Made by a program: the position numbers and the translations under genes. Of a stretch of DNA of 64,000 bases, positions 1-64,000 are shown piece after piece. Source of the stretch: Microlunatus speluncae (GTDB lineage Bacteria > Actinomycetota > Actinomycetes > Propionibacteriales > Propionibacteriaceae). The first letter of the stretch is position 1, and the number at the start of each line of letters is the position of its first letter. Location: the NCBI RefSeq assembly GCF_009299835.1, contig NZ_VKCZ01000003.1:372001-436000 (forward strand), given 5' to 3'. The notes beneath the pieces were generated by a model. The model did no database searches and was not told the origin of the DNA. It worked only from the letters and a program-made list of their open reading frames with translations.

Positions 1-1
1 C

Positions 2-472
2 TGGGACCGGACCATGATCACCGAGGGGATCGCGCTGCTCGAGCAGGTGCTGCCGCGGCATCGCCCCGGCAGCTATCAACTGCAGGCGGCGATCGCCGCC
101 TGCCATGCCGAGGCCGAGCGCTACGAGGACACCGACTGGCCCCAGATCGCGGCCCTGTACGGCGTCCTGGACCGGACGTCGGACGATCGGATGATCACGC
201 TCAACCGGGCCGTCGCCGTCGCGATGGCGGACGGGCCGGCGGCCGGGCTGCGCCTGATCGCCGAGGTCGCTGATCATCCGCAACTGGCCGATCACCACCG
301 GCTGTTCGCGGTCCGGGCCCACCTGCTCGAGCAGAGCGGGGACCACGCGGCGGCCCACCAGGCGTACCAGGAGGCGGCCCGCCGTACCCTCAGCGCCACG
401 GAACGTCGCTACCTCCACTCCCGCGCCGCCCGCCTCAACCCCCCAACTTGTCAGACGCACACCACGTCATAG
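2..472 (+). CDS. ECF RNA polymerase sigma factor, C-terminal part (5' end outside window)
   Basis: The open frame enters from the left edge, so the first ATG at 14 is internal. The visible part is an all-helical repeat region (GSYQLQAAIAACHAEA, TLNRAVAVAMADGPAAGL) typical of the C-terminal extension of the large ECF sigma factors with a DUF6596/TPR-like tail (ECF42 type). The DNA-binding sigma2 and sigma4 regions lie upstream and cannot be checked. ECF42 genes usually sit next to a DGPF/YCII-domain gene; that neighbour would be outside the window. The TAG stop lies in the loop of a hairpin shared with the convergent glycosidase gene. The family assignment rests on the helical tail only. Confidence 0.8.
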   Translation, partial: WDRTMITEGIALLEQVLPRHRPGSYQLQAAIAACHAEAERYEDTDWPQIAALYGVLDRTSDDRMITLNRAVAVAMADGPAAGLRLIAEVADHPQLADHHRLFAVRAHLLEQSGDHAAAHQAYQEAARRTLSATERRYLHSRAARLNPPTCQTHTTS

Positions 473-491
473 CGTGGTCTGCGTCTGACAA
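448..491. terminator. 19-bp inverted repeat between convergent genes
   Basis: Arms 448-466 and 473-491 are complementary with a single mismatch around a 6-base loop that contains the stop codon of the sigma-factor gene. The arms begin and end with TTGTCAGA/TCTGACAA, the same words seen in the perfect palindrome at 13534-13587. It is placed to act as a bidirectional terminator for two convergent genes. No T-run follows. Confidence 0.6.
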
Positions 492-499
492 CTCGGGGT

Positions 500-2308
500 T
501 TACTCCGCTTCGATGGCGGCTACTCGGCGTTGGACCGAGCGGAGGCGGGCCAGGTCGAACTTCGGCTTGCGGTCGAAGAAGAAGATCCCGTTCTGCTCCT
601 GGAACACGTCGGTCAACTGGGTGTAGCAGTAGCCGAACATGTTCGGGTCGTCCATCAGCACCTTGAGCAGGCCCTCGAACCGCTCGTAGAACTCCTCCTC
701 GGTCCGCGGCCGGTCGCCGTAGCCCCAGGAGTCGCCCTGCTCGACGCCGGAGGCGGCGACGTCCGGGTTCCACCAGATGCCGCCGAACTCGCTGCAGAAA
801 TACGGCTGCCCGCGGTACGGCAGCGACCAGCGCCGCTCCGGTCCTTGATCATCCGGGTTGGCATACGGCTTGCCCTCGGCCAGCGGGGCCATGATCGCGG
901 CGAACTTGGCCGGGTCCTGCTCATAGTTGTGCGAGTCGTAGATGTCGGTCTCGGCGACCCGGTGCGCGTAGCCGGAGGAGTCGATCACCGGCCGGCTGGT
1001 GTCCAGCGCCTTGGTGGCCAGGAACATGCCGCGGGTGACGTCGTCCAGCACCGTGATCTTGTCGTCGATCACCTGCCAGGTCTCGTTCAGCGGGCACCAG
1101 CCGACGATGCTCGGATGGGAGTAGTCGCGCTCGACCGCCTCCAGCCACTGGGTGACGTAACCCTGCGACGGCTGCTGATGATCGAACGGGCCGCGGCCGG
1201 TGGCGCAACCCCAGTCGCCGAACTCGCCCCAGACCAGATAGCCCATCCGGTCGGCGTGATAGAGGAACCGCTCCTCGAACACCTTCTGGTGCAGCCGGGC
1301 GCCGTTGAAGCCGGCGTCCTGGCTGAGCCGGATGTCGTCGATCAACGCCTGGTCGGTCGGCGCGGTCATGATCCCGTCCGGGTAGTAGCCCTGATCGAGC
1401 ACCAGTCGCTGGAACAGCGTGCTGCCGTTGATCCGGACCTGCATGCCGACGATCGACACGCTGCGCAGGCCCGCGTAGCTGACCACCGAGTCGATCAGGT
1501 TGCCGTCGAGATCACGGAGCTCGATCACGATGTCGTAGAGGTACGGGTCGTCGGGCGACCAACGCCGGGCCCGTTCCGACGGCAGCCGGACCTCGGTCCG
1601 TGGGCTGAGATCAAGATCGGCGCGGACCGACCGGACCGCGACCGTGCCGGCGTCGTCGGTGATCGCGATCCTGATCATGGTGTTGTCGCGGTTCTCCGAC
1701 AGCGGCAGCTCGAACTCGAACGAGGTGCCGGCGACGTTGGGCGTGATCCGCGGCCGCCGCAGGTGGTGCCGCGGCACCGACTCCAGCCAGACCGTCTGCC
1801 AGATGCCGGTGGTCCGGGTGTAGAGGCAGCCGTACTTCTCGAACCGGGTGGACTGCTTGCCCCGCGGCTGCGGGCTGTCCCGGTCGTCCCGAGCGCGTAC
1901 GGTCAGCCAGCAGGGCCGGCCGGGCGTGACGGCGTCGGTGAGGTCGACCGTGAAGCCGGTGAACCCGCCGCGGTGCCGGCCGACCTCGACCCCGTCCACC
2001 CACACGGTCGCGTCGTAGTCGACGGCCTGGAAATGCAGCAGCACCCGATCACCGGACCAGTCCTCCGGCACGGTCACCTCGCGGCGATACCAGACCGCGG
2101 TCAGGAAGTCGACGTTGCCGATGCCCGACAGCTCCGACTCGGGCGCGAACGGCACCGTGATCATGTCCGGCAGGTCGCTGCTGACCAGGCCGCGTTCGAA
2201 GCCGCTGTCGCCCGGGTCCTGAGCGAACTGCCATTGGCCGTTGAGGTTCAACCAACGATCGCGGCGAAACTGCGGGCGCGGGTACTCGGCTCTCGGGATG
2301 TCGGTCAC
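500..2308 (-). CDS. Glycoside hydrolase family 2 enzyme (beta-galactosidase/glucuronidase type)
   Basis: Predicted 602-residue cytoplasmic retaining beta-glycosidase; there is no signal peptide. The N-terminal sugar-binding jelly roll begins near YPRPQFRRDRWLNLNG, followed by an immunoglobulin-like domain and a TIM barrel. The acid/base glutamate lies in GWCPLNETWQ (about residue 409) and the nucleophile in YFCSEFGG (about 507), both classic GH2 positions. The frame is open further upstream, but the GTG at 2308 has AAGGAA seven bases before it, so I start there. It is convergent with the sigma factor and divergent from the aldehyde dehydrogenase. The substrate cannot be read from sequence; bacterial members of this length act on galactosides, mannosides or glucuronides. 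Confidence 0.92.
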   Translation of the reverse strand: MTDIPRAEYPRPQFRRDRWLNLNGQWQFAQDPGDSGFERGLVSSDLPDMITVPFAPESELSGIGNVDFLTAVWYRREVTVPEDWSGDRVLLHFQAVDYDATVWVDGVEVGRHRGGFTGFTVDLTDAVTPGRPCWLTVRARDDRDSPQPRGKQSTRFEKYGCLYTRTTGIWQTVWLESVPRHHLRRPRITPNVAGTSFEFELPLSENRDNTMIRIAITDDAGTVAVRSVRADLDLSPRTEVRLPSERARRWSPDDPYLYDIVIELRDLDGNLIDSVVSYAGLRSVSIVGMQVRINGSTLFQRLVLDQGYYPDGIMTAPTDQALIDDIRLSQDAGFNGARLHQKVFEERFLYHADRMGYLVWGEFGDWGCATGRGPFDHQQPSQGYVTQWLEAVERDYSHPSIVGWCPLNETWQVIDDKITVLDDVTRGMFLATKALDTSRPVIDSSGYAHRVAETDIYDSHNYEQDPAKFAAIMAPLAEGKPYANPDDQGPERRWSLPYRGQPYFCSEFGGIWWNPDVAASGVEQGDSWGYGDRPRTEEEFYERFEGLLKVLMDDPNMFGYCYTQLTDVFQEQNGIFFFDRKPKFDLARLRSVQRRVAAIEAE

Positions 2309-2432
2309 GAGGTTCCTTCGGTACGGATCGGGGACGGCGAACAGCAGCAACGGTCGTCTATCGTGGCAGACTCCGGCGGGCGCCGCGCGGCAGTCCCATG
2401 CATTCGTTCACTGATCACTGCGGCGGGCCTGG

Positions 2433-2461
2433 TTGGCGTCGGACTCCGGGCGAAGCAGACT
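2433..2461 (+). promoter_or_regulatory. Candidate leaderless promoter of the aldehyde dehydrogenase gene
   Basis: TTGGCG (2433-2438) and CAGACT (2456-2461) are separated by 17 bases, and the -10 box stands six bases before the ATG at 2468, so transcription would begin on or next to the start codon. No Shine-Dalgarno precedes that ATG, which fits a leaderless mRNA. Confidence 0.5.
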
Positions 2462-2467
2462 TGCGGT

Positions 2468-4093
2468 ATGACCGGACCAGGATCACGTCAGCGGCGAGCC
2501 GACCGGCCGAGACTGCGGTTGGTCGGCACCGCCCGGCGGGAGGTCATGCTGCCCTCGTCACTGGCGCCGGACCGGTTGGGCCGGCTGCGTCGCGGCGTCG
2601 CGGGGACCGGCGAACCGTCGTCGGTGATCCAGCCGTTCACCGGCGAGCCGCTGACCGAGCTGCCGACCTCGACTTCGGATGATCTTGATGCCGCGGTCCG
2701 CCGGGCCCGGGCGGCGCAGCAGTCCTGGGCCGAGGTGGCGCCACGGGAGCGGGCGGCGGTCGGCCTGCGGCTGCACGACCTGATCTTGGACCGGGCCGAC
2801 GGTCTGCTGGACGTGATCCAGGCCGAGACCGGCAAGGCCCGCGGTCACGCCTTCACCGAGGTGCTGGAGGTGGCGCTGCTCTCCCGCTTCCTCGGCCTGG
2901 TCGCCGGGCCCGTGCTCACGCCGCGGTCGCTGCCCGGCGCGATCCCGATCTTCACCCGGGTCCGCCAGCGGCAGGCCCCGGTCGGCGTGATCGGCCTGAT
3001 CAGCCCCTGGAACTACCCGTTCTCGCTCGGAGTCGGCGACGGCCTCGCCGCGTTGATCGCCGGGAACGCGCTGCTGCACAAGCCGGACGGTCAGACCGCA
3101 CTGACGGCCCTGCTCGGCCGCGAGTTGATCATCGAGGCCGGGCTGCCGGCCGAGCTGTGGCAGATCGTCAACGGGTCGGGCGCCGAGGTCGGCCCGGCGG
3201 TGATCGACCGCTCCGATCAGGTGATCTTCACCGGCTCGTCTGCCACCGGCCGGCTGGTGGCCGAGCGGGCGGCGGACCGGATGATCGGGACCAGTCTCGA
3301 GCTCGGCGGCAAGAATCCGATGATCATCCGCGGCGACGCCGATCTCGGCCGGGCCGTGCCCGGGGCGGTCGCTGCCTGCTTCTCCTCGGCCGGACAGCTG
3401 TGCGAGTCGATCGAGCGGATCTACGTCCAGCGCTCGGTCGCCGACGAGTTCATCCGGCGGTTCGTGGCCGTCACCTCGCGGCTGCGGGTCGGGGTCGGAT
3501 ACGGCGACGACTACGACATCGGCTCACTCACCTCAGCTGATCAACTGGCCAAGGTCACGGCTCATGTCCGGGATGCCGTCGGCCGCGGCGCGAACGTGCT
3601 GACCGGTGGCGCGGCGGTGCCGGAGGCAGGCCCGTACTGCTATCGGCCGACGGTGCTCACCGACCTGCCGGCGACGGCCCGCTGCTATCGCGAGGAGACG
3701 TTCGGCCCGGTGGTCGCGATCACCGCGGTCGACTCCGACGAGGAGGCGATCACGCTGGCCAACGACTCCGAATTCGGCCTGAACGCGTCGATCTGGACCC
3801 GCGACGTGGCCGCCGGCCGGCGGATCGCGCGACGCCTCCGGTCGGGCAAGATCAACATCAACGACGGCTTCGCCGCCGCCTACGGCTCGGTGCACGCCTC
3901 GATCGGCGGCTGGGGCTCCTCCGGCGCCGGCCATCGGCACGGCCGCGAATCCCTGCTCGCCGTGACCCAGACGCAGACCGTCGCCGTCCAGTCGATCTTG
4001 CCGACCGGCGAGTTCGGCGCCTTCCGCGGCCGGCTCTACCGCCGCGGCATGACCGCCCTGCTCCGCGTGTTGAAGCACCTGCCCGGCCGATGA
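2468..4093 (+). CDS. NAD(P)-dependent succinate-semialdehyde dehydrogenase-type aldehyde dehydrogenase
   Basis: A 541-residue aldehyde dehydrogenase closely resembling mycobacterial GabD2-type succinate-semialdehyde dehydrogenases. Visible motifs are the cofactor-binding SPWNYP (about residue 179), FTGSSATGR, the general-base glutamate in LELGGKNPM (about 278), the catalytic cysteine in SAGQLCESIER (about 312) and EETFGPV. The family oxidises succinic semialdehyde or related aldehydes to the acid in the cytoplasm. The chosen ATG has a -10-like box six bases upstream. An in-frame ATG at 2546 would give 515 residues, nearer GabD2 length, but the GGGAGG before it is only two bases away, so that start is possible but weaker. 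Confidence 0.9.
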   Translation: MTGPGSRQRRADRPRLRLVGTARREVMLPSSLAPDRLGRLRRGVAGTGEPSSVIQPFTGEPLTELPTSTSDDLDAAVRRARAAQQSWAEVAPRERAAVGLRLHDLILDRADGLLDVIQAETGKARGHAFTEVLEVALLSRFLGLVAGPVLTPRSLPGAIPIFTRVRQRQAPVGVIGLISPWNYPFSLGVGDGLAALIAGNALLHKPDGQTALTALLGRELIIEAGLPAELWQIVNGSGAEVGPAVIDRSDQVIFTGSSATGRLVAERAADRMIGTSLELGGKNPMIIRGDADLGRAVPGAVAACFSSAGQLCESIERIYVQRSVADEFIRRFVAVTSRLRVGVGYGDDYDIGSLTSADQLAKVTAHVRDAVGRGANVLTGGAAVPEAGPYCYRPTVLTDLPATARCYREETFGPVVAITAVDSDEEAITLANDSEFGLNASIWTRDVAAGRRIARRLRSGKININDGFAAAYGSVHASIGGWGSSGAGHRHGRESLLAVTQTQTVAVQSILPTGEFGAFRGRLYRRGMTALLRVLKHLPGR

Positions 4094-4142
4094 TCGGCGA
4101 GTGTCGGGGAGCGAAGATCTCTTCGGCTGCCAGAATGCCTCC

Positions 4143-5441
4143 GTGCCGAATCGCCGTACCCTGCTGGCCGCCCTGGTGACCGTCCCGATCCTCGGCGCGT
4201 GCTCGGCCGGCCCCGGGCCGGCTGCTCGGCAGCTCAAGCTGGACAAGGTCTGGGAGAAGGTGATCAAGACCGAGGCCGGGCGTGGGGTCGCAGCGCTGGA
4301 GGACCGGGTGGCCCTGCTCGGTGACACCGTCGTCCTGGCGGAAGGCGCCGAGGCCGAACCCGAACGATTCACCGCCCTGGACGCCGCGACCGGGGCCCGC
4401 CGGTGGTCGCTCTCCGTCGGTTCGCCGATCACCGCGCCCACGGTCGGCCGAGTCCTCGTCGGCGGCTGCGGGAAGGAATCGCTCAGCTCGTTCGGCAGGA
4501 TGGTGTCGAATCCCGTGCTGGAAGCCGCCGACGACATCTTGCCGCTCTCGTACGTGAGCGAGAGCGGCCCGAATGCGACCAGCGGAGTGGTCGGCGTCAG
4601 CCTGGCCACCGGGGCACCGGTCTGGGGGTTCGCCGCCACGACGGAGCGATCGAAGAGTCGCGCGGTGATCACTGCGGTGTCCAGCGAGGTCGTGATCATG
4701 GTCGTCGCGCCGGGATTCGGGCCGCACTGGCCGACGCCCGAGCAGGAGGTGAGCACGATCGCCCTCGACGCCAGGACCGGGGAGAAGCTCTGGTCGGAGC
4801 CGGATCTCGTCGGCCTGGCGGCCGACGGCGAATCCGTGGTGGCAGCGAAGGGCGACCGGCGCTCCGATGCCCGAGCCGTCTGGACTCCCCGCGTGTTGGA
4901 CGCTCGGACCGGCGAACCGCGCTGGACCGGAGAGCACGAGCTCGATGAACCGACCATGATCTTCGCCACCGCGGCCGACTACACCGTCATCTGGCCCTCC
5001 CGTCCCACCATGGGCGAGTACGAGATCGTCCAGCTCTCCACCGGCCGACGGATCGACTATCCCGAGTTGCCGCCGCCGACCCCGATGGCGACCGACTCGC
5101 CCTTGCTCGTCTGGGACACGGGGGTGGACTGGTGGTCCCGCGGCCCGAACGGTTTCCTCACCCAACGGCTTCCGGAAGGGAAGCCCGAGCAGGGCCGGCG
5201 CAGGCCGGGCGGGCTGGAATTCGAGCCCGCGATCGGAGTCGGCCCCCATCTCTGGGGCAGCTACAGCAGCAACCAGTCGACCTCCGACAGCGAGGTCCCC
5301 CTGATCGGCGTGGTCGCGGTCGATCGCACCGGCGGCCCGCGATCGCCCAGTGTGAAGGGAATCCTGGTCGGCGTGAACGATCGCTGGTTGGTCGTCGCCG
5401 GGTCGGCCGGGTTCGAGACCCACCGGATCACCCCGGCCTGA
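4143..5441 (+). CDS. Secreted lipoprotein with PQQ-like beta-propeller
   Basis: A 432-residue predicted lipoprotein. The N-terminus has basic residues (PNRR), a hydrophobic stretch and a lipobox LGAC, giving a lipid-anchored cysteine near residue 21. The rest carries repeats of the PQQ-like propeller type, each with a D..TG...W core: ALDAATGARRW, LATGAPVWGF, ALDARTGEKLW, LDARTGEPRW. Such domains act as ligand- or protein-binding scaffolds on the cell surface. The GTG at 4143 follows CAGAAT by six bases, a leaderless arrangement; the longer frame from GTG 4101 would bury the signal peptide. The gene is monocistronic and convergent with the FAD oxidoreductase. Its ligand is unknown. Confidence 0.82.
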   Translation: MPNRRTLLAALVTVPILGACSAGPGPAARQLKLDKVWEKVIKTEAGRGVAALEDRVALLGDTVVLAEGAEAEPERFTALDAATGARRWSLSVGSPITAPTVGRVLVGGCGKESLSSFGRMVSNPVLEAADDILPLSYVSESGPNATSGVVGVSLATGAPVWGFAATTERSKSRAVITAVSSEVVIMVVAPGFGPHWPTPEQEVSTIALDARTGEKLWSEPDLVGLAADGESVVAAKGDRRSDARAVWTPRVLDARTGEPRWTGEHELDEPTMIFATAADYTVIWPSRPTMGEYEIVQLSTGRRIDYPELPPPTPMATDSPLLVWDTGVDWWSRGPNGFLTQRLPEGKPEQGRRRPGGLEFEPAIGVGPHLWGSYSSNQSTSDSEVPLIGVVAVDRTGGPRSPSVKGILVGVNDRWLVVAGSAGFETHRITPA

Positions 5442-5469
5442 CGCGGCCGGCCGGAGTGCCGACGCGGTT

Positions 5470-6816
5470 TCAGGACCGGCGGGGCCGAAGGTTGTGGTTG
5501 CCGGCAAACAGGTTGTCCGGGTCGTAGCGATGCTTGATCAACTCCAGCCGTCGGCGGGTCTCGGTCGGATAGATCGCGGCCACGTCCGCCTCCGTCGCTC
5601 CGGTGAGGAAGTTGGCGTAGGCACCAGTCACGTGTGGAGCCAGCCGTTGCCACAACGCCGCCACGCCGGGGCTCGCCGCCTCGATCACCGGCGGCGGGCC
5701 GGCGAGGATGGTCACGATCATCAACTCGGCCTGCCGGTGCGCGTAGGCCGTGGCGTCGTCGGCGACCCGGGACACGGCGCCGCCGAGGCCACGGATCGCG
5801 ATGAACGGCGACCGGCCCGAGGTGCCGACCTCGGCCAGGAGCTCCAGCACCTGCGGCACGGACTCCTTGTCGACAAAGGCATTCCGGGTGATCAACTGCA
5901 GCCCCGGCGGCAGCGTCTGGCCCTCGACCAGCACGTCGCCGTACGGTCGCAGTGTCACGTCGTCGGTGATCACCGGGCCCAACCGGCGGATCGGATCGAG
6001 GATCCGGTCGGCGAGGTCGGGATCATCGGTGTCCACGGCGACGTGCACCTGCACCGGTGCCTCGGGTCCACCGGCGATCGGGTTGGCCAGATCGGCAATG
6101 GCGGTGAGTTCCGGCGGTGCCGCGCGGAGCAGCTCGGCCCATCCCTGGAGCACCCGGGCCGCCTGGTCGGCCGGGAACGTGATCTTGCCGAAGTGCACGT
6201 CGGTGGTCCGGTGGGCGGCGAACTCGAAGGCGGTCACGATGCCGAAGTTGCCGCCGCCGCCGCGCAGCGCCCAGAACAGGTCGGCCTGATCATCTACGCT
6301 TGCCCGCACCAACTCGCCGTCGGCGGTGATCACCTCGGCGGCGACCAGGCTGTCCAGCGCGAGACCGTGCTTCCTGACCTTCCAGCCGATGCCGCCGCCC
6401 AGCGTCAACCCGCCGACGCCGACGCTGCGAGTGTCGCCCGACGAGATCGCCAAACCGTCCGGGGCCAGCACATCCACGACCCGGCCCCAGGTGGCGCCGC
6501 CGCCGATCCGGACCAGGTGCCGCTCCGAGTCGATCACCTCGACGTCGGTCAGTTCGCCGAGATCGATCACGACCCCGCCGTCGTTGGTGCCGAAGCCGGG
6601 GAACCCGTGACCACCGCCGCGGACGGACAACGGCTGACCGCTGCCGGAGGCGAAACGTACCGCCTGTTGCACGTCGACCGCGGTCCGGGGACGAAGGACG
6701 ACAGCCGGGCTGCCGGTGGTCAGGGTCGTCCGGCTCACCGCCGGATACCGATCGCTGGTGGGGTCGATGATGTCTCCGCCGAAGTCACGGTGGAGGAGTT
6801 CGAAGGTGGCGCTCAT
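5470..6816 (-). CDS. FAD-linked oxidoreductase of the berberine-bridge-enzyme type
   Basis: A 448-residue flavoprotein. The N-terminal FAD-binding domain carries SVRGGGHGFPGFG, whose histidine is the usual covalent FAD anchor, and SVGVGGLTLGGGIGW. The position where bicovalent members have a flavin-linking cysteine is serine here, so single covalent attachment is likely. The C-terminal BBE motif is RYDPDNLFAGNHN. AAGGAA precedes the ATG at 6816 at good spacing; the frame is open further upstream. It is divergent from an ECF41 sigma gene, the type of enzyme gene known to accompany ECF41, and carries a matching promoter. The substrate is unknown; related enzymes oxidise alcohols, sugars or amines. 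Confidence 0.88.
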   Translation of the reverse strand: MSATFELLHRDFGGDIIDPTSDRYPAVSRTTLTTGSPAVVLRPRTAVDVQQAVRFASGSGQPLSVRGGGHGFPGFGTNDGGVVIDLGELTDVEVIDSERHLVRIGGGATWGRVVDVLAPDGLAISSGDTRSVGVGGLTLGGGIGWKVRKHGLALDSLVAAEVITADGELVRASVDDQADLFWALRGGGGNFGIVTAFEFAAHRTTDVHFGKITFPADQAARVLQGWAELLRAAPPELTAIADLANPIAGGPEAPVQVHVAVDTDDPDLADRILDPIRRLGPVITDDVTLRPYGDVLVEGQTLPPGLQLITRNAFVDKESVPQVLELLAEVGTSGRSPFIAIRGLGGAVSRVADDATAYAHRQAELMIVTILAGPPPVIEAASPGVAALWQRLAPHVTGAYANFLTGATEADVAAIYPTETRRRLELIKHRYDPDNLFAGNHNLRPRRS

Positions 6817-6851
6817 GATCATTTCCTTCCGGGTCAGCTGAACGCTCACAA

Positions 6852-6878
6852 GACGCCGCCGCTCGGGCCGATGTGACC
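6852..6878 (-). promoter_or_regulatory. Candidate ECF41-dependent promoter of the FAD oxidoreductase
   Basis: Read on the minus strand: GGTCACA (6878-6872), 16 bases, CGTC (6855-6852). This matches the published ECF41 promoter pattern TGTCACA-N16/17-CGTC with one change in the -35. Transcription would begin about 30 bases upstream of the oxidoreductase start codon. A second GGTCACA lies further upstream on the same strand. Confidence 0.6.
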
Positions 6879-6913
6879 GATCCGCGATGTGACCTAGCTC
6901 ACTGGTCGTGGGG

Positions 6914-6940
6914 TGTCACACCGGCGTGACCGGTGGAGTC
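6914..6940 (+). promoter_or_regulatory. Candidate autoregulated ECF41 promoter of the sigma gene
   Basis: TGTCACA (6914-6920), 16 bases, then AGTC (6937-6940). This is an exact -35 and a one-base variant of the -10 in the ECF41 consensus. It lies about 30 bases before the sigma gene's start codon and faces away from the equivalent site of the oxidoreductase, which suggests that one sigma factor drives both genes. Confidence 0.6.
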
Positions 6941-6972
6941 TTATGGGAGAACCGCCGAGCGAGAGGAGCACC

Positions 6973-7875
6973 ATGTCCAGCAGTCCGGACGCCGCCACCG
7001 AGATCTTCGTCGAGCACCGGAATCTGCTCTTCACGGTGGCCTACGAGCTGCTCGGCTCGGCCGCCGATGCCGAGGACGTGCTGCAGGAAGCGTGGCTGCG
7101 GTGGGCAAGAGTTGATCTTGACGAGGTGCGGGACCCGCGGGCCTATCTGGTCCGGATCGTCACCCGGCAAGGGCTTGATCGGCTGCGCCTGCTCGGCCGG
7201 CGCCGGGAGTCCTACGTCGGACCGTGGTTGCCGGAGCCGCTGCTGACGTCCCCCGACGTGGCCGACGACGTCGAGCTCGCCGAGAGTGTGTCGCTGGCGA
7301 TGCTGCTCGTGCTGGAGACGCTGTCGCCGACCGAGCGGGCCGTGTTCGTGCTGCGGGAGGTCTTCGCCCTCGGCTACGACGAGCTCGCCGCGGCGGTCGA
7401 CAAGACCCCGGCCGCGGTCCGGCAGATCGCGCACCGGGCCCGGGAACACGTGGCCGCGCGTCGACCGCGCGGCGAGGTCTCCCGGGAGGAGGCCGGCGTC
7501 GCCCTGCAGGCGTTCCAGCGGGCGGTCGAGACCGGCGACCTGCAGGGTCTGGTCGACCGGCTGGCCCCCGATGTGGTGCTGCTCGGCGACGGCGGTGGCG
7601 TCGTCCCGGCCACCCTGGAGCCGCTGGTCGGCGCCGATCGGATCCTCCAGCAGTTGTCGCTCCGGATGCCGATTCCCGGCCTCGAGTCGATCGAACAGGT
7701 CATGATCAACGGCTGGCCCGCCCTGGTCCTGCGGGGCGACGGCAAGATCAACACCGTCCTGACCCTGCGCCTCGACGGGGCTCTGGTCACCGGTATCTAT
7801 CTGGTCCGCAACCCCGCGAAGCTCTCCCGCCTCGCCCAGCCGACCATGATCACCCGGAGCCCGGCGGGTCGGTGA
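6973..7875 (+). CDS. sigJ: ECF41-type RNA polymerase sigma factor (SigJ-like)
   Basis: A 300-residue sigma factor with region 2 near residues 15-75 (AYELLGSAADAEDVLQEAWL), region 4 near 110-165 (LSPTERAVFVLREVFALGYDELAA) and a SnoaL-like C-terminal domain from about 180. The C-terminal domain shows DGGGVVPA and NPAKL, matching the DGGG and NPDKL motifs that define ECF41. In this group the fused domain replaces an anti-sigma factor and senses an unknown signal. GAGAGGAG stands before the ATG, favouring this start over the longer frame. The gene is divergent from an FAD oxidoreductase and both sides carry ECF41-like promoters. The symbol follows the actinobacterial SigJ group and is approximate. 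Confidence 0.92.
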   Translation: MSSSPDAATEIFVEHRNLLFTVAYELLGSAADAEDVLQEAWLRWARVDLDEVRDPRAYLVRIVTRQGLDRLRLLGRRRESYVGPWLPEPLLTSPDVADDVELAESVSLAMLLVLETLSPTERAVFVLREVFALGYDELAAAVDKTPAAVRQIAHRAREHVAARRPRGEVSREEAGVALQAFQRAVETGDLQGLVDRLAPDVVLLGDGGGVVPATLEPLVGADRILQQLSLRMPIPGLESIEQVMINGWPALVLRGDGKINTVLTLRLDGALVTGIYLVRNPAKLSRLAQPTMITRSPAGR

Positions 7876-7886
7876 TCCCACCTCGC

Positions 7887-7943
7887 CGAGTGGACGCTCA
7901 CGCCAGTCGAAAGCGGCCGCAGCGTGGCCAACCGGTCCACTCG
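7887..7943. repeat. Hairpin 1 of a non-coding TCGAAAG repeat array
   Basis: CGAGTGGAC (7887-7895) pairs with GTCCACTCG (7935-7943); inside, CACGC (7899-7903) pairs with GCGTG (7922-7926). The apical region holds TCGAAAG (7907-7913), also present in the hairpins at 8107 and 8314. The whole 7876-8580 interval lacks a convincing gene; the reading frames there change composition and have no start signals. Confidence 0.6.
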
Positions 7944-7994
7944 CCGTGTCCATCGGCCGTCGGTGGTGGTGTCGCGGACTTTGGCTGGTGGTCG

Positions 7995-8257
7995 GGCTGG
8001 GTGCCGCGCCGAAGGGTTGGCGGATGGAGACCTTTCGGCGGCAAAAGGGGGGGTGGTTCTGGCGTCGGTCACGTTTGGCCGGCCGGCCGCCGGTAGGCGT
8101 TGTCGTCGAGTGTGACGATAGCGACCTCGAAAGGGCGGACCTGCGTCGTTAAGGTCACACTCGGTGCGCGGATCCCAGGAATCAGGGCGCTTCCTTGCCG
8201 GTGATCAGGCTGGGTGCCGCGCCGTGGCGGCGAGGGGCAGAGAACCTTCGGCGGCAA
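7995..8257. repeat. Degenerate direct repeat, period about 213 bp, linking the hairpins
   Basis: GGCTGGGTGCCGCGCCG occurs at 7995-8011 and again at 8208-8224. It is followed in both cases by a CTTTCGGCGGCAA-like word (about 8032 and 8245) and by a GCCGG-rich segment ending in GCCGGTAG. Together with the hairpins at 7887, 8107 and 8314 this gives two full units and the start of a third. The function is unknown. Confidence 0.55.
8107..8163. repeat. Hairpin 2 of the TCGAAAG repeat array
   Basis: Arms 8107-8125 and 8145-8163 (starting CGAGTGTGAC, ending GTCACACTCG) pair over 19 bases with three mismatches; the loop carries TCGAAAG at 8127-8133. It is related to the hairpins before and after it in outer sequence and loop. 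Confidence 0.6.
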
Positions 8258-8313
8258 CGGAGCCAGTCCGGCGTCCGACCGGCCGGACCTCCGGCTGCCG
8301 GTAGCGGGTTCGC

Positions 8314-8370
8314 CGAGTGGCGACTTATCCACGTCGAAAGGCCGTACGCACGTGGACAACTCACCACTCG
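8314..8370. repeat. Hairpin 3 of the TCGAAAG repeat array
   Basis: Arms 8314-8334 and 8350-8370 (starting CGAGTGG, ending CCACTCG) pair over 21 bases with three mismatches. TCGAAAG stands at 8334-8340 at the arm/loop border. After this element, 8371-8580 holds no repeat unit or gene that I can support. Confidence 0.6.
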
Positions 8371-8580
8371 ACGCCGCTGGAAGGCAATCGGGGCGGGCCC
8401 AACGTCAGGGGCGCCCTGAGCCGCCCCAGTTGGCGCCAAGAAGGTCTCCGAAGGCCGAACGTGACGCGCGAGGCTCGCATCCAGACGCGCAAGAATCCGG
8501 GCTGAATCACGCCAGCCCCAAGGCTTCGGCCGGGCTCATTCGAACACCCCGCTCCAATCGAACGTGGGTCCAGCCGCCAG

Positions 8581-9417
8581 CTAGGTGGTGACCCGGTCCA
8601 TGGCGTCGGGGTGGGGGCCGATCCGGGCGTCGGTGTTGAGCGCGGTGATGGCGGCGAGGTCGTCGTCGGAGAGTTCGAAGTCGAAGAGGGCGAAGTTCTC
8701 CTCGACTCGGCTGCGGGTGACGGACTTGGGGAAGACGATGTCGCCGCGCTGCAGGTGCCAGCGCAGGGTGACCTGGGCGGGGGAACGGCCGAGGCGCTCG
8801 GCGATGCCTTTGATCACCGGGTCGTCGGCGACCTTGCCCTTGGCGATCGGCGCCCAGGCCTCGGTGGCGATGCCGTGCTCGGAGTCGTACGCCCGGACCG
8901 TGTCGTTGGTCAGGTAGGGGTGCGCCTCGATCTGGTTGATCGCCGGCACGGTGTCGGTCTCGGCGGCGAGTCGATCCAGATGGGCGGGCTCGAAGTTGGA
9001 GACGCCGATGGCGCGGACCTTGCCGCCGGCCAGGATCTCCTCCATCACCCGCCAGGTTTCCACGAAGTCGCGGACCGTCGGCAGCGGCCAGTGGATCAGG
9101 AACAGGTCGAGGTAGCCGAGATCGAGCTCGGCCAGCGTCTGCTCGAACGAGGCCAGCTGGTCGTCCCGGGTCAGGTGCGGGTTGTTGAGCTTGCTGGTGA
9201 CGAAGACGTCCTCCCGGGCCAGCCCGGACGCGCGCACCGCCTCGCCGACGCCGCGCTCGTTGCGATACATCTGCGCGGTGTCAAGGTGCCGGTAGCCGAT
9301 CTCCAGCGCGGTCAGCGTCGCGTCCTTGGTCTGCTCCGGCGGGATCTGATAGACGCCGAACCCGAGCTGCGGGATCGTGACGCCGTTGTTCAGGGTGATC
9401 TCGGGTACGTCCGTCAT
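8581..9417 (-). CDS. Aldo/keto reductase (2,5-diketo-D-gluconate reductase type)
   Basis: A 278-residue NADPH-dependent reductase, the normal length for the family. The catalytic tetrad is complete: D46 and Y51 in HLDTAQMY, K76 in VTSKL and H109 in LIHWP. The C-terminal cofactor region shows VFPKSVTRSRVEENF, which contacts the 2'-phosphate of NADPH. It reduces carbonyl groups of sugars or small aldehydes in the cytoplasm; the exact substrate is not readable. The gene is monocistronic, ends beside the non-coding repeat region and lies in the same direction as the downstream methyltransferase pair. Confidence 0.93.
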   Translation of the reverse strand: MTDVPEITLNNGVTIPQLGFGVYQIPPEQTKDATLTALEIGYRHLDTAQMYRNERGVGEAVRASGLAREDVFVTSKLNNPHLTRDDQLASFEQTLAELDLGYLDLFLIHWPLPTVRDFVETWRVMEEILAGGKVRAIGVSNFEPAHLDRLAAETDTVPAINQIEAHPYLTNDTVRAYDSEHGIATEAWAPIAKGKVADDPVIKGIAERLGRSPAQVTLRWHLQRGDIVFPKSVTRSRVEENFALFDFELSDDDLAAITALNTDARIGPHPDAMDRVTT

Positions 9418-9427
9418 GATGATCAGC

Positions 9428-10429
9428 TTAGCGTCGCGAACCTTTTCGCCGACCGGCGGTCGGAGTGATCACGTACGCGGTCGGGCTGACGCCGCCGAAG
9501 GTCAGCACCCGTTCCCGGATGATCTTGATCCCGCCGGTGCGCTGCAACGCGTCGAGGAACAGCCGCTTGTCGTCGGTGAGCAGCACCGCCCGGCCGCGGG
9601 GATCAAGGATCCGGGCGACCTCCCGCAACGCCGCCGGATAGAGCTTCTCGTTGGACCGGTGACTACCGACCCGTTTGCCGAACGGGAGATTGGCCAGCAC
9701 CCGGTCCGCGCTGTGATCACCGAGCTCGATCCGCTCCGCCGGACCGGCGCGCAGGGCCGCGGTGACGCCGAACCGCTCCAGGTTGATCGTCGCCAGCCGG
9801 ATCGCCTCCGGATCGAGGTCCGAGCCGGTCAACCGGGTCCCGGGCTCGCCCAGTCCGGCCAGCAACAGCAGCGTGCCGCTGCCGCAGAACGGATCGACGA
9901 CCCGGTCGCGGGCGCCGATCTTGGCCAGCCGGACCAGAGTCGCGGCGAGCACCGGCGTGCTGGACCAGGGCAGCCGTTCCAGCCGGCCGAAGCGCCGGGT
10001 CCAGTGCAGTGGGCCGAGCTCGGCCAGCCAACGCTCGCCGTACCGGGTGAGATTGATCAGCCAGTCACTCGGATCGTTGACCCAGCCGAACCCTTCGACC
10101 AGCCGTTCGGTCAGCGCGGCACGGATCTCGGCCGAGTCGTGCCCGACCCGGAAGGTCGCCGGTCGGTCCGCCGGGACCAGAGTGTTGATCATGCCGCCGG
10201 CTATCGAGGCGGTCAGCGGCGCCAGGTCCGGCTCGGCCGCGTCACCGAGCGGCAGGGCGGCCGCGGAGAACAGCCGCTGCCGGGGCAGCAGTTCCGGGTC
10301 GCCGGCGAGGGTGCCGGTGACCCGGCGCTCGGCCACGGTCAGCTCGGTCAGGCCGGTGTCCCGGAGTTCCTCGACCAGGAGTTCCTCGGCACCTCCGATG
10401 GTCCGGAACTCCAGCCGGTCGGTGATCAT
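9428..10429 (-). CDS. Predicted RNA methyltransferase (UPF0020/Trm14-RlmL-like)
   Basis: A 333-residue SAM-dependent methyltransferase. Motif I is VVDPFCGSGTLLL and motif IV is LANLPFGKRVG, the pattern of the UPF0020 family that makes N2-methylguanine in tRNA or rRNA (usual motif NPPFG, here NLPFG). The N-terminal 150 residues look like a degenerate substrate-binding region rather than a clear THUMP domain. Its ATG overlaps the TGA of the upstream DUF389 gene (ATGA), implying translational coupling. The target RNA is unknown. Confidence 0.82.
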   Translation of the reverse strand: MITDRLEFRTIGGAEELLVEELRDTGLTELTVAERRVTGTLAGDPELLPRQRLFSAAALPLGDAAEPDLAPLTASIAGGMINTLVPADRPATFRVGHDSAEIRAALTERLVEGFGWVNDPSDWLINLTRYGERWLAELGPLHWTRRFGRLERLPWSSTPVLAATLVRLAKIGARDRVVDPFCGSGTLLLLAGLGEPGTRLTGSDLDPEAIRLATINLERFGVTAALRAGPAERIELGDHSADRVLANLPFGKRVGSHRSNEKLYPAALREVARILDPRGRAVLLTDDKRLFLDALQRTGGIKIIRERVLTFGGVSPTAYVITPTAGRRKGSRR

Positions 10430-11379
10430 GCGGTCGCCGCCGAGCGGCGCCGACGTCGCTCGGCCAGCCGTGACTGGGCGAAGCGTTGGACGACGAGGGT
10501 GATCACGCCGGCCACGATGATCGCCACCAGGTTGATCAACAACTGCAGGGCCGATCCGCCGGCCTCCTGGGGCACTCCGTACGCGATCGCCACCGCCGCG
10601 TTGGCCGCGGCCGGGATGGTGGTGACCGAGATCAGCACGCCGACCAGGGCGCCGGACTTCTGCGCGGTCAACGACAGCATGCCGGCGATCCCGGCCAGCA
10701 GGCCGATCACCCAGGACAGGGCGTCCGGCTGCCAGATGAAGCTGGTCAGCGGCCGTGGATCGAGCAGCATGCTCCGGTCGATCAGGCCGAGCGCAGTCAG
10801 GAGCAGCGTGCAGCCGACGGTGATGATCATGCCGAACAGGAAGCCGCCGAGCAGGGTCAGCGCGGCCCTGCTGATCAAGGACCGGCGCAGTGCGACGATC
10901 CCGGTGCACAGTGCCGCCAGCGGCCCGAACTCCGGACCGACCACCATCGAGCCGACGATCAGGATCGGCTGGTCGAGCAGCACGCCGATGCTGGCGATGA
11001 TCATCGCCACGCTCATGAACACCAGGTACGTCCAGCTGACCCGACCCTCGTCGCCGGACCGCTGCTGGATGTCGGACCAGATGATCGCGTCCGCCGGATC
11101 GCCCGGGGTCCGCTCCACGGCCAGCTCGGCCGAGGTGGACAGGGTCAGATCGACCTGCTCGACGCTGATCCCGCCGTGCTCCTCCAGGCCGAGCCCGCGC
11201 AGCCGTTCCAGGATGTCTTCGGCGCCCTCACGGGCGATGTCGCAGCTGATCACGTCGCCGACCGGGCGTTGCGCGGCACCGGTCAGCACGAACAGGTGAG
11301 TCACGGCCTCGTCGTCGCGGAGCAGCTCCAGGGTCCGCTCGGTGAGCGAGCTCGGCGAGATCACGCGTAGATGCAGCAT
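10426..11379 (-). CDS. DUF389 integral membrane protein
   Basis: A 317-residue protein with a soluble N-terminal domain (about 1-115, LHLRVISPSSLTERTLELL) followed by about six membrane segments, including WTYLVFMSVAMIIASIGVLL and SMVVGPEFGPLAALCTGI, the hallmark of DUF389 (TIGR00341/TIGR00271) proteins. The tail is arginine-rich. GGAGGGA precedes the ATG at 11379. It heads a two-gene operon with the RNA methyltransferase through a four-base overlap. No transport activity is established for the family. Confidence 0.85.
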   Translation of the reverse strand: MLHLRVISPSSLTERTLELLRDDEAVTHLFVLTGAAQRPVGDVISCDIAREGAEDILERLRGLGLEEHGGISVEQVDLTLSTSAELAVERTPGDPADAIIWSDIQQRSGDEGRVSWTYLVFMSVAMIIASIGVLLDQPILIVGSMVVGPEFGPLAALCTGIVALRRSLISRAALTLLGGFLFGMIITVGCTLLLTALGLIDRSMLLDPRPLTSFIWQPDALSWVIGLLAGIAGMLSLTAQKSGALVGVLISVTTIPAAANAAVAIAYGVPQEAGGSALQLLINLVAIIVAGVITLVVQRFAQSRLAERRRRRSAATA

Positions 11380-11487
11380 GGGTCCCTCCACTCCTCGATT
11401 CGCCGTACAGAATCGCATACCCTCCGACGTGTCAGGACCGGGCGAGTCGAGAGCTCCGGCGGCGGCCGGGATTCGAAGGAGGCGGGC

Positions 11488-13530
11488 ATGATCGCCAGCG
11501 ACGATGCGGCCGAGGTGCTGTGGCGGCCCGATGCCGATGCGCTGCAGCGATCCCAGGTGGCCCGGTTCCGGGACTGGCTGGCCGGGGAGCGGGAGCCGCG
11601 GTTCGCCGACTACGCCGCGCTGCATCGGTGGAGCGTGGACCAGTCCGAGGATTTCTGGGACGCCGTTTGGCGGTTCTTCCGGCCCGGGGTCGACCTCGGT
11701 GCGGACCGGATCCTGGCGGACCCGCGGATGCCGGGAGCCCGCTGGTGTCCCGGCGCCCGGGTGAATTTCGCGGCGGAGCTGTTGCGGCCGACCGACGGCG
11801 AGTCACCGGTCGCCGTGATCGCCATCGACGAGCGGCAGCAGCCGGTGGAGATCTCCCGGGACGAGCTGCGCCGCCGGGTGGCCGGGCTGGCCGCGACCCT
11901 GCGGTCGGCCGGCATCGGACCCGACGACTGCGTCGCCGGCTACCTGCCGAACGTCGCCGAGGCGGTGATCGCGCTGCTCGCCGCGGCCAGCGTCGGCGCC
12001 ACGTGGACCTCCTGCTCGCCCGACTTCGGGGTCGAGGCGGTGCTCAGCCGGTTCGAGCAGGCCGAGCCGTCGGTGATCATCGTGGCCGACGGTTACCGCT
12101 ACAACGGCAAGGTGTTCGACCGGACCGCGCAGGCCCGCGAGTTGATCACCGCTCTCCCCGAGTTGCGGCTGGTGATCACGATCGACCTGCTGGCCGGATC
12201 GCTCCCTGAGCCCGTCGAAGGGCAGACCACAGTCGTCGATCATCTGGTCGACTGGTCCGGCCTGGCCGTCGATCACCGGGCCTGGCCGGAGGCGGTCGCG
12301 CCGGAGGCCGAGCTGACCTTCGCCGAGGTCGAGTTCGATCATCCGTTGTGGGTGCTCTGGTCCTCCGGCACGACCGGGAAGCCGAAGGGGATCGTGCAGT
12401 CGCACGGTGGGATCGTGATGGCGGTCTTCGCCTCGATCGGCCTCGGCTCCGACGTTCGCGCGGATGATCGCTATTTCGTGGTCACCTCGGCCAGCTGGAT
12501 GATGTGGAACTATCTGGTCGGCGGGCTCGGTCTCGGCGCGACGGTGATCTTGTACGACGGCAGCCCGGCCGCGGCCGATGGCGACGCGGTGTGGCAGATC
12601 GCCGAACGAACCGGGGCCACCGTGCTCGGCATCGGCGCGGGCTATCTCGACGCCGGCTTCCGGGCCGGCAAACGGCCCGGCGCCGATCATGATCTGAGCC
12701 GGCTGCGGGCCATCCTGCAGACCGGCTCGACGCTGCCGGCCGACGCCTGGCGATGGGTCTCCACGGCCGTGTCGGATCGGTGCTGGTTCGCTTCGGTCAG
12801 CGGCGGTACGGACATCTGCGCGGTCCTGGTCGGCGCGTCCCAACTGCTGCCGGTGCACGCCGGCCGGATGGCCGCACCGTACCTCGGCGTCGACCTGCAC
12901 AGCTGGGATCCCGACGGCCACGACCTGATCGGCACCGAGGGCGAACTGGTGATCACCAAGCCGCTGCCGTCGATGCCGATCGGGCTGCTCGGCGATCCGA
13001 CCGGCGAGCGCTACGCCGAGACCTATTTCGATCTCTTTCCGGGCGTCTGGCGACACGGGGACTGGATCACGATCTTTCCCGACGGCACTGCGGCGATCTC
13101 CGGCCGATCGGACGCAACCCTGAACCGGCAGGGCATCCGGATGGGCTCGGCCGATCTCTACGGCGTGGTCGAAGGGGTGCCGGGCGTCGCGGACAGCCTG
13201 GTGATCGGCGTCGAACTGCCCGACGGCGGCTACTTCCTGCCGCTGTTCGTGGTCACCGAGCCCGGAGTTGATCTTGATCCGGCGCTGCTCGACCGGATCC
13301 GGACCGAGCTGCGGACCCGGCTGTCACCGCGGCACGTTCCGGATGCCATCGTCGAGGTGCCGGCGGTGCCGCGGACACTGACCGGGAAGAAGCTCGAAGT
13401 GCCGGTGAAGCGCATCCTCCGCGGCGCCGACCTGGCGGCGGTGAGCGGCGGTCGCGGCTCGATCACCCATCCGGAGATGCTCGACTGGTTCGCCCGCTAC
13501 GCCCGCACCGAGCCCCGCCTCACCCCCTGA
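11488..13530 (+). CDS. aacS: Acetoacetate-CoA ligase (acetoacetyl-CoA synthetase)
   Basis: A 680-residue AMP-forming ligase that activates acetoacetate with ATP and CoA, used in ketone-body or polyhydroxybutyrate breakdown. The adenylate-forming motif is LWSSGTTGKPKGI, the hinge region reads VWRHGDWITIFPDGT and the C-terminal catalytic lysine region is RTLTGKKLEVPVKR. The N-terminal FWDAVWRFF is characteristic of AacS and acetyl-CoA synthetase relatives. An ideal AAGGAGG lies five bases before the ATG at 11488. The peptide SLPEPVEG near residue 240 is encoded by a repeat element inserted in frame, so part of that loop is not ancestral. Confidence 0.94.
   Translation: MIASDDAAEVLWRPDADALQRSQVARFRDWLAGEREPRFADYAALHRWSVDQSEDFWDAVWRFFRPGVDLGADRILADPRMPGARWCPGARVNFAAELLRPTDGESPVAVIAIDERQQPVEISRDELRRRVAGLAATLRSAGIGPDDCVAGYLPNVAEAVIALLAAASVGATWTSCSPDFGVEAVLSRFEQAEPSVIIVADGYRYNGKVFDRTAQARELITALPELRLVITIDLLAGSLPEPVEGQTTVVDHLVDWSGLAVDHRAWPEAVAPEAELTFAEVEFDHPLWVLWSSGTTGKPKGIVQSHGGIVMAVFASIGLGSDVRADDRYFVVTSASWMMWNYLVGGLGLGATVILYDGSPAAADGDAVWQIAERTGATVLGIGAGYLDAGFRAGKRPGADHDLSRLRAILQTGSTLPADAWRWVSTAVSDRCWFASVSGGTDICAVLVGASQLLPVHAGRMAAPYLGVDLHSWDPDGHDLIGTEGELVITKPLPSMPIGLLGDPTGERYAETYFDLFPGVWRHGDWITIFPDGTAAISGRSDATLNRQGIRMGSADLYGVVEGVPGVADSLVIGVELPDGGYFLPLFVVTEPGVDLDPALLDRIRTELRTRLSPRHVPDAIVEVPAVPRTLTGKKLEVPVKRILRGADLAAVSGGRGSITHPEMLDWFARYARTEPRLTP
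12204..12222 (+). repeat. REP-like element inside aacS (encodes LPEPVEG)
   Basis: CCCTGAGCCCGTCGAAGGG is the reverse complement of a CTTCGRC.GGYTCAGG word that also occurs twice at 54968-55012. Elements of this type are known as dispersed repeats in GC-rich actinobacteria; when they land in genes they yield the peptide SLPEPVEG. Here the frame is preserved. Confidence 0.7.
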
Positions 13531-13533
13531 ATG

Positions 13534-13587
13534 CCGACTTGTCAGAACTGAGTTGTGCCCTGACACAACTCAGTTCTGACAAGTCGG
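13534..13587. terminator. Perfect 24-bp palindrome downstream of aacS
   Basis: Arms 13534-13557 and 13564-13587 are perfectly complementary around a 6-base loop (CCCTGA). It starts four bases after the aacS stop. No U-run follows, so it is either a strong factor-assisted terminator or a mobile palindromic unit; its TTGTCAGA/TCTGACAA words recur in the hairpin at 448-491. Confidence 0.75.
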
Positions 13588-13604
13588 TGAAGGGTTGTAC
13601 GATG

Positions 13605-13639
13605 CTCATATGTCGAGACATTTTGTCTTGGAATATGAG
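13605..13639 (+). promoter_or_regulatory. Palindromic operator upstream of the MFS transporter
   Basis: A symmetrical site centred at 13622: CTCATAT (13605-13611) mirrors ATATGAG (13633-13639), and AGAC (13616-13619) mirrors GTCT (13625-13628). It lies in the only A/T-rich stretch before the transporter start codon and ends five bases from it, as expected for a repressor site overlapping the promoter or start. No regulator gene is adjacent. Confidence 0.6.
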
Positions 13640-13644
13640 ACTCC

Positions 13645-14835
13645 ATGAAAACGGAGATCAGCGCCGGGCGGCGGTGGGCGTTGCTGGCGGTGAGCATGAT
13701 CGCGCAGGCGGCCAGTGCCTTCTTCAGTCACGGCGTGGCGTTCCTGATCCCTGAGCTGCAGGGTCGGCTCGGGCTGACCCTGGTCGAGGCCGGGGTCGTG
13801 GTGGCGATGCCGACGATCGGGATCATGCTCACCCTGCTCGCTTGGGGGGTTGCGGTGGATCGGTTCGGCGAGCGGCGGGTGCTGGTGATCGGGACCGGGC
13901 TGACCGCGGCCTGCGGAGTCGGCGCGGCCCTGTCCAGCTCGATGATCATGCTCAGTGTGTTCCTGCTGTTCGGCGGGATGGCGGCGGCCAGCACCAACGC
14001 CGCCAGTGGTCGGGTCGTGGTCGGCTGGTTTCCACCTCAGCGGCGCGGTCTGACGATGGGGATCCGGCAGATGGCTCAGCCGCTCGGGGTCGGGTTGGCC
14101 GCGTTGAGCGTCCCGACCATCGCCGCTGGCTACGGGGTCAGCGCGGCGCTCTGGCTGCCCGCGATCCTGGCCGCGGTCGCGACGATCCTGTGCCTGGTGG
14201 TGGTGATCGATCCGGTCCGGCTGGCGCGGACGGATCCGGCGGCGGCCGAGCAGCTGGCGAATCCGTATCGGGGCAGTGGATTCCTGTGGCGGATCCATGC
14301 TGTGTCGGTGCTGCTGGTGGTGCCGCAGTTCATGGTCTGGACGTTCGGGCTGGTCTGGTTGATCACCGACCGCGGCTGGTCGCCGGGGGCTGCCGGGACC
14401 TTGATCGCGATCACCCAGTTGCTCGGCGCGCTGGGGCGGATCGCGGCCGGTCAACTGTCGGATCGGGTCCGCAGTCGGCTGCGGCCGCTGCGGTGGGTGG
14501 CGATCGCTGCCGCGATCACGATGCTGCTGCTGGCGGCCACCGATCAACTCGGCTGGTCGGTGGCGATCGCGGTGCTCGTGCTGGCGACCGTGATCACGGT
14601 CGCGGACAACGGCCTGGCCTTCACGTCGATCGCCGAGGTGGCCGGACCCTTCTGGTCCGGCCGGGCCCTCGGTGCCCAGAACACGGCGCAGTTCCTGGCC
14701 GGTTCGCTGGTCCCGCCCGTGCTCGGCGGGGTGATCACCGTGCTCGGCTATCCGTTGGCCTTCGCCCTGACGGCACTCTGCCCGATGATCGCCGTCCCGC
14801 TCGTCCCGGTGCGGCAGGAGAGGACGATCGCCTGA
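13645..14835 (+). CDS. MFS transporter
   Basis: A 396-residue, 12-segment major facilitator. Between helices 2 and 3 the loop reads WGVAVDRFGERRVL, a version of the MFS motif A, and a second copy (GQLSDRVRSRLRP) opens the C-terminal half. The central loop is short. Such proteins are proton-linked exporters or organic-anion carriers in the cytoplasmic membrane; the substrate cannot be inferred. Only a weak Shine-Dalgarno precedes the ATG. A palindromic operator lies immediately upstream, so ligand-controlled repression is likely. The gene is convergent with the toxin-immunity pair, with only three bases between stops. Confidence 0.88.
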   Translation: MKTEISAGRRWALLAVSMIAQAASAFFSHGVAFLIPELQGRLGLTLVEAGVVVAMPTIGIMLTLLAWGVAVDRFGERRVLVIGTGLTAACGVGAALSSSMIMLSVFLLFGGMAAASTNAASGRVVVGWFPPQRRGLTMGIRQMAQPLGVGLAALSVPTIAAGYGVSAALWLPAILAAVATILCLVVVIDPVRLARTDPAAAEQLANPYRGSGFLWRIHAVSVLLVVPQFMVWTFGLVWLITDRGWSPGAAGTLIAITQLLGALGRIAAGQLSDRVRSRLRPLRWVAIAAAITMLLLAATDQLGWSVAIAVLVLATVITVADNGLAFTSIAEVAGPFWSGRALGAQNTAQFLAGSLVPPVLGGVITVLGYPLAFALTALCPMIAVPLVPVRQERTIA

Positions 14836-14838
14836 GTG

Positions 14839-15243
14839 TCACGTCCGCGACGGGTGCCAGGAGGGAAGATTCTCCGGGCTCCGCGGATAGGCCTCTTGAT
14901 CATCTTCGAGCATCTCGTCGGTGTAGTCACCGCCGAACGGCGGGCTGTCGTAGTCGAACGCGGTCTCGAGGTTCCCGTCGGCGGTGAGGGTCATCGTCGC
15001 GTTGTACCAGGTGCCAACGCCCTGCTCGTACATGCTGGCTCGAAGCTGTCCGATCGCGAAGTGGGCGTCGGCACTGATCCCCTGAGAGGGATCGACCTCT
15101 CCGTTTGGCCGCTCGATCGCCAATGTGGTCTCGTTTCCGGAGGTAACAGCAGTAGCGGTGAGGGTGATCCGCCGCCATTCTTTCGATGCGGACGCCGCCA
15201 TCGCCGCACCGATTCTCTTCAGCAGGTCGGGATCTGGTGTCAT
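14839..15243 (-). CDS. YezG-like immunity protein (DUF600 family)
   Basis: A 134-residue small acidic protein. LLKRIGAAMAASASKEWRRI at the start, LRASMYEQGVGTWYNATMTL in the middle and FDYDSPPFGGDYTDEMLEDD with PRSPENLPSW at the end match the YezG/DUF600 immunity family, whose members bind and neutralise nuclease toxins. Its ATG overlaps the TGA of the upstream nuclease gene (ATGA), so the pair is translationally coupled, as usual for polymorphic toxin-immunity modules. It acts in the cytoplasm. Confidence 0.82.
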   Translation of the reverse strand: MTPDPDLLKRIGAAMAASASKEWRRITLTATAVTSGNETTLAIERPNGEVDPSQGISADAHFAIGQLRASMYEQGVGTWYNATMTLTADGNLETAFDYDSPPFGGDYTDEMLEDDQEAYPRSPENLPSWHPSRT

Positions 15244-16718
15244 GGCGTTTCACTCTCCGCGGGTCGTGGTGTGTTGTAGATGAACCGTTCCATTCTCTTG
15301 TCGTCGATCCACCAGGTCAGCTGCAGGGCGTCGGGGCGAGGAGTGTCGCTGGCATAGATCAGCGCGACCTCGACCTTGACGTCGTGCCCCGCCTCAATGC
15401 CTCGCCGCCAGGCATGCTCCGCGCTCTTGTACTGCCCGAGGTTGACCTTATTGCCCTCCATCGCTGCAAGATTGATGGTATCGCCCGGTCCCTGGAAGAT
15501 TCGGGCGAACAGATGGCCGGCGTGATCACCCGGCAGCTTCCCGATCAGTTGCGCCTGCGCCGACTTGTCGCGAGGGTGCTCAAGATCGACGACGTCGAGC
15601 CTGGCCGAGGCGTGGGTCACCCGGCCGAGATGATCAGTCGTGTACGTGAAGCGATCATCGACCACGATCGTGCTGTCCGGCGGCGGCTTGCTCAGCTGAT
15701 CCTTGTGATCAGGATTGCCGGTCGAGAGCCGGATGGGTCCTGCGTCGTCCGGTCGCTCCCGATCTTCGCTCGGTTGGCTCGGCGGGTGCGGCCCGGCATG
15801 ATCGACGTCGCCCGACCGGTCGCCGTCGGCCGGGCGTTGGTCGGCGTGACCGTACTCCTGGTGCAGCTCCGTGGCGACCAGCAGGACGGTCCGGCCGTCC
15901 CCGGACTTGTGCCAGGTCTTGTCCTCGGGCGTGGTCTGCCAACCGAAGACCGGGTTCGCGCGGGCATCGACCTCGGCGTGCTCCGGGCGGTCGAACCCGT
16001 TCTCCAGCACGACCGTCTTGCTCGCGTACCTGCTCAGATCCGGATGACCGTTGTCGGTGTAGCTGACCCCCTCTGGATAGCGGTCACGGAGTGATTCGCT
16101 GGTCGGCTGGGTCGTCCCAGCGAGGTCCGGCCGAGCGCCGGCTTCGCCCAGGTGGAAGGACTGGGGATCGCGGGTCTGCTCGGTGATCTCGTAACGCCGA
16201 TAGACCAACTCGTCGCGCCGGCTCAGATCGCCGGGAGGAAAGGGCTGATCCCGGTGCTCCATCCAGCCGGTGGCCACGTAATCCCGCTGCCGGGCCGGCT
16301 CGATGGGTCTGTTCTCGGGCCCCTCGACGGGAACAGTACGAAAGTGCTCCAACGCCGCGTCCTGCCGGTCGTAGTGCTCCTGCCGCCGGGCCGCACGCTC
16401 GTCGGGCGGGCCCCACACGGACTTGTCCCGGATCCGGTGTCGCGCCAACTCGAGTTGACCGGCCTGTCGTCCGTCCTCATGATCAGCCGCTTCGTACCGC
16501 TCGTACTCCTCGCGGGAAACCCCGCGGTCCGCGGCCTCGGCGATCCGCGCCTCGCGGATCTCCGCGACGCGACTCAACCGGTCCGACGCAGGCCCCGGGC
16601 GTAGCTCTGCGGGACCTGGACGATCAAGATCGGATCGGTCGCCCTCACGAGCCCGATCCGAGTCCGGAGCGCGGTCAACTCCTGACGGATCGTCGGCAAC
16701 GCCTCGCAACTCCCGCAT
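15240..16718 (-). CDS. Polymorphic-toxin-type protein with two nuclease domains
   Basis: 492 residues. The first 150 are charged and probably disordered, with no secretion (WXG, LXG, RHS) or signal sequence. The middle (about 215-300) reads GVSYTDNGHPDLSRYA, then DKTWHKSGDGRTVLLV with ELHQEYGHAD, the layout of HNH/Endo VII toxins with a WHH core; the second histidine of WHH is lysine here, so this copy may be inactive. The C-terminal 130 residues carry GDHAGHLFARIF and NLAAMEGNKVNLGQY, the catalytic pattern of the DNA/RNA non-specific endonuclease (NS_2, PF13930) toxins. The immunity gene follows with a four-base overlap. How the protein leaves the cell is not visible; the N-terminus could be truncated. 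Confidence 0.75.
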   Translation of the reverse strand: MRELRGVADDPSGVDRAPDSDRAREGDRSDLDRPGPAELRPGPASDRLSRVAEIREARIAEAADRGVSREEYERYEAADHEDGRQAGQLELARHRIRDKSVWGPPDERAARRQEHYDRQDAALEHFRTVPVEGPENRPIEPARQRDYVATGWMEHRDQPFPPGDLSRRDELVYRRYEITEQTRDPQSFHLGEAGARPDLAGTTQPTSESLRDRYPEGVSYTDNGHPDLSRYASKTVVLENGFDRPEHAEVDARANPVFGWQTTPEDKTWHKSGDGRTVLLVATELHQEYGHADQRPADGDRSGDVDHAGPHPPSQPSEDRERPDDAGPIRLSTGNPDHKDQLSKPPPDSTIVVDDRFTYTTDHLGRVTHASARLDVVDLEHPRDKSAQAQLIGKLPGDHAGHLFARIFQGPGDTINLAAMEGNKVNLGQYKSAEHAWRRGIEAGHDVKVEVALIYASDTPRPDALQLTWWIDDKRMERFIYNTPRPAESETP

Positions 16719-16767
16719 CGCTCTCGCTTCACGCCACGTGCCGACTCGGTGCTCAGACCACGATCAT

Positions 16768-16802
16768 GGTCCGTCCGGTCGGCAGCACCCACCGGACGGA
16801 CC
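16768..16802 (-). terminator. 12-bp perfect hairpin between glsB-like gene and toxin gene
   Basis: GGTCCGTCCGGT (16768-16779) and ACCGGACGGACC (16791-16802) pair perfectly around 11 bases, just after the stop of the GlsB-type gene on the minus strand. There is no U-run. It may separate that gene from the toxin gene behind it. Confidence 0.45.
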
Positions 16803-16813
16803 AGGACGCTCGA

Positions 16814-17092
16814 CTACTCTGCGGCCTTCTTGCTGCCCATCCGGTTGGTGATGAAGCCCCAGATGATCAGCACGATCAGCGAGCCGACGATGGCCAACAG
16901 CCAGGTGCGCAACGAGAAGAACTCACCCAGGCCGGTGCCGAAGATCAGGCTGCCGATCCACCCACCGAGCAGCGCGCCGACGACGCCGAGAATCAAGGTG
17001 GCGATCCAGCCACCGGCCTGCTTCCCCGGCAGGATCAGTTTCGCAATAGCTCCCGCAACCAGGCCCAACAGCAAGAATCCAAGAAAGCCCAT
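16814..17092 (-). CDS. GlsB/YeaQ/YmgE-family small membrane protein
   Basis: A 92-residue protein with three hydrophobic segments: the N-terminal GFLGFLLLGLVAGAIAKLIL, the glycine-rich WIATLILGVVGALLGGWIG and a final WLLAIVGSLIVLIIWGFI. This is the transglycosylase-associated-protein/GlsB pattern, a family linked to envelope and general stress. GGGAGA precedes the ATG. It is a single gene with a hairpin behind it. No biochemical activity is established for the family. Confidence 0.9.
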   Translation of the reverse strand: MGFLGFLLLGLVAGAIAKLILPGKQAGGWIATLILGVVGALLGGWIGSLIFGTGLGEFFSLRTWLLAIVGSLIVLIIWGFITNRMGSKKAAE

Positions 17093-17250
17093 GTCGATCT
17101 CCCTTTATTTCGTAGTTGGACGCACCCAACGTAGCGCTACTTACCCGGTTCCGGCGACGCTGAATCGCGCGAAATTCTCGCGTCGGCGACCGCGTCATCA
17201 ATCCGTGATTTTCGCCCGGCCCGACGGGCTGCGATTCCGGTCGGCCGGGG

Positions 17251-17281
17251 TTGACCTCAACCCTTCTTGAAGTCCTACCGT
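17251..17281 (+). promoter_or_regulatory. Leaderless promoter of the LLM oxidoreductase gene
   Basis: TTGACC (17251-17256) and TACCGT (17276-17281) are separated by 19 bases; TACCGT lies seven bases before the ATG at 17289, so the transcript should start at or beside the start codon. There is no Shine-Dalgarno. Confidence 0.55.
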
Positions 17282-17288
17282 CACGGTC

Positions 17289-18113
17289 ATGGAACTCAGC
17301 AGAGCGGGCCTGGCCATCGATCTCGCCGACGGGATCCCTGCCCAAGCCGCACGGTACGAAGAACTTGGCTACGGCGCGTTGTGGATCGCCGGCGGTCAGC
17401 TGACCTCGTTGGCGCCGATCGGTGACCTGCTCGCGGCGACCCGGACGACGACGGTCGGCACCGGGATCATTCCGACCTCGGTCTATCCGGCACCGGAGGT
17501 GATCCAGACCTACGCCGATCTTGAGCGCACCGAGCCGGGGCGATTCCTGGTCGGGCTCGGCGGCGCGCAGGCGCCGAAATCGCTGCAGGCGCTGCACGAC
17601 TACCTGGATCAGCTCGACCGCTCCGACCCGGTGCTACCGGTCGACCGGCGCTACCTGGCGGCCCTCGGGCCGCGCAAGGTCGAGCTGGCGCGGGACCGGT
17701 TCGCCGGGGCGATCACACTGCTGGTCACCCCCGATTTCACCGCCCGGACCCGCGACCGGCTCGGTTCCCGACACCAGATCGTCGACCTGCTCGTGGCGCC
17801 CGACCTCGACGCCGAACGGGCCCGGGCCGCGGCGCGGGAGACCCTCGGCTTCCTGGTCCGGGTGCCGGGCTATCGCGCCCACCTGACCCGGATCGGCTTC
17901 GCCGAGACCGAGATCGACCGGCTCGACGACTGGCTGGTCGATGCCATCGTGCCCCGCGGCGACACCGCGACGATCGCGGCCGCGGTCCGGCAGCACTGGG
18001 ACGCCGGCGCCGACCAGGTGATCATCAGCCCACTCGGCGGCACCGACCGGGACGAGTTCCTGGCCGAGCTCGCCGACCTGCTGCGGTTGCCGGCCGATCA
18101 GCACGCGACCTGA
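17289..18113 (+). CDS. LLM-class F420-dependent oxidoreductase
   Basis: A 274-residue luciferase-like TIM-barrel protein. ELGYGALWIAGGQL near the start and TTTVGTGIIPTSVYPAPEVI match the TIGR03620-type family of deazaflavin (F420)-dependent enzymes of actinobacteria; the conserved GRFLVGLG follows. It presumably transfers hydride between F420H2 and an unknown small molecule. It is a single gene, convergent with the GntR regulator. The start is supported by a -10 box seven bases upstream. Confidence 0.87.
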   Translation: MELSRAGLAIDLADGIPAQAARYEELGYGALWIAGGQLTSLAPIGDLLAATRTTTVGTGIIPTSVYPAPEVIQTYADLERTEPGRFLVGLGGAQAPKSLQALHDYLDQLDRSDPVLPVDRRYLAALGPRKVELARDRFAGAITLLVTPDFTARTRDRLGSRHQIVDLLVAPDLDAERARAAARETLGFLVRVPGYRAHLTRIGFAETEIDRLDDWLVDAIVPRGDTATIAAAVRQHWDAGADQVIISPLGGTDRDEFLAELADLLRLPADQHAT

Positions 18114-18152
18114 GCGACGCAACGATCTTGGCCGCGCGGGAAAACGATCTTG

Positions 18153-18530
18153 TCAGGGGCGCTGCCAGGCGTCCTCGACGGCGCGGATCGCCTCGGACAG
18201 GGTGAGCCCGGTCTGCCGGGCCACGGTGGCGAACCGGGTCGCGGCCTCGGTCACCGCGTCGGTCGGGGTCGACTGGAGCGTGACGAAGGTGCCCTTGCGG
18301 CCGTGAGTGGTGATCACTCCGTCGGACTCCAGCACCCGGTAGGCCCGGGCGACCGTGTTGACCGCCAGCCCGATGTCGCCGGCCAGCTGACGTACCGTCG
18401 GCAATCGGGCGCCCGGCTCGAGCCGGCCGTCGGTGATCATCGCGGCGAGTTGGCTGCGCAGTTGATCGAACGGCGGGACGGCCGAAGCCGGGTCGATGTC
18501 GATCGTGATCATCGGATCCCGCTCCGTCAT
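18153..18530 (-). CDS. GntR-family transcriptional regulator (YtrA subgroup)
   Basis: A 125-residue regulator with an N-terminal winged helix (PPFDQLRSQLAAMITDG then LPTVRQLAGDIGLAVNTVAR) and only a short C-terminal tail, which marks the YtrA subgroup that usually controls ABC exporters. No exporter is adjacent here, so its targets are probably elsewhere. AGGAG stands six bases before the ATG at 18530. The DNA-recognition helix is intact. Confidence 0.9.
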   Translation of the reverse strand: MTERDPMITIDIDPASAVPPFDQLRSQLAAMITDGRLEPGARLPTVRQLAGDIGLAVNTVARAYRVLESDGVITTHGRKGTFVTLQSTPTDAVTEAATRFATVARQTGLTLSEAIRAVEDAWQRP

Positions 18531-18590
18531 CGGTGACTCCTGGAGCTGATCATGGTCCGCAAGCCTAACCGGCCGGCTGGTTGCCCGTGG

Positions 18591-19022
18591 TCAGTCGAGC
18601 AAGATCGCATCCAGCAGGGCCACCGCCGGGCGATCGGGCTCCAGCCAGTCGACCGCAGTCAGCTCGGTCCGGGTCAGCCAGCGGAGCCGGTCATGGGAAT
18701 CGCCGGCCGCCGGTGCCGGCTGCCCTCCGGTGAGCGCCGCGGTCCAGACCCGCAATTCCCAATCGGGGTTGATCGGCCACGGGGCACCGTCGGTGAGCTC
18801 GTCGCGGACCGCGATCGCGACGCCGAGCTCCTCGGCGATCTCGCGGGTCAGCGCTTCCGCCGCGGTCTCGCCGGGGTCCACCTTGCCGCCGGGGAACTCC
18901 CACCGGCCGGCCAGCTCGGCCGGACCGCTGCGCCGGGCCGCCAGCACCCGGCGCGGCCGGCCGGGATCGTCGAGGATCGCGGCCGCGACCACCAGCCGGG
19001 TCGGTGCTCCGGATTCCGGCAC
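18591..19022 (-). CDS. MutT-type Nudix hydrolase (8-oxo-dGTP diphosphatase-like)
   Basis: A 143-residue Nudix enzyme. The complete Nudix box GKVDPGETAAEALTREIAEE followed by LGV starts about residue 46, preceded by AGRWEFPGG as in MutT. It hydrolyses oxidised nucleoside triphosphates to monophosphates to limit mutation. The GTG at 19022 has GGAGG nine bases upstream; the frame is open further but overlaps the divergent helicase gene. Expression is probably from the short shared intergenic region. Confidence 0.87.
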   Translation of the reverse strand: MPESGAPTRLVVAAAILDDPGRPRRVLAARRSGPAELAGRWEFPGGKVDPGETAAEALTREIAEELGVAIAVRDELTDGAPWPINPDWELRVWTAALTGGQPAPAAGDSHDRLRWLTRTELTAVDWLEPDRPAVALLDAILLD

Positions 19023-19065
19023 GGCTCGCTGCCTCCACGGTGAGCGACGGGTAGGGTCGCGGCTG

Positions 19066-21609
19066 ATGCTACTGGCCGACCTGATCCCCGCCCCGACCGA
19101 ATCGGGCTCCATCGATCCCGACGCGGTCTTCGAGGCGTTCGTCGACTGGTCCATCGAGCGCGGCTGGGCCCCGTATCCGGCGCAGACCGACGCCTTGATC
19201 GAGATCGTCTCCGGCTCCAATGTGATCATGGCGACGCCGACCGGCTCCGGTAAGAGTCTGGTCGCGACGGGGGCCCAGTTCGCCACCCTCGCCGCCGGCG
19301 GGACGACGTACTACACCGCGCCGATCAAGGCTCTGGTGTCGGAGAAGTTCTTCGCCGCGACCGAGTTCTTCGGGCCGGACAAGGTCGGCATGCTGACCGG
19401 TGACGCGAGCGTCAACCCCGGGGCGCCGATCATCTGTTGCACCGCCGAGGTGCTGGCCAACATCGCGCTGCGCCAAGGCGGCGGAGAGTCGCGCGATCGG
19501 GCCGGCATCGACACGGTGATCATGGACGAGTTCCACTACTACGCGGAGCCGGATCGCGGCTGGGCCTGGCAGGTGCCGCTGATCGAACTGCCGCAGGCCC
19601 AGTTCCTGTTGATGTCGGCCACCCTCGGCGACATGACCCGGTTCGAGGCCGACCTGAAGCGCCGCACCGGCCGGACCACCGCGGTGATCAGCTCCGTCGA
19701 GCGGCCGATCCCGCTCTACTACTCCTACGTCACCACGACGCTGCACGAGACCATCGAGGAACGGCTGGAGTCCCGCGACGCCCCGATCTACGTGGTGCAT
19801 TTCAGCCGGGCCGCAGCGATCGAGCAGGCCCAGGCGATGGCCAGCCTCAAGGTGGCCAGCCGGGAGGAGAAGGACAAGATCGCCGAGCTGATCGGCGACT
19901 TCCGCTTCTCCGCCGGCTTCGGCAAGACCCTGTCCCGGCTGGTCCGGATGGGCATCGGCGTGCACCATTCCGGGATGCTGCCGCGCTACCGCCGGCTGGT
20001 CGAGCGGCTGGCCCAGGCCGGACTGCTCAAGATCATCTGCGGCACGGACACGCTCGGCGTCGGCATCAACGTGCCGATCCGGACCGTCCTGCTCACCTCC
20101 CTGAGCAAGTACGACGGGGTCAAGCCGCGGCTGCTCACCGCGCGCGAGTTCCACCAGATCGCCGGCCGGGCCGGCCGCGCCGGCTACGACACCGCCGGCA
20201 ACGTCGTCATCCAGGCTCCCGATCATGTGGTGGCCAACGAGAAGGCGCTGGCCAAGGCCGGCGACGATCCGAAGAAGCGGCGCAAGGTGGTGCGGAAGAA
20301 GCCGCCGGAGGGAACGGTGGGCTACGGCCAGCCGACCTACGACCGGCTGATCGCGGCCGAGCCGGAGCCGCTCGAGTCGAGCTTCGCGGTGAGCCACGCG
20401 ATGGTGATCAATGTGATCGCCCGCGGCGGCGACTGCTTCGCCTCGATGCGGCGGCTGCTGACCGACAACGACGAGCCCGCCGTCCGCCGCCGCAAGCATG
20501 TCCATCGGGCAATCGAGATCTACCGCGGCCTGCTGACCACCGGGGTGGTCGAGCCGCTGCTGGACGGAACGGGAGCCCGGGTCACCATCGACCTGCAGGA
20601 AGACTTTGCGCTGAACCAGCCGCTGTCGCCTTTCGGACTGGCGGCGTTGGATCTGGTCGACTTCGAGGCCGAGAACTACGCGCTGGACATCGTGTCGGTG
20701 ATCGAATCGATCTTGGAGGATCCGCGGCCGATCCTGATGGCACAGCGCAACCGGGCCCGTGGTGCCGCGATCGAGGCGATGAAGGCGGAAGGGATCGAGT
20801 ACGAGGAGCGGATGGAGCTGCTCGAGGACATCACCTATCCGCGGCCGTTGGCCGAGCCGCTGGAGCACGCGTACTCGGTCTATGCCCAGACCCACCCGTG
20901 GGTCCTTGATCATCGGCTGGCGCCGAAGTCGGTGGTGCGGGAGATGGCCGAGCAGGGGATGACGTTCACCGAGTACGTCAGCAGCTATCAGCTGGCCCGC
21001 TCCGAGGGCATCGTGCTCCGCTACCTTTCCGATGCGTACAAGGCGTTGCGGCAGACCGTGCCGGAGGCGATCCGGACGCCGGACCTGGCCGACCTGATCG
21101 AGTGGCTGGGCGAGCTGGTGCGGCAGGTCGACTCCAGCCTGGTCGACGAGTGGGAGGCGCTGAGCCACCCGGGCGCGCAGCCGACCGAACACCGGCTGGA
21201 CGAGCGCCCGACCCCGGTCACCCAGAACCAGCGGGCCTTCCGGGTGCTGGTCCGCAACGCGATGTTCCGCCGGATCGAGCTGGCCGCCCGGCGCCGCTGG
21301 AACGATCTCGGCGAGCTGGACGGCGAGGGCGGCTTCGACGCCGAGGCCTGGCGCGAGGGGATCCAGCGCTACTTCGAGACGCACGACGAGATCGGCATCG
21401 GCCCTGACGCCCGTGGGCCGAGCCTGCTGCTGATCGACCGGCAGTCCGACCACCTCCGGGTCCGGCAGATCGTGGACGACCCGGCCGGCGACCACGACTG
21501 GGTGATCGAGGCCGAGGTCGACCTCGCCGCCAGTGACGAGGCCGGCGAGGCGGTGATCCGGGTGGTCGGTTTCGGTGAGCAGACCGGCTTCGCCGACGAC
21601 CCTCGCTGA
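19066..21609 (+). CDS. Ski2-like DEAD/DEAH-box helicase with DUF3516 tail
   Basis: An 847-residue ATP-dependent helicase. Walker A is ATPTGSGKSLVA (about residue 55), motif II is MDEFHYY (about 153), motif III is LMSATLGDM and motif VI is HQIAGRAGRAGYD. The C-terminal half (YEERMELLEDITYPRPLAEP onwards) corresponds to DUF3516, found behind this helicase type in actinobacteria. It probably remodels RNA in the cytoplasm. ATG 19066 lies eight bases after TAGGGT, so the mRNA may be nearly leaderless. It is divergent from the Nudix gene and 69 bases before the DedA-like gene. Confidence 0.9.
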   Translation: MLLADLIPAPTESGSIDPDAVFEAFVDWSIERGWAPYPAQTDALIEIVSGSNVIMATPTGSGKSLVATGAQFATLAAGGTTYYTAPIKALVSEKFFAATEFFGPDKVGMLTGDASVNPGAPIICCTAEVLANIALRQGGGESRDRAGIDTVIMDEFHYYAEPDRGWAWQVPLIELPQAQFLLMSATLGDMTRFEADLKRRTGRTTAVISSVERPIPLYYSYVTTTLHETIEERLESRDAPIYVVHFSRAAAIEQAQAMASLKVASREEKDKIAELIGDFRFSAGFGKTLSRLVRMGIGVHHSGMLPRYRRLVERLAQAGLLKIICGTDTLGVGINVPIRTVLLTSLSKYDGVKPRLLTAREFHQIAGRAGRAGYDTAGNVVIQAPDHVVANEKALAKAGDDPKKRRKVVRKKPPEGTVGYGQPTYDRLIAAEPEPLESSFAVSHAMVINVIARGGDCFASMRRLLTDNDEPAVRRRKHVHRAIEIYRGLLTTGVVEPLLDGTGARVTIDLQEDFALNQPLSPFGLAALDLVDFEAENYALDIVSVIESILEDPRPILMAQRNRARGAAIEAMKAEGIEYEERMELLEDITYPRPLAEPLEHAYSVYAQTHPWVLDHRLAPKSVVREMAEQGMTFTEYVSSYQLARSEGIVLRYLSDAYKALRQTVPEAIRTPDLADLIEWLGELVRQVDSSLVDEWEALSHPGAQPTEHRLDERPTPVTQNQRAFRVLVRNAMFRRIELAARRRWNDLGELDGEGGFDAEAWREGIQRYFETHDEIGIGPDARGPSLLLIDRQSDHLRVRQIVDDPAGDHDWVIEAEVDLAASDEAGEAVIRVVGFGEQTGFADDPR

Positions 21610-21678
21610 GCCCCGAGCCTGATCGGCTTAGGTTCACCTCACCTATAGTGGTTCGGTGAGCACCGGGGACGGGACCTG

Positions 21679-22215
21679 ATGGACTTCTGGCGCGACTGGC
21701 CGTATCCGCTCGCCCTGTCGATCTTGTTCCTGGTCATCCTGCTGCGGGCCAACGCCACCTACTGGCTGGGCCGGGCGGCCAACGCCGGCGCGAACCGGAC
21801 CCGGCTGCAACGGATGCTGGAGTCGGCCGGCTATCGCCGGGCGCGGGACCTGGTGGTGCGCTGGGGTGCGCCGGTGATCACCTTCTCCTTCCTCACCATC
21901 GGCCTGCAGACCTTGATCAATCTTGCCGCGGGAGTGGTCCGGATGCCGTACCGGCGCTATCTGCCGGCGATGTTGATCGGCGGCGTGCTCTGGTCGTTCC
22001 TGTACGCGACCTTCGGGTTCGTCTCGTTCGAAGTCTGGCAGCGGCTCTACGAACGCTGGCCCGGGCCGGCCGTCGCGCTGCTGATCGTGCTGGTGTTGAT
22101 CTTGATCGGCTTCATCGTGTGGCAGATCCGGCGGCCGCGGGAGACTGCCGACGATGATCATCCGCCGGTGCGGGGCGTCGATCGTCCGGCCGGGCGGGAT
22201 AACGTGGGCTCGTGA
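21679..22215 (+). CDS. DedA/VTT-family membrane protein
   Basis: 178 residues with four to five hydrophobic segments. FSFLTIGLQTLINLAAGVVR followed by MPYRRYLPAMLIGGVLWSFL is the conserved VTT-domain core, with the membrane re-entrant arginines. DedA proteins are implicated in lipid-carrier (undecaprenyl phosphate) flipping and membrane homeostasis. It is shorter than usual (about 200). Its stop overlaps the GTG of menB (GTGA), so the two are translationally coupled. Confidence 0.82.
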   Translation: MDFWRDWPYPLALSILFLVILLRANATYWLGRAANAGANRTRLQRMLESAGYRRARDLVVRWGAPVITFSFLTIGLQTLINLAAGVVRMPYRRYLPAMLIGGVLWSFLYATFGFVSFEVWQRLYERWPGPAVALLIVLVLILIGFIVWQIRRPRETADDDHPPVRGVDRPAGRDNVGS

Positions 22216-23096
22216 CCTTCGATCCCGCGCTCTGGCAGCCGGTTGCCGGCTTCGATTTCACCGACATCACCTATCACCGCGCGGTCGACGCGCCGGTGGT
22301 CCGGGTGGCGTTCGACCGGCCCGAGGTGCGCAACGCGTTTCGCCCGCACACCGTCGACGAGCTCTACCGCGCTCTTGATCATGCCCGGACCAGCTCCGAC
22401 GTCGGCTGCGTGCTGTTGACCGGCAACGGCCCGTCGCCCAGGGACGGCGGCTGGGCCTTCTGCAGCGGCGGTGATCAACGGATCCGCGGCCGCTCCGGCT
22501 ATCAGTACGCGGACGGCGACGAGCCCACCGACCCGGCGGCGATGGGGCGGCTGCACATCCTCGAGGTGCAACGACTGATCAGGTTCATGCCCAAGGTGGT
22601 GATCGCGCTGGTCGGCGGCTGGGCGGCCGGCGGCGGGCACAGCCTGCACGTGGTCTGCGACCTCACCCTGGCCAGCGCCGAGCACGCCCGCTTCAAGCAG
22701 ACCGACGCCGACGTCGGCTCGTTCGACGCCGGCTTCGGCTCGGCCTACCTGGCCCGCCAGGTCGGCCAGAAGTTCGCCCGGGAGATCTTCTTCCTCGGCG
22801 AAACTTATGACGCCCAGGACGCGTACCGGATGGGCATGGTCAACCGCGTCGTCCCGCACGCCGACCTGGAGACCACCGGTCTCGACTGGGGCCGCAAGAT
22901 CTGCGGCAAGAGCCCCACCGCCCAGCGGATGCTCAAATTCGCCTTCAACGCGATCGACGACGGCCTGATCGGCCAGCAGGTCTTCGCCGGCGAGACCACC
23001 CGGCTGGCGTACATGACCGACGAGGCCGTCGAGGGCCGCGACGCCTTCCTGGAAAAGCGCCCACCCAACTGGCGCGACTTCCCCTATTACTACTGA
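22212..23096 (+). CDS. menB: 1,4-dihydroxy-2-naphthoyl-CoA synthase
   Basis: 294 residues. It carries out the ring-closing Dieckmann step of menaquinone synthesis, from o-succinylbenzoyl-CoA. The crotonase-fold oxyanion-hole segments are AFCSGGDQRIRG and VVGGWAAGGGHSLHVVCDL-like, with the catalytic DADVGSFDAGFGS and the C-terminal PPNWRDFPYYY typical of MenB. The GTG start overlaps the DedA stop by four bases. No other men gene is in the window, so the pathway is split. The protein is cytoplasmic and hexameric in known members. Confidence 0.94.
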   Translation: MTFDPALWQPVAGFDFTDITYHRAVDAPVVRVAFDRPEVRNAFRPHTVDELYRALDHARTSSDVGCVLLTGNGPSPRDGGWAFCSGGDQRIRGRSGYQYADGDEPTDPAAMGRLHILEVQRLIRFMPKVVIALVGGWAAGGGHSLHVVCDLTLASAEHARFKQTDADVGSFDAGFGSAYLARQVGQKFAREIFFLGETYDAQDAYRMGMVNRVVPHADLETTGLDWGRKICGKSPTAQRMLKFAFNAIDDGLIGQQVFAGETTRLAYMTDEAVEGRDAFLEKRPPNWRDFPYYY

Positions 23097-23131
23097 TCCG
23101 GGCTGCCGTTGACCTTGCGTACACTGACTTC

Positions 23132-23374
23132 ATGTCGCTGAGCGCAGCTGAGTTCTACGAGGCGGGCATGGCCCTGCCTCCTTCGGTGCGCAAGGATGTC
23201 GCGTTGCAGCTGCTCGAATCGGTCGAGGTCGTCGATCAGGAGACGCTCGATGACGACTGGACCGACGAGATCATCACACGGATGGAGGACATCCGCAGCG
23301 GCAAGGTTCAGCCGGTCCCCGGCGATCAGGTGTTCGCCGAGTTGGCCGGCCGGCGGGATGCGCGCAACGGATGA
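23132..23374 (+). CDS. Antitoxin, addiction-module (TIGR02574) family
   Basis: 80 residues: SLSAAEFYEAGMALPPSVRK is the family's start pattern, followed by a helical segment and an acidic region DDDWTDEIITRMEDI. It binds the toxin encoded four bases later and probably represses the pair. TACACT lies six bases before the ATG, so the mRNA is expected to be leaderless. The stop overlaps the toxin ATG (ATGA). Confidence 0.88.
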   Translation: MSLSAAEFYEAGMALPPSVRKDVALQLLESVEVVDQETLDDDWTDEIITRMEDIRSGKVQPVPGDQVFAELAGRRDARNG

Positions 23375-23691
23375 GCGTCGGCTTCGGCTTCCACCCGGAG
23401 GCCCGGGCCGAGTTCATGGCCGACATTGACTGGTACGACGGTCGTGACGCAGGTGTCGGAGCACGCTTTGTAGCCGGAGTTCGGGCAGCGATTGACTCGG
23501 CAGCCGAGGCTCCGGACGCCTGGGCGACCTGGCCGGGCTGGAATCGCGACCCGATCGTGCGTTCGAAGGGTGTAACCGGGTTTCCGTACCGTGTCGTCTA
23601 CTTCGTCGCCGAGAACGGTGACCTGATCGTCCTCGCAGTGGCCCACAGTAAGCGGCGACCCGGCTACTGGAGAGACCGAATCAGCCCTTGA
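23371..23691 (+). CDS. RelE/ParE-family toxin
   Basis: 106 residues with the compact RelE/ParE fold: FHPEARAEFMADIDWYDGR (two N-terminal helices), GVGARFVAGVRAAID, then the strand FPYRVVYFVAENGDLIVLAV and the C-terminal AHSKRRPGYW. ParE-type members poison gyrase and RelE-type members cut mRNA; the sequence does not decide between them. Coupling to the preceding antitoxin by an ATGA overlap supports an intact type II module. It is convergent with upp. Confidence 0.9.
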   Translation: MSVGFGFHPEARAEFMADIDWYDGRDAGVGARFVAGVRAAIDSAAEAPDAWATWPGWNRDPIVRSKGVTGFPYRVVYFVAENGDLIVLAVAHSKRRPGYWRDRISP

Positions 23692-23701
23692 TCAGTTCGC
23701 C

Positions 23702-24340
23702 TCAGACCACGCCGTAGAGACGGTCGCCGGCGTCGCCGAGACCGGGGACGATGTAGCCGACCTCGTTCAGGCGTTCGTCGACGGCGGCGGTGACCAGGTG
23801 GCAGGGGACCTGGAGATCATCGAGCAGGCCCTCGACCCGGGCGATGCCCTCCGGCGCGGCCAGCAGGCAGATGCAGGTGATGTGATCGGCGCCGCGGGCG
23901 ACCAGATATTTCACCGCCGCGGCGAGGGTGCCGCCGGTGGCCAGCATCGGGTCGAGCACGTAGCACTGGCGGCCGGACAGATCCTCCGGCAGCCGCTCCG
24001 CGTACGTCGAGGCCTCCAGAGTCACCTCGTCCCGCACCATGCCGACGAAGCCGACCTCGGCCGTCGGGATCAGCCGGGTCATCCCCTCCAGCATGCCCAG
24101 TCCGGCCCGCAGGATCGGCACCACCATCGGCCGCGGCTGGGCCAGCTTCACGCCGACACAATTGGCGATCGGGGTGCGCACGGTGTGTTGGGTGACCCGC
24201 ACCTCCCGCGTCGCCTCGTACGCCAGCAGGGTGACGAGCTCCTCGGTCAGGTGCCGGAAGGTCGGCGAGTCGGTGCGTTCGTCGCGCAGGGCGGTCAGTT
24301 TGTGCGCCACGAGGGGATGATCGACGACCCGAAGTTCCAT
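23702..24340 (-). CDS. upp: Uracil phosphoribosyltransferase
   Basis: A 212-residue pyrimidine-salvage enzyme making UMP from uracil and PRPP. The PRPP loop is [12 protein letters not shown] (residues 128-139), [10 protein letters not shown] (75-84) is the substrate-side motif and [16 protein letters not shown] is the conserved C-terminus that binds uracil. The start MELRVVDHP at 24340 matches family length; the frame continues upstream only as non-coding. It is divergent from the TadA-partner gene. Confidence 0.95.
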
Positions 24341-24462
24341 GCCTAGAGGGTGCCACATCGTCCGAGCGGTGGCAGAGTCAAGAGCAGGTATCGAATGGCC
24401 CGGCAAAGATGTGCTTGTTGACTCGTTCTGACACCATTGGGTGGCGAATGAAGGGATGCGTG

Positions 24463-25146
24463 ATGAGTGACTTTGACGACGACGAGTACGAGTCGTTCGA
24501 CCTGGGGCCTGCGCGTGGGCGGGACACGGCCGGCGACCGGACCGATGCTCGGAGTGCGGAGGAGGACTTGGCGGATTCCGATGATCTTGACGAGGACGAC
24601 GATGACGACGACTTCGACGATGATGACGACGACGATGACGATGATGACGACGACTTCGACGATGATCTTGAAGACGCGACCGAGGACGAGATCGACTTCG
24701 TCGTCGCCGCGTACCGGGAGGACGGTCAACCGGTAGCCCAGGCACTGCAGAAGGACCTGGCCAACGATCTTGAGGAGTTGATCGAGGTGCTGCGCCGGTT
24801 GCCCGGCGACGGCGGCTCCCTCGGTTTCGTCTCGCTCACCCAGTCGGTGTTCGTGATCGCCCGGGTCCGGGGCCGGCTGGTGCAGGTGCTGCTGTCCGAC
24901 GGCGGCGCCGGCGACGAGTGGCCGATCGCCCGCGACGTCGCCGACTATCTCGGCCTGGCCGTGCCCGACGGCGACGACCCGTTGGGTGACCTCGATCTGT
25001 TGAACGATCTCGGCATCGGCTCGTTCGAGTTGGAGGCGATCAGCGGCGACTTCGAGGAGTCCAGCGAGGATCTGGTCTATCGGATCGTCGACAAGCTCAA
25101 GATCGGCGACGAGGTCCGCCGGGTGGTCCAGTCCAGCTTCCGGTGA
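24463..25146 (+). CDS. tRNA adenosine deaminase-associated protein with poly-aspartate tract
   Basis: A 227-residue protein of a family found beside tadA in actinobacteria; its role is unproven. The N-terminal 75 residues are extremely acidic, with long runs of aspartate (about residues 45-70) broken by single phenylalanines; the rest is a compact alpha/beta domain ([20 protein letters not shown], then [13 protein letters not shown]). AAGGG precedes the ATG at 24463. The downstream tadA begins 46 bases later on the same strand. GAC/GAT codons alternate in the tract, so it is not a simple trinucleotide expansion. Confidence 0.85.
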
Positions 25147-25192
25147 TCATCGTGATCATGGAGTTGTCGATCACTCGTCGCGGCTGAGCCCG

Positions 25193-25654
25193 ATGGCCAG
25201 TCAGTGGGATCCGGCGATGCGGATCGCGCTCGATCAGGGCCGGGCGGCCGCAGCCAAGGGCGACGTCCCGGTCGGCGCCGTCCTGCTCGATCCGGCCGGC
25301 GCCGTGCTGGCCACCGCCGGCAACGAGCGGGAGCAGACCGGCGATCCGACCGCCCATGCCGAGCTGCTCGTGCTGCGCCGGGCGGTCGCGACCCTGGGCC
25401 GGGAGGCCTGGCGGCTGGAAGGCTGCACCCTGGTCGTCACCCTCGAGCCGTGCACGATGTGCGCCGGGGCCCTGGTCCTGGCCCGGATCCGACAACTGGT
25501 CTTCGGCGCGTACGACCCCAAGGCCGGCGCCGTCGCCTCGCTCTTCGACGTCGTCCGCGATCGTCGGCTGAATCACCGGGTCGACGTGATGGGCGGCATC
25601 CTGGCCGAGGAGTGCGGCGCGCTCCTCTCGGACTTCTTCGGCCAGCGCCGCTGA
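25193..25654 (+). CDS. tadA: tRNA-specific adenosine deaminase
   Basis: A 153-residue zinc enzyme converting adenosine-34 to inosine in tRNA-Arg(ACG). The zinc and catalytic residues are present: H55 and E57 in TAHAELL, and C87 and C90 in LEPCTMCAGA. Length and the GDVPVGAVL start are typical. It follows the acidic partner gene and precedes tRNA-Ser(CGA) by 43 bases. Confidence 0.94.
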   Translation: MASQWDPAMRIALDQGRAAAAKGDVPVGAVLLDPAGAVLATAGNEREQTGDPTAHAELLVLRRAVATLGREAWRLEGCTLVVTLEPCTMCAGALVLARIRQLVFGAYDPKAGAVASLFDVVRDRRLNHRVDVMGGILAEECGALLSDFFGQRR

Positions 25655-25697
25655 TCCGATTCGCGTCCGGCGCCGACGATTGGGTAATCTCTCCCGC

Positions 25698-25782
25698 GGT
25701 GGCGTGTCTGAGCGGCCTAAAGAGCGCGCCTCGAAAGCGCGTGAGGTGAAAGCCTCCGCGGGTTCAAATCCCGCCGCCACCG
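25698..25782 (+). tRNA. tRNA-Ser (anticodon CGA)
   Basis: A class II tRNA of 85 bases. The acceptor GGTGGCG pairs with CGCCACC, the anticodon stem CGCGC/GCGCG encloses the loop CTCGAAA (anticodon CGA), there is a long variable arm, and the T-arm is GCGGG-TTCAAAT-CCCGC. The discriminator is G and CCA is not encoded. A strong terminator follows at 25792. Confidence 0.97.
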
Positions 25783-25791
25783 CTGAAGGGA

Positions 25792-25819
25792 AGCCCGCGT
25801 CCGGTCTCGGACGCGGGCT
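25792..25819 (+). terminator. Rho-independent-like terminator after tRNA-Ser
   Basis: AGCCCGCGTCCG and CGGACGCGGGCT form a perfect 12-bp stem with a GTCT loop, ten bases after the tRNA end and followed by CTTCCTGT. Confidence 0.85.
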
Positions 25820-25907
25820 CTTCCTGTCGAAGGGCAATCCATGGCGGTGGGAACACCAAAGTTCTGCGTGTGGTCACCGGCGAACTGACGAACAAGATCG
25901 ACCGCCC

Positions 25908-26033
25908 GTGCCTACCCGGATCAATCTGATCGACGGGCAACGGCTCGCGTCGCTCATGATCAGGTTCGGGGCCGGTGTCCAGGCGACGCAGCCGCTCAAG
26001 ATCGTCGAGATCGACGAGGACTTCTTCGAGTAG
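25908..26033 (+). pseudogene. C-terminal remnant of an Mrr-type restriction endonuclease
   Basis: The frame reads RINLIDGQRLASLMIRFGAG and ends KIVEIDEDFFE, which matches the usual end of Mrr-like restriction endonucleases (LIDGERLA.LMI...GV... then IDEDFFE). Everything before residue one of this stretch is missing or in another frame, and there is no start or ribosome site. It lies just after tRNA-Ser(CGA) and before the Fic gene, consistent with a decayed insertion. The family match is from memory of the motif, not a search. Confidence 0.6.
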
Positions 26034-26037
26034 CGCC

Positions 26038-26125
26038 AAAGTGTTCGGTGGAGTTTCTTTCTCTTGGACCGAACAAATCCGAAAGTGTTCGGTACAGTTT
26101 GTTTCTGTCAGACCAAACAAACCAG
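26038..26125 (+). repeat. Two tandem 44-bp copies of the Fic promoter/operator region
   Basis: AAAGTGTTCGGT begins each copy (26038 and 26082), and each ends in GACC.AACAAA. Copy 1 contains TGTTCGGT (26042-26049) facing ACCGAACA (26068-26075); copy 2 adds TTTGTTT (26098-26104) facing AAACAAA (26115-26121). The A/T richness contrasts with the surroundings. The second copy ends eight bases before the Fic start codon, so these are likely duplicated regulatory sites. Confidence 0.6.
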
Positions 26126-26133
26126 GGGGCAGG

Positions 26134-27138
26134 ATGCCGGGCGGGCGGCCATCGCGACAGGCGGTGTATCAGCGTCTGGAGGACGCGCTTGCCGACCTGC
26201 GCACCCGCCTGGGCGGCATGCCGTCGCCCGACGAGGCGAGCGACATCTGGACCGAGATCTGGCACCACGAGGCTCATCATTCGACTGCGATCGAGGGCAA
26301 CACCCTCGTGCTCAGCCAGGTCCGAAAGCTGCTCGATGAAGGGCGGGCGGTCGGCAGCAAGGAACTCCGGGAATACATGGAGGTCGAGGGGTACGCCACC
26401 GCGGCCCGCTGGGTCTACGAACAGGCCCACGGCTTGGGCACCTGGACCGACGGCGAACTGCTGACCCTGCACGAGGTGCGATCGGTCCACCACCAGGTGA
26501 TGGGGCTGGTCTGGGAGGTCTCGCCGCACGCGAATGCCACGCCCGAGGAGACTCCTGGCAACTGGCGTCGACACGAGATCCAGCCGTTCGGCGGTGGCAT
26601 GAAGCCGCCGCCGTTCACTGAGATCGACGCCCTCATGCGGGATTGGGTCGCTGAGGTCAGTCAACTCGTGAGCGCCGACGAGGCGACGCCGTTTCCCGAG
26701 CGGCTCGCGCGGATGCACAACGATTTCGAGCGCATCCACCCGTTTCTCGACGGCAACGGCCGCACGGGCCGGCTTCTCCTCAACCTCGTCTTGGTGCGGC
26801 TCGGCTATCCGCCGGCGATCGTGTTCAAGAACGATAGGTCTCGCTATCTCACGGCCATGGAACGCGCCGACGGTGGCGAATATGGCCCGCTCGGCGAGCT
26901 GCTGGCCCGTGCGATCACTGACAACCTGCACCGTTTCATTGTTCCCGCCGTGGCAGGGCCGGCCCGGCTGGTCCCGCTCGCGAGCCTGGCCGGATCCGAC
27001 TTGTCGCTCACGGCGAACGCCCTGCGCACCGCGGCGGTCCGAGGACGGCTCCGGGCGCAGAAGCAGCCGGACGGCACTTGGATGTCGTCGCGGAACTGGG
27101 TAGACGACTATCTGCGACAGCGCTACCGGAGGATCTGA
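26134..27138 (+). CDS. Fic-family protein (predicted AMP-transferase) with N-terminal inhibitory motif
   Basis: 334 residues. The catalytic Fic motif HPFLDGNGRTGR is complete (202-213). The N-terminal STAIEGN (50-56) fits the inhibitory (S/T)xxxE(G/N) helix of self-inhibited class II Fic proteins, so activity should be held in check within the protein. The C-terminus (SLTANALRTAAVRG, then WMSSRNWVDDY) looks like a winged-helix DNA-binding or dimerisation domain. Fic enzymes transfer AMP to target proteins. CAGGGGGCAGG precedes the ATG. Its stop overlaps the start of an eight-codon remnant (TGATG), showing that a partner gene once followed. Confidence 0.9.
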   Translation: MPGGRPSRQAVYQRLEDALADLRTRLGGMPSPDEASDIWTEIWHHEAHHSTAIEGNTLVLSQVRKLLDEGRAVGSKELREYMEVEGYATAARWVYEQAHGLGTWTDGELLTLHEVRSVHHQVMGLVWEVSPHANATPEETPGNWRRHEIQPFGGGMKPPPFTEIDALMRDWVAEVSQLVSADEATPFPERLARMHNDFERIHPFLDGNGRTGRLLLNLVLVRLGYPPAIVFKNDRSRYLTAMERADGGEYGPLGELLARAITDNLHRFIVPAVAGPARLVPLASLAGSDLSLTANALRTAAVRGRLRAQKQPDGTWMSSRNWVDDYLRQRYRRI

Positions 27139-27164
27139 TGAGCAACTTCGCGTTCGTCCGCTAG
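27138..27164 (+). pseudogene. Eight-codon remnant resembling the start of a type I restriction HsdR/helicase gene
   Basis: After GGAGG and overlapping the Fic stop, ATG opens MSNFAFVR and is then stopped by TAG. MSNFAF is the common beginning of HsdR-type restriction/helicase subunits. The intact ribosome site with an immediate stop suggests that the rest was deleted, the break lying at about 27162. The following 80 bases hold nothing I can identify. Confidence 0.45.
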
Positions 27165-27243
27165 CCCCAGGGTCCTTATCACCCGCCTGGCCCGGTCCAG
27201 GGTGAGGGCTGGCTCACCTGAAATCTTGACGGTCGGCCAAAAT

Positions 27244-28758
27244 ATGCAGATGGAGATCAATCTCGACGGCATTCTGCTGGTCAGCGCCGTCGTGTTGATC
27301 GCCGCCATCATCGCAGCCCGGCTCGGCTCCCGGATCGGGTTGCCGTCGCTGCTGCTGTTCCTCGGGCTCGGCATGGTGATGGGCGACTCGGTCCTCGGGC
27401 TGCAGTTCTCCGATCCGGATCTGGCCCGGGCGCTCGGCTTCGGCGCGCTGGTGTTGATCTTGGCCGAGGGCGGACTGACCACGCGCTGGAACGAGATCAA
27501 GCCGTCGGTCGGCGCGGCCGGGATGCTGGCGACGGTCGGCATCTTCGTCAGCGTCGGGCTGATGACCCTGTTCGGGCATTTCGTGCTCGGCCTCGACCTC
27601 TGGCTCGCGGTGCTGCTCGGCGCGATCATCTCGCCGACCGATGCGGCCGCGGTGTTCTCGGTGCTCCGGCGGGTGCCGATCCCGCACCGGCTCCGCGGGG
27701 CGCTGGAGGCCGAGTCCGGGCTCAACGACGCGCCGACCGTGCTGCTGGTCGTGCTGGCCAGCGCCGCGGCGAGCGGGCACGACGACCACGGCGGCGGCCT
27801 CGCGGGACTGGTCGGGATCATCGCCCTGGAACTGGTCGCCGGGTTGGCGATCGGGCTGGCGCTCGGCTGGATCGGGGTGCAGATCCTGCGCCGGGTCGCG
27901 TTGCCGTCCTCCGGCCTCTACCCGCTCGCCGCGCTGGTCTGGACCGTGTTCGCGTACGCCGCCGGGGCCAGTCTGCACACCAGCGGGTTCGCCGCCGTCT
28001 ACGTCTGCGCGCTGATGCTCGGCAACGCCCAGCTGCCGCACCGCGGCGCGACCCGGTCCTTCGTCGAGGGGATCGGCTGGATCGCCCACATCGGCCTCTT
28101 CGTCATGCTCGGCCTCCTCGCGACCCCATCCCGGGTGAGCCTGCAGGCCATCCTGGTCGCGCTCGCGGCCGGCGCCTTCCTCACCTTCGTGGCCCGGCCG
28201 CTCGCCGTCTACATCTCCACCGTGTGGTTCCGGTTCCCGATCCGGGAGCAGGCGTTCCTGTCCTGGGCCGGGTTGCGCGGTGCGGTGCCGATCGTGTTCG
28301 CGACGATCCCGCTGTCCGAGGACGTACCGGGTGGGATCTTCCTGTTCGACGTCGTGCTGGTCTTCGTGATCGTCTTCACCCTGCTCCAGGCGCCGACGCT
28401 GCCGTTGGCCGCCCGGCTGCTCAAGCTTGTCGATCATGAAGCGGCGCGGGACGTCGAGGTCGAGGCGGCGCCGCTGGACCGGATCTCGGCCGACCTGCTC
28501 CAGGTACGGATCCCGGAGGGTTCCCGGCTGGCCGGCGTGGAGATCGGCGAGCTGCGGCTGGGCAAGCACACCGTGGTGTCGCTGGTGATCCGCAACGATT
28601 CCCCGTTCCCACCGACCGGGGTGACCCGGATCCGGGAGGGCGACGAGTTGTTGATCGTGACCCCGGCGGCGCTGCGCCAGCAGACCGAGAACCGGCTGCG
28701 CAGCATCGGCCGCGGCGGTCGGCTGGCGCGCTGGCACAAGCCGGAGCCGGAGCTCTAG
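27244..28758 (+). CDS. Potassium/proton (cation/proton) antiporter, CPA1/NhaP type with RCK_C domain
   Basis: 504 residues: about 12 membrane helices followed by a soluble C-terminal domain. AEGGLTTRW and the GAIISPTDAAAVFSVLRR segment are the ion-binding core (the SPTDAAAV aspartate), with EAESGLNDAPTVLLVVLASA next, as in NhaP2/CvrA antiporters. The tail from about residue 410 (LQVRIPEGSRLAGVEIGELR) is a TrkA-C/RCK_C regulatory domain. It exchanges K+ or Na+ for protons across the cytoplasmic membrane. The start is uncertain: no clear Shine-Dalgarno; ATG 27250 or an upstream GTG at 27202 are alternatives. Confidence 0.9.
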   Translation: MQMEINLDGILLVSAVVLIAAIIAARLGSRIGLPSLLLFLGLGMVMGDSVLGLQFSDPDLARALGFGALVLILAEGGLTTRWNEIKPSVGAAGMLATVGIFVSVGLMTLFGHFVLGLDLWLAVLLGAIISPTDAAAVFSVLRRVPIPHRLRGALEAESGLNDAPTVLLVVLASAAASGHDDHGGGLAGLVGIIALELVAGLAIGLALGWIGVQILRRVALPSSGLYPLAALVWTVFAYAAGASLHTSGFAAVYVCALMLGNAQLPHRGATRSFVEGIGWIAHIGLFVMLGLLATPSRVSLQAILVALAAGAFLTFVARPLAVYISTVWFRFPIREQAFLSWAGLRGAVPIVFATIPLSEDVPGGIFLFDVVLVFVIVFTLLQAPTLPLAARLLKLVDHEAARDVEVEAAPLDRISADLLQVRIPEGSRLAGVEIGELRLGKHTVVSLVIRNDSPFPPTGVTRIREGDELLIVTPAALRQQTENRLRSIGRGGRLARWHKPEPEL

Positions 28759-28771
28759 CCTTCGGGCCGGC

Positions 28772-29320
28772 TCAGCCCTCCGGGGCGGGGTCGGACGCCT
28801 TGATCGACGGCAGGCAGACCGCCTTGGCCTTCACCGGGAGCGTCGTCTTGGCCTTGTCGGCGAAGTGCTTGTCCCAGTTCCAGTTGTTGCCGACCAGGAT
28901 GTCGACGCTGTGATCGACCCGGCCGGGCTCGACCCGCACGGTCGAACCGGGGAAGAGCTGCTTCACCAGCAGCACCTCGGGATTCTTCGCACCCTGGCCG
29001 ACGATCACGGTCGCGTTGATCTTCTCCGCCGTGTTGGATTCGCGCTGGATCTTGAAGCCGCGGTCCCGCATCCGGATCCCGACGTCGCGGGCCAGGCCGC
29101 GCTTGCTGCCGCCGTTGTAGATGCTGACGCTGACCTGGCTGGCGGTCAGCGAGCCCTTCTTGATCGGCACCGAGACACACGGCGTGGGGGGCAGCGGCGG
29201 CACCGGCCGGAGCACGTTGGTGTAGCCCCACCAGGCGCCGTAGCAGAGGATCCCCAGCAGTACGAGGAGCGTCAGCGGCGTCCGCACGATGCGCCAAACT
29301 CGGCCGATCAACCGAACCAC
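28772..29320 (-). CDS. Membrane-anchored LytR C-terminal-domain protein
   Basis: 182 residues with one N-terminal transmembrane helix (PLTLLVLLGILCYGAWWGYT) and an extracytoplasmic LytR_C domain (PF13399-like: VSVSIYNGGSKRGLARDVG). Such domains occur alone or fused to LCP cell-wall ligases; here it is alone, so it may modulate wall assembly. The gene lies downstream of the conserved VapB-like gene on the same strand, an arrangement seen in many actinobacteria. Confidence 0.87.
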   Translation of the reverse strand: MVRLIGRVWRIVRTPLTLLVLLGILCYGAWWGYTNVLRPVPPLPPTPCVSVPIKKGSLTASQVSVSIYNGGSKRGLARDVGIRMRDRGFKIQRESNTAEKINATVIVGQGAKNPEVLLVKQLFPGSTVRVEPGRVDHSVDILVGNNWNWDKHFADKAKTTLPVKAKAVCLPSIKASDPAPEG

Positions 29321-29360
29321 TCCTTCACTTTCCCCTGGGCTCCGCAGCCCGCCGCTGACC

Positions 29361-29654
29361 TTACTTCAGATCGAGTACGCGAGCATGCATGGTCTGCCGC
29401 TGTTGCAGCGCCGCCCGGAGGGCACGGTGCAATCCGTCCTCCAGATAGAGCTCACCGCGCCAGGCCACGACATGGGCGAACAGGTCACCGTAGAAGGTGG
29501 AATCCTCTTCCAGCAGTGCTTCCAGATCGAGAGTCCGTTTCGTCGTGACGAGCTGATCCAAGCGAACCTGGTGCGGAGCGATCGCCGCCCACTGCTTCTG
29601 GGCGTACCCGTGGTCCGGGTAAGGACGTACGTCACCGACACGCTTGAAAATCAC
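29361..29654 (-). CDS. Conserved actinobacterial protein annotated as VapB-family antitoxin
   Basis: 97 residues: MIFKRVGDVRPYPDHGYAQK at the start and FYGDLFAHVVAWRGELYLED in the centre are highly conserved in actinobacteria. Databases often label it a VapB-family antitoxin, but no toxin gene is adjacent and the conservation suggests a housekeeping role. The GTG start has TAGAGT six bases upstream, so the mRNA should be leaderless. The next gene on the strand is the LytR_C protein. Confidence 0.85.
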   Translation of the reverse strand: MIFKRVGDVRPYPDHGYAQKQWAAIAPHQVRLDQLVTTKRTLDLEALLEEDSTFYGDLFAHVVAWRGELYLEDGLHRALRAALQQRQTMHARVLDLK

Positions 29655-29765
29655 TGTGACACTCTATTCACAAAGGTGGCAGGGGCCGAACACGGCCGCG
29701 TAACGGTTTAGGCGGCCCTTCCTCGGTGAGGTACTACCGTCTCGACGGGCGGATATGGAACTCTG

Positions 29766-31418
29766 ATGCCCATGACCGAGCATGCCGAGCCGGCCGAATC
29801 CGGCACCGACTCCACCACCGAATCCGCGCCGGAAACGATCGAAGCCGCGCCGACCGAAGGGGCTCCGGCCGAGCTGCCGGAGGCGGTCGCCAAGATCGCC
29901 GAGGGGTACGCCTTCGAAGGGGCGTCGATCGAGCTGGGCGTCGTGGTCGAAGCTGATCAGCCGTTGCCCGCCGCGGTCGTCCGGCTGCCGCTGGAGATGA
30001 TGAACCGGCACGGCCTGGTCGCCGGCGCGACCGGCACCGGCAAGACCAAGACGCTGCAACTGCTGGCCGAGCAGCTGAGCGCGGCCGGCGTGCCGGTGTT
30101 CGCCGCCGACATCAAGGGCGACCTGTCCGGGATCGGCGCCGAGGGCGAGGGCAGCGACAAGCTGCTGGCCCGGACCAAGGGGATCGGCCAGGACTGGCAG
30201 GCGAAGGCGTGCCCGACCGAGTTCTATGCGCTCGGCGGGCAGGGCACCGGGGTGCCGATCCGGGCCACGATGAGTTCGTTCGGCCCGGTCCTGCTGTCCA
30301 AGGTGCTCGGGTTGAACGACGTCCAGGAGTCCTCGCTCGGCCTGGTCTTCCACTACGCCGACAAGGCCGGGCTGCCGCTGCTCGACCTGTCCGACCTGCG
30401 CGCGGTGCTGCAGCACCTGACCAGCGACGAGGGCAAGGAGGAGCTGAAGGCGATCGGTGGCCTGTCCGCCGCGACCGCCGGGGTGATCCTGCGGTCCTTG
30501 ATCACCTTCTCCGACCAGGGCGCCGAGGCGTTCTTCGGCGAGCCGGAGTTCGACAGCGCCGACCTGTTGCGGACGACGCCGGACGGGCAGGGCGTCGTGT
30601 CCTTGCTCGAGCTGCCGAACCTGCAGGACCGGCCGGCCCTCTTCTCCACGTTCCTGATGTGGCTGCTGGCCGACCTGTTCCATGATCTGCCCGAGGTCGG
30701 CGACGTGGACAAGCCGAAGCTGGTCTTCTTCTTCGACGAGGCGCACCTGCTCTTCAACGACGCCTCGAAGGCGTTCCTGGACTCGATCGCGCAGACCGTG
30801 CGGCTGATCCGGTCGAAGGGTGTCGGTGTCTTCTTCGTCACCCAGACGCCGAAGGACGTGCCGGACGACGTGCTGGCCCAGCTCGGCTCCCGGGTGCAGC
30901 ACCAGCTCCGCGCCCACACGCCCAACGACGCCAAGGCGCTGAAGGCGACCGTCTCGACCTTCCCGAAGTCGCACTACGAGCTGGCCGAAGCACTGCAGCA
31001 CCTCGGCATCGGCGAGGCGATCGTCACCGTGATGGACCCGGACGGTGCGCCGACCCCGGTCGCCTGGACCCGGATGCGGGCGCCGCAGTCGCTGATGGCC
31101 CCGATGCCGGCCGAGCGGCTGACCCAGACCGTCGACGGCTCGCCGCTGAAGGCCAAGTACGGCGAGGCCGTCGACCGCGAGTCGGCCCGCGAACTGCTGG
31201 CCAAGAAGCTCGATGCCGGAGCCGCCGCGGCCGCTCAGGAGCCGGGCCCCGACGTCGCCGTACCACCGCCGCCCGAGCCGGCCCCGGAGCCCCGCGGCCG
31301 CAAGGAGAAGAGCCTGATCGAACAGGTCACCTCCAACACGATGTTCAAGCAGCTGGTCAACACCGCCGGCCGCGAGATCATCCGCGGCCTCTTCGGCACC
31401 GCCCGCCGCCGCCGCTAA
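29766..31418 (+). CDS. HerA-like ATPase of the DUF853 family
   Basis: 550 residues. After a low-complexity acidic N-terminus (1-50) comes a RecA-like P-loop domain: Walker A GATGTGKT (about 87-94), Walker B VFFFDEAH (about 320) and an arginine-finger region. The rest matches DUF853/HerA-type hexameric DNA-pumping ATPases; residues 480-515 are a proline-rich linker before a final helix. Partners such as NurA are not adjacent, so the role is open; DUF853 proteins are widespread in actinobacteria. A repeat element follows five bases after the stop. Confidence 0.88.
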   Translation: MPMTEHAEPAESGTDSTTESAPETIEAAPTEGAPAELPEAVAKIAEGYAFEGASIELGVVVEADQPLPAAVVRLPLEMMNRHGLVAGATGTGKTKTLQLLAEQLSAAGVPVFAADIKGDLSGIGAEGEGSDKLLARTKGIGQDWQAKACPTEFYALGGQGTGVPIRATMSSFGPVLLSKVLGLNDVQESSLGLVFHYADKAGLPLLDLSDLRAVLQHLTSDEGKEELKAIGGLSAATAGVILRSLITFSDQGAEAFFGEPEFDSADLLRTTPDGQGVVSLLELPNLQDRPALFSTFLMWLLADLFHDLPEVGDVDKPKLVFFFDEAHLLFNDASKAFLDSIAQTVRLIRSKGVGVFFVTQTPKDVPDDVLAQLGSRVQHQLRAHTPNDAKALKATVSTFPKSHYELAEALQHLGIGEAIVTVMDPDGAPTPVAWTRMRAPQSLMAPMPAERLTQTVDGSPLKAKYGEAVDRESARELLAKKLDAGAAAAAQEPGPDVAVPPPPEPAPEPRGRKEKSLIEQVTSNTMFKQLVNTAGREIIRGLFGTARRRR

Positions 31419-31422
31419 CCCC

Positions 31423-31485
31423 CGCCGAGACGTCACTTATGCACGCGATTCTGCGGCGTGTCGGTGCACAAGTGACGTCTCGGCG
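31423..31485. repeat. Palindromic repeat, copy A
   Basis: 22-base arms 31423-31444 and 31464-31485 (outer CGCCGAGACGTCACTT) pair with a single mismatch around a 19-base loop. A degenerate copy in opposite orientation lies at 32128-32181. It may also terminate the HerA-like gene. Confidence 0.75.
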
Positions 31486-31506
31486 AGGGGGTTGAGGGGG
31501 TCTGGA

Positions 31507-32088
31507 GTGTCTGGTTCGGTGGTGAGGATCGCCGTGCCGACGGTCGACGATGCGGCACCGCCGGGGGAGCATGCGGCTATCGGTCCGAAACTCGACCAGC
31601 GGTGCGCGATGATCGCCCGGGCCGACGCACCCCGCGTTGCTCGGATCGGGGTCCGCGGGCTGTCCCTGGTGGATCATCCCGGTTGGTCAGCGAGCGAGTT
31701 GGCGGACGTGATCATCCGGACCGGCACCGATCGGCACGATCGTGAACGGCTGCTGCCGTTCACCGCGGGCTATGACGCCCTGGGGGTGGAGTTGCACGTC
31801 GAGCCGGCCGTTGTCACGGACACCGGGTTGCAGGCGCTCCGGCATGATCAATCCGTCTGTGGCCGGATGTTGTCCGACTTCCGGGTCGGGCCGCCGGTCG
31901 ACCGCGGTGCCCCGCCGATGCGGATCGATCTGATCACGCTGTACGACCTCGACCGGCTGGTGTCCGTGCCGGTGACGTACGCCGACGGACACACCGACCG
32001 GCTCACCTCGTACCGGCTCGGTGCTGATCCGCCGGCAGCGGTCATCGCCGTGTTGATCTTGGGCCGATCGTCTCCTTCTCGCCCATGA
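31507..32088 (+). CDS. Hypothetical protein between inverted repeat copies
   Basis: 193 residues, not recognised. The composition is alpha/beta and soluble, with VARIGVRGLSLVDHPGWSAS near the middle and RIDLITLYDLDRLVSVPVTY toward the end; there is no signal peptide, membrane helix or metal-binding motif. AGGGGG stands six bases before the GTG at 31507; a TTG at 31492 is an alternative. The codon third positions are G/C-rich as in real genes. It stands alone between two inverted copies of the same palindromic element, so it may be a cargo gene or simply a gene flanked by two terminators. Confidence 0.55.
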   Translation: MSGSVVRIAVPTVDDAAPPGEHAAIGPKLDQRCAMIARADAPRVARIGVRGLSLVDHPGWSASELADVIIRTGTDRHDRERLLPFTAGYDALGVELHVEPAVVTDTGLQALRHDQSVCGRMLSDFRVGPPVDRGAPPMRIDLITLYDLDRLVSVPVTYADGHTDRLTSYRLGADPPAAVIAVLILGRSSPSRP

Positions 32089-32127
32089 CAGTCCGACTTT
32101 CGGGAGTCCTTCCCGCGCCGCCGGTCC

Positions 32128-32181
32128 TGCCGAGACGTCACTTGTGCTCCGACACGCCGCAAAACCGCGTGCATTAGTGCC
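32128..32181. repeat. Palindromic repeat, copy B (inverted, degenerate)
   Basis: GCCGAGACGTCACTTGTGC (32129-32147), the following CCGACACGCCGCA and a downstream CGCGTGCAT match, nearly base for base, the reverse complement of copy A at 31423-31485. The far arm has decayed. It lies just past the stop of the heparinase gene. Confidence 0.7.
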
Positions 32182-32184
32182 GGG

Positions 32185-35100
32185 TCAGCGGGTTTCGGTG
32201 AGGGGGAGGGTGAAGGGGGTGTTGGGGGTTAGGTCGTAGGTGTAGCCGCCGTTGGCGTCGTCGGGGTCGAGCAGGCTGCGGATCAGGGTCTGGTCGCCGA
32301 TCTCGAGGACGAAGCGGTTGATGCTCTCCATGGTCGCGCCGGTGATCTTGTAGGTGCCGTTGCGGACGTTGTCGGTCTGGACGTGCAGATAGCTGCCGAT
32401 CAAGGTCTTCGGGTCGAAGCGCGGGCCGTGCTTGCCGCCGCTGACATCGACGGTGATCGTGTTCTCCATCGTCAGTTCACGAGTGAAGTCGACGACCTTG
32501 CCCTCCAGCTTGGAATAGGCCCGCGGGCCGGCCGAGGCGTTCGGGCCGAACCGGCGGCAGTCGTGCAGGAACCGGTGTTCGGGCTCGCCGGCGCGCAGCG
32601 TGCAGACCCCGAACCGGCCCCGGAACTGCAGCGACCCGTCGATCACGTAACCCTTGGCATCGGAGATCGCGCTGACCACATAGTCGGTCCGGCCGTCGGC
32701 GAAATCGATCTTGACCGCGGCGACCTCGAAGTGATCGACTTCGTCGCCGTCCTCGGTCCTGACCGGGACCAGGGCGCTCGCGGTGATCATGCTGGCACCG
32801 ACCGTCGGCTCGATCACCGAGACGAAGTTGCTCTTCAGGTCACTGCCGTGCCGGTGGGCCAGCAGGTAACGCAGCTTGTCCGGGTTGCCCGGCTTGTTTC
32901 GCGGCGGGACGCCGTCGGCCAGGGCAACGTCGTCGACCGGTGACAGCATGGTCAGTCGCAGGTGCGCGTCCGGGTCCTGATCATGGACGTTCCAGTTGTC
33001 GGCGATCTTCCAGTCGATCCGGTACGGGCTCGCCGGCGACGCGTCCCGCTGCACTGCATTGAGGTAGTTGAAGCCGCCCAACTTCCCGTTCTGGTTGTAT
33101 TTCGGGTCCTGGAACGGCACCTCCGGCCCGGCATACGATCCGCTGGTCTGATCGACGAGTTCGAGCCCGTTGGTGGTCACCGTGCCCTTGGCGCCATGGA
33201 AGCTGAAGACATGATCATCACCGCCGTCGACCCGGAAGAAGTCGATCAGGTAGGACCGCTGGTCATCGATGGTGATCATGGTCGTGGTGCGTCGGTAGAG
33301 CTCGGTCCGGGCGTACGCCTTCGGTGCGTCGACTTCGATCAGCTGCACCCGATCGGAGCCCGCGATCAGCCGCGGCACCGCCACCCACGCGGCCGCTTGG
33401 GAGGACTCGTCCACCACCACGGTGTTGTGGCTGACCGTGGCCATGGTCCAGTTCTGCCGCTCCGGATCGAGGCCGGTCACCTCGGGGTAGCCGAGGTCCG
33501 GCGTGAGGTCCATGCCGGCGGCATGCAGCCCGAGATTGAGCGTGTCCCGGTGTCCGTGGCCGCTGCTGCGACCGTAGTAGAGCCAGGCGCCGCGGGCGGC
33601 CGCGCCGGAGCCCTCGCGCAGCGCGGCGAAGCCGTAGCCCGGCTGGTGCACGGTCCCCGGGTTGAACCGGCCGCGGTCGTCCACGATGGCCTGGATCTCG
33701 GCCACCACGGCCTCCGGCTCGGCCTCGAAGATGTTGCCGCGCAGGTTGGTGGTGGTGTTGCCGTTGCGCAGATGGACCAGCTGGGCGAGGCCCGGATCCT
33801 TGGTCCTGCCGAAGCCGAGCAGGTCGGTGGCCAGCGCGCCGACGATGCCGGGGCCCCCGGTGTTGCCGCTGTCACCGATCGACGGGGTGTAGCGGGACAA
33901 CATCGCGATCGGGTAGATCGCGGTGAACATCTTGAGGAACTTGGGATGCTCGAACAGGTCGTAGTCCGGATAGCGCTGAAAGCCGTCGACGGCGTCGGCG
34001 AGTTGCAGGAAGTTGCCGAGCCAACCGGAGTTGTAGCCCGGCGCGGCCTCGTTGCCCCAACCGTCCCGGTCGATCTGGTCTATCAGCACCCGGGCCATGT
34101 TGCCGCCGGTCACCTCGTAGCGCCGGCCGTACGGCGCCGCCGGATCGGTGATCTTGACCAGGTCCCCCGGTTGCCAGACGTAGTCCAGCCACTCCTTGCT
34201 GGTGCCCTCCTCGTCCATGATCACCGCCGCCAGCGCCAGCACGCTCTGGTGCATGCCGGTGTTGCCGCGGATCTGCGATCCCTGCACGGCCGGGTAGACC
34301 AGCCGGACGATGTGATCTTCGAAGTGCGCGCGCAGCTCGGCCGGCGTCGTCTTCGGGGTCGTGATCTTGTACTTCTCGGCCTGGGCCTGGATGAACTCCA
34401 GCGCCGCCGGGTCGGTCTCGATCGCCGGGTAGAAGGCGTCGTAGGCCTGCAGTAGCACCCGTGCGATCCCGGTCTCCCAGATGTCGTTGACCACCTTGCC
34501 CTGCGCGGTGTGGATCGCCGGATCGCCGTTGTCGAAGCCGCCCTCCCACGGATAGGCGGTGACGTCCATGTCCGGCCAGACGTCGGCCATCCGATCCAGC
34601 AGGATCAGCCCCTTGTGCGCGTACTCGGCCTGTCCGGTGAAGAGGTACGCATCGCGCAGCGCGTTCAACGCCCGGATCAGGTAGCCGTGGAAGGCCTGCC
34701 CGCCGCCGGTGGTCCAGAGCGCCCAGTGGTGGTAGTACGCGACGAAGGTCCAAGTGTCGCCGTCCGGGTCGGTCCAGCCGCTGCCGTCGTCGACGCCCCA
34801 GCCCTCGCCGCGTTCCGGGTAGAGCTCGTTGATCAAGAACTGCGAGCCGCGCTCGCGGGCCAGTTCGACGTCGAAGATGCCGTGCTCGTTGAGGCCGGCC
34901 GCATAGAAGGAGGCGAAGTCGTTGCTCGGGTAGCGCTCGCCGGTGACCGGGCTCTTCAGCTTCCACGGGTCACCGATGGCATCGATCCGCCAGGGGTAGT
35001 TGCCGAACTTGTTGATCTCGGCGCCCTCCGGGCCGGGGCTGCCCTTGATCCGCTGGCGGTAGCGGATCAGCACGCCGAGGCTGCGGGACACGCTCTGCGG

Positions 35101-35388
35101 GGTGACGAGGTCCCACAACTTCGCGTCGCTGTGGGCGGTGAACTCGGCGGCCGCGGTCACCGCGGCGTCGCGCTGCTGGCGGGCCCAGCCGTACCGGTCG
35201 ATGTTGGCCCGGGCGTTGGCCACCCGCTCCGCGGTGTAGTACGTCGAGCGGGTCTTGCTCGGCGCCGTCGGGTCCGCGGCGGCGCGGAGGGCGGGCCAAC
35301 CGGCCAGCGGTGCGGCGAGGGAGAGGCCGGCGCCGGCCTGGAGCAGGCGGCGGCGGGCGATGGGAAGCGGGCGGGAATCAGTCGGCAT
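32185..35388 (-). CDS. Secreted heparinase II/III-type polysaccharide lyase
   Basis: 1067 residues. A twin-arginine signal (RRRLLQAGAGLSLAAPLAGW) predicts export folded through Tat. The first 550 residues are an (alpha/alpha) toroid with alginate-lyase-like features; the C-terminal half contains RSSGHGHRDTLNLGLHAAG and DLGYPE, the conserved heparinase II/III beta-sandwich motif. It probably degrades an acidic polysaccharide outside the cell; the substrate is not readable. AAGGA precedes the ATG. No transporter or regulator gene is adjacent. Confidence 0.85.
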   Translation of the reverse strand: MPTDSRPLPIARRRLLQAGAGLSLAAPLAGWPALRAAADPTAPSKTRSTYYTAERVANARANIDRYGWARQQRDAAVTAAAEFTAHSDAKLWDLVTPQSVSRSLGVLIRYRQRIKGSPGPEGAEINKFGNYPWRIDAIGDPWKLKSPVTGERYPSNDFASFYAAGLNEHGIFDVELARERGSQFLINELYPERGEGWGVDDGSGWTDPDGDTWTFVAYYHHWALWTTGGGQAFHGYLIRALNALRDAYLFTGQAEYAHKGLILLDRMADVWPDMDVTAYPWEGGFDNGDPAIHTAQGKVVNDIWETGIARVLLQAYDAFYPAIETDPAALEFIQAQAEKYKITTPKTTPAELRAHFEDHIVRLVYPAVQGSQIRGNTGMHQSVLALAAVIMDEEGTSKEWLDYVWQPGDLVKITDPAAPYGRRYEVTGGNMARVLIDQIDRDGWGNEAAPGYNSGWLGNFLQLADAVDGFQRYPDYDLFEHPKFLKMFTAIYPIAMLSRYTPSIGDSGNTGGPGIVGALATDLLGFGRTKDPGLAQLVHLRNGNTTTNLRGNIFEAEPEAVVAEIQAIVDDRGRFNPGTVHQPGYGFAALREGSGAAARGAWLYYGRSSGHGHRDTLNLGLHAAGMDLTPDLGYPEVTGLDPERQNWTMATVSHNTVVVDESSQAAAWVAVPRLIAGSDRVQLIEVDAPKAYARTELYRRTTTMITIDDQRSYLIDFFRVDGGDDHVFSFHGAKGTVTTNGLELVDQTSGSYAGPEVPFQDPKYNQNGKLGGFNYLNAVQRDASPASPYRIDWKIADNWNVHDQDPDAHLRLTMLSPVDDVALADGVPPRNKPGNPDKLRYLLAHRHGSDLKSNFVSVIEPTVGASMITASALVPVRTEDGDEVDHFEVAAVKIDFADGRTDYVVSAISDAKGYVIDGSLQFRGRFGVCTLRAGEPEHRFLHDCRRFGPNASAGPRAYSKLEGKVVDFTRELTMENTITVDVSGGKHGPRFDPKTLIGSYLHVQTDNVRNGTYKITGATMESINRFVLEIGDQTLIRSLLDPDDANGGYTYDLTPNTPFTLPLTETR

Positions 35389-35493
35389 GGCGCGTCCTTG
35401 GGCGAGGTCCGTGGTTCCCTGAAATTAAGCGCACGCCCCTAATAGCGCAATAGGTCTGTCACTAACTGCTCGCTGGCCGGGCTGAAAAGCAAC

Positions 35494-35520
35494 CTCCCCG
35501 GTCCTGGGTGGACCGGGGAG
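35494..35520 (-). terminator. Terminator of the small 69-residue gene
   Basis: CTCCCCGGTC and GACCGGGGAG form a perfect 10-bp stem with a 7-base loop. On the minus strand the stem is followed by GTTGCTTTT, a good intrinsic terminator. Confidence 0.8.
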
Positions 35521-35556
35521 ATTGGGGGGAGGGGTTTGAAGCTGGGCCGACGGTTG

Positions 35557-35766
35557 TCATGCCGTACGAGCGACCGGCAGGCGCCGACCGCGGGCGGAGC
35601 GGGCCTTCGCCGCCCGGCGCTCCTGGCGGCGCTCGGCCAGTGCTCGGTTGAGCTCGAACTTCTTGGCTGCGAGGTAGCTCAGCCGCATCGTCGAGTAGTT
35701 CAGCTGCGGATCCATCATCGACTGATGTCCGAGTTGGCCGTCGAGGTCGGCGAGGTGGAACGACAT
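35557..35766 (-). CDS. Small basic hypothetical protein
   Basis: 69 residues, not recognised. The N-terminal 25 residues are acidic/polar (SFHLADLDGQLGHQSMMDP), then a long basic helix runs from YSTMRLSYLAAKKFELNRAL to an arginine/alanine-rich tail. This suggests binding to nucleic acid or another acidic partner. AAGGAG lies seven bases before the ATG and an intrinsic terminator follows, so it is a self-contained transcription unit. A cluster of TGACGTC-type sites lies upstream. Confidence 0.7.
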   Translation of the reverse strand: MSFHLADLDGQLGHQSMMDPQLNYSTMRLSYLAAKKFELNRALAERRQERRAAKARSARGRRLPVARTA

Positions 35767-35810
35767 GGTGGGTCTCCTTGGTAGGTGGTGACATCAGTAT
35801 GGCACCAAGA

Positions 35811-35866
35811 TGACGTCATATACAAGTCATGTGACGTCGAGACGTGGACAAAGTGGAGTCACGTGA
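35811..35866. promoter_or_regulatory. Cluster of TGACGTC-type palindromes upstream of the small gene
   Basis: TGACGTCA (35811-35818), TGACGTC (35832-35838) and TCACGTGA (35859-35866) occur within 56 bp in an A/T-richer stretch 45-100 bases before the small gene's start. The regular spacing (21 and 27 bases) suggests binding of a dimeric regulator. The rest of 35867-35959 shows no gene. Confidence 0.5.
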
Positions 35867-35959
35867 CGCCAGGCAGGCGTCAGTGACGGTCGGGCAGTGT
35901 GGAAAGGGCGTGCGCCGAACCGACCGGCCGAAATCAGGCCGGGGCAGCGATGAGTGGCG

Positions 35960-36037
35960 TCAGCCGACGAACACGGAGGCCGAGGTGCCAGCGGTCACCG
36001 CGACGGCGACGGGGATCGTCTCGTAGTTCTTGATCAT
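35960..36037 (-). CDS. 25-residue hydrophobic peptide gene
   Basis: A tiny gene coding 25 residues, starting MIKNYETIP and ending SVFVG, with a valine/alanine/threonine-rich middle (VAVAVTAGTSAS) and no cysteine. The mRNA carries AGGAGGTG, a full match to the 16S anti-Shine-Dalgarno, nine bases before the ATG, and all codons but one end in G or C. A promoter-like TTGCGT-N18-TATGGT lies upstream. No modification enzyme or transporter is adjacent. It could be a secreted or membrane peptide, a modified-peptide precursor, or a leader peptide. I do not recognise the sequence. Confidence 0.72.
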   Translation of the reverse strand: MIKNYETIPVAVAVTAGTSASVFVG

Positions 36038-36087
36038 GATCTGGCACCTCCTCTCGTGTCGTCCGGGGCCTCTTCGAGGCGTCGCCA

Positions 36088-36117
36088 ACCATACGGAGCG
36101 GCGGAGATCCGACGCAA
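36088..36117 (-). promoter_or_regulatory. Promoter of the 25-residue peptide gene
   Basis: On the minus strand, TTGCGT (36117-36112), 18 bases, TATGGT (36093-36088). The expected 5' leader is about 45 bases and holds the strong AGGAGGTG site (36052-36045). Confidence 0.5.
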
Positions 36118-36193
36118 TCGATTTATCGGGCCGGGTTTTCGAAGGCCCCCACCGGGCCATCGGTGATGATCATGATCGTGGTTCAATGAGCCG

Positions 36194-36859
36194 GTGGTAG
36201 GCGAACCGGTGACGGCGGTGATCTTCGATTTCGACGGGCTGCTGATGGACACCGAGTCGACCTCGCTGCTGTCCTGGGAGTACGAGTGGAGCCAGTGGGG
36301 GCTCGAGCTCGACCGGGCCACCTTCTTCGCGCCGCACGGCGGTGACGTCAGCGATCAGCGGTACGCCAGTCTGGCGGGCGCGGTCGGACCGAGCTTCGAC
36401 CGAGAGCTCAGTCATCGGCGCCGGGAGACGTACCGCGACGACCTGCACCGCACGCTCGGGCTCTCGGCCGGGATCGGTGCCTGGCTGAGCGAAGCGGCCG
36501 AACTCGGGCTGCACCTCGCCGTGGCCTCGTCCTCACCGTTGGACTGGGTCACGGGACATCTCGCTCGGGCCGGAGTCGGTGACGCCTTCGAGGTCGTAGC
36601 CGCCGGGAACGAGGTCGATGATCACAAGCCCGCCCCCGATGTCTATCGGCTCGCACTGACCCGGTTGGGAATCCTGCCCGGCCATGGCGTCGCGGTCGAG
36701 GACACGCCGCACGGGGTCGAGGCGGCCCACCGGGCCGGGCTGCGGGCGATAGCGATTCCCAACCCACACGTCGATCCGACCCGGTGCGCCACAGCCGAGC
36801 TGGTCCTGGGCTCAGCGGCGGAGCTGACCCTGCGTGACGCCCTACGAAAGGTTGGCTGA
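36194..36859 (+). CDS. HAD-family hydrolase (beta-phosphoglucomutase/phosphatase type)
   Basis: 221 residues. Motif I is FDFDGLLMDTE (nucleophile and acid/base aspartates), motif II is VASSS, motif III is the lysine in DDHKPAPDVY and motif IV is VEDTPHGVEAA. The cap between motifs I and II is the helical C1 type, typical of sugar-phosphate phosphatases and beta-phosphoglucomutase. GTG 36194 is the likely start; GTG 36209 is possible. The following DUF402 gene starts at the very next base, so the two form an operon. Confidence 0.9.
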   Translation: MVGEPVTAVIFDFDGLLMDTESTSLLSWEYEWSQWGLELDRATFFAPHGGDVSDQRYASLAGAVGPSFDRELSHRRRETYRDDLHRTLGLSAGIGAWLSEAAELGLHLAVASSSPLDWVTGHLARAGVGDAFEVVAAGNEVDDHKPAPDVYRLALTRLGILPGHGVAVEDTPHGVEAAHRAGLRAIAIPNPHVDPTRCATAELVLGSAAELTLRDALRKVG

Positions 36860-37546
36860 GTGACGCTTCCCGTCTTTGCGCCTGGCTCGGACATCGTGAT
36901 CGAGGAGCGGTGGAAGGGCCGGCTGTGGAGCGCTCTGCCTCAGCGGGTCGTGGACAGCCGACCGGAGATGTTGATCACCTGGATGCCGGCCTGCGCGCGC
37001 TCTGTGTTCATGACCAACCGTGGATTGCCCGAGGCGGAGGGAATGACCCGGGACCAGCGCAAGCACGAGGCGCTACTGACCGGGGTGGCACGTCCGCTGG
37101 AGGCCGAGGACTGGCTGGACAAGGTCTATTACTTCCATCCCGGCCGGTGGTCCCGGATCAATCTGGCCTGGGATCCGGCCCGAGATCACGAGTTCCTCGG
37201 CTGGTACGTCAACTTCGAGCTGCCGCCGGTCGCCACGGAGGACGGGATCTGGGGCAAGGATCTGGTGCTGGACCTGTTCGTGTACGCAGACGGTCGCTGG
37301 GACTGGAAAGACGACGGGGAGTTCGACCGCGCCCTCGCTGACGGGCTGTTCGCGCCCGAGCTGCGGCCGATCCTGGAGCGCGAGGCCGAGCTCGTCCTGG
37401 CCGAGCGGGATCGCGGGACCGGAGCCTTCGATCCCGCGCTGCTGGAGCTGCGGCCGGAACCCGAGGCGGCCGCGGTCCTGCCGCCGGACTACGCGCCGGA
37501 CGGCGAGCGCTGGCGGCGAAGTTACCCGGTCGCGCCGATCCCCTGA
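36860..37546 (+). CDS. DUF402 (FomD-barrel-like) protein
   Basis: 228 residues. LITWMPACARSVFMTNR, then WYVNFELPPVATEDGIWGKD and LDLFVYADGRWDWKDDGEFD match the DUF402 beta-barrel; members with known activity (FomD, NtdP) hydrolyse nucleotidyl or nucleoside phosphates using divalent metal bound by the conserved acidic DxD/E residues seen here. The GTG start follows the HAD stop with no gap, so the two are probably co-translated and may act on related phosphorylated compounds. Confidence 0.85.
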   Translation: MTLPVFAPGSDIVIEERWKGRLWSALPQRVVDSRPEMLITWMPACARSVFMTNRGLPEAEGMTRDQRKHEALLTGVARPLEAEDWLDKVYYFHPGRWSRINLAWDPARDHEFLGWYVNFELPPVATEDGIWGKDLVLDLFVYADGRWDWKDDGEFDRALADGLFAPELRPILEREAELVLAERDRGTGAFDPALLELRPEPEAAAVLPPDYAPDGERWRRSYPVAPIP

Positions 37547-37573
37547 GCATGGCCCGGCCCGGACGGTACCCGG

Positions 37574-38140
37574 CTAGCGGAACCCGGGGGAGGGCGGCTG
37601 CTGCCAGGTGCCCGGCGGCTGACCTTGGGGACCCGGCTGGGTCAGCGGCGCTTGCGGATGTGGCGGCCGTGGTGCCTGATGACCGGCCTGCTGATGCGGC
37701 GGCAGGGTGCCCTGGACCAGATTGGCGGGCGGTCGCCGATCGGACGGCGGCGGCTGGCTCGGCGACGCGGGCTGTCCGTTGGTCTCGATCGCCTGGCGGA
37801 TCGATTGCGGAGTGGCTCCCGCCTCGCCTTCCCCGAGCGGCCGCAACACGACAGCAGTCCCGTAGGCGCAGGCTTCGAGCAGATACTCGGCGAGCTGGCT
37901 GAGGTCGTAGCGCATGCCGACGACCGCGTTCGCCCCGCGGCTGGAGGCTTCGGTCCAGAGCCGGTTCATGGCCTCGTTGCGACACCCGTGGACGATGTCG
38001 GAGATGGTGGCGGGGGTGGCGGAGCCGTACATTCCGCCGGCGCCGAGCCCGTAACTGCTGTACGCGATCGCCCCCATCGTTTCGCCGAGCACCTCGACGA
38101 TCTGGTAGCCGGCGACCTCATCCGTCGTGACGATGATCAT
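37574..38140 (-). CDS. YbjQ/UPF0145-family protein with proline-rich tail
   Basis: 188 residues. The first 105 residues are a YbjQ (DUF74) domain: VTTDEVAGYQIVEVLGETMG, then IVHGCRNEAMNRLWTEASSR and GANAVVGMRYDLS. It forms pentameric barrels in known structures but the function is unknown. The remaining 80 residues are rich in proline and glutamine (QPPPSDRRPP), probably disordered, an addition absent from the usual family. Confidence 0.88.
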   Translation of the reverse strand: MIIVTTDEVAGYQIVEVLGETMGAIAYSSYGLGAGGMYGSATPATISDIVHGCRNEAMNRLWTEASSRGANAVVGMRYDLSQLAEYLLEACAYGTAVVLRPLGEGEAGATPQSIRQAIETNGQPASPSQPPPSDRRPPANLVQGTLPPHQQAGHQAPRPPHPQAPLTQPGPQGQPPGTWQQPPSPGFR

Positions 38141-38157
38141 GCGGCCATTCCATCAGG

Positions 38158-38628
38158 TCAGCGGCTCGATCGCGACCGGCCGCCGACCCAGCGCACGATC
38201 AGCGCGACGACCTCGATGATCAGTGCCGGTCCGCAGACCAGCGACCACAGGCCGGGGCCGAGCGGGCGCAGCAGCAGCGCCGGATCGGTGATCGCGATGC
38301 CGACCAGCTGGAGCATCAGCAGCAGCCCGCCCAGCCCGACCAGGACGAGCGTGACCCAGCGCGGCCGGCTGCTGCCGGCGATCCGCCAGGCGCCGTACGC
38401 GAGCAGGAATCCGATCACCGAGATGCCGAGGCCGAAGATCAGATAGTCGGCCCACGGACCGTACCCGAGCTGGGCGAAGCCCATGGTGTTCACGATGGCG
38501 TGCACCACCCCGAGGATGACGACGAAGATCGCGCCGACGCGGCCGACGCGGCCGGCGATGGTGGCAAGCGGCACGGTCGGGCCGGCCCGGTGGTCGAGAC
38601 CGCGATCGGCGGTGGAGGTTGTGGTCAT
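38158..38628 (-). CDS. Small four-helix membrane protein
   Basis: 156 residues with four hydrophobic segments: VGAIFVVILGVVHAIVNTMG, ADYLIFGLGISVIGFLLAYG, WVTLVLVGLGGLLLMLQLVG and LVCGPALIIEVVALIVRWVG. The family is not recognised. The start MTTTSTADRG at 38628 is preferred over one 13 codons upstream, but neither has a good ribosome site. It lies 17 bases before the YbjQ gene on the same strand. Confidence 0.7.
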   Translation of the reverse strand: MTTTSTADRGLDHRAGPTVPLATIAGRVGRVGAIFVVILGVVHAIVNTMGFAQLGYGPWADYLIFGLGISVIGFLLAYGAWRIAGSSRPRWVTLVLVGLGGLLLMLQLVGIAITDPALLLRPLGPGLWSLVCGPALIIEVVALIVRWVGGRSRSSR

Positions 38629-38763
38629 GGGTTCAAGCCTGGGCCGGAGGCCGGCGGCGCGGGTCACCCGCGCGGGGGAAGTTCACTCGGCGCGGAGGGG
38701 AGATCGGGTCCAGCCAATCGATCGGGGAGTGAGCGAGGTGCCCCGGCGTCGGACAATGGGCCG

Positions 38764-39318
38764 ATGAACGCGACGCCGACCCTGCTCCTGATGGCCGGCC
38801 TGCCCGGTGCCGGCAAGAGCACGCTCGCCGGCTCACTGGGTCGGGCGCTGGGCTGGCCGGTGCTCGACAAGGACACGGTGAAGACGACTCTGTTGCAGCT
38901 CGGCGCCGAGGAGTCGCTGGCCGGGCAGGCGTCGTATGAGGTGCTGTTCGATCTTGCCCGTGATCTTGTGGTCACGCAGCGGCTGTCGATCATCCTGGAC
39001 TGGCCGACCTTCTATCCGCGGGTGATCGAGGTGTGCGGGGCCATTGCCGCTGACGCCGACGGCGCACTCCGGGTCGTCTTCTGCGCCGCCGATCGCGAGA
39101 CCCGGGACCGGCGCACCCGTGACCGGGTCAGCCGCATCTCGCAGTTCGGCCATGCCGGCCGGCCGACCACGACCCGGCCGGACTCCGACGGCGACGGCCG
39201 CGAGCTGTTCCCGTTCCTGCCGGCCGAGACCCTGACCGTGATCACCGAAGGGCCGGTCGGCGCCCTGGTGGAAGCTTTGCTGAGCAAGCTCAAGATATCG
39301 GTCAATCGTGCCGGGTAG
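38764..39318 (+). CDS. P-loop kinase-like AAA protein
   Basis: 184 residues of the Zeta-toxin/gluconate-kinase-like P-loop group. Walker A is LPGAGKST near residue 14, then WPVLDKDTVKTTL (substrate-side DKD) and VVFCAADRETRDRRTRDR with the LID arginines. It probably phosphorylates a small metabolite or antibiotic. GACAAT lies six bases before the ATG, so the start is leaderless; a longer open frame upstream is non-coding. It is divergent from the membrane-protein gene. Confidence 0.87.
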   Translation: MNATPTLLLMAGLPGAGKSTLAGSLGRALGWPVLDKDTVKTTLLQLGAEESLAGQASYEVLFDLARDLVVTQRLSIILDWPTFYPRVIEVCGAIAADADGALRVVFCAADRETRDRRTRDRVSRISQFGHAGRPTTTRPDSDGDGRELFPFLPAETLTVITEGPVGALVEALLSKLKISVNRAG

Positions 39319-39399
39319 TCGCGGCCAAACTGACCGGCATCCTGGGCGAACTTCCCTGAACCCGCCGCGGACCCGGCCTTGTCCGCGTACCGTCGGCCC

Positions 39400-39690
39400 A
39401 TGAGCGAACCCGTGACGATCCCGACCGAGTGGGAGTGCCTGCTTGAGCGTCGCGGCGTGTTCGGGCGGAAGACGATCTTGATGTTCGTGGTCGGCCGGAT
39501 CGCCTTCCAGGTCGGCGGAAGGGGTCGCCGGGGCTGGGTGACCAGAACGGTCGCCGACACGCCGGCCGACGCAGTCCTGGCACTCCAGGAAATGCGGCAG
39601 AGCTATCTGTTCGACCGCTACGTCGAGATCCCGTGGGACAACGACCTGGTGCCCGCCCTTCCGGACGAGATGCTCGATCCCGCCCGGTGA
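39400..39690 (+). CDS. Small conserved-looking hypothetical protein
   Basis: 96 residues, not recognised. TIPTEWECLLERRGVFGRKT leads into a beta-rich core (ILMFVVGRIAFQVGG), and an amphipathic helix follows (ADAVLALQEMRQSYLFDRYV). It is soluble, without signal peptide. TACCGT lies six bases before the ATG, supporting this start and a leaderless mRNA. It is convergent with the carboxylesterase. Confidence 0.65.
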   Translation: MSEPVTIPTEWECLLERRGVFGRKTILMFVVGRIAFQVGGRGRRGWVTRTVADTPADAVLALQEMRQSYLFDRYVEIPWDNDLVPALPDEMLDPAR

Positions 39691-39700
39691 TCAGGCCACC

Positions 39701-41308
39701 TCACAACGCGGCCCAGAACTGGCAGCGGTGCTCTGCGGCGTAGCTCGTCGGCCGGATCCGGTCGGCTGACAGCCCGAGCACAGTGCCGCCGGTGTTGAAC
39801 GCCGGCCATGCGGGGAGTCCGGGTCGATTCGGCTTGCCGGTGTGGGCGAAGGACGACCAGTAGTCGATCATGGTCCGGCTGAGTCGCTGCTGCTGCGCGG
39901 TCAGCGGCGGGAACTGGCTGTTCCGGATCGAGACGTCGAACAGGAACGGCAGATCCCAACTGTGGTAGGCGCCATAGAGGGTCCCGTCGATCGGCCCGGC
40001 CTCCTCGCGGAACTCGTAGGCGTAGACCGGACCGTGCCGTCGTGCCGACTGAGCCGTGGTCAGCGCGGGGCAGGCGTAGTTCCGGTCGGTGAGGACGGTG
40101 GCCAGCGCGAGCGCCGGGCTGTCGAACTCGTTGGCCGGATACTCCGCCAGGACGGCGTCGGAGTCGGCACCGAGCAGGGTGCGGAGCAGCAGCGCGTACC
40201 GGTCTTCGGTCAGGTCCGGCAGCGCGTTGAGCACCACGCCGCGCGCCTCGTGGCGGGTGCTGCCGACGAGCAGCGGGACGTCGGCGGTGAGGCCGTAATG
40301 CAATGCGGTGGCTGGCTGCCAGGGCAGGTACGGCGTGCCCGCCACCGGTCCCCAGGCGGCATCGCGGCGATCACCGAGCGGATGGCCGACGCCGCGGAGG
40401 GTGCGGAGGAGGTCAGCCAGCGGCACCCTGCGCAGGCAGGCCGTGACGTCGCGGTGGCTGCCGGCGTCGGCGCAGCCGACCTCCTCGATCGCCCGGTCGC
40501 CCTTGGCGTCGGCGGTGATCTTGGTCATCACCTCGGTGCTGCAGGCGCCGCTCTGAGTGATCGCGCGATGGAACAGCCCGCGGGAGCCGGGCGAGGCGAG
40601 CTGGGTGCAGACGCTGCGCGCGCCGGAGGACTGGCCGGCCAGCGTGATCTTGCCCGGGTCGCCACCGAAGCGGTCGATGTTGCGGCGCACCCAGCGCAGC
40701 GCCTCGGCCTGGTCGAGCAGGCCGTAGTTGCCGGACACCGTGCCCTCGGCGTCGAGCACGGGATTGGCCAGGAAGCCGAGCGCTCCGAGTCGGTAGTTGA
40801 TCGTGACCACGACGACGTCCCCATGGACAGCGAGCCGGGCGCCGTCGTATTCGGCGGCCGCGCCGGAGGTCAGCTCACCGCCGTGCAACCAGACGACGAC
40901 CGGCAGTCGACCCCGACGGTCGGTGCGGGGGCGGACGACATCCAGGGTGAGGCAGTCCTCGAGGCCGATGATCAGCTCGGTCCCGTCGTTGGCCGGTTGG
41001 GGACAAGGATCGGCAGGTACGGTCGCGTCGCGTACGCCTGACCAGGCGGCGGGCGGAGCCGGTCGCCGCCAGCGACGCTCGCCGATCGGCGGGGACGCGT
41101 ACGGGATCTTGGTGAACCGTACGTGATCTTCGCCGACCTCGCCGCGCAACCACCCGGTGTCCACGCGGACCAGACCTTGGCCCTGGGCTTCGGCCGCCGG
41201 CGCCGGCAACACGACGAGAATCGCGGCCAGGGCGGCGGAGGTGATCGCCAGCAGCAGCTCGCGTGCCCGTCCGGTCAGGCCTGGTTGGGCAACGGTCTTG
41301 ATCAACAT
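39701..41308 (-). CDS. Secreted type-B carboxylesterase
   Basis: 535 residues with a signal peptide (hydrophobic LLLAITSAALAAILVVLPAP, cleavage near AEA-QG). The alpha/beta-hydrolase triad is visible: serine in LAGQSSGARS (about 226), glutamate in GSTRHEARG (about 353) and histidine in GAYHSWDLPF (about 447). The oxyanion motif is VWLHGGEL. It hydrolyses carboxylic esters outside the cell; the natural substrate is unknown. GGGGGAC precedes the ATG at 41308. Confidence 0.9.
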   Translation of the reverse strand: MLIKTVAQPGLTGRARELLLAITSAALAAILVVLPAPAAEAQGQGLVRVDTGWLRGEVGEDHVRFTKIPYASPPIGERRWRRPAPPAAWSGVRDATVPADPCPQPANDGTELIIGLEDCLTLDVVRPRTDRRGRLPVVVWLHGGELTSGAAAEYDGARLAVHGDVVVVTINYRLGALGFLANPVLDAEGTVSGNYGLLDQAEALRWVRRNIDRFGGDPGKITLAGQSSGARSVCTQLASPGSRGLFHRAITQSGACSTEVMTKITADAKGDRAIEEVGCADAGSHRDVTACLRRVPLADLLRTLRGVGHPLGDRRDAAWGPVAGTPYLPWQPATALHYGLTADVPLLVGSTRHEARGVVLNALPDLTEDRYALLLRTLLGADSDAVLAEYPANEFDSPALALATVLTDRNYACPALTTAQSARRHGPVYAYEFREEAGPIDGTLYGAYHSWDLPFLFDVSIRNSQFPPLTAQQQRLSRTMIDYWSSFAHTGKPNRPGLPAWPAFNTGGTVLGLSADRIRPTSYAAEHRCQFWAAL

Positions 41309-41416
41309 GGCGTCCCCCTGAGTCTCGATTCCTGACAGCCACGCTACGCAGCCGGAACCGGCCCGAACAGTGACAATGATCATCAAACCCACGGAGTCGA
41401 GGAGCGGGTCTTGTCC

Positions 41417-42247
41417 TCAGGTTGCGTCGTCGAGCAGCTTCGAAGCGACGACCAGGTCGGCGAATTGTCGGTCGGGATTCGCCGCGCTCATGATCACCAC
41501 GCCGGCACCGCGTCGAGATACCGGCCGAGCCAGTCGCGGAACGGGATCTGGTCCGACCACCAACAGTGCCCTGCGCCCGTCGATCGGGGCTGCGGTCACG
41601 TTCTGCCGGCTGTAGTCGCCGTGCAGCAACGCCGGTTCGAACGGCCGGGCCAGAGTGTCGGCGGTGGCGTCGAGCACGCCGACCACCCAGGCCCGGTCCT
41701 CGGTGCTGATGGCGCGGGCGCGGCCCAGGACCTCCAGCGTGGTGTCCCGGACCCAGTCGGCCCAGCTCGGTTGAAAGGGAACGACGGCACCGGTCTCGGG
41801 TTCCCAGCGACCGGCTGTCTCGCCGTGGACCGCGCTGATCATGGTCGTTGCCTGGCCGAGGGCGTGCGCGAGCTCCGCCCGTTCGGTCGCGGTGAGCGCG
41901 GCGTAGACCTGCTCGTCGGCGACCTGGCGCCCATCCAGTCGCCCCATGATCACGTACGGCCAGCCGAACAGCTCGGTCGACGGCTCGTAGCAGTACGGCC
42001 AGGGCGCCGGCAGCTGGCAGTGATCATGAAACACCCGGGCGAAGTAAGCCTCCTTGGCGAACTGGCCGGGCAGCAGCGGGTTGCCGCGCAACACATAGCG
42101 GCCCCGATCGGTGTCCAGGAAGGCGTTCTGGCCGAAGTTTCCGGTCGTCGCCGGCTCGGCCCGAACGAGCCGGCCGAGGTCGAACCGATCCCGCGCCTGC
42201 TGCAACTGACCCGGAGCCAGTGAGCCGAGGCGGGCGGTGGTCAGCAC
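41417..42247 (-). CDS. APH-family phosphotransferase with atypical C-terminus
   Basis: 276 residues. The N-lobe (GQNAFLDTDRGRYVLRGNPL) and GWPYVIMGRLDG match aminoglycoside/choline-kinase-like enzymes, and the catalytic loop LLHGDYSRQNV is intact. After it, where the family needs the metal-binding aspartate (usually VxxVIDWE or similar), this frame reads LLVVGPDPVPRLARP and then degenerates. In a shifted frame the same DNA reads WWSDQIPFRDWLGRYLDAVP, which looks more protein-like. I suspect a frameshift or sequencing error near 41560, or a truncated, inactive gene. Confidence 0.7.
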   Translation of the reverse strand: MLTTARLGSLAPGQLQQARDRFDLGRLVRAEPATTGNFGQNAFLDTDRGRYVLRGNPLLPGQFAKEAYFARVFHDHCQLPAPWPYCYEPSTELFGWPYVIMGRLDGRQVADEQVYAALTATERAELAHALGQATTMISAVHGETAGRWEPETGAVVPFQPSWADWVRDTTLEVLGRARAISTEDRAWVVGVLDATADTLARPFEPALLHGDYSRQNVTAAPIDGRRALLVVGPDPVPRLARPVSRRGAGVVIMSAANPDRQFADLVVASKLLDDAT

Positions 42248-42304
42248 GGCAGGAGCGTACGGGACGCGGCCTCCCGTCGAGACCCATTTTCAGTGGTCGG
42301 CGAA

Positions 42305-42344
42305 TATACGATGTACAGTAGCAGAATGAACTATACGTCGTATA
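42305..42344 (+). promoter_or_regulatory. Twin TATAC-N3-GTAYA operators around the DoxX start
   Basis: TATACGATGTACA (42305-42317) and TATACGTCGTATA (42332-42344) are two near-palindromes 27 bases apart. The first overlaps the -10 box TACAGT (42314-42319); the second covers codons 3-6 of the gene. This is a typical arrangement for repression by a dimeric regulator, which is not encoded nearby. Confidence 0.55.
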
Positions 42345-42766
42345 GCCCATCGAAGAACGACTCGTCCGCCCGGCGGCGGGCCGGCAACGTCGTCCTCTGG
42401 ATCCTCCAGGTGATCGCCGCACTGGGATTTCTGCTGGCGGCGCTGGGCAAGCTCACCGGGGACCCGGTGTCCGTCGCGACCTTCGACTCCCTCGGCTGGG
42501 GCCCGCCGCTGCGCTACCTGCTGGCCGGCCTCGAACTGCTCGGATCCGTTGCCCTGTTCATTCCGCGACTGACCGGCCCGGCCGCGACCGCCTTCGTCGC
42601 GCTGACGATCGGAGCCATCGCGGTGCAGCTCGGCACCGGCGGAAGTGTCGCTATGGCCGTGGCGTTGTTGATCATCTCGGCGATCGTCGCCTGGGGCCGG
42701 CGGCGCAGCACGATCGCGCTGATCGCTGCCGTACGAGAGCGTCGGCCGGCGCGCCGCGGCGACTGA
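42326..42766 (+). CDS. DoxX-family membrane protein
   Basis: 146 residues with four membrane helices: VVLWILQVIAALGFLLAALG, YLLAGLELLGSVALFIPRL, ATAFVALTIGAIAVQLGTGG and VAMAVALLIISAIVAWGRR. The GKLTGDP segment after helix one and the GLELLGSVAL helix are characteristic of DoxX-like proteins, linked to redox or quinone stress. TACAGT stands six bases before the ATG, so the mRNA is leaderless, with operators on either side. Confidence 0.83.
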   Translation: MNYTSYSPSKNDSSARRRAGNVVLWILQVIAALGFLLAALGKLTGDPVSVATFDSLGWGPPLRYLLAGLELLGSVALFIPRLTGPAATAFVALTIGAIAVQLGTGGSVAMAVALLIISAIVAWGRRRSTIALIAAVRERRPARRGD

Positions 42767-42939
42767 CTGTCGGTGCGGCGTTCTAAGGTAAGGGCTCCGG
42801 CGTGGCCAACGCCGCACCTCCATGGCCCGACCCCAGCGCGGACCCTCGCGGAGGCAAAGGGACCCGGTCTCAGGTCGCTGTCAATCGACCATGCGTCTCG
42901 TGCGCGTTGCTGGGGAATCGGCGAGGCGCGGGAGTCCGG

Positions 42940-43914
42940 ATGACAGCCAACAGGCGTTTCAAGAAGCGGATACGGGCCCGTGCGGCACGGACCGGTGAGT
43001 CCTACACCGCTGCCCTCCGGCACTTCCGAACCGACGAAGGAGTGCCCATGTCCACCAGCCAACCCGTACGCACCGGGACCGGAGCCGTCCTGCTGCGGCT
43101 CGCCGTCGCCCGGACCACCCTGCGCGAGGACCCCGGAGATCCGGCCGGCTTCCGGGCCGCCGGCGATGAGGTCCGGATGCTGCTCGGTCGAGCGAAGGAG
43201 CAGGGGGCCCGGCTCGTGCAGTTCCAGGAAGGAACCCTCTGCTTCCCGGCCAAACGGCGGCTCTCGACTGACCCCGACCGGATGGCCGAGGCCGACTGGA
43301 GCAGGTTCAACTGGGACGCGCTCGCCGCGGAGCTCCGATCGATCGTGGCGACCGCCGCTCGGCTGAGGATCTGGACCGTGCTCGGTGTGCCCCGGGCGAG
43401 GGTCGGTGCGCGGCCGTACACGGGACTGCTGGTGATCGACGACACCGGCGCCACGGCCGGCTACTACCGGGAGCGGATCCTGTCTCGGACCAAGGCCGAC
43501 TTTCTTTACCAGGCTGGGAAAGACGGCCTGGTGATCGAGGTCGACGGCGTTCGGATCGGGCTCGCCTCCGGGGTCGAGGGTCTGTTCTCCCGGGTCTCCG
43601 AGCAGTACGCGGAGCAGGCCGCCGACCTGGTGCTGGTCTCGACCGGCGGCCGCGGCGAAGCGAAGCAGGGTCGGTCGCTGCTCGAGCACACGATCGCCCA
43701 GGCTCGCGGCAACCTGCTCTGGCTCGGCGCCGCTTCCGGTGGTGATCAGGACCCGGCCGGGGGTGTGGTCTCGCCCGGTGGCGACTGGCTGGCCCGGCTC
43801 CCGACCGGCGACGGCCCGAGCCTGGCCGTGGCGGACGTGACCGATTCGCTGGACCCGACCGCCAAGGCCTGGCATCGGGAGGGCGCGCGTCGACTCGCGT
43901 ACACAGGCAGCTAG
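42940..43914 (+). CDS. Nitrilase-fold protein lacking catalytic Lys and Cys, with RHH-like N-terminus
   Basis: 324 residues. The first 35 residues (NRRFKKRIRARAARTGESYT) resemble a short ribbon-helix-helix-like segment. The rest follows the carbon-nitrogen hydrolase fold: QFQEGTLCFP holds the catalytic glutamate, but the lysine position reads GYYRERIL (K to E) and the cysteine position reads IGLASGVEGLF (C to G). It is therefore predicted to be catalytically dead and may bind a ligand or act as a sensor. A 20-bp hairpin terminator follows. The start at 42940 is uncertain; an open frame extends upstream. Confidence 0.75.
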   Translation: MTANRRFKKRIRARAARTGESYTAALRHFRTDEGVPMSTSQPVRTGTGAVLLRLAVARTTLREDPGDPAGFRAAGDEVRMLLGRAKEQGARLVQFQEGTLCFPAKRRLSTDPDRMAEADWSRFNWDALAAELRSIVATAARLRIWTVLGVPRARVGARPYTGLLVIDDTGATAGYYRERILSRTKADFLYQAGKDGLVIEVDGVRIGLASGVEGLFSRVSEQYAEQAADLVLVSTGGRGEAKQGRSLLEHTIAQARGNLLWLGAASGGDQDPAGGVVSPGGDWLARLPTGDGPSLAVADVTDSLDPTAKAWHREGARRLAYTGS

Positions 43915-43920
43915 CCACGA

Positions 43921-43967
43921 CGGCCGGGCGGCGGATCGACACGCGTCGTCGATCCGCCGCTCGGCCG
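43921..43967 (+). terminator. 20-bp hairpin after the nitrilase-like gene
   Basis: Arms 43921-43940 and 43948-43967 pair with one mismatch around a 7-base loop (ACGCGTC), starting seven bases after the stop. There is no U-run. Confidence 0.7.
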
Positions 43968-44014
43968 AGGCTCGACAGACGGAGGTCGAGCGGTGAAGGA
44001 TCAACGTCTGGCCC

Positions 44015-44803
44015 ATGGATCTGGAGGCGGCGGTGGCCCATCTGCTCGCGGACGAAGACGGCATGACGGTCTACTTCGGCTGTCCCGACCAGGTCGACGG
44101 TCGGGACGGGAAGGCGGCGCTGGCCGATTTCTACGGCGCCCTGCTCGGCTGGCCGCGCCGGGATGCCTGGGGGACCCCGTTCCTGTCCAAGGACCCCAAG
44201 TTCCGGATCGGCTTCGACCGCGACGGCTGGTCGGACCTTCGTCCGCCGCGCTGGGGCGATCCGGAGCATCCACAACAGCTCCACTTCGACTTCGCTGTGC
44301 CGGAGCTGGCCCCCGCCGACGAGCGCGCCGCGGCGGCCGGGGCGACCCTGCTGCACGACGAAGCCGGCCACCGCAGTTACGCCGATCCGGTCGGGCACGC
44401 GTTCTGTCTCTACCCGGATCCGCGCCGAGCCGAGGCCGGGCCGGCGGTCGCCCGGCTGGTGTACGACTGCTTCAGCCCACGCTCCCTGGCAACCTTCTAC
44501 CAGGCCTTCCTCGGCGTCGCGGACCGACTCGAGGACTCACCGAACCGGGTAGTGATCAACTTGGCCGACGACGAGTTGCCCGACCTGGCCTTCCACCAGG
44601 CCCAGGTCCCCGCACCCCGCTGGCCCGATCCCGCCTATCCGGCCCAACTGCACGCCGACTACCGCTTCAGTGTTGATCATGAACTGCCGCACTTCCAGAC
44701 CCCGGCCGGCCGAGCCGCCATCCAACGCGCCGAACAGCTCGGTGCCATCTACCTGCAGCACGTCGTCTACGCCGACCCGGCCGGACACCCGTTCTGCTTC
44801 TGA
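44015..44803 (+). CDS. VOC (glyoxalase/bleomycin-resistance fold) protein, two modules
   Basis: 262 residues with two VOC half-domains. The first includes LADFYGALLGW and QLHFDFAVPELAPADERAAA ending in ADPVGHAFCLYP; the second repeats as TFYQAFLGVADRL and ADPAGHPFCF. The DPxGHPFCF endings supply a typical metal-side residue. Functions range from dioxygenases to binding proteins, and this one cannot be assigned. The start is uncertain; a methionine at MTVYFGCP is possible. Confidence 0.85.
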   Translation: MDLEAAVAHLLADEDGMTVYFGCPDQVDGRDGKAALADFYGALLGWPRRDAWGTPFLSKDPKFRIGFDRDGWSDLRPPRWGDPEHPQQLHFDFAVPELAPADERAAAAGATLLHDEAGHRSYADPVGHAFCLYPDPRRAEAGPAVARLVYDCFSPRSLATFYQAFLGVADRLEDSPNRVVINLADDELPDLAFHQAQVPAPRWPDPAYPAQLHADYRFSVDHELPHFQTPAGRAAIQRAEQLGAIYLQHVVYADPAGHPFCF

Positions 44804-44808
44804 GCTCG

Positions 44809-47499
44809 CTAGCGAGTCTTGGTCCACCCATCGACTCGATCACGATGCGCGGTGATCCACTGCTCAGCCACCTTGGCCGGCTCAACTCCGTCGTCGCAGG
44901 CCTTGATGAAGCCGTTGACGTCGTGGGTGTCGAAGCCGATCCGGGCCAGGATCCGGTCCGCCGTCGGCGACAGCGCCGCGACCTCGGCGGATCGCGCGAC
45001 CGAGGCGTCCACCTCCTTGGCGGCGGTCTCGCCGGGCACGTCACCGAGCCGGCGCAGCGCGTACTTCTCGTGAATGCCATCGGGCACATAGCCGTAGAAC
45101 AGTGATGGTCGACCGGTCTTGGCGTCCTCGGCCAGCTTCGCCTTGAAGATCGTTTCCGAATAGGCCTCGCCGATCATCGTCGGAACTCCGTTGTCGAGCC
45201 AGGTCTTGAGGCTTTCGGTGGTCGACCAGCCGCGCGCCCCGATCCACATCTCCCCGCGCCCGTCGCCGGTGGTGTCGAACAGAGCCGCCACCGCCGGATC
45301 CGTCAGGGAGTTCAGATCCTTGACGAGACCGCGCGTCCGCTGGTCGTCCAGGATGTAGATGCCCTGGGTTGCCGCATAGTGATGATCACTGAGCCGTACG
45401 GCCCCGGACTCGATCGCTTCGCGGACTGCGATGTTCTGATTCTGCAGCCACAGATCGGGATGGACCTGGATCTTGGCGTCCTTCTTGATCAACTCCGAGA
45501 CCGCGGTGGTGTGGTCGACCTTCTCGACCGTCACGCTGATGTCCTGGGCCTCGAGCGTTGATTTGATGATCTCGGCCGCGACCGTGGCGCCGGCCCATCC
45601 CGGATCGGCGATGACGATGGTCCGCGCGTCGCCGCCCGGGTCGAGCGAACCCTGGCTCTCGCCGGGCCGGGGTGCGGCGACCCCACCGGCGCCCGGTCCG
45701 GCGACCGAGGAGATGGGCAGCACGATCACCGCCAAGATCACCAACGCGGCGGTGCCCAGATAGAAGGAGTTGAACAGCCGGCTCCCGGGAAAGTTCCGGA
45801 CGACCTCGATCCGCCCGTCCGCGGTCTCGCGGCGTACGCCCCGCTTGAACTCGGCACCGGAAAGCTGTCCGGCCTCGACGACATCCGCGGGAACGTAGTA
45901 CGGCTTCCCGATCTCGCTGAAGCCCTGTTCCAGCCGGCGGAGCTGGTTGCGGAAGCCGTGGAGATTGTTCCGGTCGTAGTCGCGGATCGTGAAGATCGCC
46001 AGGAACGCGCCGGCAGCGAAGATGATCGAACCGGCCTGGCCGAACGGCGACACGTCGCGCAGCAGGAGGACGAAGACGACACTGCCGATCCCGGTCAACC
46101 AGAGCGCGGCGGTTTCGCCGATGGAGAGCCGATCCTGGTGCATCGCCAGCCAGGAACTGAAGGCGTCCCGGGCGTCCTTGCGCGCAGCCGCGTCCTGAGC
46201 CGGACCGTCCGCGAGCAGCGCCCGCAGCTTGGCCGTCTTGCTGTCCTGCTGTTCGCGATCGGTCTCGAACTCGAGATCCATCAGGCTGCGCAGGAGCTTG
46301 TCGGCCAGTTCCTTGCCGGCCGAGCCGTCGACGGCGATCAGGCGGCTGACCAGCACGGCCCGCGCATCCACCTCCTGGGTCCGGCGTCCGGCCGCGCGGG
46401 CCAGGATGAAACCGGCCAAGATCGCGAACAGGCCGGTGAGCGCCGCCGCCATCTCGGGGGCAGAGCCGATCGTCCCCGTCGGCAGGATCTGTGACGCCAA
46501 CGCCACGTACACGGTGGCGATCAAGGTCAGGGAGAGCGCGTTGGTCGAGCGTTGACTCGCGTGCAGCGTGAGATTGGAGAAGAGGATCAGCACCAGACCG
46601 ACGATCGCGATCGGGCGGACCGGCTCCTGGAACAGGACGTGCAGCAGGATGACCGACACGGCCGGCGAGAAGTACGGCAGCGACGAGAGGGTTAGCGACT
46701 TGTATTCCTGGAAGGCCCAGGTCCACATCACTTCGGCGACGAGGTAGGTGCCGATCCCGATGATGGCGCACACCAACAGGACCTGGGCGTCGAAGGCGTA
46801 GAACCGCAGCCGGTGACCGGCGAGGAAGAGGACCAGCAGCACGGCGAGCAGCGAGACGACATTGGCGATCGAGATCGAATAGAAGGTGGCCAGCGGCTTC
46901 GACCTGACCCGCGTCTCGAGGGCGCTCGTCGCCTTGAACGCGAACGGGAGATAGAGGCCGCTGCCGATCGCGGCGACGAACGCCCAGACGATCTCGCCGG
47001 ACGCCTCGCCCCGCGGCGACGCCCCCACGTTGGCGACACCGATCGCGACAGCACCGAGGAACGAAGCGCCGATCAGCAACCACTGATTGGGTTTGAGCTT
47101 TCCGGCCGTTCCCGGCGAGATGAGCCGGATCGCGATGGCCGCGATCAGCGGCCAGGTGAAGGCGATGACGGTGGCGTCGGCCTTGGCCGTGCCGTACAGC
47201 GCCCGGTAGAAGCCGTAGTACCACATGGCCAGGAACAGCCCGGACAGTCCAGCCCAGAGGATCGCCTTGCCCGTCGTCCGGCCGCCCCGCACCACGGCGA
47301 CGGAGCGCTTCCAGAAGATTGCGGCAACGAGCAGGCTGGTCAGGACGGAGATCGCTCCGGCCACGACGTACACCTCGGCGTAGTCACCGCGATCACCGAT
47401 GACGGAGATCAGGACCGGCTTCAGGGACCAGAACGCGACGGCCGCGACAGCAGCGATCGTGATGGCCGCAGTCGTCGCTTTCCCGGCAGAACGATTCAT
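44809..47499 (-). CDS. Fusion of an EamA-type transporter with a glycine-betaine-type (OpuAC) binding domain
   Basis: 896 residues. Residues 1-310 form about ten helices of an EamA/DMT drug-metabolite transporter (AFWSLKPVLISVI at the start, LPYFSPAVSVILLHVLF at the end of the repeat). Residues 315-600 hold further helices and two cytoplasmic segments of unknown type (ELADKLLRSLMDLEFETDRE). After a last helix (LVILAVIVLPISS) residues 625-820 form a complete OpuAC/ProX-like quaternary-amine-binding domain (VIADPGWAGATVAAEIIKST; IQVHPDLWLQNQNIAV; GDGRGEMWIGARGWSTTES). The protein probably binds and moves a quaternary amine. No ABC ATPase is adjacent. An upstream start at 47586 is possible. Confidence 0.85.
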   Translation of the reverse strand: MNRSAGKATTAAITIAAVAAVAFWSLKPVLISVIGDRGDYAEVYVVAGAISVLTSLLVAAIFWKRSVAVVRGGRTTGKAILWAGLSGLFLAMWYYGFYRALYGTAKADATVIAFTWPLIAAIAIRLISPGTAGKLKPNQWLLIGASFLGAVAIGVANVGASPRGEASGEIVWAFVAAIGSGLYLPFAFKATSALETRVRSKPLATFYSISIANVVSLLAVLLVLFLAGHRLRFYAFDAQVLLVCAIIGIGTYLVAEVMWTWAFQEYKSLTLSSLPYFSPAVSVILLHVLFQEPVRPIAIVGLVLILFSNLTLHASQRSTNALSLTLIATVYVALASQILPTGTIGSAPEMAAALTGLFAILAGFILARAAGRRTQEVDARAVLVSRLIAVDGSAGKELADKLLRSLMDLEFETDREQQDSKTAKLRALLADGPAQDAAARKDARDAFSSWLAMHQDRLSIGETAALWLTGIGSVVFVLLLRDVSPFGQAGSIIFAAGAFLAIFTIRDYDRNNLHGFRNQLRRLEQGFSEIGKPYYVPADVVEAGQLSGAEFKRGVRRETADGRIEVVRNFPGSRLFNSFYLGTAALVILAVIVLPISSVAGPGAGGVAAPRPGESQGSLDPGGDARTIVIADPGWAGATVAAEIIKSTLEAQDISVTVEKVDHTTAVSELIKKDAKIQVHPDLWLQNQNIAVREAIESGAVRLSDHHYAATQGIYILDDQRTRGLVKDLNSLTDPAVAALFDTTGDGRGEMWIGARGWSTTESLKTWLDNGVPTMIGEAYSETIFKAKLAEDAKTGRPSLFYGYVPDGIHEKYALRRLGDVPGETAAKEVDASVARSAEVAALSPTADRILARIGFDTHDVNGFIKACDDGVEPAKVAEQWITAHRDRVDGWTKTR

Positions 47500-47612
47500 C
47501 CGCACCCGACTCCCAGCGCTCGTCCGTCGCGCCGTCGTCAGCCGACGAACCGTCCGCTCGGGCGGCGCCGCCTGCGAGTCTGACATGCCCGCAAGGTCAT
47601 GCACCCAATCAG

Positions 47613-47697
47613 CGGAGGATAGGGGATTCGAACCCCTGAGGGCTTGCACCCAACCCGCTTTCCAAGCGAGCGCCATAGGCCACTAGGCGAATCCTCC
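47613..47697 (-). tRNA. tRNA-Ser (anticodon GGA)
   Basis: A class II tRNA read on the minus strand. The acceptor GGAGGAT pairs with ATCCTCC, the anticodon loop TTGGAAA (anticodon GGA) is closed by CGCT/AGCG, there is a long variable arm, and the T-arm contains GGGGTTCGAATCCCC. The discriminator is G with no encoded CCA. Confidence 0.97.
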
Positions 47698-47734
47698 GCG
47701 CGGAAGATTACCCGGTGCGGTGCGGAACGGCGAA

Positions 47735-48223
47735 TCAGCTTTCCGGGTCGTCGTCCCGCTTGCCCTCCAGCCGGCGCCGTTCCTCGCGGTCGAGGTGCTT
47801 GCGGTGGTCGTCGCTCTGCTTCTGCAGGTTGGCGAAGAGGGCGGAGACGGCGATCGGGATGAAGATCAGGAACCAGTTGTGCCAGCCGATGGCGAACAGC
47901 AGCAGCAGGGTGACCGGCCAGATCACCGCGGTGACGATCCCGATGGTGTTGATCAGGCGCGGGGAGTGCGGCAGGCCGGCCGGCTCGACGGCCGCGGGTC
48001 TCGCCGGATCGGGCACGGCCAGCTCCCGGCCAGGGCGTGGGGCGGGGAGGTCGGCGAACAGTTTGTCCAGCTCGGGTTGGGTCCGGGCCACCAGCGCGGC
48101 GGTCATCCGCTCGTCGAACTCGGCCTGGTCCAGCCGGCCTTGGGCTAGATGCTCACGCAGGTATTCCGTCGCCTGGTCGCGCTCGGAATCGCCGATGCGA
48201 GGGGCTGGAACTGGCTCGGTCAC
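47735..48223 (-). CDS. DUF1707 protein with two membrane helices
   Basis: 162 residues. The N-terminal DUF1707 (SHOCT-like) domain reads IGDSERDQATEYLREHLAQG then RLDQAEFDERMTAALVARTQ, common in actinobacterial membrane proteins and thought to mediate oligomerisation. A proline-rich linker leads to two membrane helices (IGIVTAVIWPVTLLLLFAIG and FLIFIPIAVSALFANL) and a charged tail. It is a single gene between tRNA-Ser and the SRP RNA. Confidence 0.85.
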   Translation of the reverse strand: MTEPVPAPRIGDSERDQATEYLREHLAQGRLDQAEFDERMTAALVARTQPELDKLFADLPAPRPGRELAVPDPARPAAVEPAGLPHSPRLINTIGIVTAVIWPVTLLLLFAIGWHNWFLIFIPIAVSALFANLQKQSDDHRKHLDREERRRLEGKRDDDPES

Positions 48224-48289
48224 CAGACCAGTATGTCCAACCGCGGGAGCCGACTGGCGTCCACTGCCCGATCACGTACACTCGTCCCT

Positions 48290-48377
48290 GGTCCCCCGCG
48301 TGGCGATACCTTTCCCAACTCCCCCAGGGCCGGAAGGCAGCAAGGGTAAGAGAGCTCTTTCGGGTGCGCGGGGGATC
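48290..48377 (+). ncRNA. ffs: Small signal recognition particle RNA (4.5S-like)
   Basis: The universal SRP-RNA apical signature GGGCCGGAAGGCAGCAAGGG lies at 48334-48353. The flanks CCCCCGCG (48293-48300) and CGCGGGGG (48367-48374) close the long hairpin. A promoter-like TACACT (48277-48282) lies seven bases before the 5' end. The RNA binds Ffh and targets membrane proteins. The ends are estimated to within a few bases. Confidence 0.92.
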
Positions 48378-48418
48378 TTCGTTGTCCCGGTGTCGGTGCC
48401 GCCCTCTAGCCTCGGTGC

Positions 48419-49603
48419 GTGCTCACTATCGACACCGCGCAGCGGCGGCACCGGCTGCAGCGCCGGCACGGGCTGATCCCCGGTCCCAGTGCGACGGTCG
48501 CCGAGGCGGCCGCGGCGATCGTCGTGGTGCACGCCACCGATCCGGCCACCGTCTACCTGTCCCTGCTGGCCCGCTGCCCGGACGCCAAGCTCGACGACAT
48601 CTCCACCGCGCTGTACGAAGATCGTTCGCTGGTCAAGCTGATCGCGATGCGGCGGACCATGTTCGTGGTGCCGACCGGCTTCGCTCCGGTCGTGCACAGC
48701 GCGGCGGGCCGGGCGATCGCCCAGCGACTGCGGAAACAACTGGTGCAACACCTGGGCACGCACCGGACCGAGCCGGCGGTGGAAGGCGACCTCGAGGCCT
48801 GGCTGACCGACGTCGAGGCCGGCACCGAGCGCGCCGTGGACGCCCGGGGCGAGGCGCTGGCCAGCCAGCTCAGTCAGGACGAACCGAGGCTGCGGACCAC
48901 GCTGATCCCGAACGGTGACAAGTCCTACGACGTCCCGATGAAGCTCACCAGCCGGGTGCTGACCCTGATGGGGGCCGACGGCCGGGTGGTCCGCGGTCGT
49001 CCGGCCGGGACCTGGCTGTCCCGGCAGCACCGCTGGGCCTCGGTCCGATCACTCTGGCCGGGCGGGATGCCGGAGTTGGCCGAGGCCGAGGCCCAGGAGG
49101 AGTTGGTACGGCGCTGGCTGGGCGCGTTCGGGCCGGCCACGGTCGCGGACCTGAAGTGGTGGACCGGCTGGACCCTCGGCCTGACCCGGACCGTGCTGGC
49201 GCGGCTGGACGTCACAGAGGTCGACCTGGACGGCGAGGCCGGGGTGGTGCTGGCCGAGGACACGGAGCCGGAGGCGCCCGTCGCGCCCACCGCCGCCCTG
49301 CTGCCGGCGCTGGACGCGACGCCGATGGGCTGGCAGCAGCGGGAGTGGTATCTCGGGCCGCACAAGCCGGCGTTGTTCGATCGCAACGGCAACATCGGGC
49401 CGACCGTGTGGTGGGACGGCCGGATCGTCGGCGGCTGGGCCATCCGGGCCGGCGAGGTCGTCTGGCGGTTGTTGGAGGACGTCGGTGCGGAGGCGACCGA
49501 GGCGATCGGCGTCGCGGCGGCCTCCGTGCAGGATCGTCTCGGCGGAGCGACAGTGATCCCGAGCTTCCGGACCCCACTGGAGCGCGAACTCAGCGAAAGT
49601 TGA
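48419..49603 (+). CDS. Winged-helix DNA-binding-domain protein (HTH_42/AlkZ-like)
   Basis: 394 residues. The family (DUF1006/HTH_42) includes AlkZ, a DNA glycosylase that repairs interstrand crosslinks. Features include RRTMFVVPTGFAPVVHSAAG, RVLTLMGADGRVVRGRPAGT and near the end MGWQQREWYLG with NIGPTVWWDGRIVGGWA. The catalytic QxQ of AlkZ is not certain here (WQQ at a similar position), so activity is unclear. TAGCCT lies six bases before the GTG start: leaderless. The following SDR gene begins after two bases. Confidence 0.83.
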   Translation: MLTIDTAQRRHRLQRRHGLIPGPSATVAEAAAAIVVVHATDPATVYLSLLARCPDAKLDDISTALYEDRSLVKLIAMRRTMFVVPTGFAPVVHSAAGRAIAQRLRKQLVQHLGTHRTEPAVEGDLEAWLTDVEAGTERAVDARGEALASQLSQDEPRLRTTLIPNGDKSYDVPMKLTSRVLTLMGADGRVVRGRPAGTWLSRQHRWASVRSLWPGGMPELAEAEAQEELVRRWLGAFGPATVADLKWWTGWTLGLTRTVLARLDVTEVDLDGEAGVVLAEDTEPEAPVAPTAALLPALDATPMGWQQREWYLGPHKPALFDRNGNIGPTVWWDGRIVGGWAIRAGEVVWRLLEDVGAEATEAIGVAAASVQDRLGGATVIPSFRTPLERELSES

Positions 49604-49605
49604 TC

Positions 49606-50379
49606 ATGACGACGGAGGGAGCGGCGGTGCCGCGGCGGGCGATCGACGACGGGGTGGCTTTGGTCACCGGGGCGGGCCGCGGGCTGGGCCGGGTGATCGC
49701 GCAACGACTGGCCGCGGACGGCTGGGCGGTGGCGGTCAACGATCTCCGGGACGGCCCGGCGGAGGAGACGGCGGCGGCGATCCGCGCCGCGGGCGGCCGG
49801 GCCGAGGCGTTCGCCGCCGACGTCACCGACGAGGCCGCGGTCGCCGGACTGGCGGTCGCGGTCGAGACCCGGCTCGGTCCGGTCGCGGTCAGTGTCGCCA
49901 ACGCCTCGGGGCCGCAGCCGTCGATCCGGCTGGCCGACCTCGACTGGGCCGACGTGCTCGGCCACCTCGAGTTCTTCGTCAAGAGTCCGCTGCTGCTGGC
50001 CAAGGCCTTCGTGCCGCAGATGCGTCGCGCCGGCTACGGCCGGCTGATCCACCTCGGCTCGGACCTGTTCGACCGCGGCAGCCCGGGCTGGTCGGGTTAC
50101 ATGGCGGCGAAGGGCGCGTTGCTCGGCCTGACCCGCGGCTGGGCGACTGAGCTCGGCCGGGACGAGATCACGGTCAATCTCATCGCCCCGGGCTGGATCC
50201 CGGTCGAACGGCACGGCGACGTCTCCGCAGCGGCGGAGGACTGGTTGGAGCGGCAGGACCTGGCCCGCTGGGGCACCCCGGCCGACATCGCCGGGACCGT
50301 TTCCTTCCTGGCCTCCACCGACGCCGGCTTCATCACCGGCCAGCGGGTCACCGTCAACGGTGGCTTCCACTACCTCTGA
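49606..50379 (+). CDS. Short-chain dehydrogenase/reductase
   Basis: 257 residues, classical SDR length. The cofactor motif TGAGRGLG is near residue 22, NAS replaces the usual NAG, the catalytic serine region is HLGSDLF and the YMAAKG motif (YxxxK) follows. The end GFITGQRVTVNGGFHYL is typical. It reduces or oxidises an unknown alcohol or ketone using NAD(P). It starts two bases after the winged-helix gene, so the two are co-transcribed. Confidence 0.92.
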   Translation: MTTEGAAVPRRAIDDGVALVTGAGRGLGRVIAQRLAADGWAVAVNDLRDGPAEETAAAIRAAGGRAEAFAADVTDEAAVAGLAVAVETRLGPVAVSVANASGPQPSIRLADLDWADVLGHLEFFVKSPLLLAKAFVPQMRRAGYGRLIHLGSDLFDRGSPGWSGYMAAKGALLGLTRGWATELGRDEITVNLIAPGWIPVERHGDVSAAAEDWLERQDLARWGTPADIAGTVSFLASTDAGFITGQRVTVNGGFHYL

Positions 50380-50402
50380 CCGCCGTGATCGGAGCCGATC
50401 GA

Positions 50403-51047
50403 TCAGGCGACGCCGACGCCCGCGCCGACTCCGGAGGCGGGCCGGTAGCGCGACAACAACGGCGCCAGGGCCCGCACCCCGGCGTCCTTCGGAAACAGCT
50501 CGGCGTTGATCCCGGTGGCCCGGGCCGCCTCGACGTTGATCTTGTTGTCGTCGAGGAACAACACCTGCTCGGCCGGGGTGTGGATCCGGTGCATGATCTC
50601 GGTGAAGAACGCCCGGCTCGGTTTCGCCGCTCCCAGCTCGCAGGAGTAGAACTGATCATCCAGACCGTCGGCGTACCAGGGAAGTGAGCGCATCACGTCC
50701 AGCCGGTGGTTCTGCTGGTTGGTCGCCAGATAGCAGCGGATCCCGCCCCGTCGCAGCCGTTGGATCGCGGTGATCATCCGCTGATCGATGATGATCAAAT
50801 CCCAGACGGAGAGGACCTCCTCGACCGGCCGGTCGACCTGCCAGCGATCGAGCACCCGCTGCAACGCCTGGCCGAAATCGCCGCCGGTGAGCACCGGCAG
50901 CTCGGCCTCGAACACCTCTTCGATGAAGGTCTCCGCGGCTTCCGGGGCAACACAGGAACCGAGTCGCGCCCGCCAGTCCGGATGCGCCCGTTGAACCACT
51001 CCGTCCGCGTCGAACAGAATGGCCGAAATCCCCGCAGAATCGCCCAC
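50403..51047 (-). CDS. HAD-family hydrolase
   Basis: 214 residues. Motif I is LFDADGVVQ, in which the usual DxD is retained (the two aspartates), motif II is LATNQQN, motif III is the lysine in LGAAKPSRAFF, and motif IV is VLFLDDNKINVEAA. The cap is a small helical bundle as in haloacid-dehalogenase/phosphatase subfamily I. The tail (GVGAGVGVA) is low complexity. The GTG at 51047 is the chosen start. The substrate is unknown. Confidence 0.9.
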   Translation of the reverse strand: MGDSAGISAILFDADGVVQRAHPDWRARLGSCVAPEAAETFIEEVFEAELPVLTGGDFGQALQRVLDRWQVDRPVEEVLSVWDLIIIDQRMITAIQRLRRGGIRCYLATNQQNHRLDVMRSLPWYADGLDDQFYSCELGAAKPSRAFFTEIMHRIHTPAEQVLFLDDNKINVEAARATGINAELFPKDAGVRALAPLLSRYRPASGVGAGVGVA

Positions 51048-51157
51048 AGCACTACTTTGCCGTACGCAGGGGGTCCGAGACGAGTCCTGGTGGGTGTCGC
51101 CGAGACGGCTCGAGCGAGATGATCGAGGCTGCGAGGACGCGACTGCCGGGAGGAATC

Positions 51158-52507
51158 ATGACCACAGCCGAGACATCCGTGCCGGAGCTGGAGCGCCGGA
51201 CGATCCGCAAGGTCGCGCTGCGACTGTTGCCGTTCCTGGGCCTGCTCTACTTCATCAACTATCTGGACCGGACCAACATCGGTTTCGCCAAGCTGACCAT
51301 GAGTGTTGATCTTGGTCTGACCCAGACGGCGTTCGGCTTGGCCTCGGGCATCTTCTTCATCGGCTATCTGTTCCTGGAGGTGCCGAGCAACCTGGCGCTG
51401 CACCGGTTCGGCGCCCGGCGCTGGATCGCCCGGATCATGATCACCTGGGGGATCATCGCCAGCGCGATGGCCTTCGTCCCCAACGAGGGTGTGCTGTATG
51501 TGCTGCGATTCCTGCTCGGGGTCGCCGAGGCCGGCTTCTTCCCCGGCATCATTCTCTATCTGACCTTCTGGTTCCCGAAGCGGGAGCGGGCCAAGGTGGT
51601 CGCCTGGTTCATGGTGGCGATCCCGATCTCGACCGTGCTCGGCGCGCCCATGTCGACCGCGATCATGCAGCTCGGCGACGGCCTGTTCGGGTTGGCCGGC
51701 TGGCGGGTGATGTTCCTGTTCGAGGGGATTCCGGCGATCGCGCTGGCGTTCATCACGTGGTTCTTCCTGACCGACAAGCCGCAGGACGCCAAGTGGTTGA
51801 AGGACGACGAGCGGGCCTGGCTGACGGCCGAGATGGAGGCCGAGGCCGCCGGCACCGAGCAGCGCTTCCACTTCCCGCTGCGCAAGGCGCTGACCAACGG
51901 CCGGGTGATCGCGCTCGCGTTCGTCTACTTCGGCATCGTCTACGGGCTGTACGCGCTCTCATTCTTCCTGCCGACGATCATCAGCGGCTTCCAGCAGCAG
52001 TTCGGCGTCGAGTATTCGCTGGTGCAGGTCGGCTTGATCACCGCGATCCCGTACGCGCTCGGGGCCGTGGCGATGATCCTGTGGGCGCGGCACGGCGACC
52101 GGACCGGCGAACGGACCTGGCACGTGGCGATCCCGGCCTTCGTCGGCGGGCTGGCGATCCCGGTCGCGCTCTATCTGCAGAATCCGACGCTGGTGATGGT
52201 CGCGGTCAGCGTCTGCGCGATCGGCGTCTGCTGTGCCCTGCCCACGTTCTGGACGCTGCCGACGGCGTTCCTGACCGGTGCCGCGGCGGCCGGCGGGATC
52301 GCCCTGGTCAACTCGATCGGCAACATCGCGGGCTTCGCGGCGCCGTACATCACCGGATTCCTGGCCGACGGCACCGGCTCGCAGAACGCCGGCATGTGGG
52401 CGGTCGGGGCGGCGATGGTCGGCGCCGGCATCCTGGTGCTGATCCTGCGCGGACTGCCCAAGGCCGATGGCGCGGACCCATCGTCCGCTGTCGGCGACAG
52501 ACACTAG
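51158..52507 (+). CDS. MFS transporter of the anion:cation symporter (ACS) type
   Basis: 449 residues, 12 helices. The N-terminal FLGLLYFINYLDRTNIGFAK is the signature of ACS-family carriers (organic acid or sugar-acid uptake with protons), followed by GYLFLEVPSNLALHRFGARR. The middle loop is charged and the second half has SFFLPTIISGFQQQF. GGGAGG lies shortly before the ATG at 51158. Likely substrates are aromatic or sugar acids such as galactonate or phthalate. It has no adjacent regulator and directly precedes dnaX. Confidence 0.9.
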   Translation: MTTAETSVPELERRTIRKVALRLLPFLGLLYFINYLDRTNIGFAKLTMSVDLGLTQTAFGLASGIFFIGYLFLEVPSNLALHRFGARRWIARIMITWGIIASAMAFVPNEGVLYVLRFLLGVAEAGFFPGIILYLTFWFPKRERAKVVAWFMVAIPISTVLGAPMSTAIMQLGDGLFGLAGWRVMFLFEGIPAIALAFITWFFLTDKPQDAKWLKDDERAWLTAEMEAEAAGTEQRFHFPLRKALTNGRVIALAFVYFGIVYGLYALSFFLPTIISGFQQQFGVEYSLVQVGLITAIPYALGAVAMILWARHGDRTGERTWHVAIPAFVGGLAIPVALYLQNPTLVMVAVSVCAIGVCCALPTFWTLPTAFLTGAAAAGGIALVNSIGNIAGFAAPYITGFLADGTGSQNAGMWAVGAAMVGAGILVLILRGLPKADGADPSSAVGDRH

Positions 52508-52516
52508 GGTGCACCT

Positions 52517-54928
52517 GTGGACGAGCCAGACATCGATGAGGGGCCCGAGTACGAGGACGTGGCGGGCCCGGGCCAGGACGAGGCTTTGTTCGCGGAGCCG
52601 GAGCGCCCTGCGGTGAGTTCGGCGGCCCCGCTGGCGCTGTATCGGCGCTACCGGCCGGACACGTTCGCCGACGTGATCGGGCAGGGCCATGTCACCGACC
52701 CGCTGCAACGGGCGCTGACCAACAACCGGGTCAACCACGCCTACCTGTTCTCCGGGCCGCGCGGCTGCGGCAAGACCACCTCGGCCCGGATCCTGGCCCG
52801 GGCGCTGAACTGCGAGCAGGGCCCGATCGCCGAGCCGTGCGGGAAGTGCCAGTCCTGCCGGGATCTGGCCCGCGGCGGGCCGGGCAGCATCGACGTGATC
52901 GAGATCGACGCGGCCAGCCACGGCGGCGTCGACGACGCGCGGGACCTGCGCGAGCGGGCGTTCTTCGCACCGGTCAGCAGTCAGTACAAGATCTACATCG
53001 TCGACGAAGCGCACATGGTCACCACGGCCGGCTTCAACGCGCTGCTGAAGCTGGTCGAGGAGCCGCCGCCGCACGTCAAGTTCATCTTCGCCACCACCGA
53101 GCCGGAGAAGGTGATCGGGACGATCCGGTCCCGGACCCATCACTACCCGTTCCGGCTGGTGCCGCCGAAGATCCTATCGGCCTACCTGGCCAAGTTGTGC
53201 GAGGCCGAGGGCATCGCGGTGGAAACCGCTGTGCTGCCACTGGTGGTCCGGGCCGGCGCCGGTTCGGTCCGCGACTCGCTCTCCGTTCTTGATCAACTTC
53301 TGGGCGGTGCGGACGACGCCGGGGTGTCCTACGCCCATGCCGCGGCCCTGCTCGGCTACACCCCCGACTCGCTGCTGGACGAGTTCCTGGACGCCTTCGC
53401 GGCCGGCGACGCCGGCGGCGTGTTCTCCTGCGTGGACAAGGTGATCGAGGTCGGCCAGGATCCGCGGCGCTTCGCCGAAGACCTGTTGCGCCGGCTGCGG
53501 GATCTGGTGATCGTCGCCGCCGTGCCCGATGCGGTGTCGACCGGGCTGGTCGACGTCTCCGGTGATCAGGCCGAGCGGCTCGCCTCCCAGGCTGCTGCGC
53601 TCGGCCCGGGCGAGCTGAGCCGGGCCGCCGAGGTGATCGCGGTCGGGCTGACCGAGATGCGCGGCACCACCGCGCCGCGGCTGCACCTCGAACTGATGTG
53701 CGCCCGGGTGCTGCTGCCCGGTGCCGATGTCGACGAGCGCGGGATCCATGCCCGGCTGGATCGGCTGGAGCGGCGGATCGGGATGACCGACACGGCCTCC
53801 GGGCCGACGCCGGCGGTGGTGGCTCAACCGCCGGCCCGACCGGCGGTGACCCGGGAGGCCGCGCCGGTTGCCGAGGTCGTGCCGGCCAAGGTTTCCGAGC
53901 CGGTCGTCGCCGCCGAGCCTGCTGCGCCCCCGGCGATCGGCGATGCGCCGGGCGGGTCCGCGAGCCCGGCCTCGGCGGAGCCGGCCGAAGGGACGTCCGC
54001 CGCGGCGGCTTCCGTACCGGATCAAGGGACGCCGGCACCCGCGGCCGCTCCGCCGGCTTCGGCCGACTGGTCCGAACCCGAGCCGGCGCCCTCGCCGCCG
54101 GCCGCCGAGCAGCCGAGGTCGAGCCTGGCCGTGGCCGACGTGCGCCGGCTCTGGCCGGAGGTGCTGGAGGAGATCAAGGGCAAGCGGCGGTTCACCTGGA
54201 TCCTGCTCAGCCAGAACGCCCAGGTGATCGACCTGAGCGACAAGACGCTGGTGCTCGGGATGACCAACGCCGGCGCGCGGGACAGCTTCACCCGCGGCGG
54301 CAACGAGGACATCCTGACCGACGCCCTGGTGCAGGTGCTCGGGGCCGAGCTGCGGATCGAAGCGATCGTGGATCCGGGCGCCAACCCGGGCGGCGGCGCG
54401 CCGCCGGCGAGTCCGACGCCCGGCGGTCAGCCATCGGGCCAGGCCCTCGCGGAACCGACAGCGTCGGCGCCGGGGGCGGCGGACGGCACTGGCGCCGGGG
54501 GAGCAGCGCCCGCCGGGGCGCCAACGGCCGGAGCGGGTCCGGGCGGCGAGGGTGGTTCGGCGTCCGCGAGCGGAGCGCCGGCGGGCGACGACTGGGCGGC
54601 CGCGGCCGGCCCGACGGTCGGCAGGCCGGCGGACGGCGGTGCGGCGGCCGGCGGTCCGGTCAATGGAGGCCCGGCGAGTGCTGGTGCAGCAGCCGCCGGT
54701 TCGCCGGTGGATCGGGCCGTCCTCGATCGGGCCCGGGAGCAGATCCGGCCGATGCGGGCCGGCGGTCCGGCGTCGCCCGACGCCGACCCGGAAGAGGACG
54801 ACCGGGACGCGGCGGCCGCGCGCGACGATCTGGACGTCACCGAAGACACCCAGTCCCACACCGAACTGCTGCAGCGGCACCTGGGCGCGGAGATCATCGC
54901 CGAGGAATCGCCCGACGCCCTTCGTTAG
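52517..54928 (+). CDS. dnaX: DNA polymerase III subunit gamma/tau
   Basis: 803 residues. An AAA+ clamp-loader ATPase: Walker A GPRGCGKTT (about 80), the four-cysteine zinc site NCEQGPIAEPCGKCQSC, Walker B IYIVDEAHM, and sensor-I FIFATTEPEK. Residues 430-550 and 620-760 are alanine/proline/glycine-rich linkers around the tau-specific domain (LAVADVRRLWPEVLEEIKGK), which binds polymerase alpha and the helicase. No slippery heptamer for a gamma frameshift product was noticed. TAGGGT lies six bases before GTG 52517. It forms an operon with ybaB and recR. Confidence 0.95.
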   Translation: MDEPDIDEGPEYEDVAGPGQDEALFAEPERPAVSSAAPLALYRRYRPDTFADVIGQGHVTDPLQRALTNNRVNHAYLFSGPRGCGKTTSARILARALNCEQGPIAEPCGKCQSCRDLARGGPGSIDVIEIDAASHGGVDDARDLRERAFFAPVSSQYKIYIVDEAHMVTTAGFNALLKLVEEPPPHVKFIFATTEPEKVIGTIRSRTHHYPFRLVPPKILSAYLAKLCEAEGIAVETAVLPLVVRAGAGSVRDSLSVLDQLLGGADDAGVSYAHAAALLGYTPDSLLDEFLDAFAAGDAGGVFSCVDKVIEVGQDPRRFAEDLLRRLRDLVIVAAVPDAVSTGLVDVSGDQAERLASQAAALGPGELSRAAEVIAVGLTEMRGTTAPRLHLELMCARVLLPGADVDERGIHARLDRLERRIGMTDTASGPTPAVVAQPPARPAVTREAAPVAEVVPAKVSEPVVAAEPAAPPAIGDAPGGSASPASAEPAEGTSAAAASVPDQGTPAPAAAPPASADWSEPEPAPSPPAAEQPRSSLAVADVRRLWPEVLEEIKGKRRFTWILLSQNAQVIDLSDKTLVLGMTNAGARDSFTRGGNEDILTDALVQVLGAELRIEAIVDPGANPGGGAPPASPTPGGQPSGQALAEPTASAPGAADGTGAGGAAPAGAPTAGAGPGGEGGSASASGAPAGDDWAAAAGPTVGRPADGGAAAGGPVNGGPASAGAAAAGSPVDRAVLDRAREQIRPMRAGGPASPDADPEEDDRDAAAARDDLDVTEDTQSHTELLQRHLGAEIIAEESPDALR

Positions 54929-54967
54929 TGCGGTTGAGCGGCGCAGCGGGTCGAATCCGGCGTTGCC

Positions 54968-55012
54968 CCCTTCGGCAGGCTCAGGACGGCGCTTCGACCG
55001 GTTCAGGGAACG
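54968..55012 (+). repeat. Two tandem copies of the CTTCGRC.GGYTCAGG REP-like word
   Basis: CCTTCGGCAGGCTCAGGA (from 54969) and GCTTCGACCGGTTCAGGG (from 54991) are direct repeats 22 bases apart between dnaX and ybaB, matching the inverted copy inside aacS at 12204-12222. Confidence 0.7.
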
Positions 55013-55122
55013 AACTTCCCGGTCGGGTCGGAGGGAGGTCAGCGCGTGGGCGCGGCTAGGCTGGCGGGAGCGGCGGCGCCGCACTCGAACTGTCCCAGAG
55101 CATGCGAAACGGAGCGGTCCCG

Positions 55123-55458
55123 ATGATTCCCGAAGGCAGCGACATGTCCGGTCTGCTGGCGCAGGCGCAAGCCATGCAGCAGCAGCTGATGCAGGCGCAG
55201 CAGGAGTTGGCCGAGGCCGAATTCACGGGTTCGGCCGGCGGTGACCTGGTCACCGCCACCCTGACCGGCGGCGGGGAACTGGTCGGGCTGACGATCAAGC
55301 CCGAGGCCGTGGATCCCGAGGACACCGAGACCCTGTCCGATCTGGTCATCGCCGCGGTCCGGGACGCCAACAACAAGGTCAAGGCCGGTGCGGCGGCCAA
55401 GCTCGGCCCGCTGGCCGGTGGGCTCGGCGGCTCCGGCCTGCCCGGGCTGCCGTTCTGA
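55123..55458 (+). CDS. ybaB: YbaB/EbfC-family nucleoid-associated protein
   Basis: 111 residues. [20 protein letters not shown] is the N-terminal helix, [20 protein letters not shown] follows the family strand pattern, and the end is glycine-rich ([12 protein letters not shown]). It binds DNA as a dimer. GGAG lies before the ATG at 55123; an earlier ATG (55102) gives seven extra residues. It sits between dnaX and recR, the universal order. Confidence 0.92.
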
Positions 55459-55503
55459 TCAAGCAGCGAGCACACTGATCAAGCAGACGATCTGATCAAG
55501 CAG
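55455..55503 (+). repeat. Triple CTGATCAAGCAG repeat between ybaB and recR
   Basis: CTGATCAAGCAG starts at 55455, 55475 and 55492; the first copy includes the ybaB stop codon and copies one and three continue as CGA. The spacing is 20 and 17 bases. It lies directly before the recR ribosome site. Confidence 0.75.
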
Positions 55504-55519
55504 CGAACGGGGAGGTGCG

Positions 55520-56119
55520 GTGTACGAGGGCCCGGTCCAGGACCTGATCGACGAGCTGGGGCAGTTGCCCGGCGTCGGACCTCGCGGTGCGCAGCGGATC
55601 GCGTTCCACATCCTCGCCGCCGACTCCGAGGATGTGTTGCGGCTGGCCGATGCGCTGCGCCGGGTGAAGGAGACGGTCAAGTTCTGCGAGGTCTGCTTCA
55701 ACGTCTCCGAGGGTGATCGGTGCCGGATCTGCAGCGACGTCCGCCGGGAGCAGACCACGATCTGCGTGGTCGAGGAATCCAAGGACGTCGTCGCGATCGA
55801 ACGGACCCGGGAGTTCCGCGGGCTCTATCACGTGCTCGGCGGGGCGATCAGCCCGATCGACGGCATCGGCCCGAACGAGATCAAGATCAGGGAGCTGTGC
55901 CAGCGGCTGGCCGACGGCACCGTCACCGAGGTGATCTTGGCGACCGATCCCAACCTGGAGGGTGAGGCGACGGCGACCTACCTCAGCCGGTTGCTGCTGC
56001 CGATGGGGGTCAAGGTGAGCCGGCTGGCCAGCGGACTCCCGGTCGGCGGCGATCTCGAGTACGCCGACGAGGTCACCCTCGGCCGGGCTTTCGAGGGCCG
56101 CCGCTACGTCGAGGCCTGA
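55520..56119 (+). CDS. recR: Recombination protein RecR
   Basis: 199 residues. The helix-hairpin-helix [20 protein letters not shown], a Cys4 zinc finger ([16 protein letters not shown]) and a Toprim domain ([13 protein letters not shown] ... [18 protein letters not shown]) appear in family order. RecR loads with RecO/RecF at gaps and assists RecA. The GTG start has GGGGAGG upstream. It is the last gene of the dnaX operon. Confidence 0.96.
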
Positions 56120-56135
56120 CCCGCGGACCGGTCGC

Positions 56136-56777
56136 TCAGTTCGCGGCGCGGCGCGGCCGGACCGGCGTCTCGGCCAGCCGTTTCCGGTCGGCCCGCTGTG
56201 GCAGTAAACGAGCGAACGGGCCGCCGGCCACAGCGAAGATCAACACCGGCAGCCAGAGGATCATCAACCCTGACGAGGACCACACCAGTTCGCCCGGGAC
56301 GGTCAGCGTGGCTACGAACGCGGCCGCCGCGCCGACGAAGAGGCTCACCGCGGTCCCGATCAACCAGGCCGGCCAGCCGGGCTGCCGGTCCGCAGGATCG
56401 GCGCGGCCCGGCGGCGCGTGGTCCGACGAGCGGGCCGGGCGCCGGCGATGGATCGTCAACTGCAGCACGAATCCGATGCCGAATCCGGCGATGCCTCCGG
56501 CCACGCTCGCTGGCAGCACTCCGGCCACGAAGCCGACGACGAGGGCGGTGATCACGGCGGCGGGCAGGATGAGATCGCCGTCGAATCCGGCCATGATCAC
56601 CGGCTGGCCTGCGGCGACCGCGTCGACGGCCGGCCCGAGGATCAGCACGATGGGCACCAGGACCAGCAGATAGCAGAGCGCCGCGCCGAGCCCGACTCCG
56701 GCACCGAGGATCAGTCCGCGAGCGGCGAGCGAGTCCCGGATCGAGATCCGAGGCCTGAGCTCCATGGTCTCGATCAT
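56136..56777 (-). CDS. Hypothetical four-to-five-helix membrane protein
   Basis: 213 residues with hydrophobic segments GLGAALCYLLVLVPIVLILG, AAVITALVVGFVAGVLPASV, VAGGIAGFGIGFVLQLTI, LIGTAVSLFVGAAAAFVATL and MILWLPVLIFAVAGGPFA. The family is not recognised. Start MIETMELRP at 56777; ATG 56765 is also possible. It lies downstream of the LAL regulator on the same strand, 78 bases away. Confidence 0.7.
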   Translation of the reverse strand: MIETMELRPRISIRDSLAARGLILGAGVGLGAALCYLLVLVPIVLILGPAVDAVAAGQPVIMAGFDGDLILPAAVITALVVGFVAGVLPASVAGGIAGFGIGFVLQLTIHRRRPARSSDHAPPGRADPADRQPGWPAWLIGTAVSLFVGAAAAFVATLTVPGELVWSSSGLMILWLPVLIFAVAGGPFARLLPQRADRKRLAETPVRPRRAAN

Positions 56778-56855
56778 GATCAGAGGTCCATGATCATCAA
56801 GCCGGTCATGATTCCCTCTCCGCACGGCAGCCTGGACCGGCCCAAGTCTGCCAGA

Positions 56856-59582
56856 TCAGAGTTCGAGCCGAGCCAGCTCGGCCCGCCGGGCGACTCCGAG
56901 CTTCGGATACGCCTTGTACAGGTGGTAACCGATGGTGCGCGGGCTGAGGAACAGCTGGGCGGCGATCTCCCGGTTGGTCAGACCCTCTCCGGCCAGCCGG
57001 ACCACCTGCAACTCCTGTGGGGTGAGGGTTCCCGGCCCGCGGCCGGCGTCGGCCGGGTGATCGGGCAGGGCGACGCCGAGGGCGGTCAGCTCGGCCTCGA
57101 CCCGGCGTTGCCAGCCGCGGGCGGCCAGCCGGTCGAAGGCTTCCAGCGCCGCGGTGAGCTGGGTCTGGGCGGCCGTCGGCCGGCGATGCCGGCGCAGCCA
57201 TTCGCCGTACGCGAGCCGGGTCCGGGCGAGGTCGTACGGTCCGACACCGACGGTCGCGACCGCCCGCTCGAACAGGTCCGCGGCCGCGTCGCCGGGGTCG
57301 ATGATCGCGGCGCAGCGCAGGGCCAGCGCCTGCAGCGTCGGGCTCTCGGTGTGCCCGGCCCAGTCGCGCAGCACCGGCAGCAGTCGCCGGGCCCGATCGG
57401 GCTCGCCGCCCCGCGCCGCGGCCTCGACCAGGTCGGGGATGGCGCGGAGGGTGAGGTCGTGCCGGGCCGTGCCGCGGCAGAGTCGTTCCAACCGATCGGC
57501 CGCCGCGGCCGGATCCGGCCGGGTCAATTCGACGATGGCGAGCGCCCACTCGGTCGTCGCGGCGGCCATCCGGTGCCGAGCCCGGTCGACCCCGTCCGGC
57601 CCACCCGCCCCGTCGCCGTGCAGCACCGCGGCAGCCAGCCGATCACAGGCCGCGTCATCGCCGCGGACGGCGGCCAGCCAGGCGGCGATCGAGGTCAGCA
57701 CGGCGGCCTGCTGGGGCTGATCAAGCTCGCCGGCCAACGAGGTCGCCTCGGCCACGGTGACCTCGGCGTCGCGGAACCGGCCGGTCACCAACTGGGCCAG
57801 GGCCAGCGGTTCGAGGGCGTACGGCAGCCAACCCAGCTGGCCCTCGTCCCGGATCCGCGCGACGAATCGCTCCAGCACCGATCGGGCCAACTCGTCGGCT
57901 CCGATCAGGATGCCGAGGAAGCCGCCGCTCAGCCGCTGCACCGGCGGCTCGAGCTGGCCGTCCCGCACCGCCAGCAGCAACGCCCGCATCGCCGGAACGG
58001 CGGGAGTGTCGCCGAGCAGCATGGCGGTCATGCCGGCCAAGGCCTCGCGCAGCACGCCGGCTCGGGGATCGGACCGGAGCAGGTCGGCGCAGCGGGCGAT
58101 CAACTCCGGGTCGGCGGCGTCGCGGGCACACCACGCCGCCTCGGCGAGCATCGAGTCCGCCCGTTCGGGATCGATCGCGAGGATCGGGGTGACCGCGTCC
58201 ATGGCCAGGGTCGCGGCCCGGCTGGGCGAGTCGCGTTCGTACGCCACCTGGGCGCGGACCCAGGCGGCATCGGCCCGCTCGCTCGGCGCGGCCGCCGGTC
58301 CGACCGCGGCCGCGAGCTGGTCGGCCCGGTCCGATTCGCCGGCGTCGTAGGCCATCCGGGCCGCGCCGGACCGGCGACGGGCTCGGTCGGCGGGCACGGT
58401 GCTGAGCTGCGCCGCCCGTTCCCAGGCCCGGGAGGCGGCAGCCGGGGCACCGCGATCCAGGGCGCGCAACGCGGCCCGCTCGAGTTCGGCCGCCACGGCG
58501 TCGTCGACGCCGGTCGTTGCGGCGGCGAGATGCCAGGCCCGGTGATCGGCATCGCCGGAGTCGGTCAGGGTGTCGGCCCAGGCCCGGTGGACGGCGAGCC
58601 GGCCGGTCACCGGGAGGCCCTGGTAGGCGGCGGCGCGGATCAGCGGATGGCGGAACTCGACCGAGCCGCCGACCCGCACCAGCCGCCGCGCCTCGGCCGG
58701 CTCGAGGTCGGCCAGGTCGAGACCGAGCCGGGCCGCCGCCGCGGTGAAGCCGCCGAGGTCCGAACCATGATCAGCGGCGGCGATGGCCAGGGCCCGCCGG
58801 GTCGGCTCGGGCAGGAGGGCGAGCTGGGCTCGGAAGTGTTGTTCGAGCCGGCCGACCGCCGGCAACGGCGCCATCGGCGGCGCCTCGGGGCGGGTCGGAT
58901 CCTCGGCCGCCAGCTCGAGGATCGCCAGTGGGTTCCCGGCGGTCTCCCGCAGCACCCGCTCGACCGTGTCGTGCGGCAGGGCGCGCACCGCGGCCAGCAG
59001 CCGGGCCGCCTGATCATGATCGAGCCGGCGCAGCTCGAGGCTGTCGACGCCGTCGGCCCGGAACGGGCGATCACCGTCGCGGGCGGCGAAGATCATCGCC
59101 ACCGGATCCGCCTGCAACCGGCGGATCGCGAACAGCAGCGCGGCCACCGATGACTGGTCGAACCAGTGGGCGTCGTCGAGCAGGCAGAGCAACGGCCGGG
59201 GCTCGGCGAGCTCCGACAACAGAGTCAGGGTCGCCGCTCCGACCAGCATCTGATCACCGGGGCCCTCGGTCCTGCCGAAAACGGCGTTCAGGGCCCGGGC
59301 CTGCGGACCGGGCAGTCCGTCGATCCGGTCGACGTACGGGGCGAGCAGCACCTGCAGTCCCGCGTACGGGATCTCGGCCTCGGACTCGACCCCGATCACC
59401 CGCAGCACCCGGAGATCCCCGGCGATCGCCTCCGCGTAGTTCAGCAGGGTCGACTTGCCGATCCCAGCCTCGCCACGCAGCACCAGCGATCGGCTCCGGC
59501 CGTCCTTGGCCTCCCCGATCAGCCGTTGCAGCCGGGCCTGCTCGCCCGACCGGCCGATGATCACCGGTGAGCGCTCGGTCAT
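56856..59582 (-). CDS. LAL-type LuxR-family transcriptional regulator (AAA ATPase domain)
   Basis: 908 residues. N-terminal ATPase: Walker A GEAGIGKST (about 40), Walker B LLCLLDDAHWFDQSS, then a long helical TPR-like middle (residues 300-820) and a C-terminal LuxR helix-turn-helix (LTPQELQVVRLAGEGLTNRE, then IAAQLFLSPRTIGYHLYKAY). LAL regulators activate catabolic or antibiotic genes when a signal binds. The next gene upstream is a Gfo/Idh/MocA oxidoreductase on the same strand, a possible target. Confidence 0.93.
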   Translation of the reverse strand: MTERSPVIIGRSGEQARLQRLIGEAKDGRSRSLVLRGEAGIGKSTLLNYAEAIAGDLRVLRVIGVESEAEIPYAGLQVLLAPYVDRIDGLPGPQARALNAVFGRTEGPGDQMLVGAATLTLLSELAEPRPLLCLLDDAHWFDQSSVAALLFAIRRLQADPVAMIFAARDGDRPFRADGVDSLELRRLDHDQAARLLAAVRALPHDTVERVLRETAGNPLAILELAAEDPTRPEAPPMAPLPAVGRLEQHFRAQLALLPEPTRRALAIAAADHGSDLGGFTAAAARLGLDLADLEPAEARRLVRVGGSVEFRHPLIRAAAYQGLPVTGRLAVHRAWADTLTDSGDADHRAWHLAAATTGVDDAVAAELERAALRALDRGAPAAASRAWERAAQLSTVPADRARRRSGAARMAYDAGESDRADQLAAAVGPAAAPSERADAAWVRAQVAYERDSPSRAATLAMDAVTPILAIDPERADSMLAEAAWCARDAADPELIARCADLLRSDPRAGVLREALAGMTAMLLGDTPAVPAMRALLLAVRDGQLEPPVQRLSGGFLGILIGADELARSVLERFVARIRDEGQLGWLPYALEPLALAQLVTGRFRDAEVTVAEATSLAGELDQPQQAAVLTSIAAWLAAVRGDDAACDRLAAAVLHGDGAGGPDGVDRARHRMAAATTEWALAIVELTRPDPAAAADRLERLCRGTARHDLTLRAIPDLVEAAARGGEPDRARRLLPVLRDWAGHTESPTLQALALRCAAIIDPGDAAADLFERAVATVGVGPYDLARTRLAYGEWLRRHRRPTAAQTQLTAALEAFDRLAARGWQRRVEAELTALGVALPDHPADAGRGPGTLTPQELQVVRLAGEGLTNREIAAQLFLSPRTIGYHLYKAYPKLGVARRAELARLEL

Positions 59583-59606
59583 CGCCGGCCCGGCGGCCGA
59601 CGAAGC

Positions 59607-60617
59607 TCAACTGAGCGCATGATCATCCTCGCGGTGCTCGACGCCGAGCTGGTGACAGACCTCGGCCAGCGTCTGCTGGACCGCAAGGGTGTCGTCCAGT
59701 GGCATGATCGAACTCTCGGTCCGGCCGGCCCGGATGCCTTCGGTGACCTCGATCAACTCGTGCGCGTAGCCGCCTCCGGTCTGCGGCCGCTCGACCCGTT
59801 CAGGCTGCTCACCGGTCCGGGTGATCACGAACGTCGTCGGATGGTGGAACCTCGGCAGGATGTCGATCCAGCCGGCCGTGCCGGTGATCCGGGCCGCGCC
59901 CGGCGTCTGATGGCGCAGAGTGGTGATCAAGGAAGCGATCCGGCCGTCCTGGTAACCGAGCATGATCGCGGCGTCGGCGTCCACCCCGGTCGGCGCCAGC
60001 GACCCGGTCGCCAGAACCGAATCCGGCCGGCCCAGGACGTAGTGCGCCAGCGAGACCACATAGACGCCGAGATCGAGCGTCGCGCCGCCGCCCTGGGCCG
60101 GATCGTAGAGCCGGTCGGCCGGGTCGTAGGGCCGGTTGACGCCGAGATCGGCCTGGACCTGGCGCGGCTCGCCGATCTCCCCGGCGTCGATCAGCTCGCG
60201 AACCGCGACGATGGCCGGCTGGAACCGGGTCCACATCGCCTCCATGGCAAACACCCGGTGTCGGCGTACGGCCTCGATCATCAGCGTCGCCCCGTCGACC
60301 GTCGCGGCGAACGACTTCTCCACCAGGACGGCCTTCCCGGCCTCGGCCGCGGCCAGGACAAGATCACGATGCTGCGGATGCGGCGTGGCGATGTAGAGCG
60401 CGTCGACCGAGTCGCTCATGATCAACTCGCGGTAGCTGCCGTACGCCTCGAGCAGTCCGTGCTCGGCGGCGAAGGCATCGGCCCGCTGCTGGGATCGGGA
60501 GGCGACGGCGACCGGCACCGCGTTCGGCACCAGCGGAAAGTCCTTGATCACCTTGCCGGCGATGCCGCCGGGCCCGATGATGCCCCAGCGAACCTCCCGG
60601 TCGAGTCCCGTCGTCAT
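59607..60617 (-). CDS. Gfo/Idh/MocA-family oxidoreductase
   Basis: 336 residues. The N-terminal Rossmann domain opens WGIIGPGGIAGKVIKDF; the EKSFAATV segment gives the catalytic lysine region and DLGVYVVSLAHYVLG the substrate-binding helix, with the family's TLDLGVY. It oxidises sugar-type alcohols with NAD(P). It is followed after 24 bases by the LAL regulator on the same strand. Confidence 0.91.
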   Translation of the reverse strand: MTTGLDREVRWGIIGPGGIAGKVIKDFPLVPNAVPVAVASRSQQRADAFAAEHGLLEAYGSYRELIMSDSVDALYIATPHPQHRDLVLAAAEAGKAVLVEKSFAATVDGATLMIEAVRRHRVFAMEAMWTRFQPAIVAVRELIDAGEIGEPRQVQADLGVNRPYDPADRLYDPAQGGGATLDLGVYVVSLAHYVLGRPDSVLATGSLAPTGVDADAAIMLGYQDGRIASLITTLRHQTPGAARITGTAGWIDILPRFHHPTTFVITRTGEQPERVERPQTGGGYAHELIEVTEGIRAGRTESSIMPLDDTLAVQQTLAEVCHQLGVEHREDDHALS

Positions 60618-60674
60618 GCGCCCGATTATGCGCGAGACCGTGATCCCGCGGTGGGGCCGGGCCGGAACTCGAAT

Positions 60675-61148
60675 TCAGGTCCGATTTGTCCCGGCCGTGC
60701 CCTCGGCCTCGGCCTTGATCCGCTGCAGCGTGGTCCGCATTCCGTTCCGGTTGGTGCGTCCCCGCCAGCGACCGAGCAGTGCCCAGTAGATCCGGGTGCC
60801 GATGGAATCGGTGAGCTCGAACGACTCGGTCACCGTGCTGCCGGCCCGGTCCGGCTCGAAGACGTACCGCCAGGTGTTCAGCTCCGTGTCGCCGGCCGTG
60901 ACGACGAACGCGAACTCCCGGCCCGGCTCGCAGGCCACGATCCGGCAGACGCTCCAGTAGGTCGGCCCCTTGCCGTTGCGCTTGACGTGCCCGCGGAACC
61001 GCACGCCGACCGCCGGCCCGGTCGCCCCGCCCAGCCACTCGGCCTCGAACGTCTCCGGGCTGAACCGCCCGGTGTTGGTGATGTCGCTGACCAACTCCCA
61101 GACCTGGTTCGGCGGGGCATCGATCCGGATCGAGACAGCGTCTCTCAT
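60675..61148 (-). CDS. SRPBCC-family (polyketide-cyclase-like) protein
   Basis: 157 residues. The START-like fold begins DAVSIRIDAPPNQVWELVSD, then FSPETFEAEWLGGATGPAVG and the C-terminal helix IYWALLGRWRGRTNRNGMRT. These proteins bind small hydrophobic molecules in a cavity; some act as cyclases or lipid carriers. TAGGCT stands seven bases before the ATG on the minus strand, so the start is leaderless and confirmed. It is divergent from the NAD-binding gene. Confidence 0.88.
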   Translation of the reverse strand: MRDAVSIRIDAPPNQVWELVSDITNTGRFSPETFEAEWLGGATGPAVGVRFRGHVKRNGKGPTYWSVCRIVACEPGREFAFVVTAGDTELNTWRYVFEPDRAGSTVTESFELTDSIGTRIYWALLGRWRGRTNRNGMRTTLQRIKAEAEGTAGTNRT

Positions 61149-61272
61149 GATCGCCAGCCTAGTGTCGGCGGCGACACCGTCCCGCTCGGCCGACCTGCCG
61201 ATCTCAGCCCCTGGCTCGCCGGTCGACGCTCGGTGGGTAGGTTCGCTGGATGGACCGAGCGGCGAGACGGCG

Positions 61273-62175
61273 ATGACGCGGGTGTTGGTCACCGGCGCGT
61301 CCGGGTTCATCGGGTCGCACCTGTGTGCGGAGCTGGTCGCGGGCGGGCACACCGTACGGGCGATGACGCGGCGGCCGGACGACTATGCCGGAGCCGGCGA
61401 GCCGATCGCGGGGGATGTGTCCGATCCGGACAGCCTCGAGCCGGGGCTGGCCGGGGCCGATGCCGCCTACTACCTGGTGCACGCGCTGGGGTCGGACGAC
61501 TTCGTGGAACGGGACGCCGAGGCGGCTCGGGCGTTCGGCGAGGCTGCCGCCCGGGCCGGGGTCGGTCAGTTGATCTACCTCGGTGGGCTCGGGGTCGACG
61601 ACGGCCGGTTGTCCGATCATCTGCGGTCCCGGCGGGAGGTCGAGGGGCTGCTGGCCGGTGGAGGGGTGCCGGTCACCACGCTGCGGGCCGCGATCGTGAT
61701 CGGCCACGACGGGATCTCCTGGGAGCTGACCCGACAGCTGGCGCAGCGGTTGCCGGCCATGATCACGCCGGCCTGGGTGTCGACCCGGACCCAGCCGATC
61801 GCCCTGGTCGACATGATCCGTTACCTGGTCGGGGTGCTCGGCCGGCCGGAGACGTACGGCAGCGCGTACGACGTCGGCGGTCCGGAGGTGCTGAGCTACG
61901 GCGAGATGCTGCGCCGGGTGGCCAAGATCATCGACGGGCGGCCGCTGCCGATGTTGCCGGTGCCGCTGCTCACGCCGCGGCTGTCCTCGGCCTGGCTGCA
62001 GTTGATCACCGACGTCGACCCGGTCACCGCCCGTAACCTGATCGGGTCGATGAGCAACGAGGTGGTGGTCCGGGACGACCGGATCCGGCGGCTGATCCCC
62101 GGTGACCAGCTCGGCTACGACGACGCCGTCCGCGCCGCGCTGATCGACTGCCGGCGGGCCGGCGAGTCCTGGTGA
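61273..62175 (+). CDS. NAD(P)-binding extended SDR (NmrA-like)
   Basis: 300 residues. The Rossmann start is TRVLVTGASGFIGSHLCAEL with GASGFIGS as the NAD(P) loop; GGLGVDD and SDHLRSRREVEGLL follow. YxxxK is not clearly kept, so this may be a regulator- or isomerase-like member (the TMR/ycf39-like group). The following CPBP protease gene starts within its stop (GTGA). Confidence 0.87.
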   Translation: MTRVLVTGASGFIGSHLCAELVAGGHTVRAMTRRPDDYAGAGEPIAGDVSDPDSLEPGLAGADAAYYLVHALGSDDFVERDAEAARAFGEAAARAGVGQLIYLGGLGVDDGRLSDHLRSRREVEGLLAGGGVPVTTLRAAIVIGHDGISWELTRQLAQRLPAMITPAWVSTRTQPIALVDMIRYLVGVLGRPETYGSAYDVGGPEVLSYGEMLRRVAKIIDGRPLPMLPVPLLTPRLSSAWLQLITDVDPVTARNLIGSMSNEVVVRDDRIRRLIPGDQLGYDDAVRAALIDCRRAGESW

Positions 62176-62852
62176 TCACCGGCTCGACGGTGCGGGGCGC
62201 GACGGGATCCGCCCTGGAGCGGCGACCGACGCTGGCCCGACTGCTGGTGTTGATCGTGCTGGGCGCCGGGATCGCGCTGCTCCAGCTGTCGTTCGCCAGC
62301 CCGCCCGGCAGTCCCCGGTTCTATCTGCTGAGCCTGGCGCTGGCCGCGGTCTGGCTGGCCGGCGGGCTGTTGCTCGGGCCGATCAGCTGGCTGCCCGACC
62401 GGCCGCGACCGTTCGGCCGGACGATCATCGCGCCGATCATGGTCGGGCTCGGGCTGGCCGCGATCTTCCTGCTCGGTGCCGTGATCGTGCATCGGGTGCC
62501 AGTGCTGGACCGGGTGCTGGCCGGCGTCTTCGACTACGCCGACCGGGGCCTGCCGGCCCTGGTGCTCGGGATCACGGTGATCAACGCGGCCGGCGAGGAG
62601 CTGTTCTTCCGCGGCGCGCTGTGGCGGCTGGTCCGGGAGCCGTACCGCCTGCTGGCGACGACGCTGCTCTACGCCCTCGCGACCATCGCCACCGGCAATC
62701 CGCTGCTGGTCTTCGCGGCCGTGCTGCTCGCCCTGGTCGTCGGTCGGCTGCGGCAGGTGACCGGCGCGGTCATCGCCCCGATCCTGGCTCACGCCGCGTG
62801 GTCGGTGACGATGCTGCTCGCCGTACCTCCGTTGACCTCCCCAGGCGGTTAG
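62172..62852 (+). CDS. CPBP-family intramembrane protease (Abi)
   Basis: 226 residues with about six helices. The catalytic motif is AAGEELFFRGAL (EExxxR) and the second metal-site helix holds ILAHAAWSVTM with the histidine. The family performs CAAX processing, bacteriocin-immunity or other membrane proteolysis. The GTG overlaps the preceding stop by four bases, so both are translated together; they may share a substrate pathway. It is convergent with the sialidase gene. Confidence 0.87.
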   Translation: MITGSTVRGATGSALERRPTLARLLVLIVLGAGIALLQLSFASPPGSPRFYLLSLALAAVWLAGGLLLGPISWLPDRPRPFGRTIIAPIMVGLGLAAIFLLGAVIVHRVPVLDRVLAGVFDYADRGLPALVLGITVINAAGEELFFRGALWRLVREPYRLLATTLLYALATIATGNPLLVFAAVLLALVVGRLRQVTGAVIAPILAHAAWSVTMLLAVPPLTSPGG

Positions 62853-64000
62853 CGCACTGTGACCGGGGCGGCCCAGACGGCCTTGCGGAGCGGGGTGTTC
62901 GGCGTCCATTCGGCGCCGCGGTCGCCGAAGGTGAGCACCCGGTTCGGGCCGATCGGCAGCTGGGTTCCGTTGCCCGAGTTGAGATAGTCGACCACGGCGG
63001 GGGCGGACCATGATCGTCCGTTGCCGTCGGGCGAGCTCAAGATCGACTGCCCGGGGCGACCGACGTAGAGCACGAGCCTTCCGTTGCCGAGCAAGATCAG
63101 ATCGGGGAAGACGCCGACCACCGGGAGCCGGTCCGGACCGGCGACCAGCGGCACCGGCGTGCTCCAGGTCGCGCCGTCGTCGGTCGATCGCGCCTGGTAG
63201 AGCGGCTGATAGCTGCCGGTCCTCATGATCGCCAGCATCGATCCGTCGGCCGTCCGCTCGATCGCGGCCTCACAGAGGCACTCGTAGTTCTGCCGGTCGG
63301 GCAGGTCGGCGGCGACCGTGCCGCGCACGGTCCAGTTCTCGCCGCCGTCGGTCGAGGCCAGCAGGATCTGCCGGAACTTCTTGTCCGGGGCGTAGAACCC
63401 GTAGCCGGACTGGAAGAGCGTGCCGTCGGCGTCCTCGATCACCCGGTGCACCAGGACGAAGCCGCCGAGCGGATGGCCGGGCCGGCTGGTCGCGGTCGAG
63501 ATCGGCTTCATCGCGGTCGGCGCGGTCATCCGGCCGGCCCGGTGGGTCCAGGTGTGACCGCCGTCGCTGGACACCGCGGTCGGCACCTCGGCCTGCAGGC
63601 TGCCGGAGTCGTCGATCATGAACGTGTGGTACGACACCGCGAGCAGGTCGCCGCCCTGCAGCCGGCTGAGGTAGAAGGATTGCTCGTCCGGGAAGGGATT
63701 CCGGTCGTCGGCGTTGGTCCAGGTCGCACCATGATCAAGGGACGACGCCATCGCGGTGCCGGTGTCATGGGCGGTGTCGCCGTGCACCGGGTAGGACACC
63801 AGGATCTCTTCGCCGCCGCCCGGCTGCGGCACGCTGACCACGGTGTTCGGCATCTGCATCAGACCCTCGTCGGTCTGGTCGATGATCGTCGGGCGGCCGA
63901 CCCGGAGGGTGGGATGCGGCGGTGCCGGTCGGACACCGGCCCCGTCGTCCACGGCCACGTCGTCGACGAAGATCGTGTCCCCGGAGGTGGCCGTGCCCGC
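62849..64000 (-). CDS. Exo-sialidase/BNR-repeat glycosidase (partial; start outside window)
   Basis: At least 383 residues; the frame is open through the right edge. Asp-box (BNR) repeats are clear: SLDHGATWT, SSDGGHTWTH, STDGGENWTV and STDDGATWSTP, forming a six-bladed propeller typical of exo-sialidases and related lyases. The residues just upstream of the propeller (DTIFVDDVAVDDGAG) look like the end of a jelly-roll carbohydrate-binding module, so the full protein is larger. The GTG at 63958 is internal. No signal is visible because the beginning is missing. Confidence 0.85.
   Translation of the reverse strand, partial: AGTATSGDTIFVDDVAVDDGAGVRPAPPHPTLRVGRPTIIDQTDEGLMQMPNTVVSVPQPGGGEEILVSYPVHGDTAHDTGTAMASSLDHGATWTNADDRNPFPDEQSFYLSRLQGGDLLAVSYHTFMIDDSGSLQAEVPTAVSSDGGHTWTHRAGRMTAPTAMKPISTATSRPGHPLGGFVLVHRVIEDADGTLFQSGYGFYAPDKKFRQILLASTDGGENWTVRGTVAADLPDRQNYECLCEAAIERTADGSMLAIMRTGSYQPLYQARSTDDGATWSTPVPLVAGPDRLPVVGVFPDLILLGNGRLVLYVGRPGQSILSSPDGNGRSWSAPAVVDYLNSGNGTQLPIGPNRVLTFGDRGAEWTPNTPLRKAVWAAPVTVR

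Follow-up and report, generated by a model that had tools for sequence, protein, structure and literature searches.

A single-chain fusion of an EamA/DMT-type transporter part, a five-helix region and an OpuAC-type substrate-binding domain in Microlunatus speluncae

The gene described here occupies 44809..47499 on the minus strand of a 64,000-nucleotide stretch of Microlunatus speluncae DNA (contig NZ_VKCZ01000003.1, positions 372,001 to 436,000; hereafter the window), and encodes an 896 aa protein in which an EamA/DMT part (residues 1-312), a five-helix region (316-612) and an extracytoplasmic OpuAC-type substrate-binding domain (SBP, 625-896) follow one another. Translation of the interval gives one uninterrupted open reading frame with zero internal stops on the minus strand, the plus strand being interrupted by stop codons. 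The frame remains open for another 59 codons 5' of 47499, up to an ATG at 47676; because that codon falls within a tRNA-Ser gene (47612-47697), 47499 is the more reasonable choice of start codon. The original prediction placed the EamA/DMT and OpuAC parts in a single polypeptide, and the open frame, the Pfam matches and a full-length homologue from a Brevibacterium senegalense MAG, whose parts are arranged identically (62-63% identity), all agree with it.

The tRNA-Ser(gga) gene (47612..47697, minus strand) lies 112 bp 5' of the fusion start codon at the edge of a stretch that varies among congeners, and the fusion gene, which adjoins it, lies inside that stretch. The tRNA 3' end, searched for as an attachment-site repeat, occurs in the window only in the tRNA itself. 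A composition anomaly was rejected, with the GC3 of the fusion gene (0.880) inside the range of ten measured neighbours (0.833-0.930). Neither an ABC ATPase, whose absence nearby had been predicted, nor an ABC permease was detected in the 26 other ORFs scanned at 27-64 kb of the window, a scan that took in mostly ORFs longer than 220 aa. In the fusion protein itself, the BPD_transp permease domain is absent (Pfam), and the DctQ/DctM, GltS and TctA membrane families give no Pfam or NCBIfam match.

The EamA/DMT part (46564..47499, minus strand) is matched by Pfam EamA in two stretches, the best of which (residues 170-308, E=3.7e-6, 27.7 bits) falls slightly below the cut-off of 28.2 bits; the same family reaches 31.4 bits in the Brevibacterium homologue, exceeding the cut-off, and 25.8 bits in a Tsukamurella relative. 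The latter, an EamA protein 50% identical to the EamA part, stands alone without an SBP; an EamA part of this kind can thus occur with no receptor attached. Nine hydropathy peaks were counted, and about ten helices appear in an AlphaFold model that is low-confidence over most of this part. Comparison of the EamA part with solved structures found none with the single sequence and only chance matches with a profile. In an alignment with E. coli YddG (19% identity), W24 and Y94 are identical to YddG W17 and Y85, and Y183 is aligned with W169. The aromatic box that YddG (PDB 5I20) and LicB have in common is given as Trp17, Tyr78 and Trp163 (PMC10654088), and LicB is described as taking up choline (PMC10434233). 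The mapping of this box onto the EamA part is soft, since identity is 19%, hhalign of a three-sequence EamA alignment against YddG gave no meaningful match, and E. coli Y85 and W169 are assumed, by position only, to equal the paper's Tyr78 and Trp163.

Between the two recognised parts, the original prediction had placed an extra region of 280 residues with two cytoplasmic segments; hydropathy and charge uphold this. The region spans about 300 residues (316-612), five helices are predicted in it, and its two cytoplasmic segments, both charged, are 94 and 75 residues long. All of its features lie on the minus strand. A first two-helix hairpin predicted from hydropathy (TM11-12, residues 321-367, 46399..46539) is followed by a cytoplasmic segment (residues 368-461, 46117..46398; 16 K+R, 16 D+E) that is modelled as helices at 371-460 (pLDDT 62-87 in the full-length model). 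A second hairpin, also by hydropathy (TM13-14, residues 462-505, 45985..46116), is related to the first as an internal repeat, and leads to the second cytoplasmic segment (residues 506-580, 45760..45984; 13 K+R, 10 D+E), a hydropathy-defined anchor (TM15, residues 581-599, 45703..45759) and, by its sequence, a Gly/Ala/Pro-rich extracytoplasmic linker (residues 600-624, 45628..45702). In this predicted topology the charged loops put the SBP on the outer side. A known permease in this region, which the original prediction had named as a way to be wrong, found no support at the level of sequence families: no Pfam, NCBIfam or PHROGs family scores above its cut-off, and a separate AlphaFold model is poor (mean pLDDT 47.8), the region being mostly low-confidence in the full-length model too. 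Identity with SLATT or S_4TM, matched at E=0.13 in the homologue and not in the window protein, was rejected as chance, as were RseC_MucC, spore_yabQ and Glyoxalase_6 matches, all under their cut-offs.

The SBP (44812..45627, minus strand) is matched by Pfam OpuAC (PF04069) at residues 627-883 (profile 2-256/257, E=2.4e-25, 90 bits against a cut-off of 21.2). It is modelled as the two-lobed ProX/TmoX/ChoX fold: alignment of the model with TmoX (Z 27.1, residues 623-895), ProX (26.0, 621-896), OpuAC (25.4), ChoX (25.2) and DmpX gave Z scores of 23.9-27.1 and rmsd values of 2.4-2.7 over 251-272 aligned residues. In a fold search with the whole model, among the matches listed, those from VIA-align all lie in the SBP, one of them extending back to residue 493. 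Four aromatic residues are invariant in 16/16 aligned sequences (minus strand): W635 (45595..45597), W684 (45448..45450), W758 (45226..45228) and Y804 (45088..45090). The last three align opposite ProX W65, W140 and W188, which we take to be its cage-forming residues, so that the search for an aromatic cage in the OpuAC part returned candidates, by sequence, at all three positions; W684 was placed by profile alignment to ProX, and the model block that contains it has a pLDDT of 62. Solo SBP relatives occur in ABC operons at 2/3 loci inspected, where neighbours suggest varied substrates.

SBPs of this fold are known from uptake systems, and each matched structure belongs to an ABC importer or is a sensor derived from such a part. 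Both points, together with the lack of an obvious gain from an outer receptor for outward transport, argue against a receptor-controlled exporter or exchanger, in which the EamA part would export a metabolite and the SBP would sense it, recapture it or supply the exchange substrate. In its favour, the named transporter models that come nearest are the aromatic amino acid exporter YddG, matched by the Tsukamurella relative (E=1.2e-5, far below the cut-off), and 2A78, matched by the window protein (E=5.5e-4, likewise far below), and DMT exchangers such as GsTPT2 and the nucleotide-sugar transporter mCST have been described (PMC6508934). We hold this reading to be improbable.

The Brevibacterium homologue carries the fusion at full length, so the architecture is not the product of a frameshift or an assembly join. 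The joining of two genes by frameshift, which the original prediction had named as a way to be wrong, is thereby excluded. More broadly, few relatives and an assembly contamination estimate of 7.77% might speak for a frameshift, chimera or decaying gene, but the homologue is independent, and substitutions concentrate at third codon positions (in the EamA part, differences of 0.39 at third, 0.22 at first and 0.13 at second positions between the two genes); we give this explanation practically no credence. As only two full-length members are known, conservation was measured on this single pair. Identity is highest, among the stretches measured, over the second hairpin (461-508, 94%), followed by the first (316-372, 82%), and reaches 45% (373-460) and 51% (509-576) over the cytoplasmic segments, a range that TM15 with the linker (49%) and the SBP (51%) do not exceed.

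This pattern bears on the choice, left open by the original prediction, between a secondary transporter with a built-in receptor and a sensor using transporter parts. As a sensor or transceptor, the protein would detect an extracellular betaine-like ligand with its OpuAC domain and relay the signal by way of the EamA and middle helices to the cytoplasmic segments, which would act on an unnamed partner, transport being lost or incidental. The presence of two such segments, the first of them modelled as helices, fits this reading, as does the joining of OpuAC domains to a GluR0-like channel, another non-ABC membrane protein, in three loci; furthermore, no recognisable osmolyte-uptake or betaine-metabolism gene adjoins the fusion gene. 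Nevertheless, the protein matched none of the known output domains, be it a kinase, a cyclase, a phosphatase or another, the transport-type aromatics appear to be retained in the EamA part (in a weak alignment), and the cytoplasmic segments are much less conserved than the hairpins, yet not below the SBP. Because the hairpins are the most conserved of the stretches measured, the cytoplasmic segments much less so, and no output domain was found, the sequence fits the transporter half of the prediction somewhat better, and we consider the sensor half unlikely.

The fusion is very rare, with two full-length cases across all sequence searches. Matches were found in 20/72,556 plasmid records (1 to the EamA part only, 19 to the SBP only, and none to the middle region alone) and in 3/50,697 phage records (SBP only). 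Among viral contigs, 103, 16 and 61 stretches matched the search patterns and none was confirmed as a relative. A viral, phage or plasmid origin was rejected, the phage and plasmid matches being partial only. No paper on an EamA-OpuAC fusion was found in the open-licence literature, outside which most subscription journals lie. Other OpuAC genes are present in the M. speluncae genome, one of them beside a BPD_transp_1 ABC permease gene (1/2 ORFs there matches a permease family). These genes leave room for an independent transporter carrying a passive, membrane-tethered binding domain that would serve a separate ABC system or buffer ligand, and the solo Tsukamurella protein, if functional at all, would function alone. 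Against this, the fusion and the middle module have been kept jointly in two distant lineages, and we think such a passive arrangement more doubtful still than an exporter.

We regard it as an evenly balanced judgement that the fusion is a putative secondary transporter with its receptor tethered in the same chain, whose likeliest role would be the uptake of a quaternary amine (betaine or choline type) or a similar small cation. Weighing against this are the single pair behind the conservation, the EamA score slightly below the cut-off, the soft mapping of the aromatic box, the low confidence of much of the models, the solo Tsukamurella protein and the ABC operons around solo SBP relatives. 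More tentatively, and a little short of an even chance, it may be an SBP-dependent secondary transporter of the DMT (non-elevator) fold that unites an ABC-type quaternary-amine receptor and a new docking module of duplicated two-helix hairpins in one chain. We infer the ligand class, the direction and coupling of transport and what the middle module does. In the proposed scheme, TM15 and the flexible linker keep the OpuAC domain at the C-terminus on the outer face, where it would close around its ligand through a cage of W684, W758, Y804 and possibly W635 and then dock on the membrane part. There the EamA/DMT domain would take over the ligand and move it by alternating access through its own aromatic box (W24, Y94, Y183). 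An ion gradient or exchange, not ATP, would supply the driving force. The middle module, with its two related hairpins and cytoplasmic helices, may act as a docking element or scaffold, perhaps like the Q subunit of TRAP transporters.

To our knowledge, DMT proteins are not elevators. According to PMC6508934, they work by alternating access and contain symmetry-related repeats. The report on TAXI-GltS names TRAP and TT transporters as the only secondary carriers with soluble SBPs known before it, suggests that SBP-dependent carriers may need something specific to the elevator mechanism, and notes that further new classes would allow this to be tested (PMC12344293). If our reading is correct, a receptor fused to a DMT carrier would be a test case for that suggestion: receptor-fed secondary transport would need no elevator carrier, and a new way would exist to pair a catching receptor with an ATP-free transporter. 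A single-chain protein is convenient here because its receptor:carrier ratio is fixed at 1:1.

Several known systems share individual features with the fusion. Like OpuA of Lactococcus lactis (SBD fused to an ABC permease), it joins a quaternary-amine-type SBP to a membrane protein in a Gram-positive lineage, but with EamA/DMT in place of BPD_transp and with no ATPase in the ORFs scanned. ProX, TmoX, ChoX and DmpX share the SBP fold and aromatic cage positions, but are separate binding proteins of ABC importers. LicB and YddG belong to the EamA/DMT class, in which the first part of the fusion probably falls, and may share with it aromatic positions in TM1, TM3 and TM6 (weak alignment), but stand alone (293 residues in E. 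coli YddG), without SBP or middle module; LicB is described as a choline importer, and YddG is an exporter, a counterpoint to reading the fusion as an importer. With TRAP transporters (DctP/QM, SiaPQM) the fusion would share SBP-dependent, ATP-independent logic and an additional membrane module next to the carrier, but their SBP and membrane families are distinct, and no TRAP family was matched. A precedent for pairing an SBP with a carrier outside the ABC and TRAP types, in some cases within a single polypeptide, is TAXI-GltS (Bordetella pertussis BP0403/GltS and fusions in Lachnospiraceae), described as an SBP with an ordinary secondary transporter, as rare single-polypeptide fusions and without an ABC or TRAP partner, BP0403 also having an extra domain of ambiguous role (PMC12344293). 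It differs, as described there, in its TAXI-type, N-terminal SBP, in its substrate glutamate and in a GltS membrane part for which an elevator mechanism is proposed, whereas the fusion here has a C-terminal OpuAC-type SBP, a DMT-type membrane part and a separate multi-helix module. On our best reading, the proposed transporter would thus be like TRAP and TAXI-GltS in logic, and built from unrelated parts.

One uninterrupted open reading frame of 896 residues occupies 44809-47499 on the minus strand, with an ATG start at 47499 and no internal stops; the plus strand across this interval is broken by stops. The frame is also open for 59 codons upstream of 47499, up to an ATG within the tRNA-Ser(gga) gene (47612-47697). 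Pfam OpuAC matches residues 627-883 (E=2.4e-25, 90 bits) and EamA matches in two stretches just under its cut-off (E=3.7e-6, 27.7 bits vs 28.2), and the original prediction of an EamA/DMT transporter and an OpuAC domain in a single polypeptide is correct. NCBIfam models for ProX (E=3.4e-14) and a choline-binding protein (E=9.2e-6) match under their cut-offs. Six short back-translated peptides, searched against a species-genome collection described as covering 84,980 species, yielded 21 loci, of which one, in a Brevibacterium senegalense MAG, is near full length and the other 20 cover only the substrate-binding domain (SBP, residues 625-896). The Brevibacterium product (898 residues, parts in the same order) aligns with fusion residues 12-892 at 63% identity in the best segment and 62% in a further alignment. 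By part, identity is 73% for EamA (residues 1-312), 63% for the middle region (316-612) and 51% for the SBP, and differences at codon positions 1, 2 and 3 are 0.22, 0.13 and 0.39 for EamA and 0.37, 0.26 and 0.53 for the SBP. Because this independent full-length homologue shares the architecture and differs in this part-wise and codon-wise manner, both an assembly chimera and the frameshift joining of two genes named as a refuter of the original prediction are excluded.

The SBP is predicted with pLDDT of 79-94 in most ten-residue blocks and 54-64 in blocks 621-630, 661-690 and 821-830. VIA-align of the full-chain model, on which Foldseek was also run, matched the SBP to TmoX (Z 27.1, rmsd 2.5, 266 residues), ProX (Z 26.0), lactococcal OpuAC (25.4), ChoX (25.2) and DmpX (23.9), with ligand present in every matched entry. 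W635, W684, W758 and Y804 are invariant in an alignment of 16 sequences, comprising the fusion, its homologue and 14 SBP-only loci, six of the 20 being omitted. W684, W758 and Y804 align with ProX W65, W140 and W188, respectively, the residues of its ligand cage, and are candidates for the aromatic cage sought in the OpuAC part. Among solo SBP relatives, ABC ATPase and permease genes adjoin two of three plasmid loci inspected, one of which also has agmatinase and amidinotransferase genes and the other a trimethylamine methyltransferase-family gene. Given these varied neighbours, the ligand could be betaine, choline or a guanidinium-type cation. The third locus is an OpuAC-type SBP gene on a Phyllobacterium zundukense plasmid (L059, 4920-5891), flanked immediately by a response regulator gene on one side and an L,D-transpeptidase gene on the other; none of the neighbours listed for some 5 kb around it is an ABC gene.

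OpuAC is also joined in one open frame to GluR0-like channels in three genomes of the same phylum (L030, 1417-3495, plus strand; L031, 52-3342, minus strand; L032, 1129-3558, plus strand). There, OpuAC (142-164 bits) stands in front of a ligand-gated K+ channel (SBP_bac_3, Ion_trans_2 and Lig_chan, with a TVGYGD filter), and each locus has another OpuAC-type match on the opposite strand, 1.8-2.5 kb off. Eukaryotic glutamate receptors carry their amino-terminal domain in a comparable place. The word OpuAC is absent from the main text of a survey of prokaryotic glutamate receptors published in 2010 (PMC2950845).

The closest stand-alone relative found for the EamA part is a 313-residue protein, annotated as hypothetical, on Tsukamurella tyrosinosolvens plasmid NZ_LR134455.1 (L026, 5959-6900; 50.5% identical), with helicase and FtsK-type genes around it and no SBP gene among its listed neighbours. 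A YddG model matches this relative far below its cut-off (E=1.2e-5) and does not match the fusion protein. In a weak alignment to E. coli YddG (19% identity), which hhalign did not recover, W24, Y94 and Y183 fall on W17, Y85 and W169. An aromatic box made up of Trp17, Tyr78 and Trp163 is described for YddG (PDB 5I20) and LicB (PMC10654088), and LicB serves the Lic-1 pathway as its choline permease (PMC10434233). The mapping assumes, from their helices, that Y85 and W169 of E. coli YddG correspond to the Tyr78 and Trp163 sites. A quaternary-amine receptor joined to a DMT carrier keeping this box, as mapped from the weak alignment, would be chemically coherent.

Hydropathy peaks number nine in residues 1-312 (about ten helices in a low-confidence AlphaFold2 model), two in 321-367, two in 462-505 and one at 581-599. 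Mean pLDDT of the full chain is 60.7, with values mostly below 60 in the EamA part and in the middle region outside 371-460. Lysines and arginines number 16 in segment 368-461 and 13 in 506-580, compared with 0 and 1 in the short loops 340-348 and 481-487, a pattern that puts both long segments on the predicted cytoplasmic side and the C-terminal SBP on the outside. For the middle region, no family of Pfam, NCBIfam or PHROGs scores above its cut-off. The two hairpins of this region resemble one another (local alignment score 50 vs a mean of 27.2 in 1000 local shuffles, reached in 2), as do those of the homologue (50 vs 25.8, reached in 1 of 1000), in a test that controls hydrophobic composition only partly. 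Identity to the homologue is 94% in the second hairpin, 82% in the first, 45% and 51% in the cytoplasmic segments and 49% in TM15 with its linker; by these values, constraint is strongest in EamA and the two hairpins. The cytoplasmic segments are conserved no less than the SBP, as might suit a sensor, but are much less conserved than the hairpins, and no known output domain was found in the fusion, which makes the sensor the weaker reading. The fusion is best read as a secondary importer with a tethered receptor, in which the OpuAC domain would capture ligand on the outer face and dock on the membrane part, the EamA domain would translocate the ligand, and the duplicated-hairpin module may be a scaffold or docking site. 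The open frame, domains, topology pattern, SBP fold, conserved aromatics and shared architecture are observed; we infer the ligand, direction, energy source and hand-over of this importer.

Genes around the fusion encode an APH-type kinase, DoxX, carbon-nitrogen hydrolase, glyoxalase-like, DUF1707, AlkZ-like, SDR and MFS proteins; an AAA_33/zeta-toxin-like kinase gene lies at 38500-39318 (plus strand). As originally noted for ABC ATPases nearby, no ABC ATPase or permease was found in the 26 other window ORFs scanned. OpuAC matches occur at five places in the genome, including the fusion, and a BPD_transp_1 permease gene adjoins one of the other four. The genome sets compared overlap, and only a few candidates were scored in each genome, so weak relatives could have escaped the searches. 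The gene itself was the only full-length match among 146 relatives (3 with any match), 391 genomes of the order (3) and 396 of the phylum (29: its own, 2 EamA-only and 26 SBP-only). An EamA-part search (E<=1e-15) of 394 genomes of the class and a middle-region search of 20 of the genus found only the own genome. In the Brevibacterium family (60 genomes), the full-length form occurs only in the MAG itself, one other genome having a 44-residue SBP match, and in the order (396 genomes, query residues 1-612) only the MAG was found.

The fusion starts 112 bp behind tRNA-Ser(gga). The fusion and its glyoxalase, hydrolase, DoxX, APH and esterase neighbours had no tblastn match (E<=1e-10) in any of six congeneric stretches covering 10-15 kb behind this tRNA. 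As in the window, a DUF1707 gene precedes the tRNA in five of the six, and a Na+/H+-exchanger gene like the one at 27244-28755 of the window lies 3-6 kb behind it in three, compared with 19 kb in the window. The stretch behind the tRNA (28756-47611) is thus variable among congeners. Taken together, this variability and the patchy distribution suggest horizontal acquisition. No integrase family was found among the window ORFs scanned and no tRNA-end repeat in the window, and fusion GC3 is similar to that of neighbouring genes.

No report of an EamA-OpuAC fusion was found among the open-licence papers listed. SBP-dependent secondary transport is known from TRAP and TT systems. TAXI-GltS, in which fusions are rare, has recently been added as a third kind; its authors suggest that such transport may need an elevator mechanism and note that more classes would test this (PMC12344293). 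If true, a DMT carrier with a fused SBP would be a test case for that requirement. We file the fusion as set apart from TRAP, TTT, TAXI-GltS and OpuA, within a functional kind that is already known.
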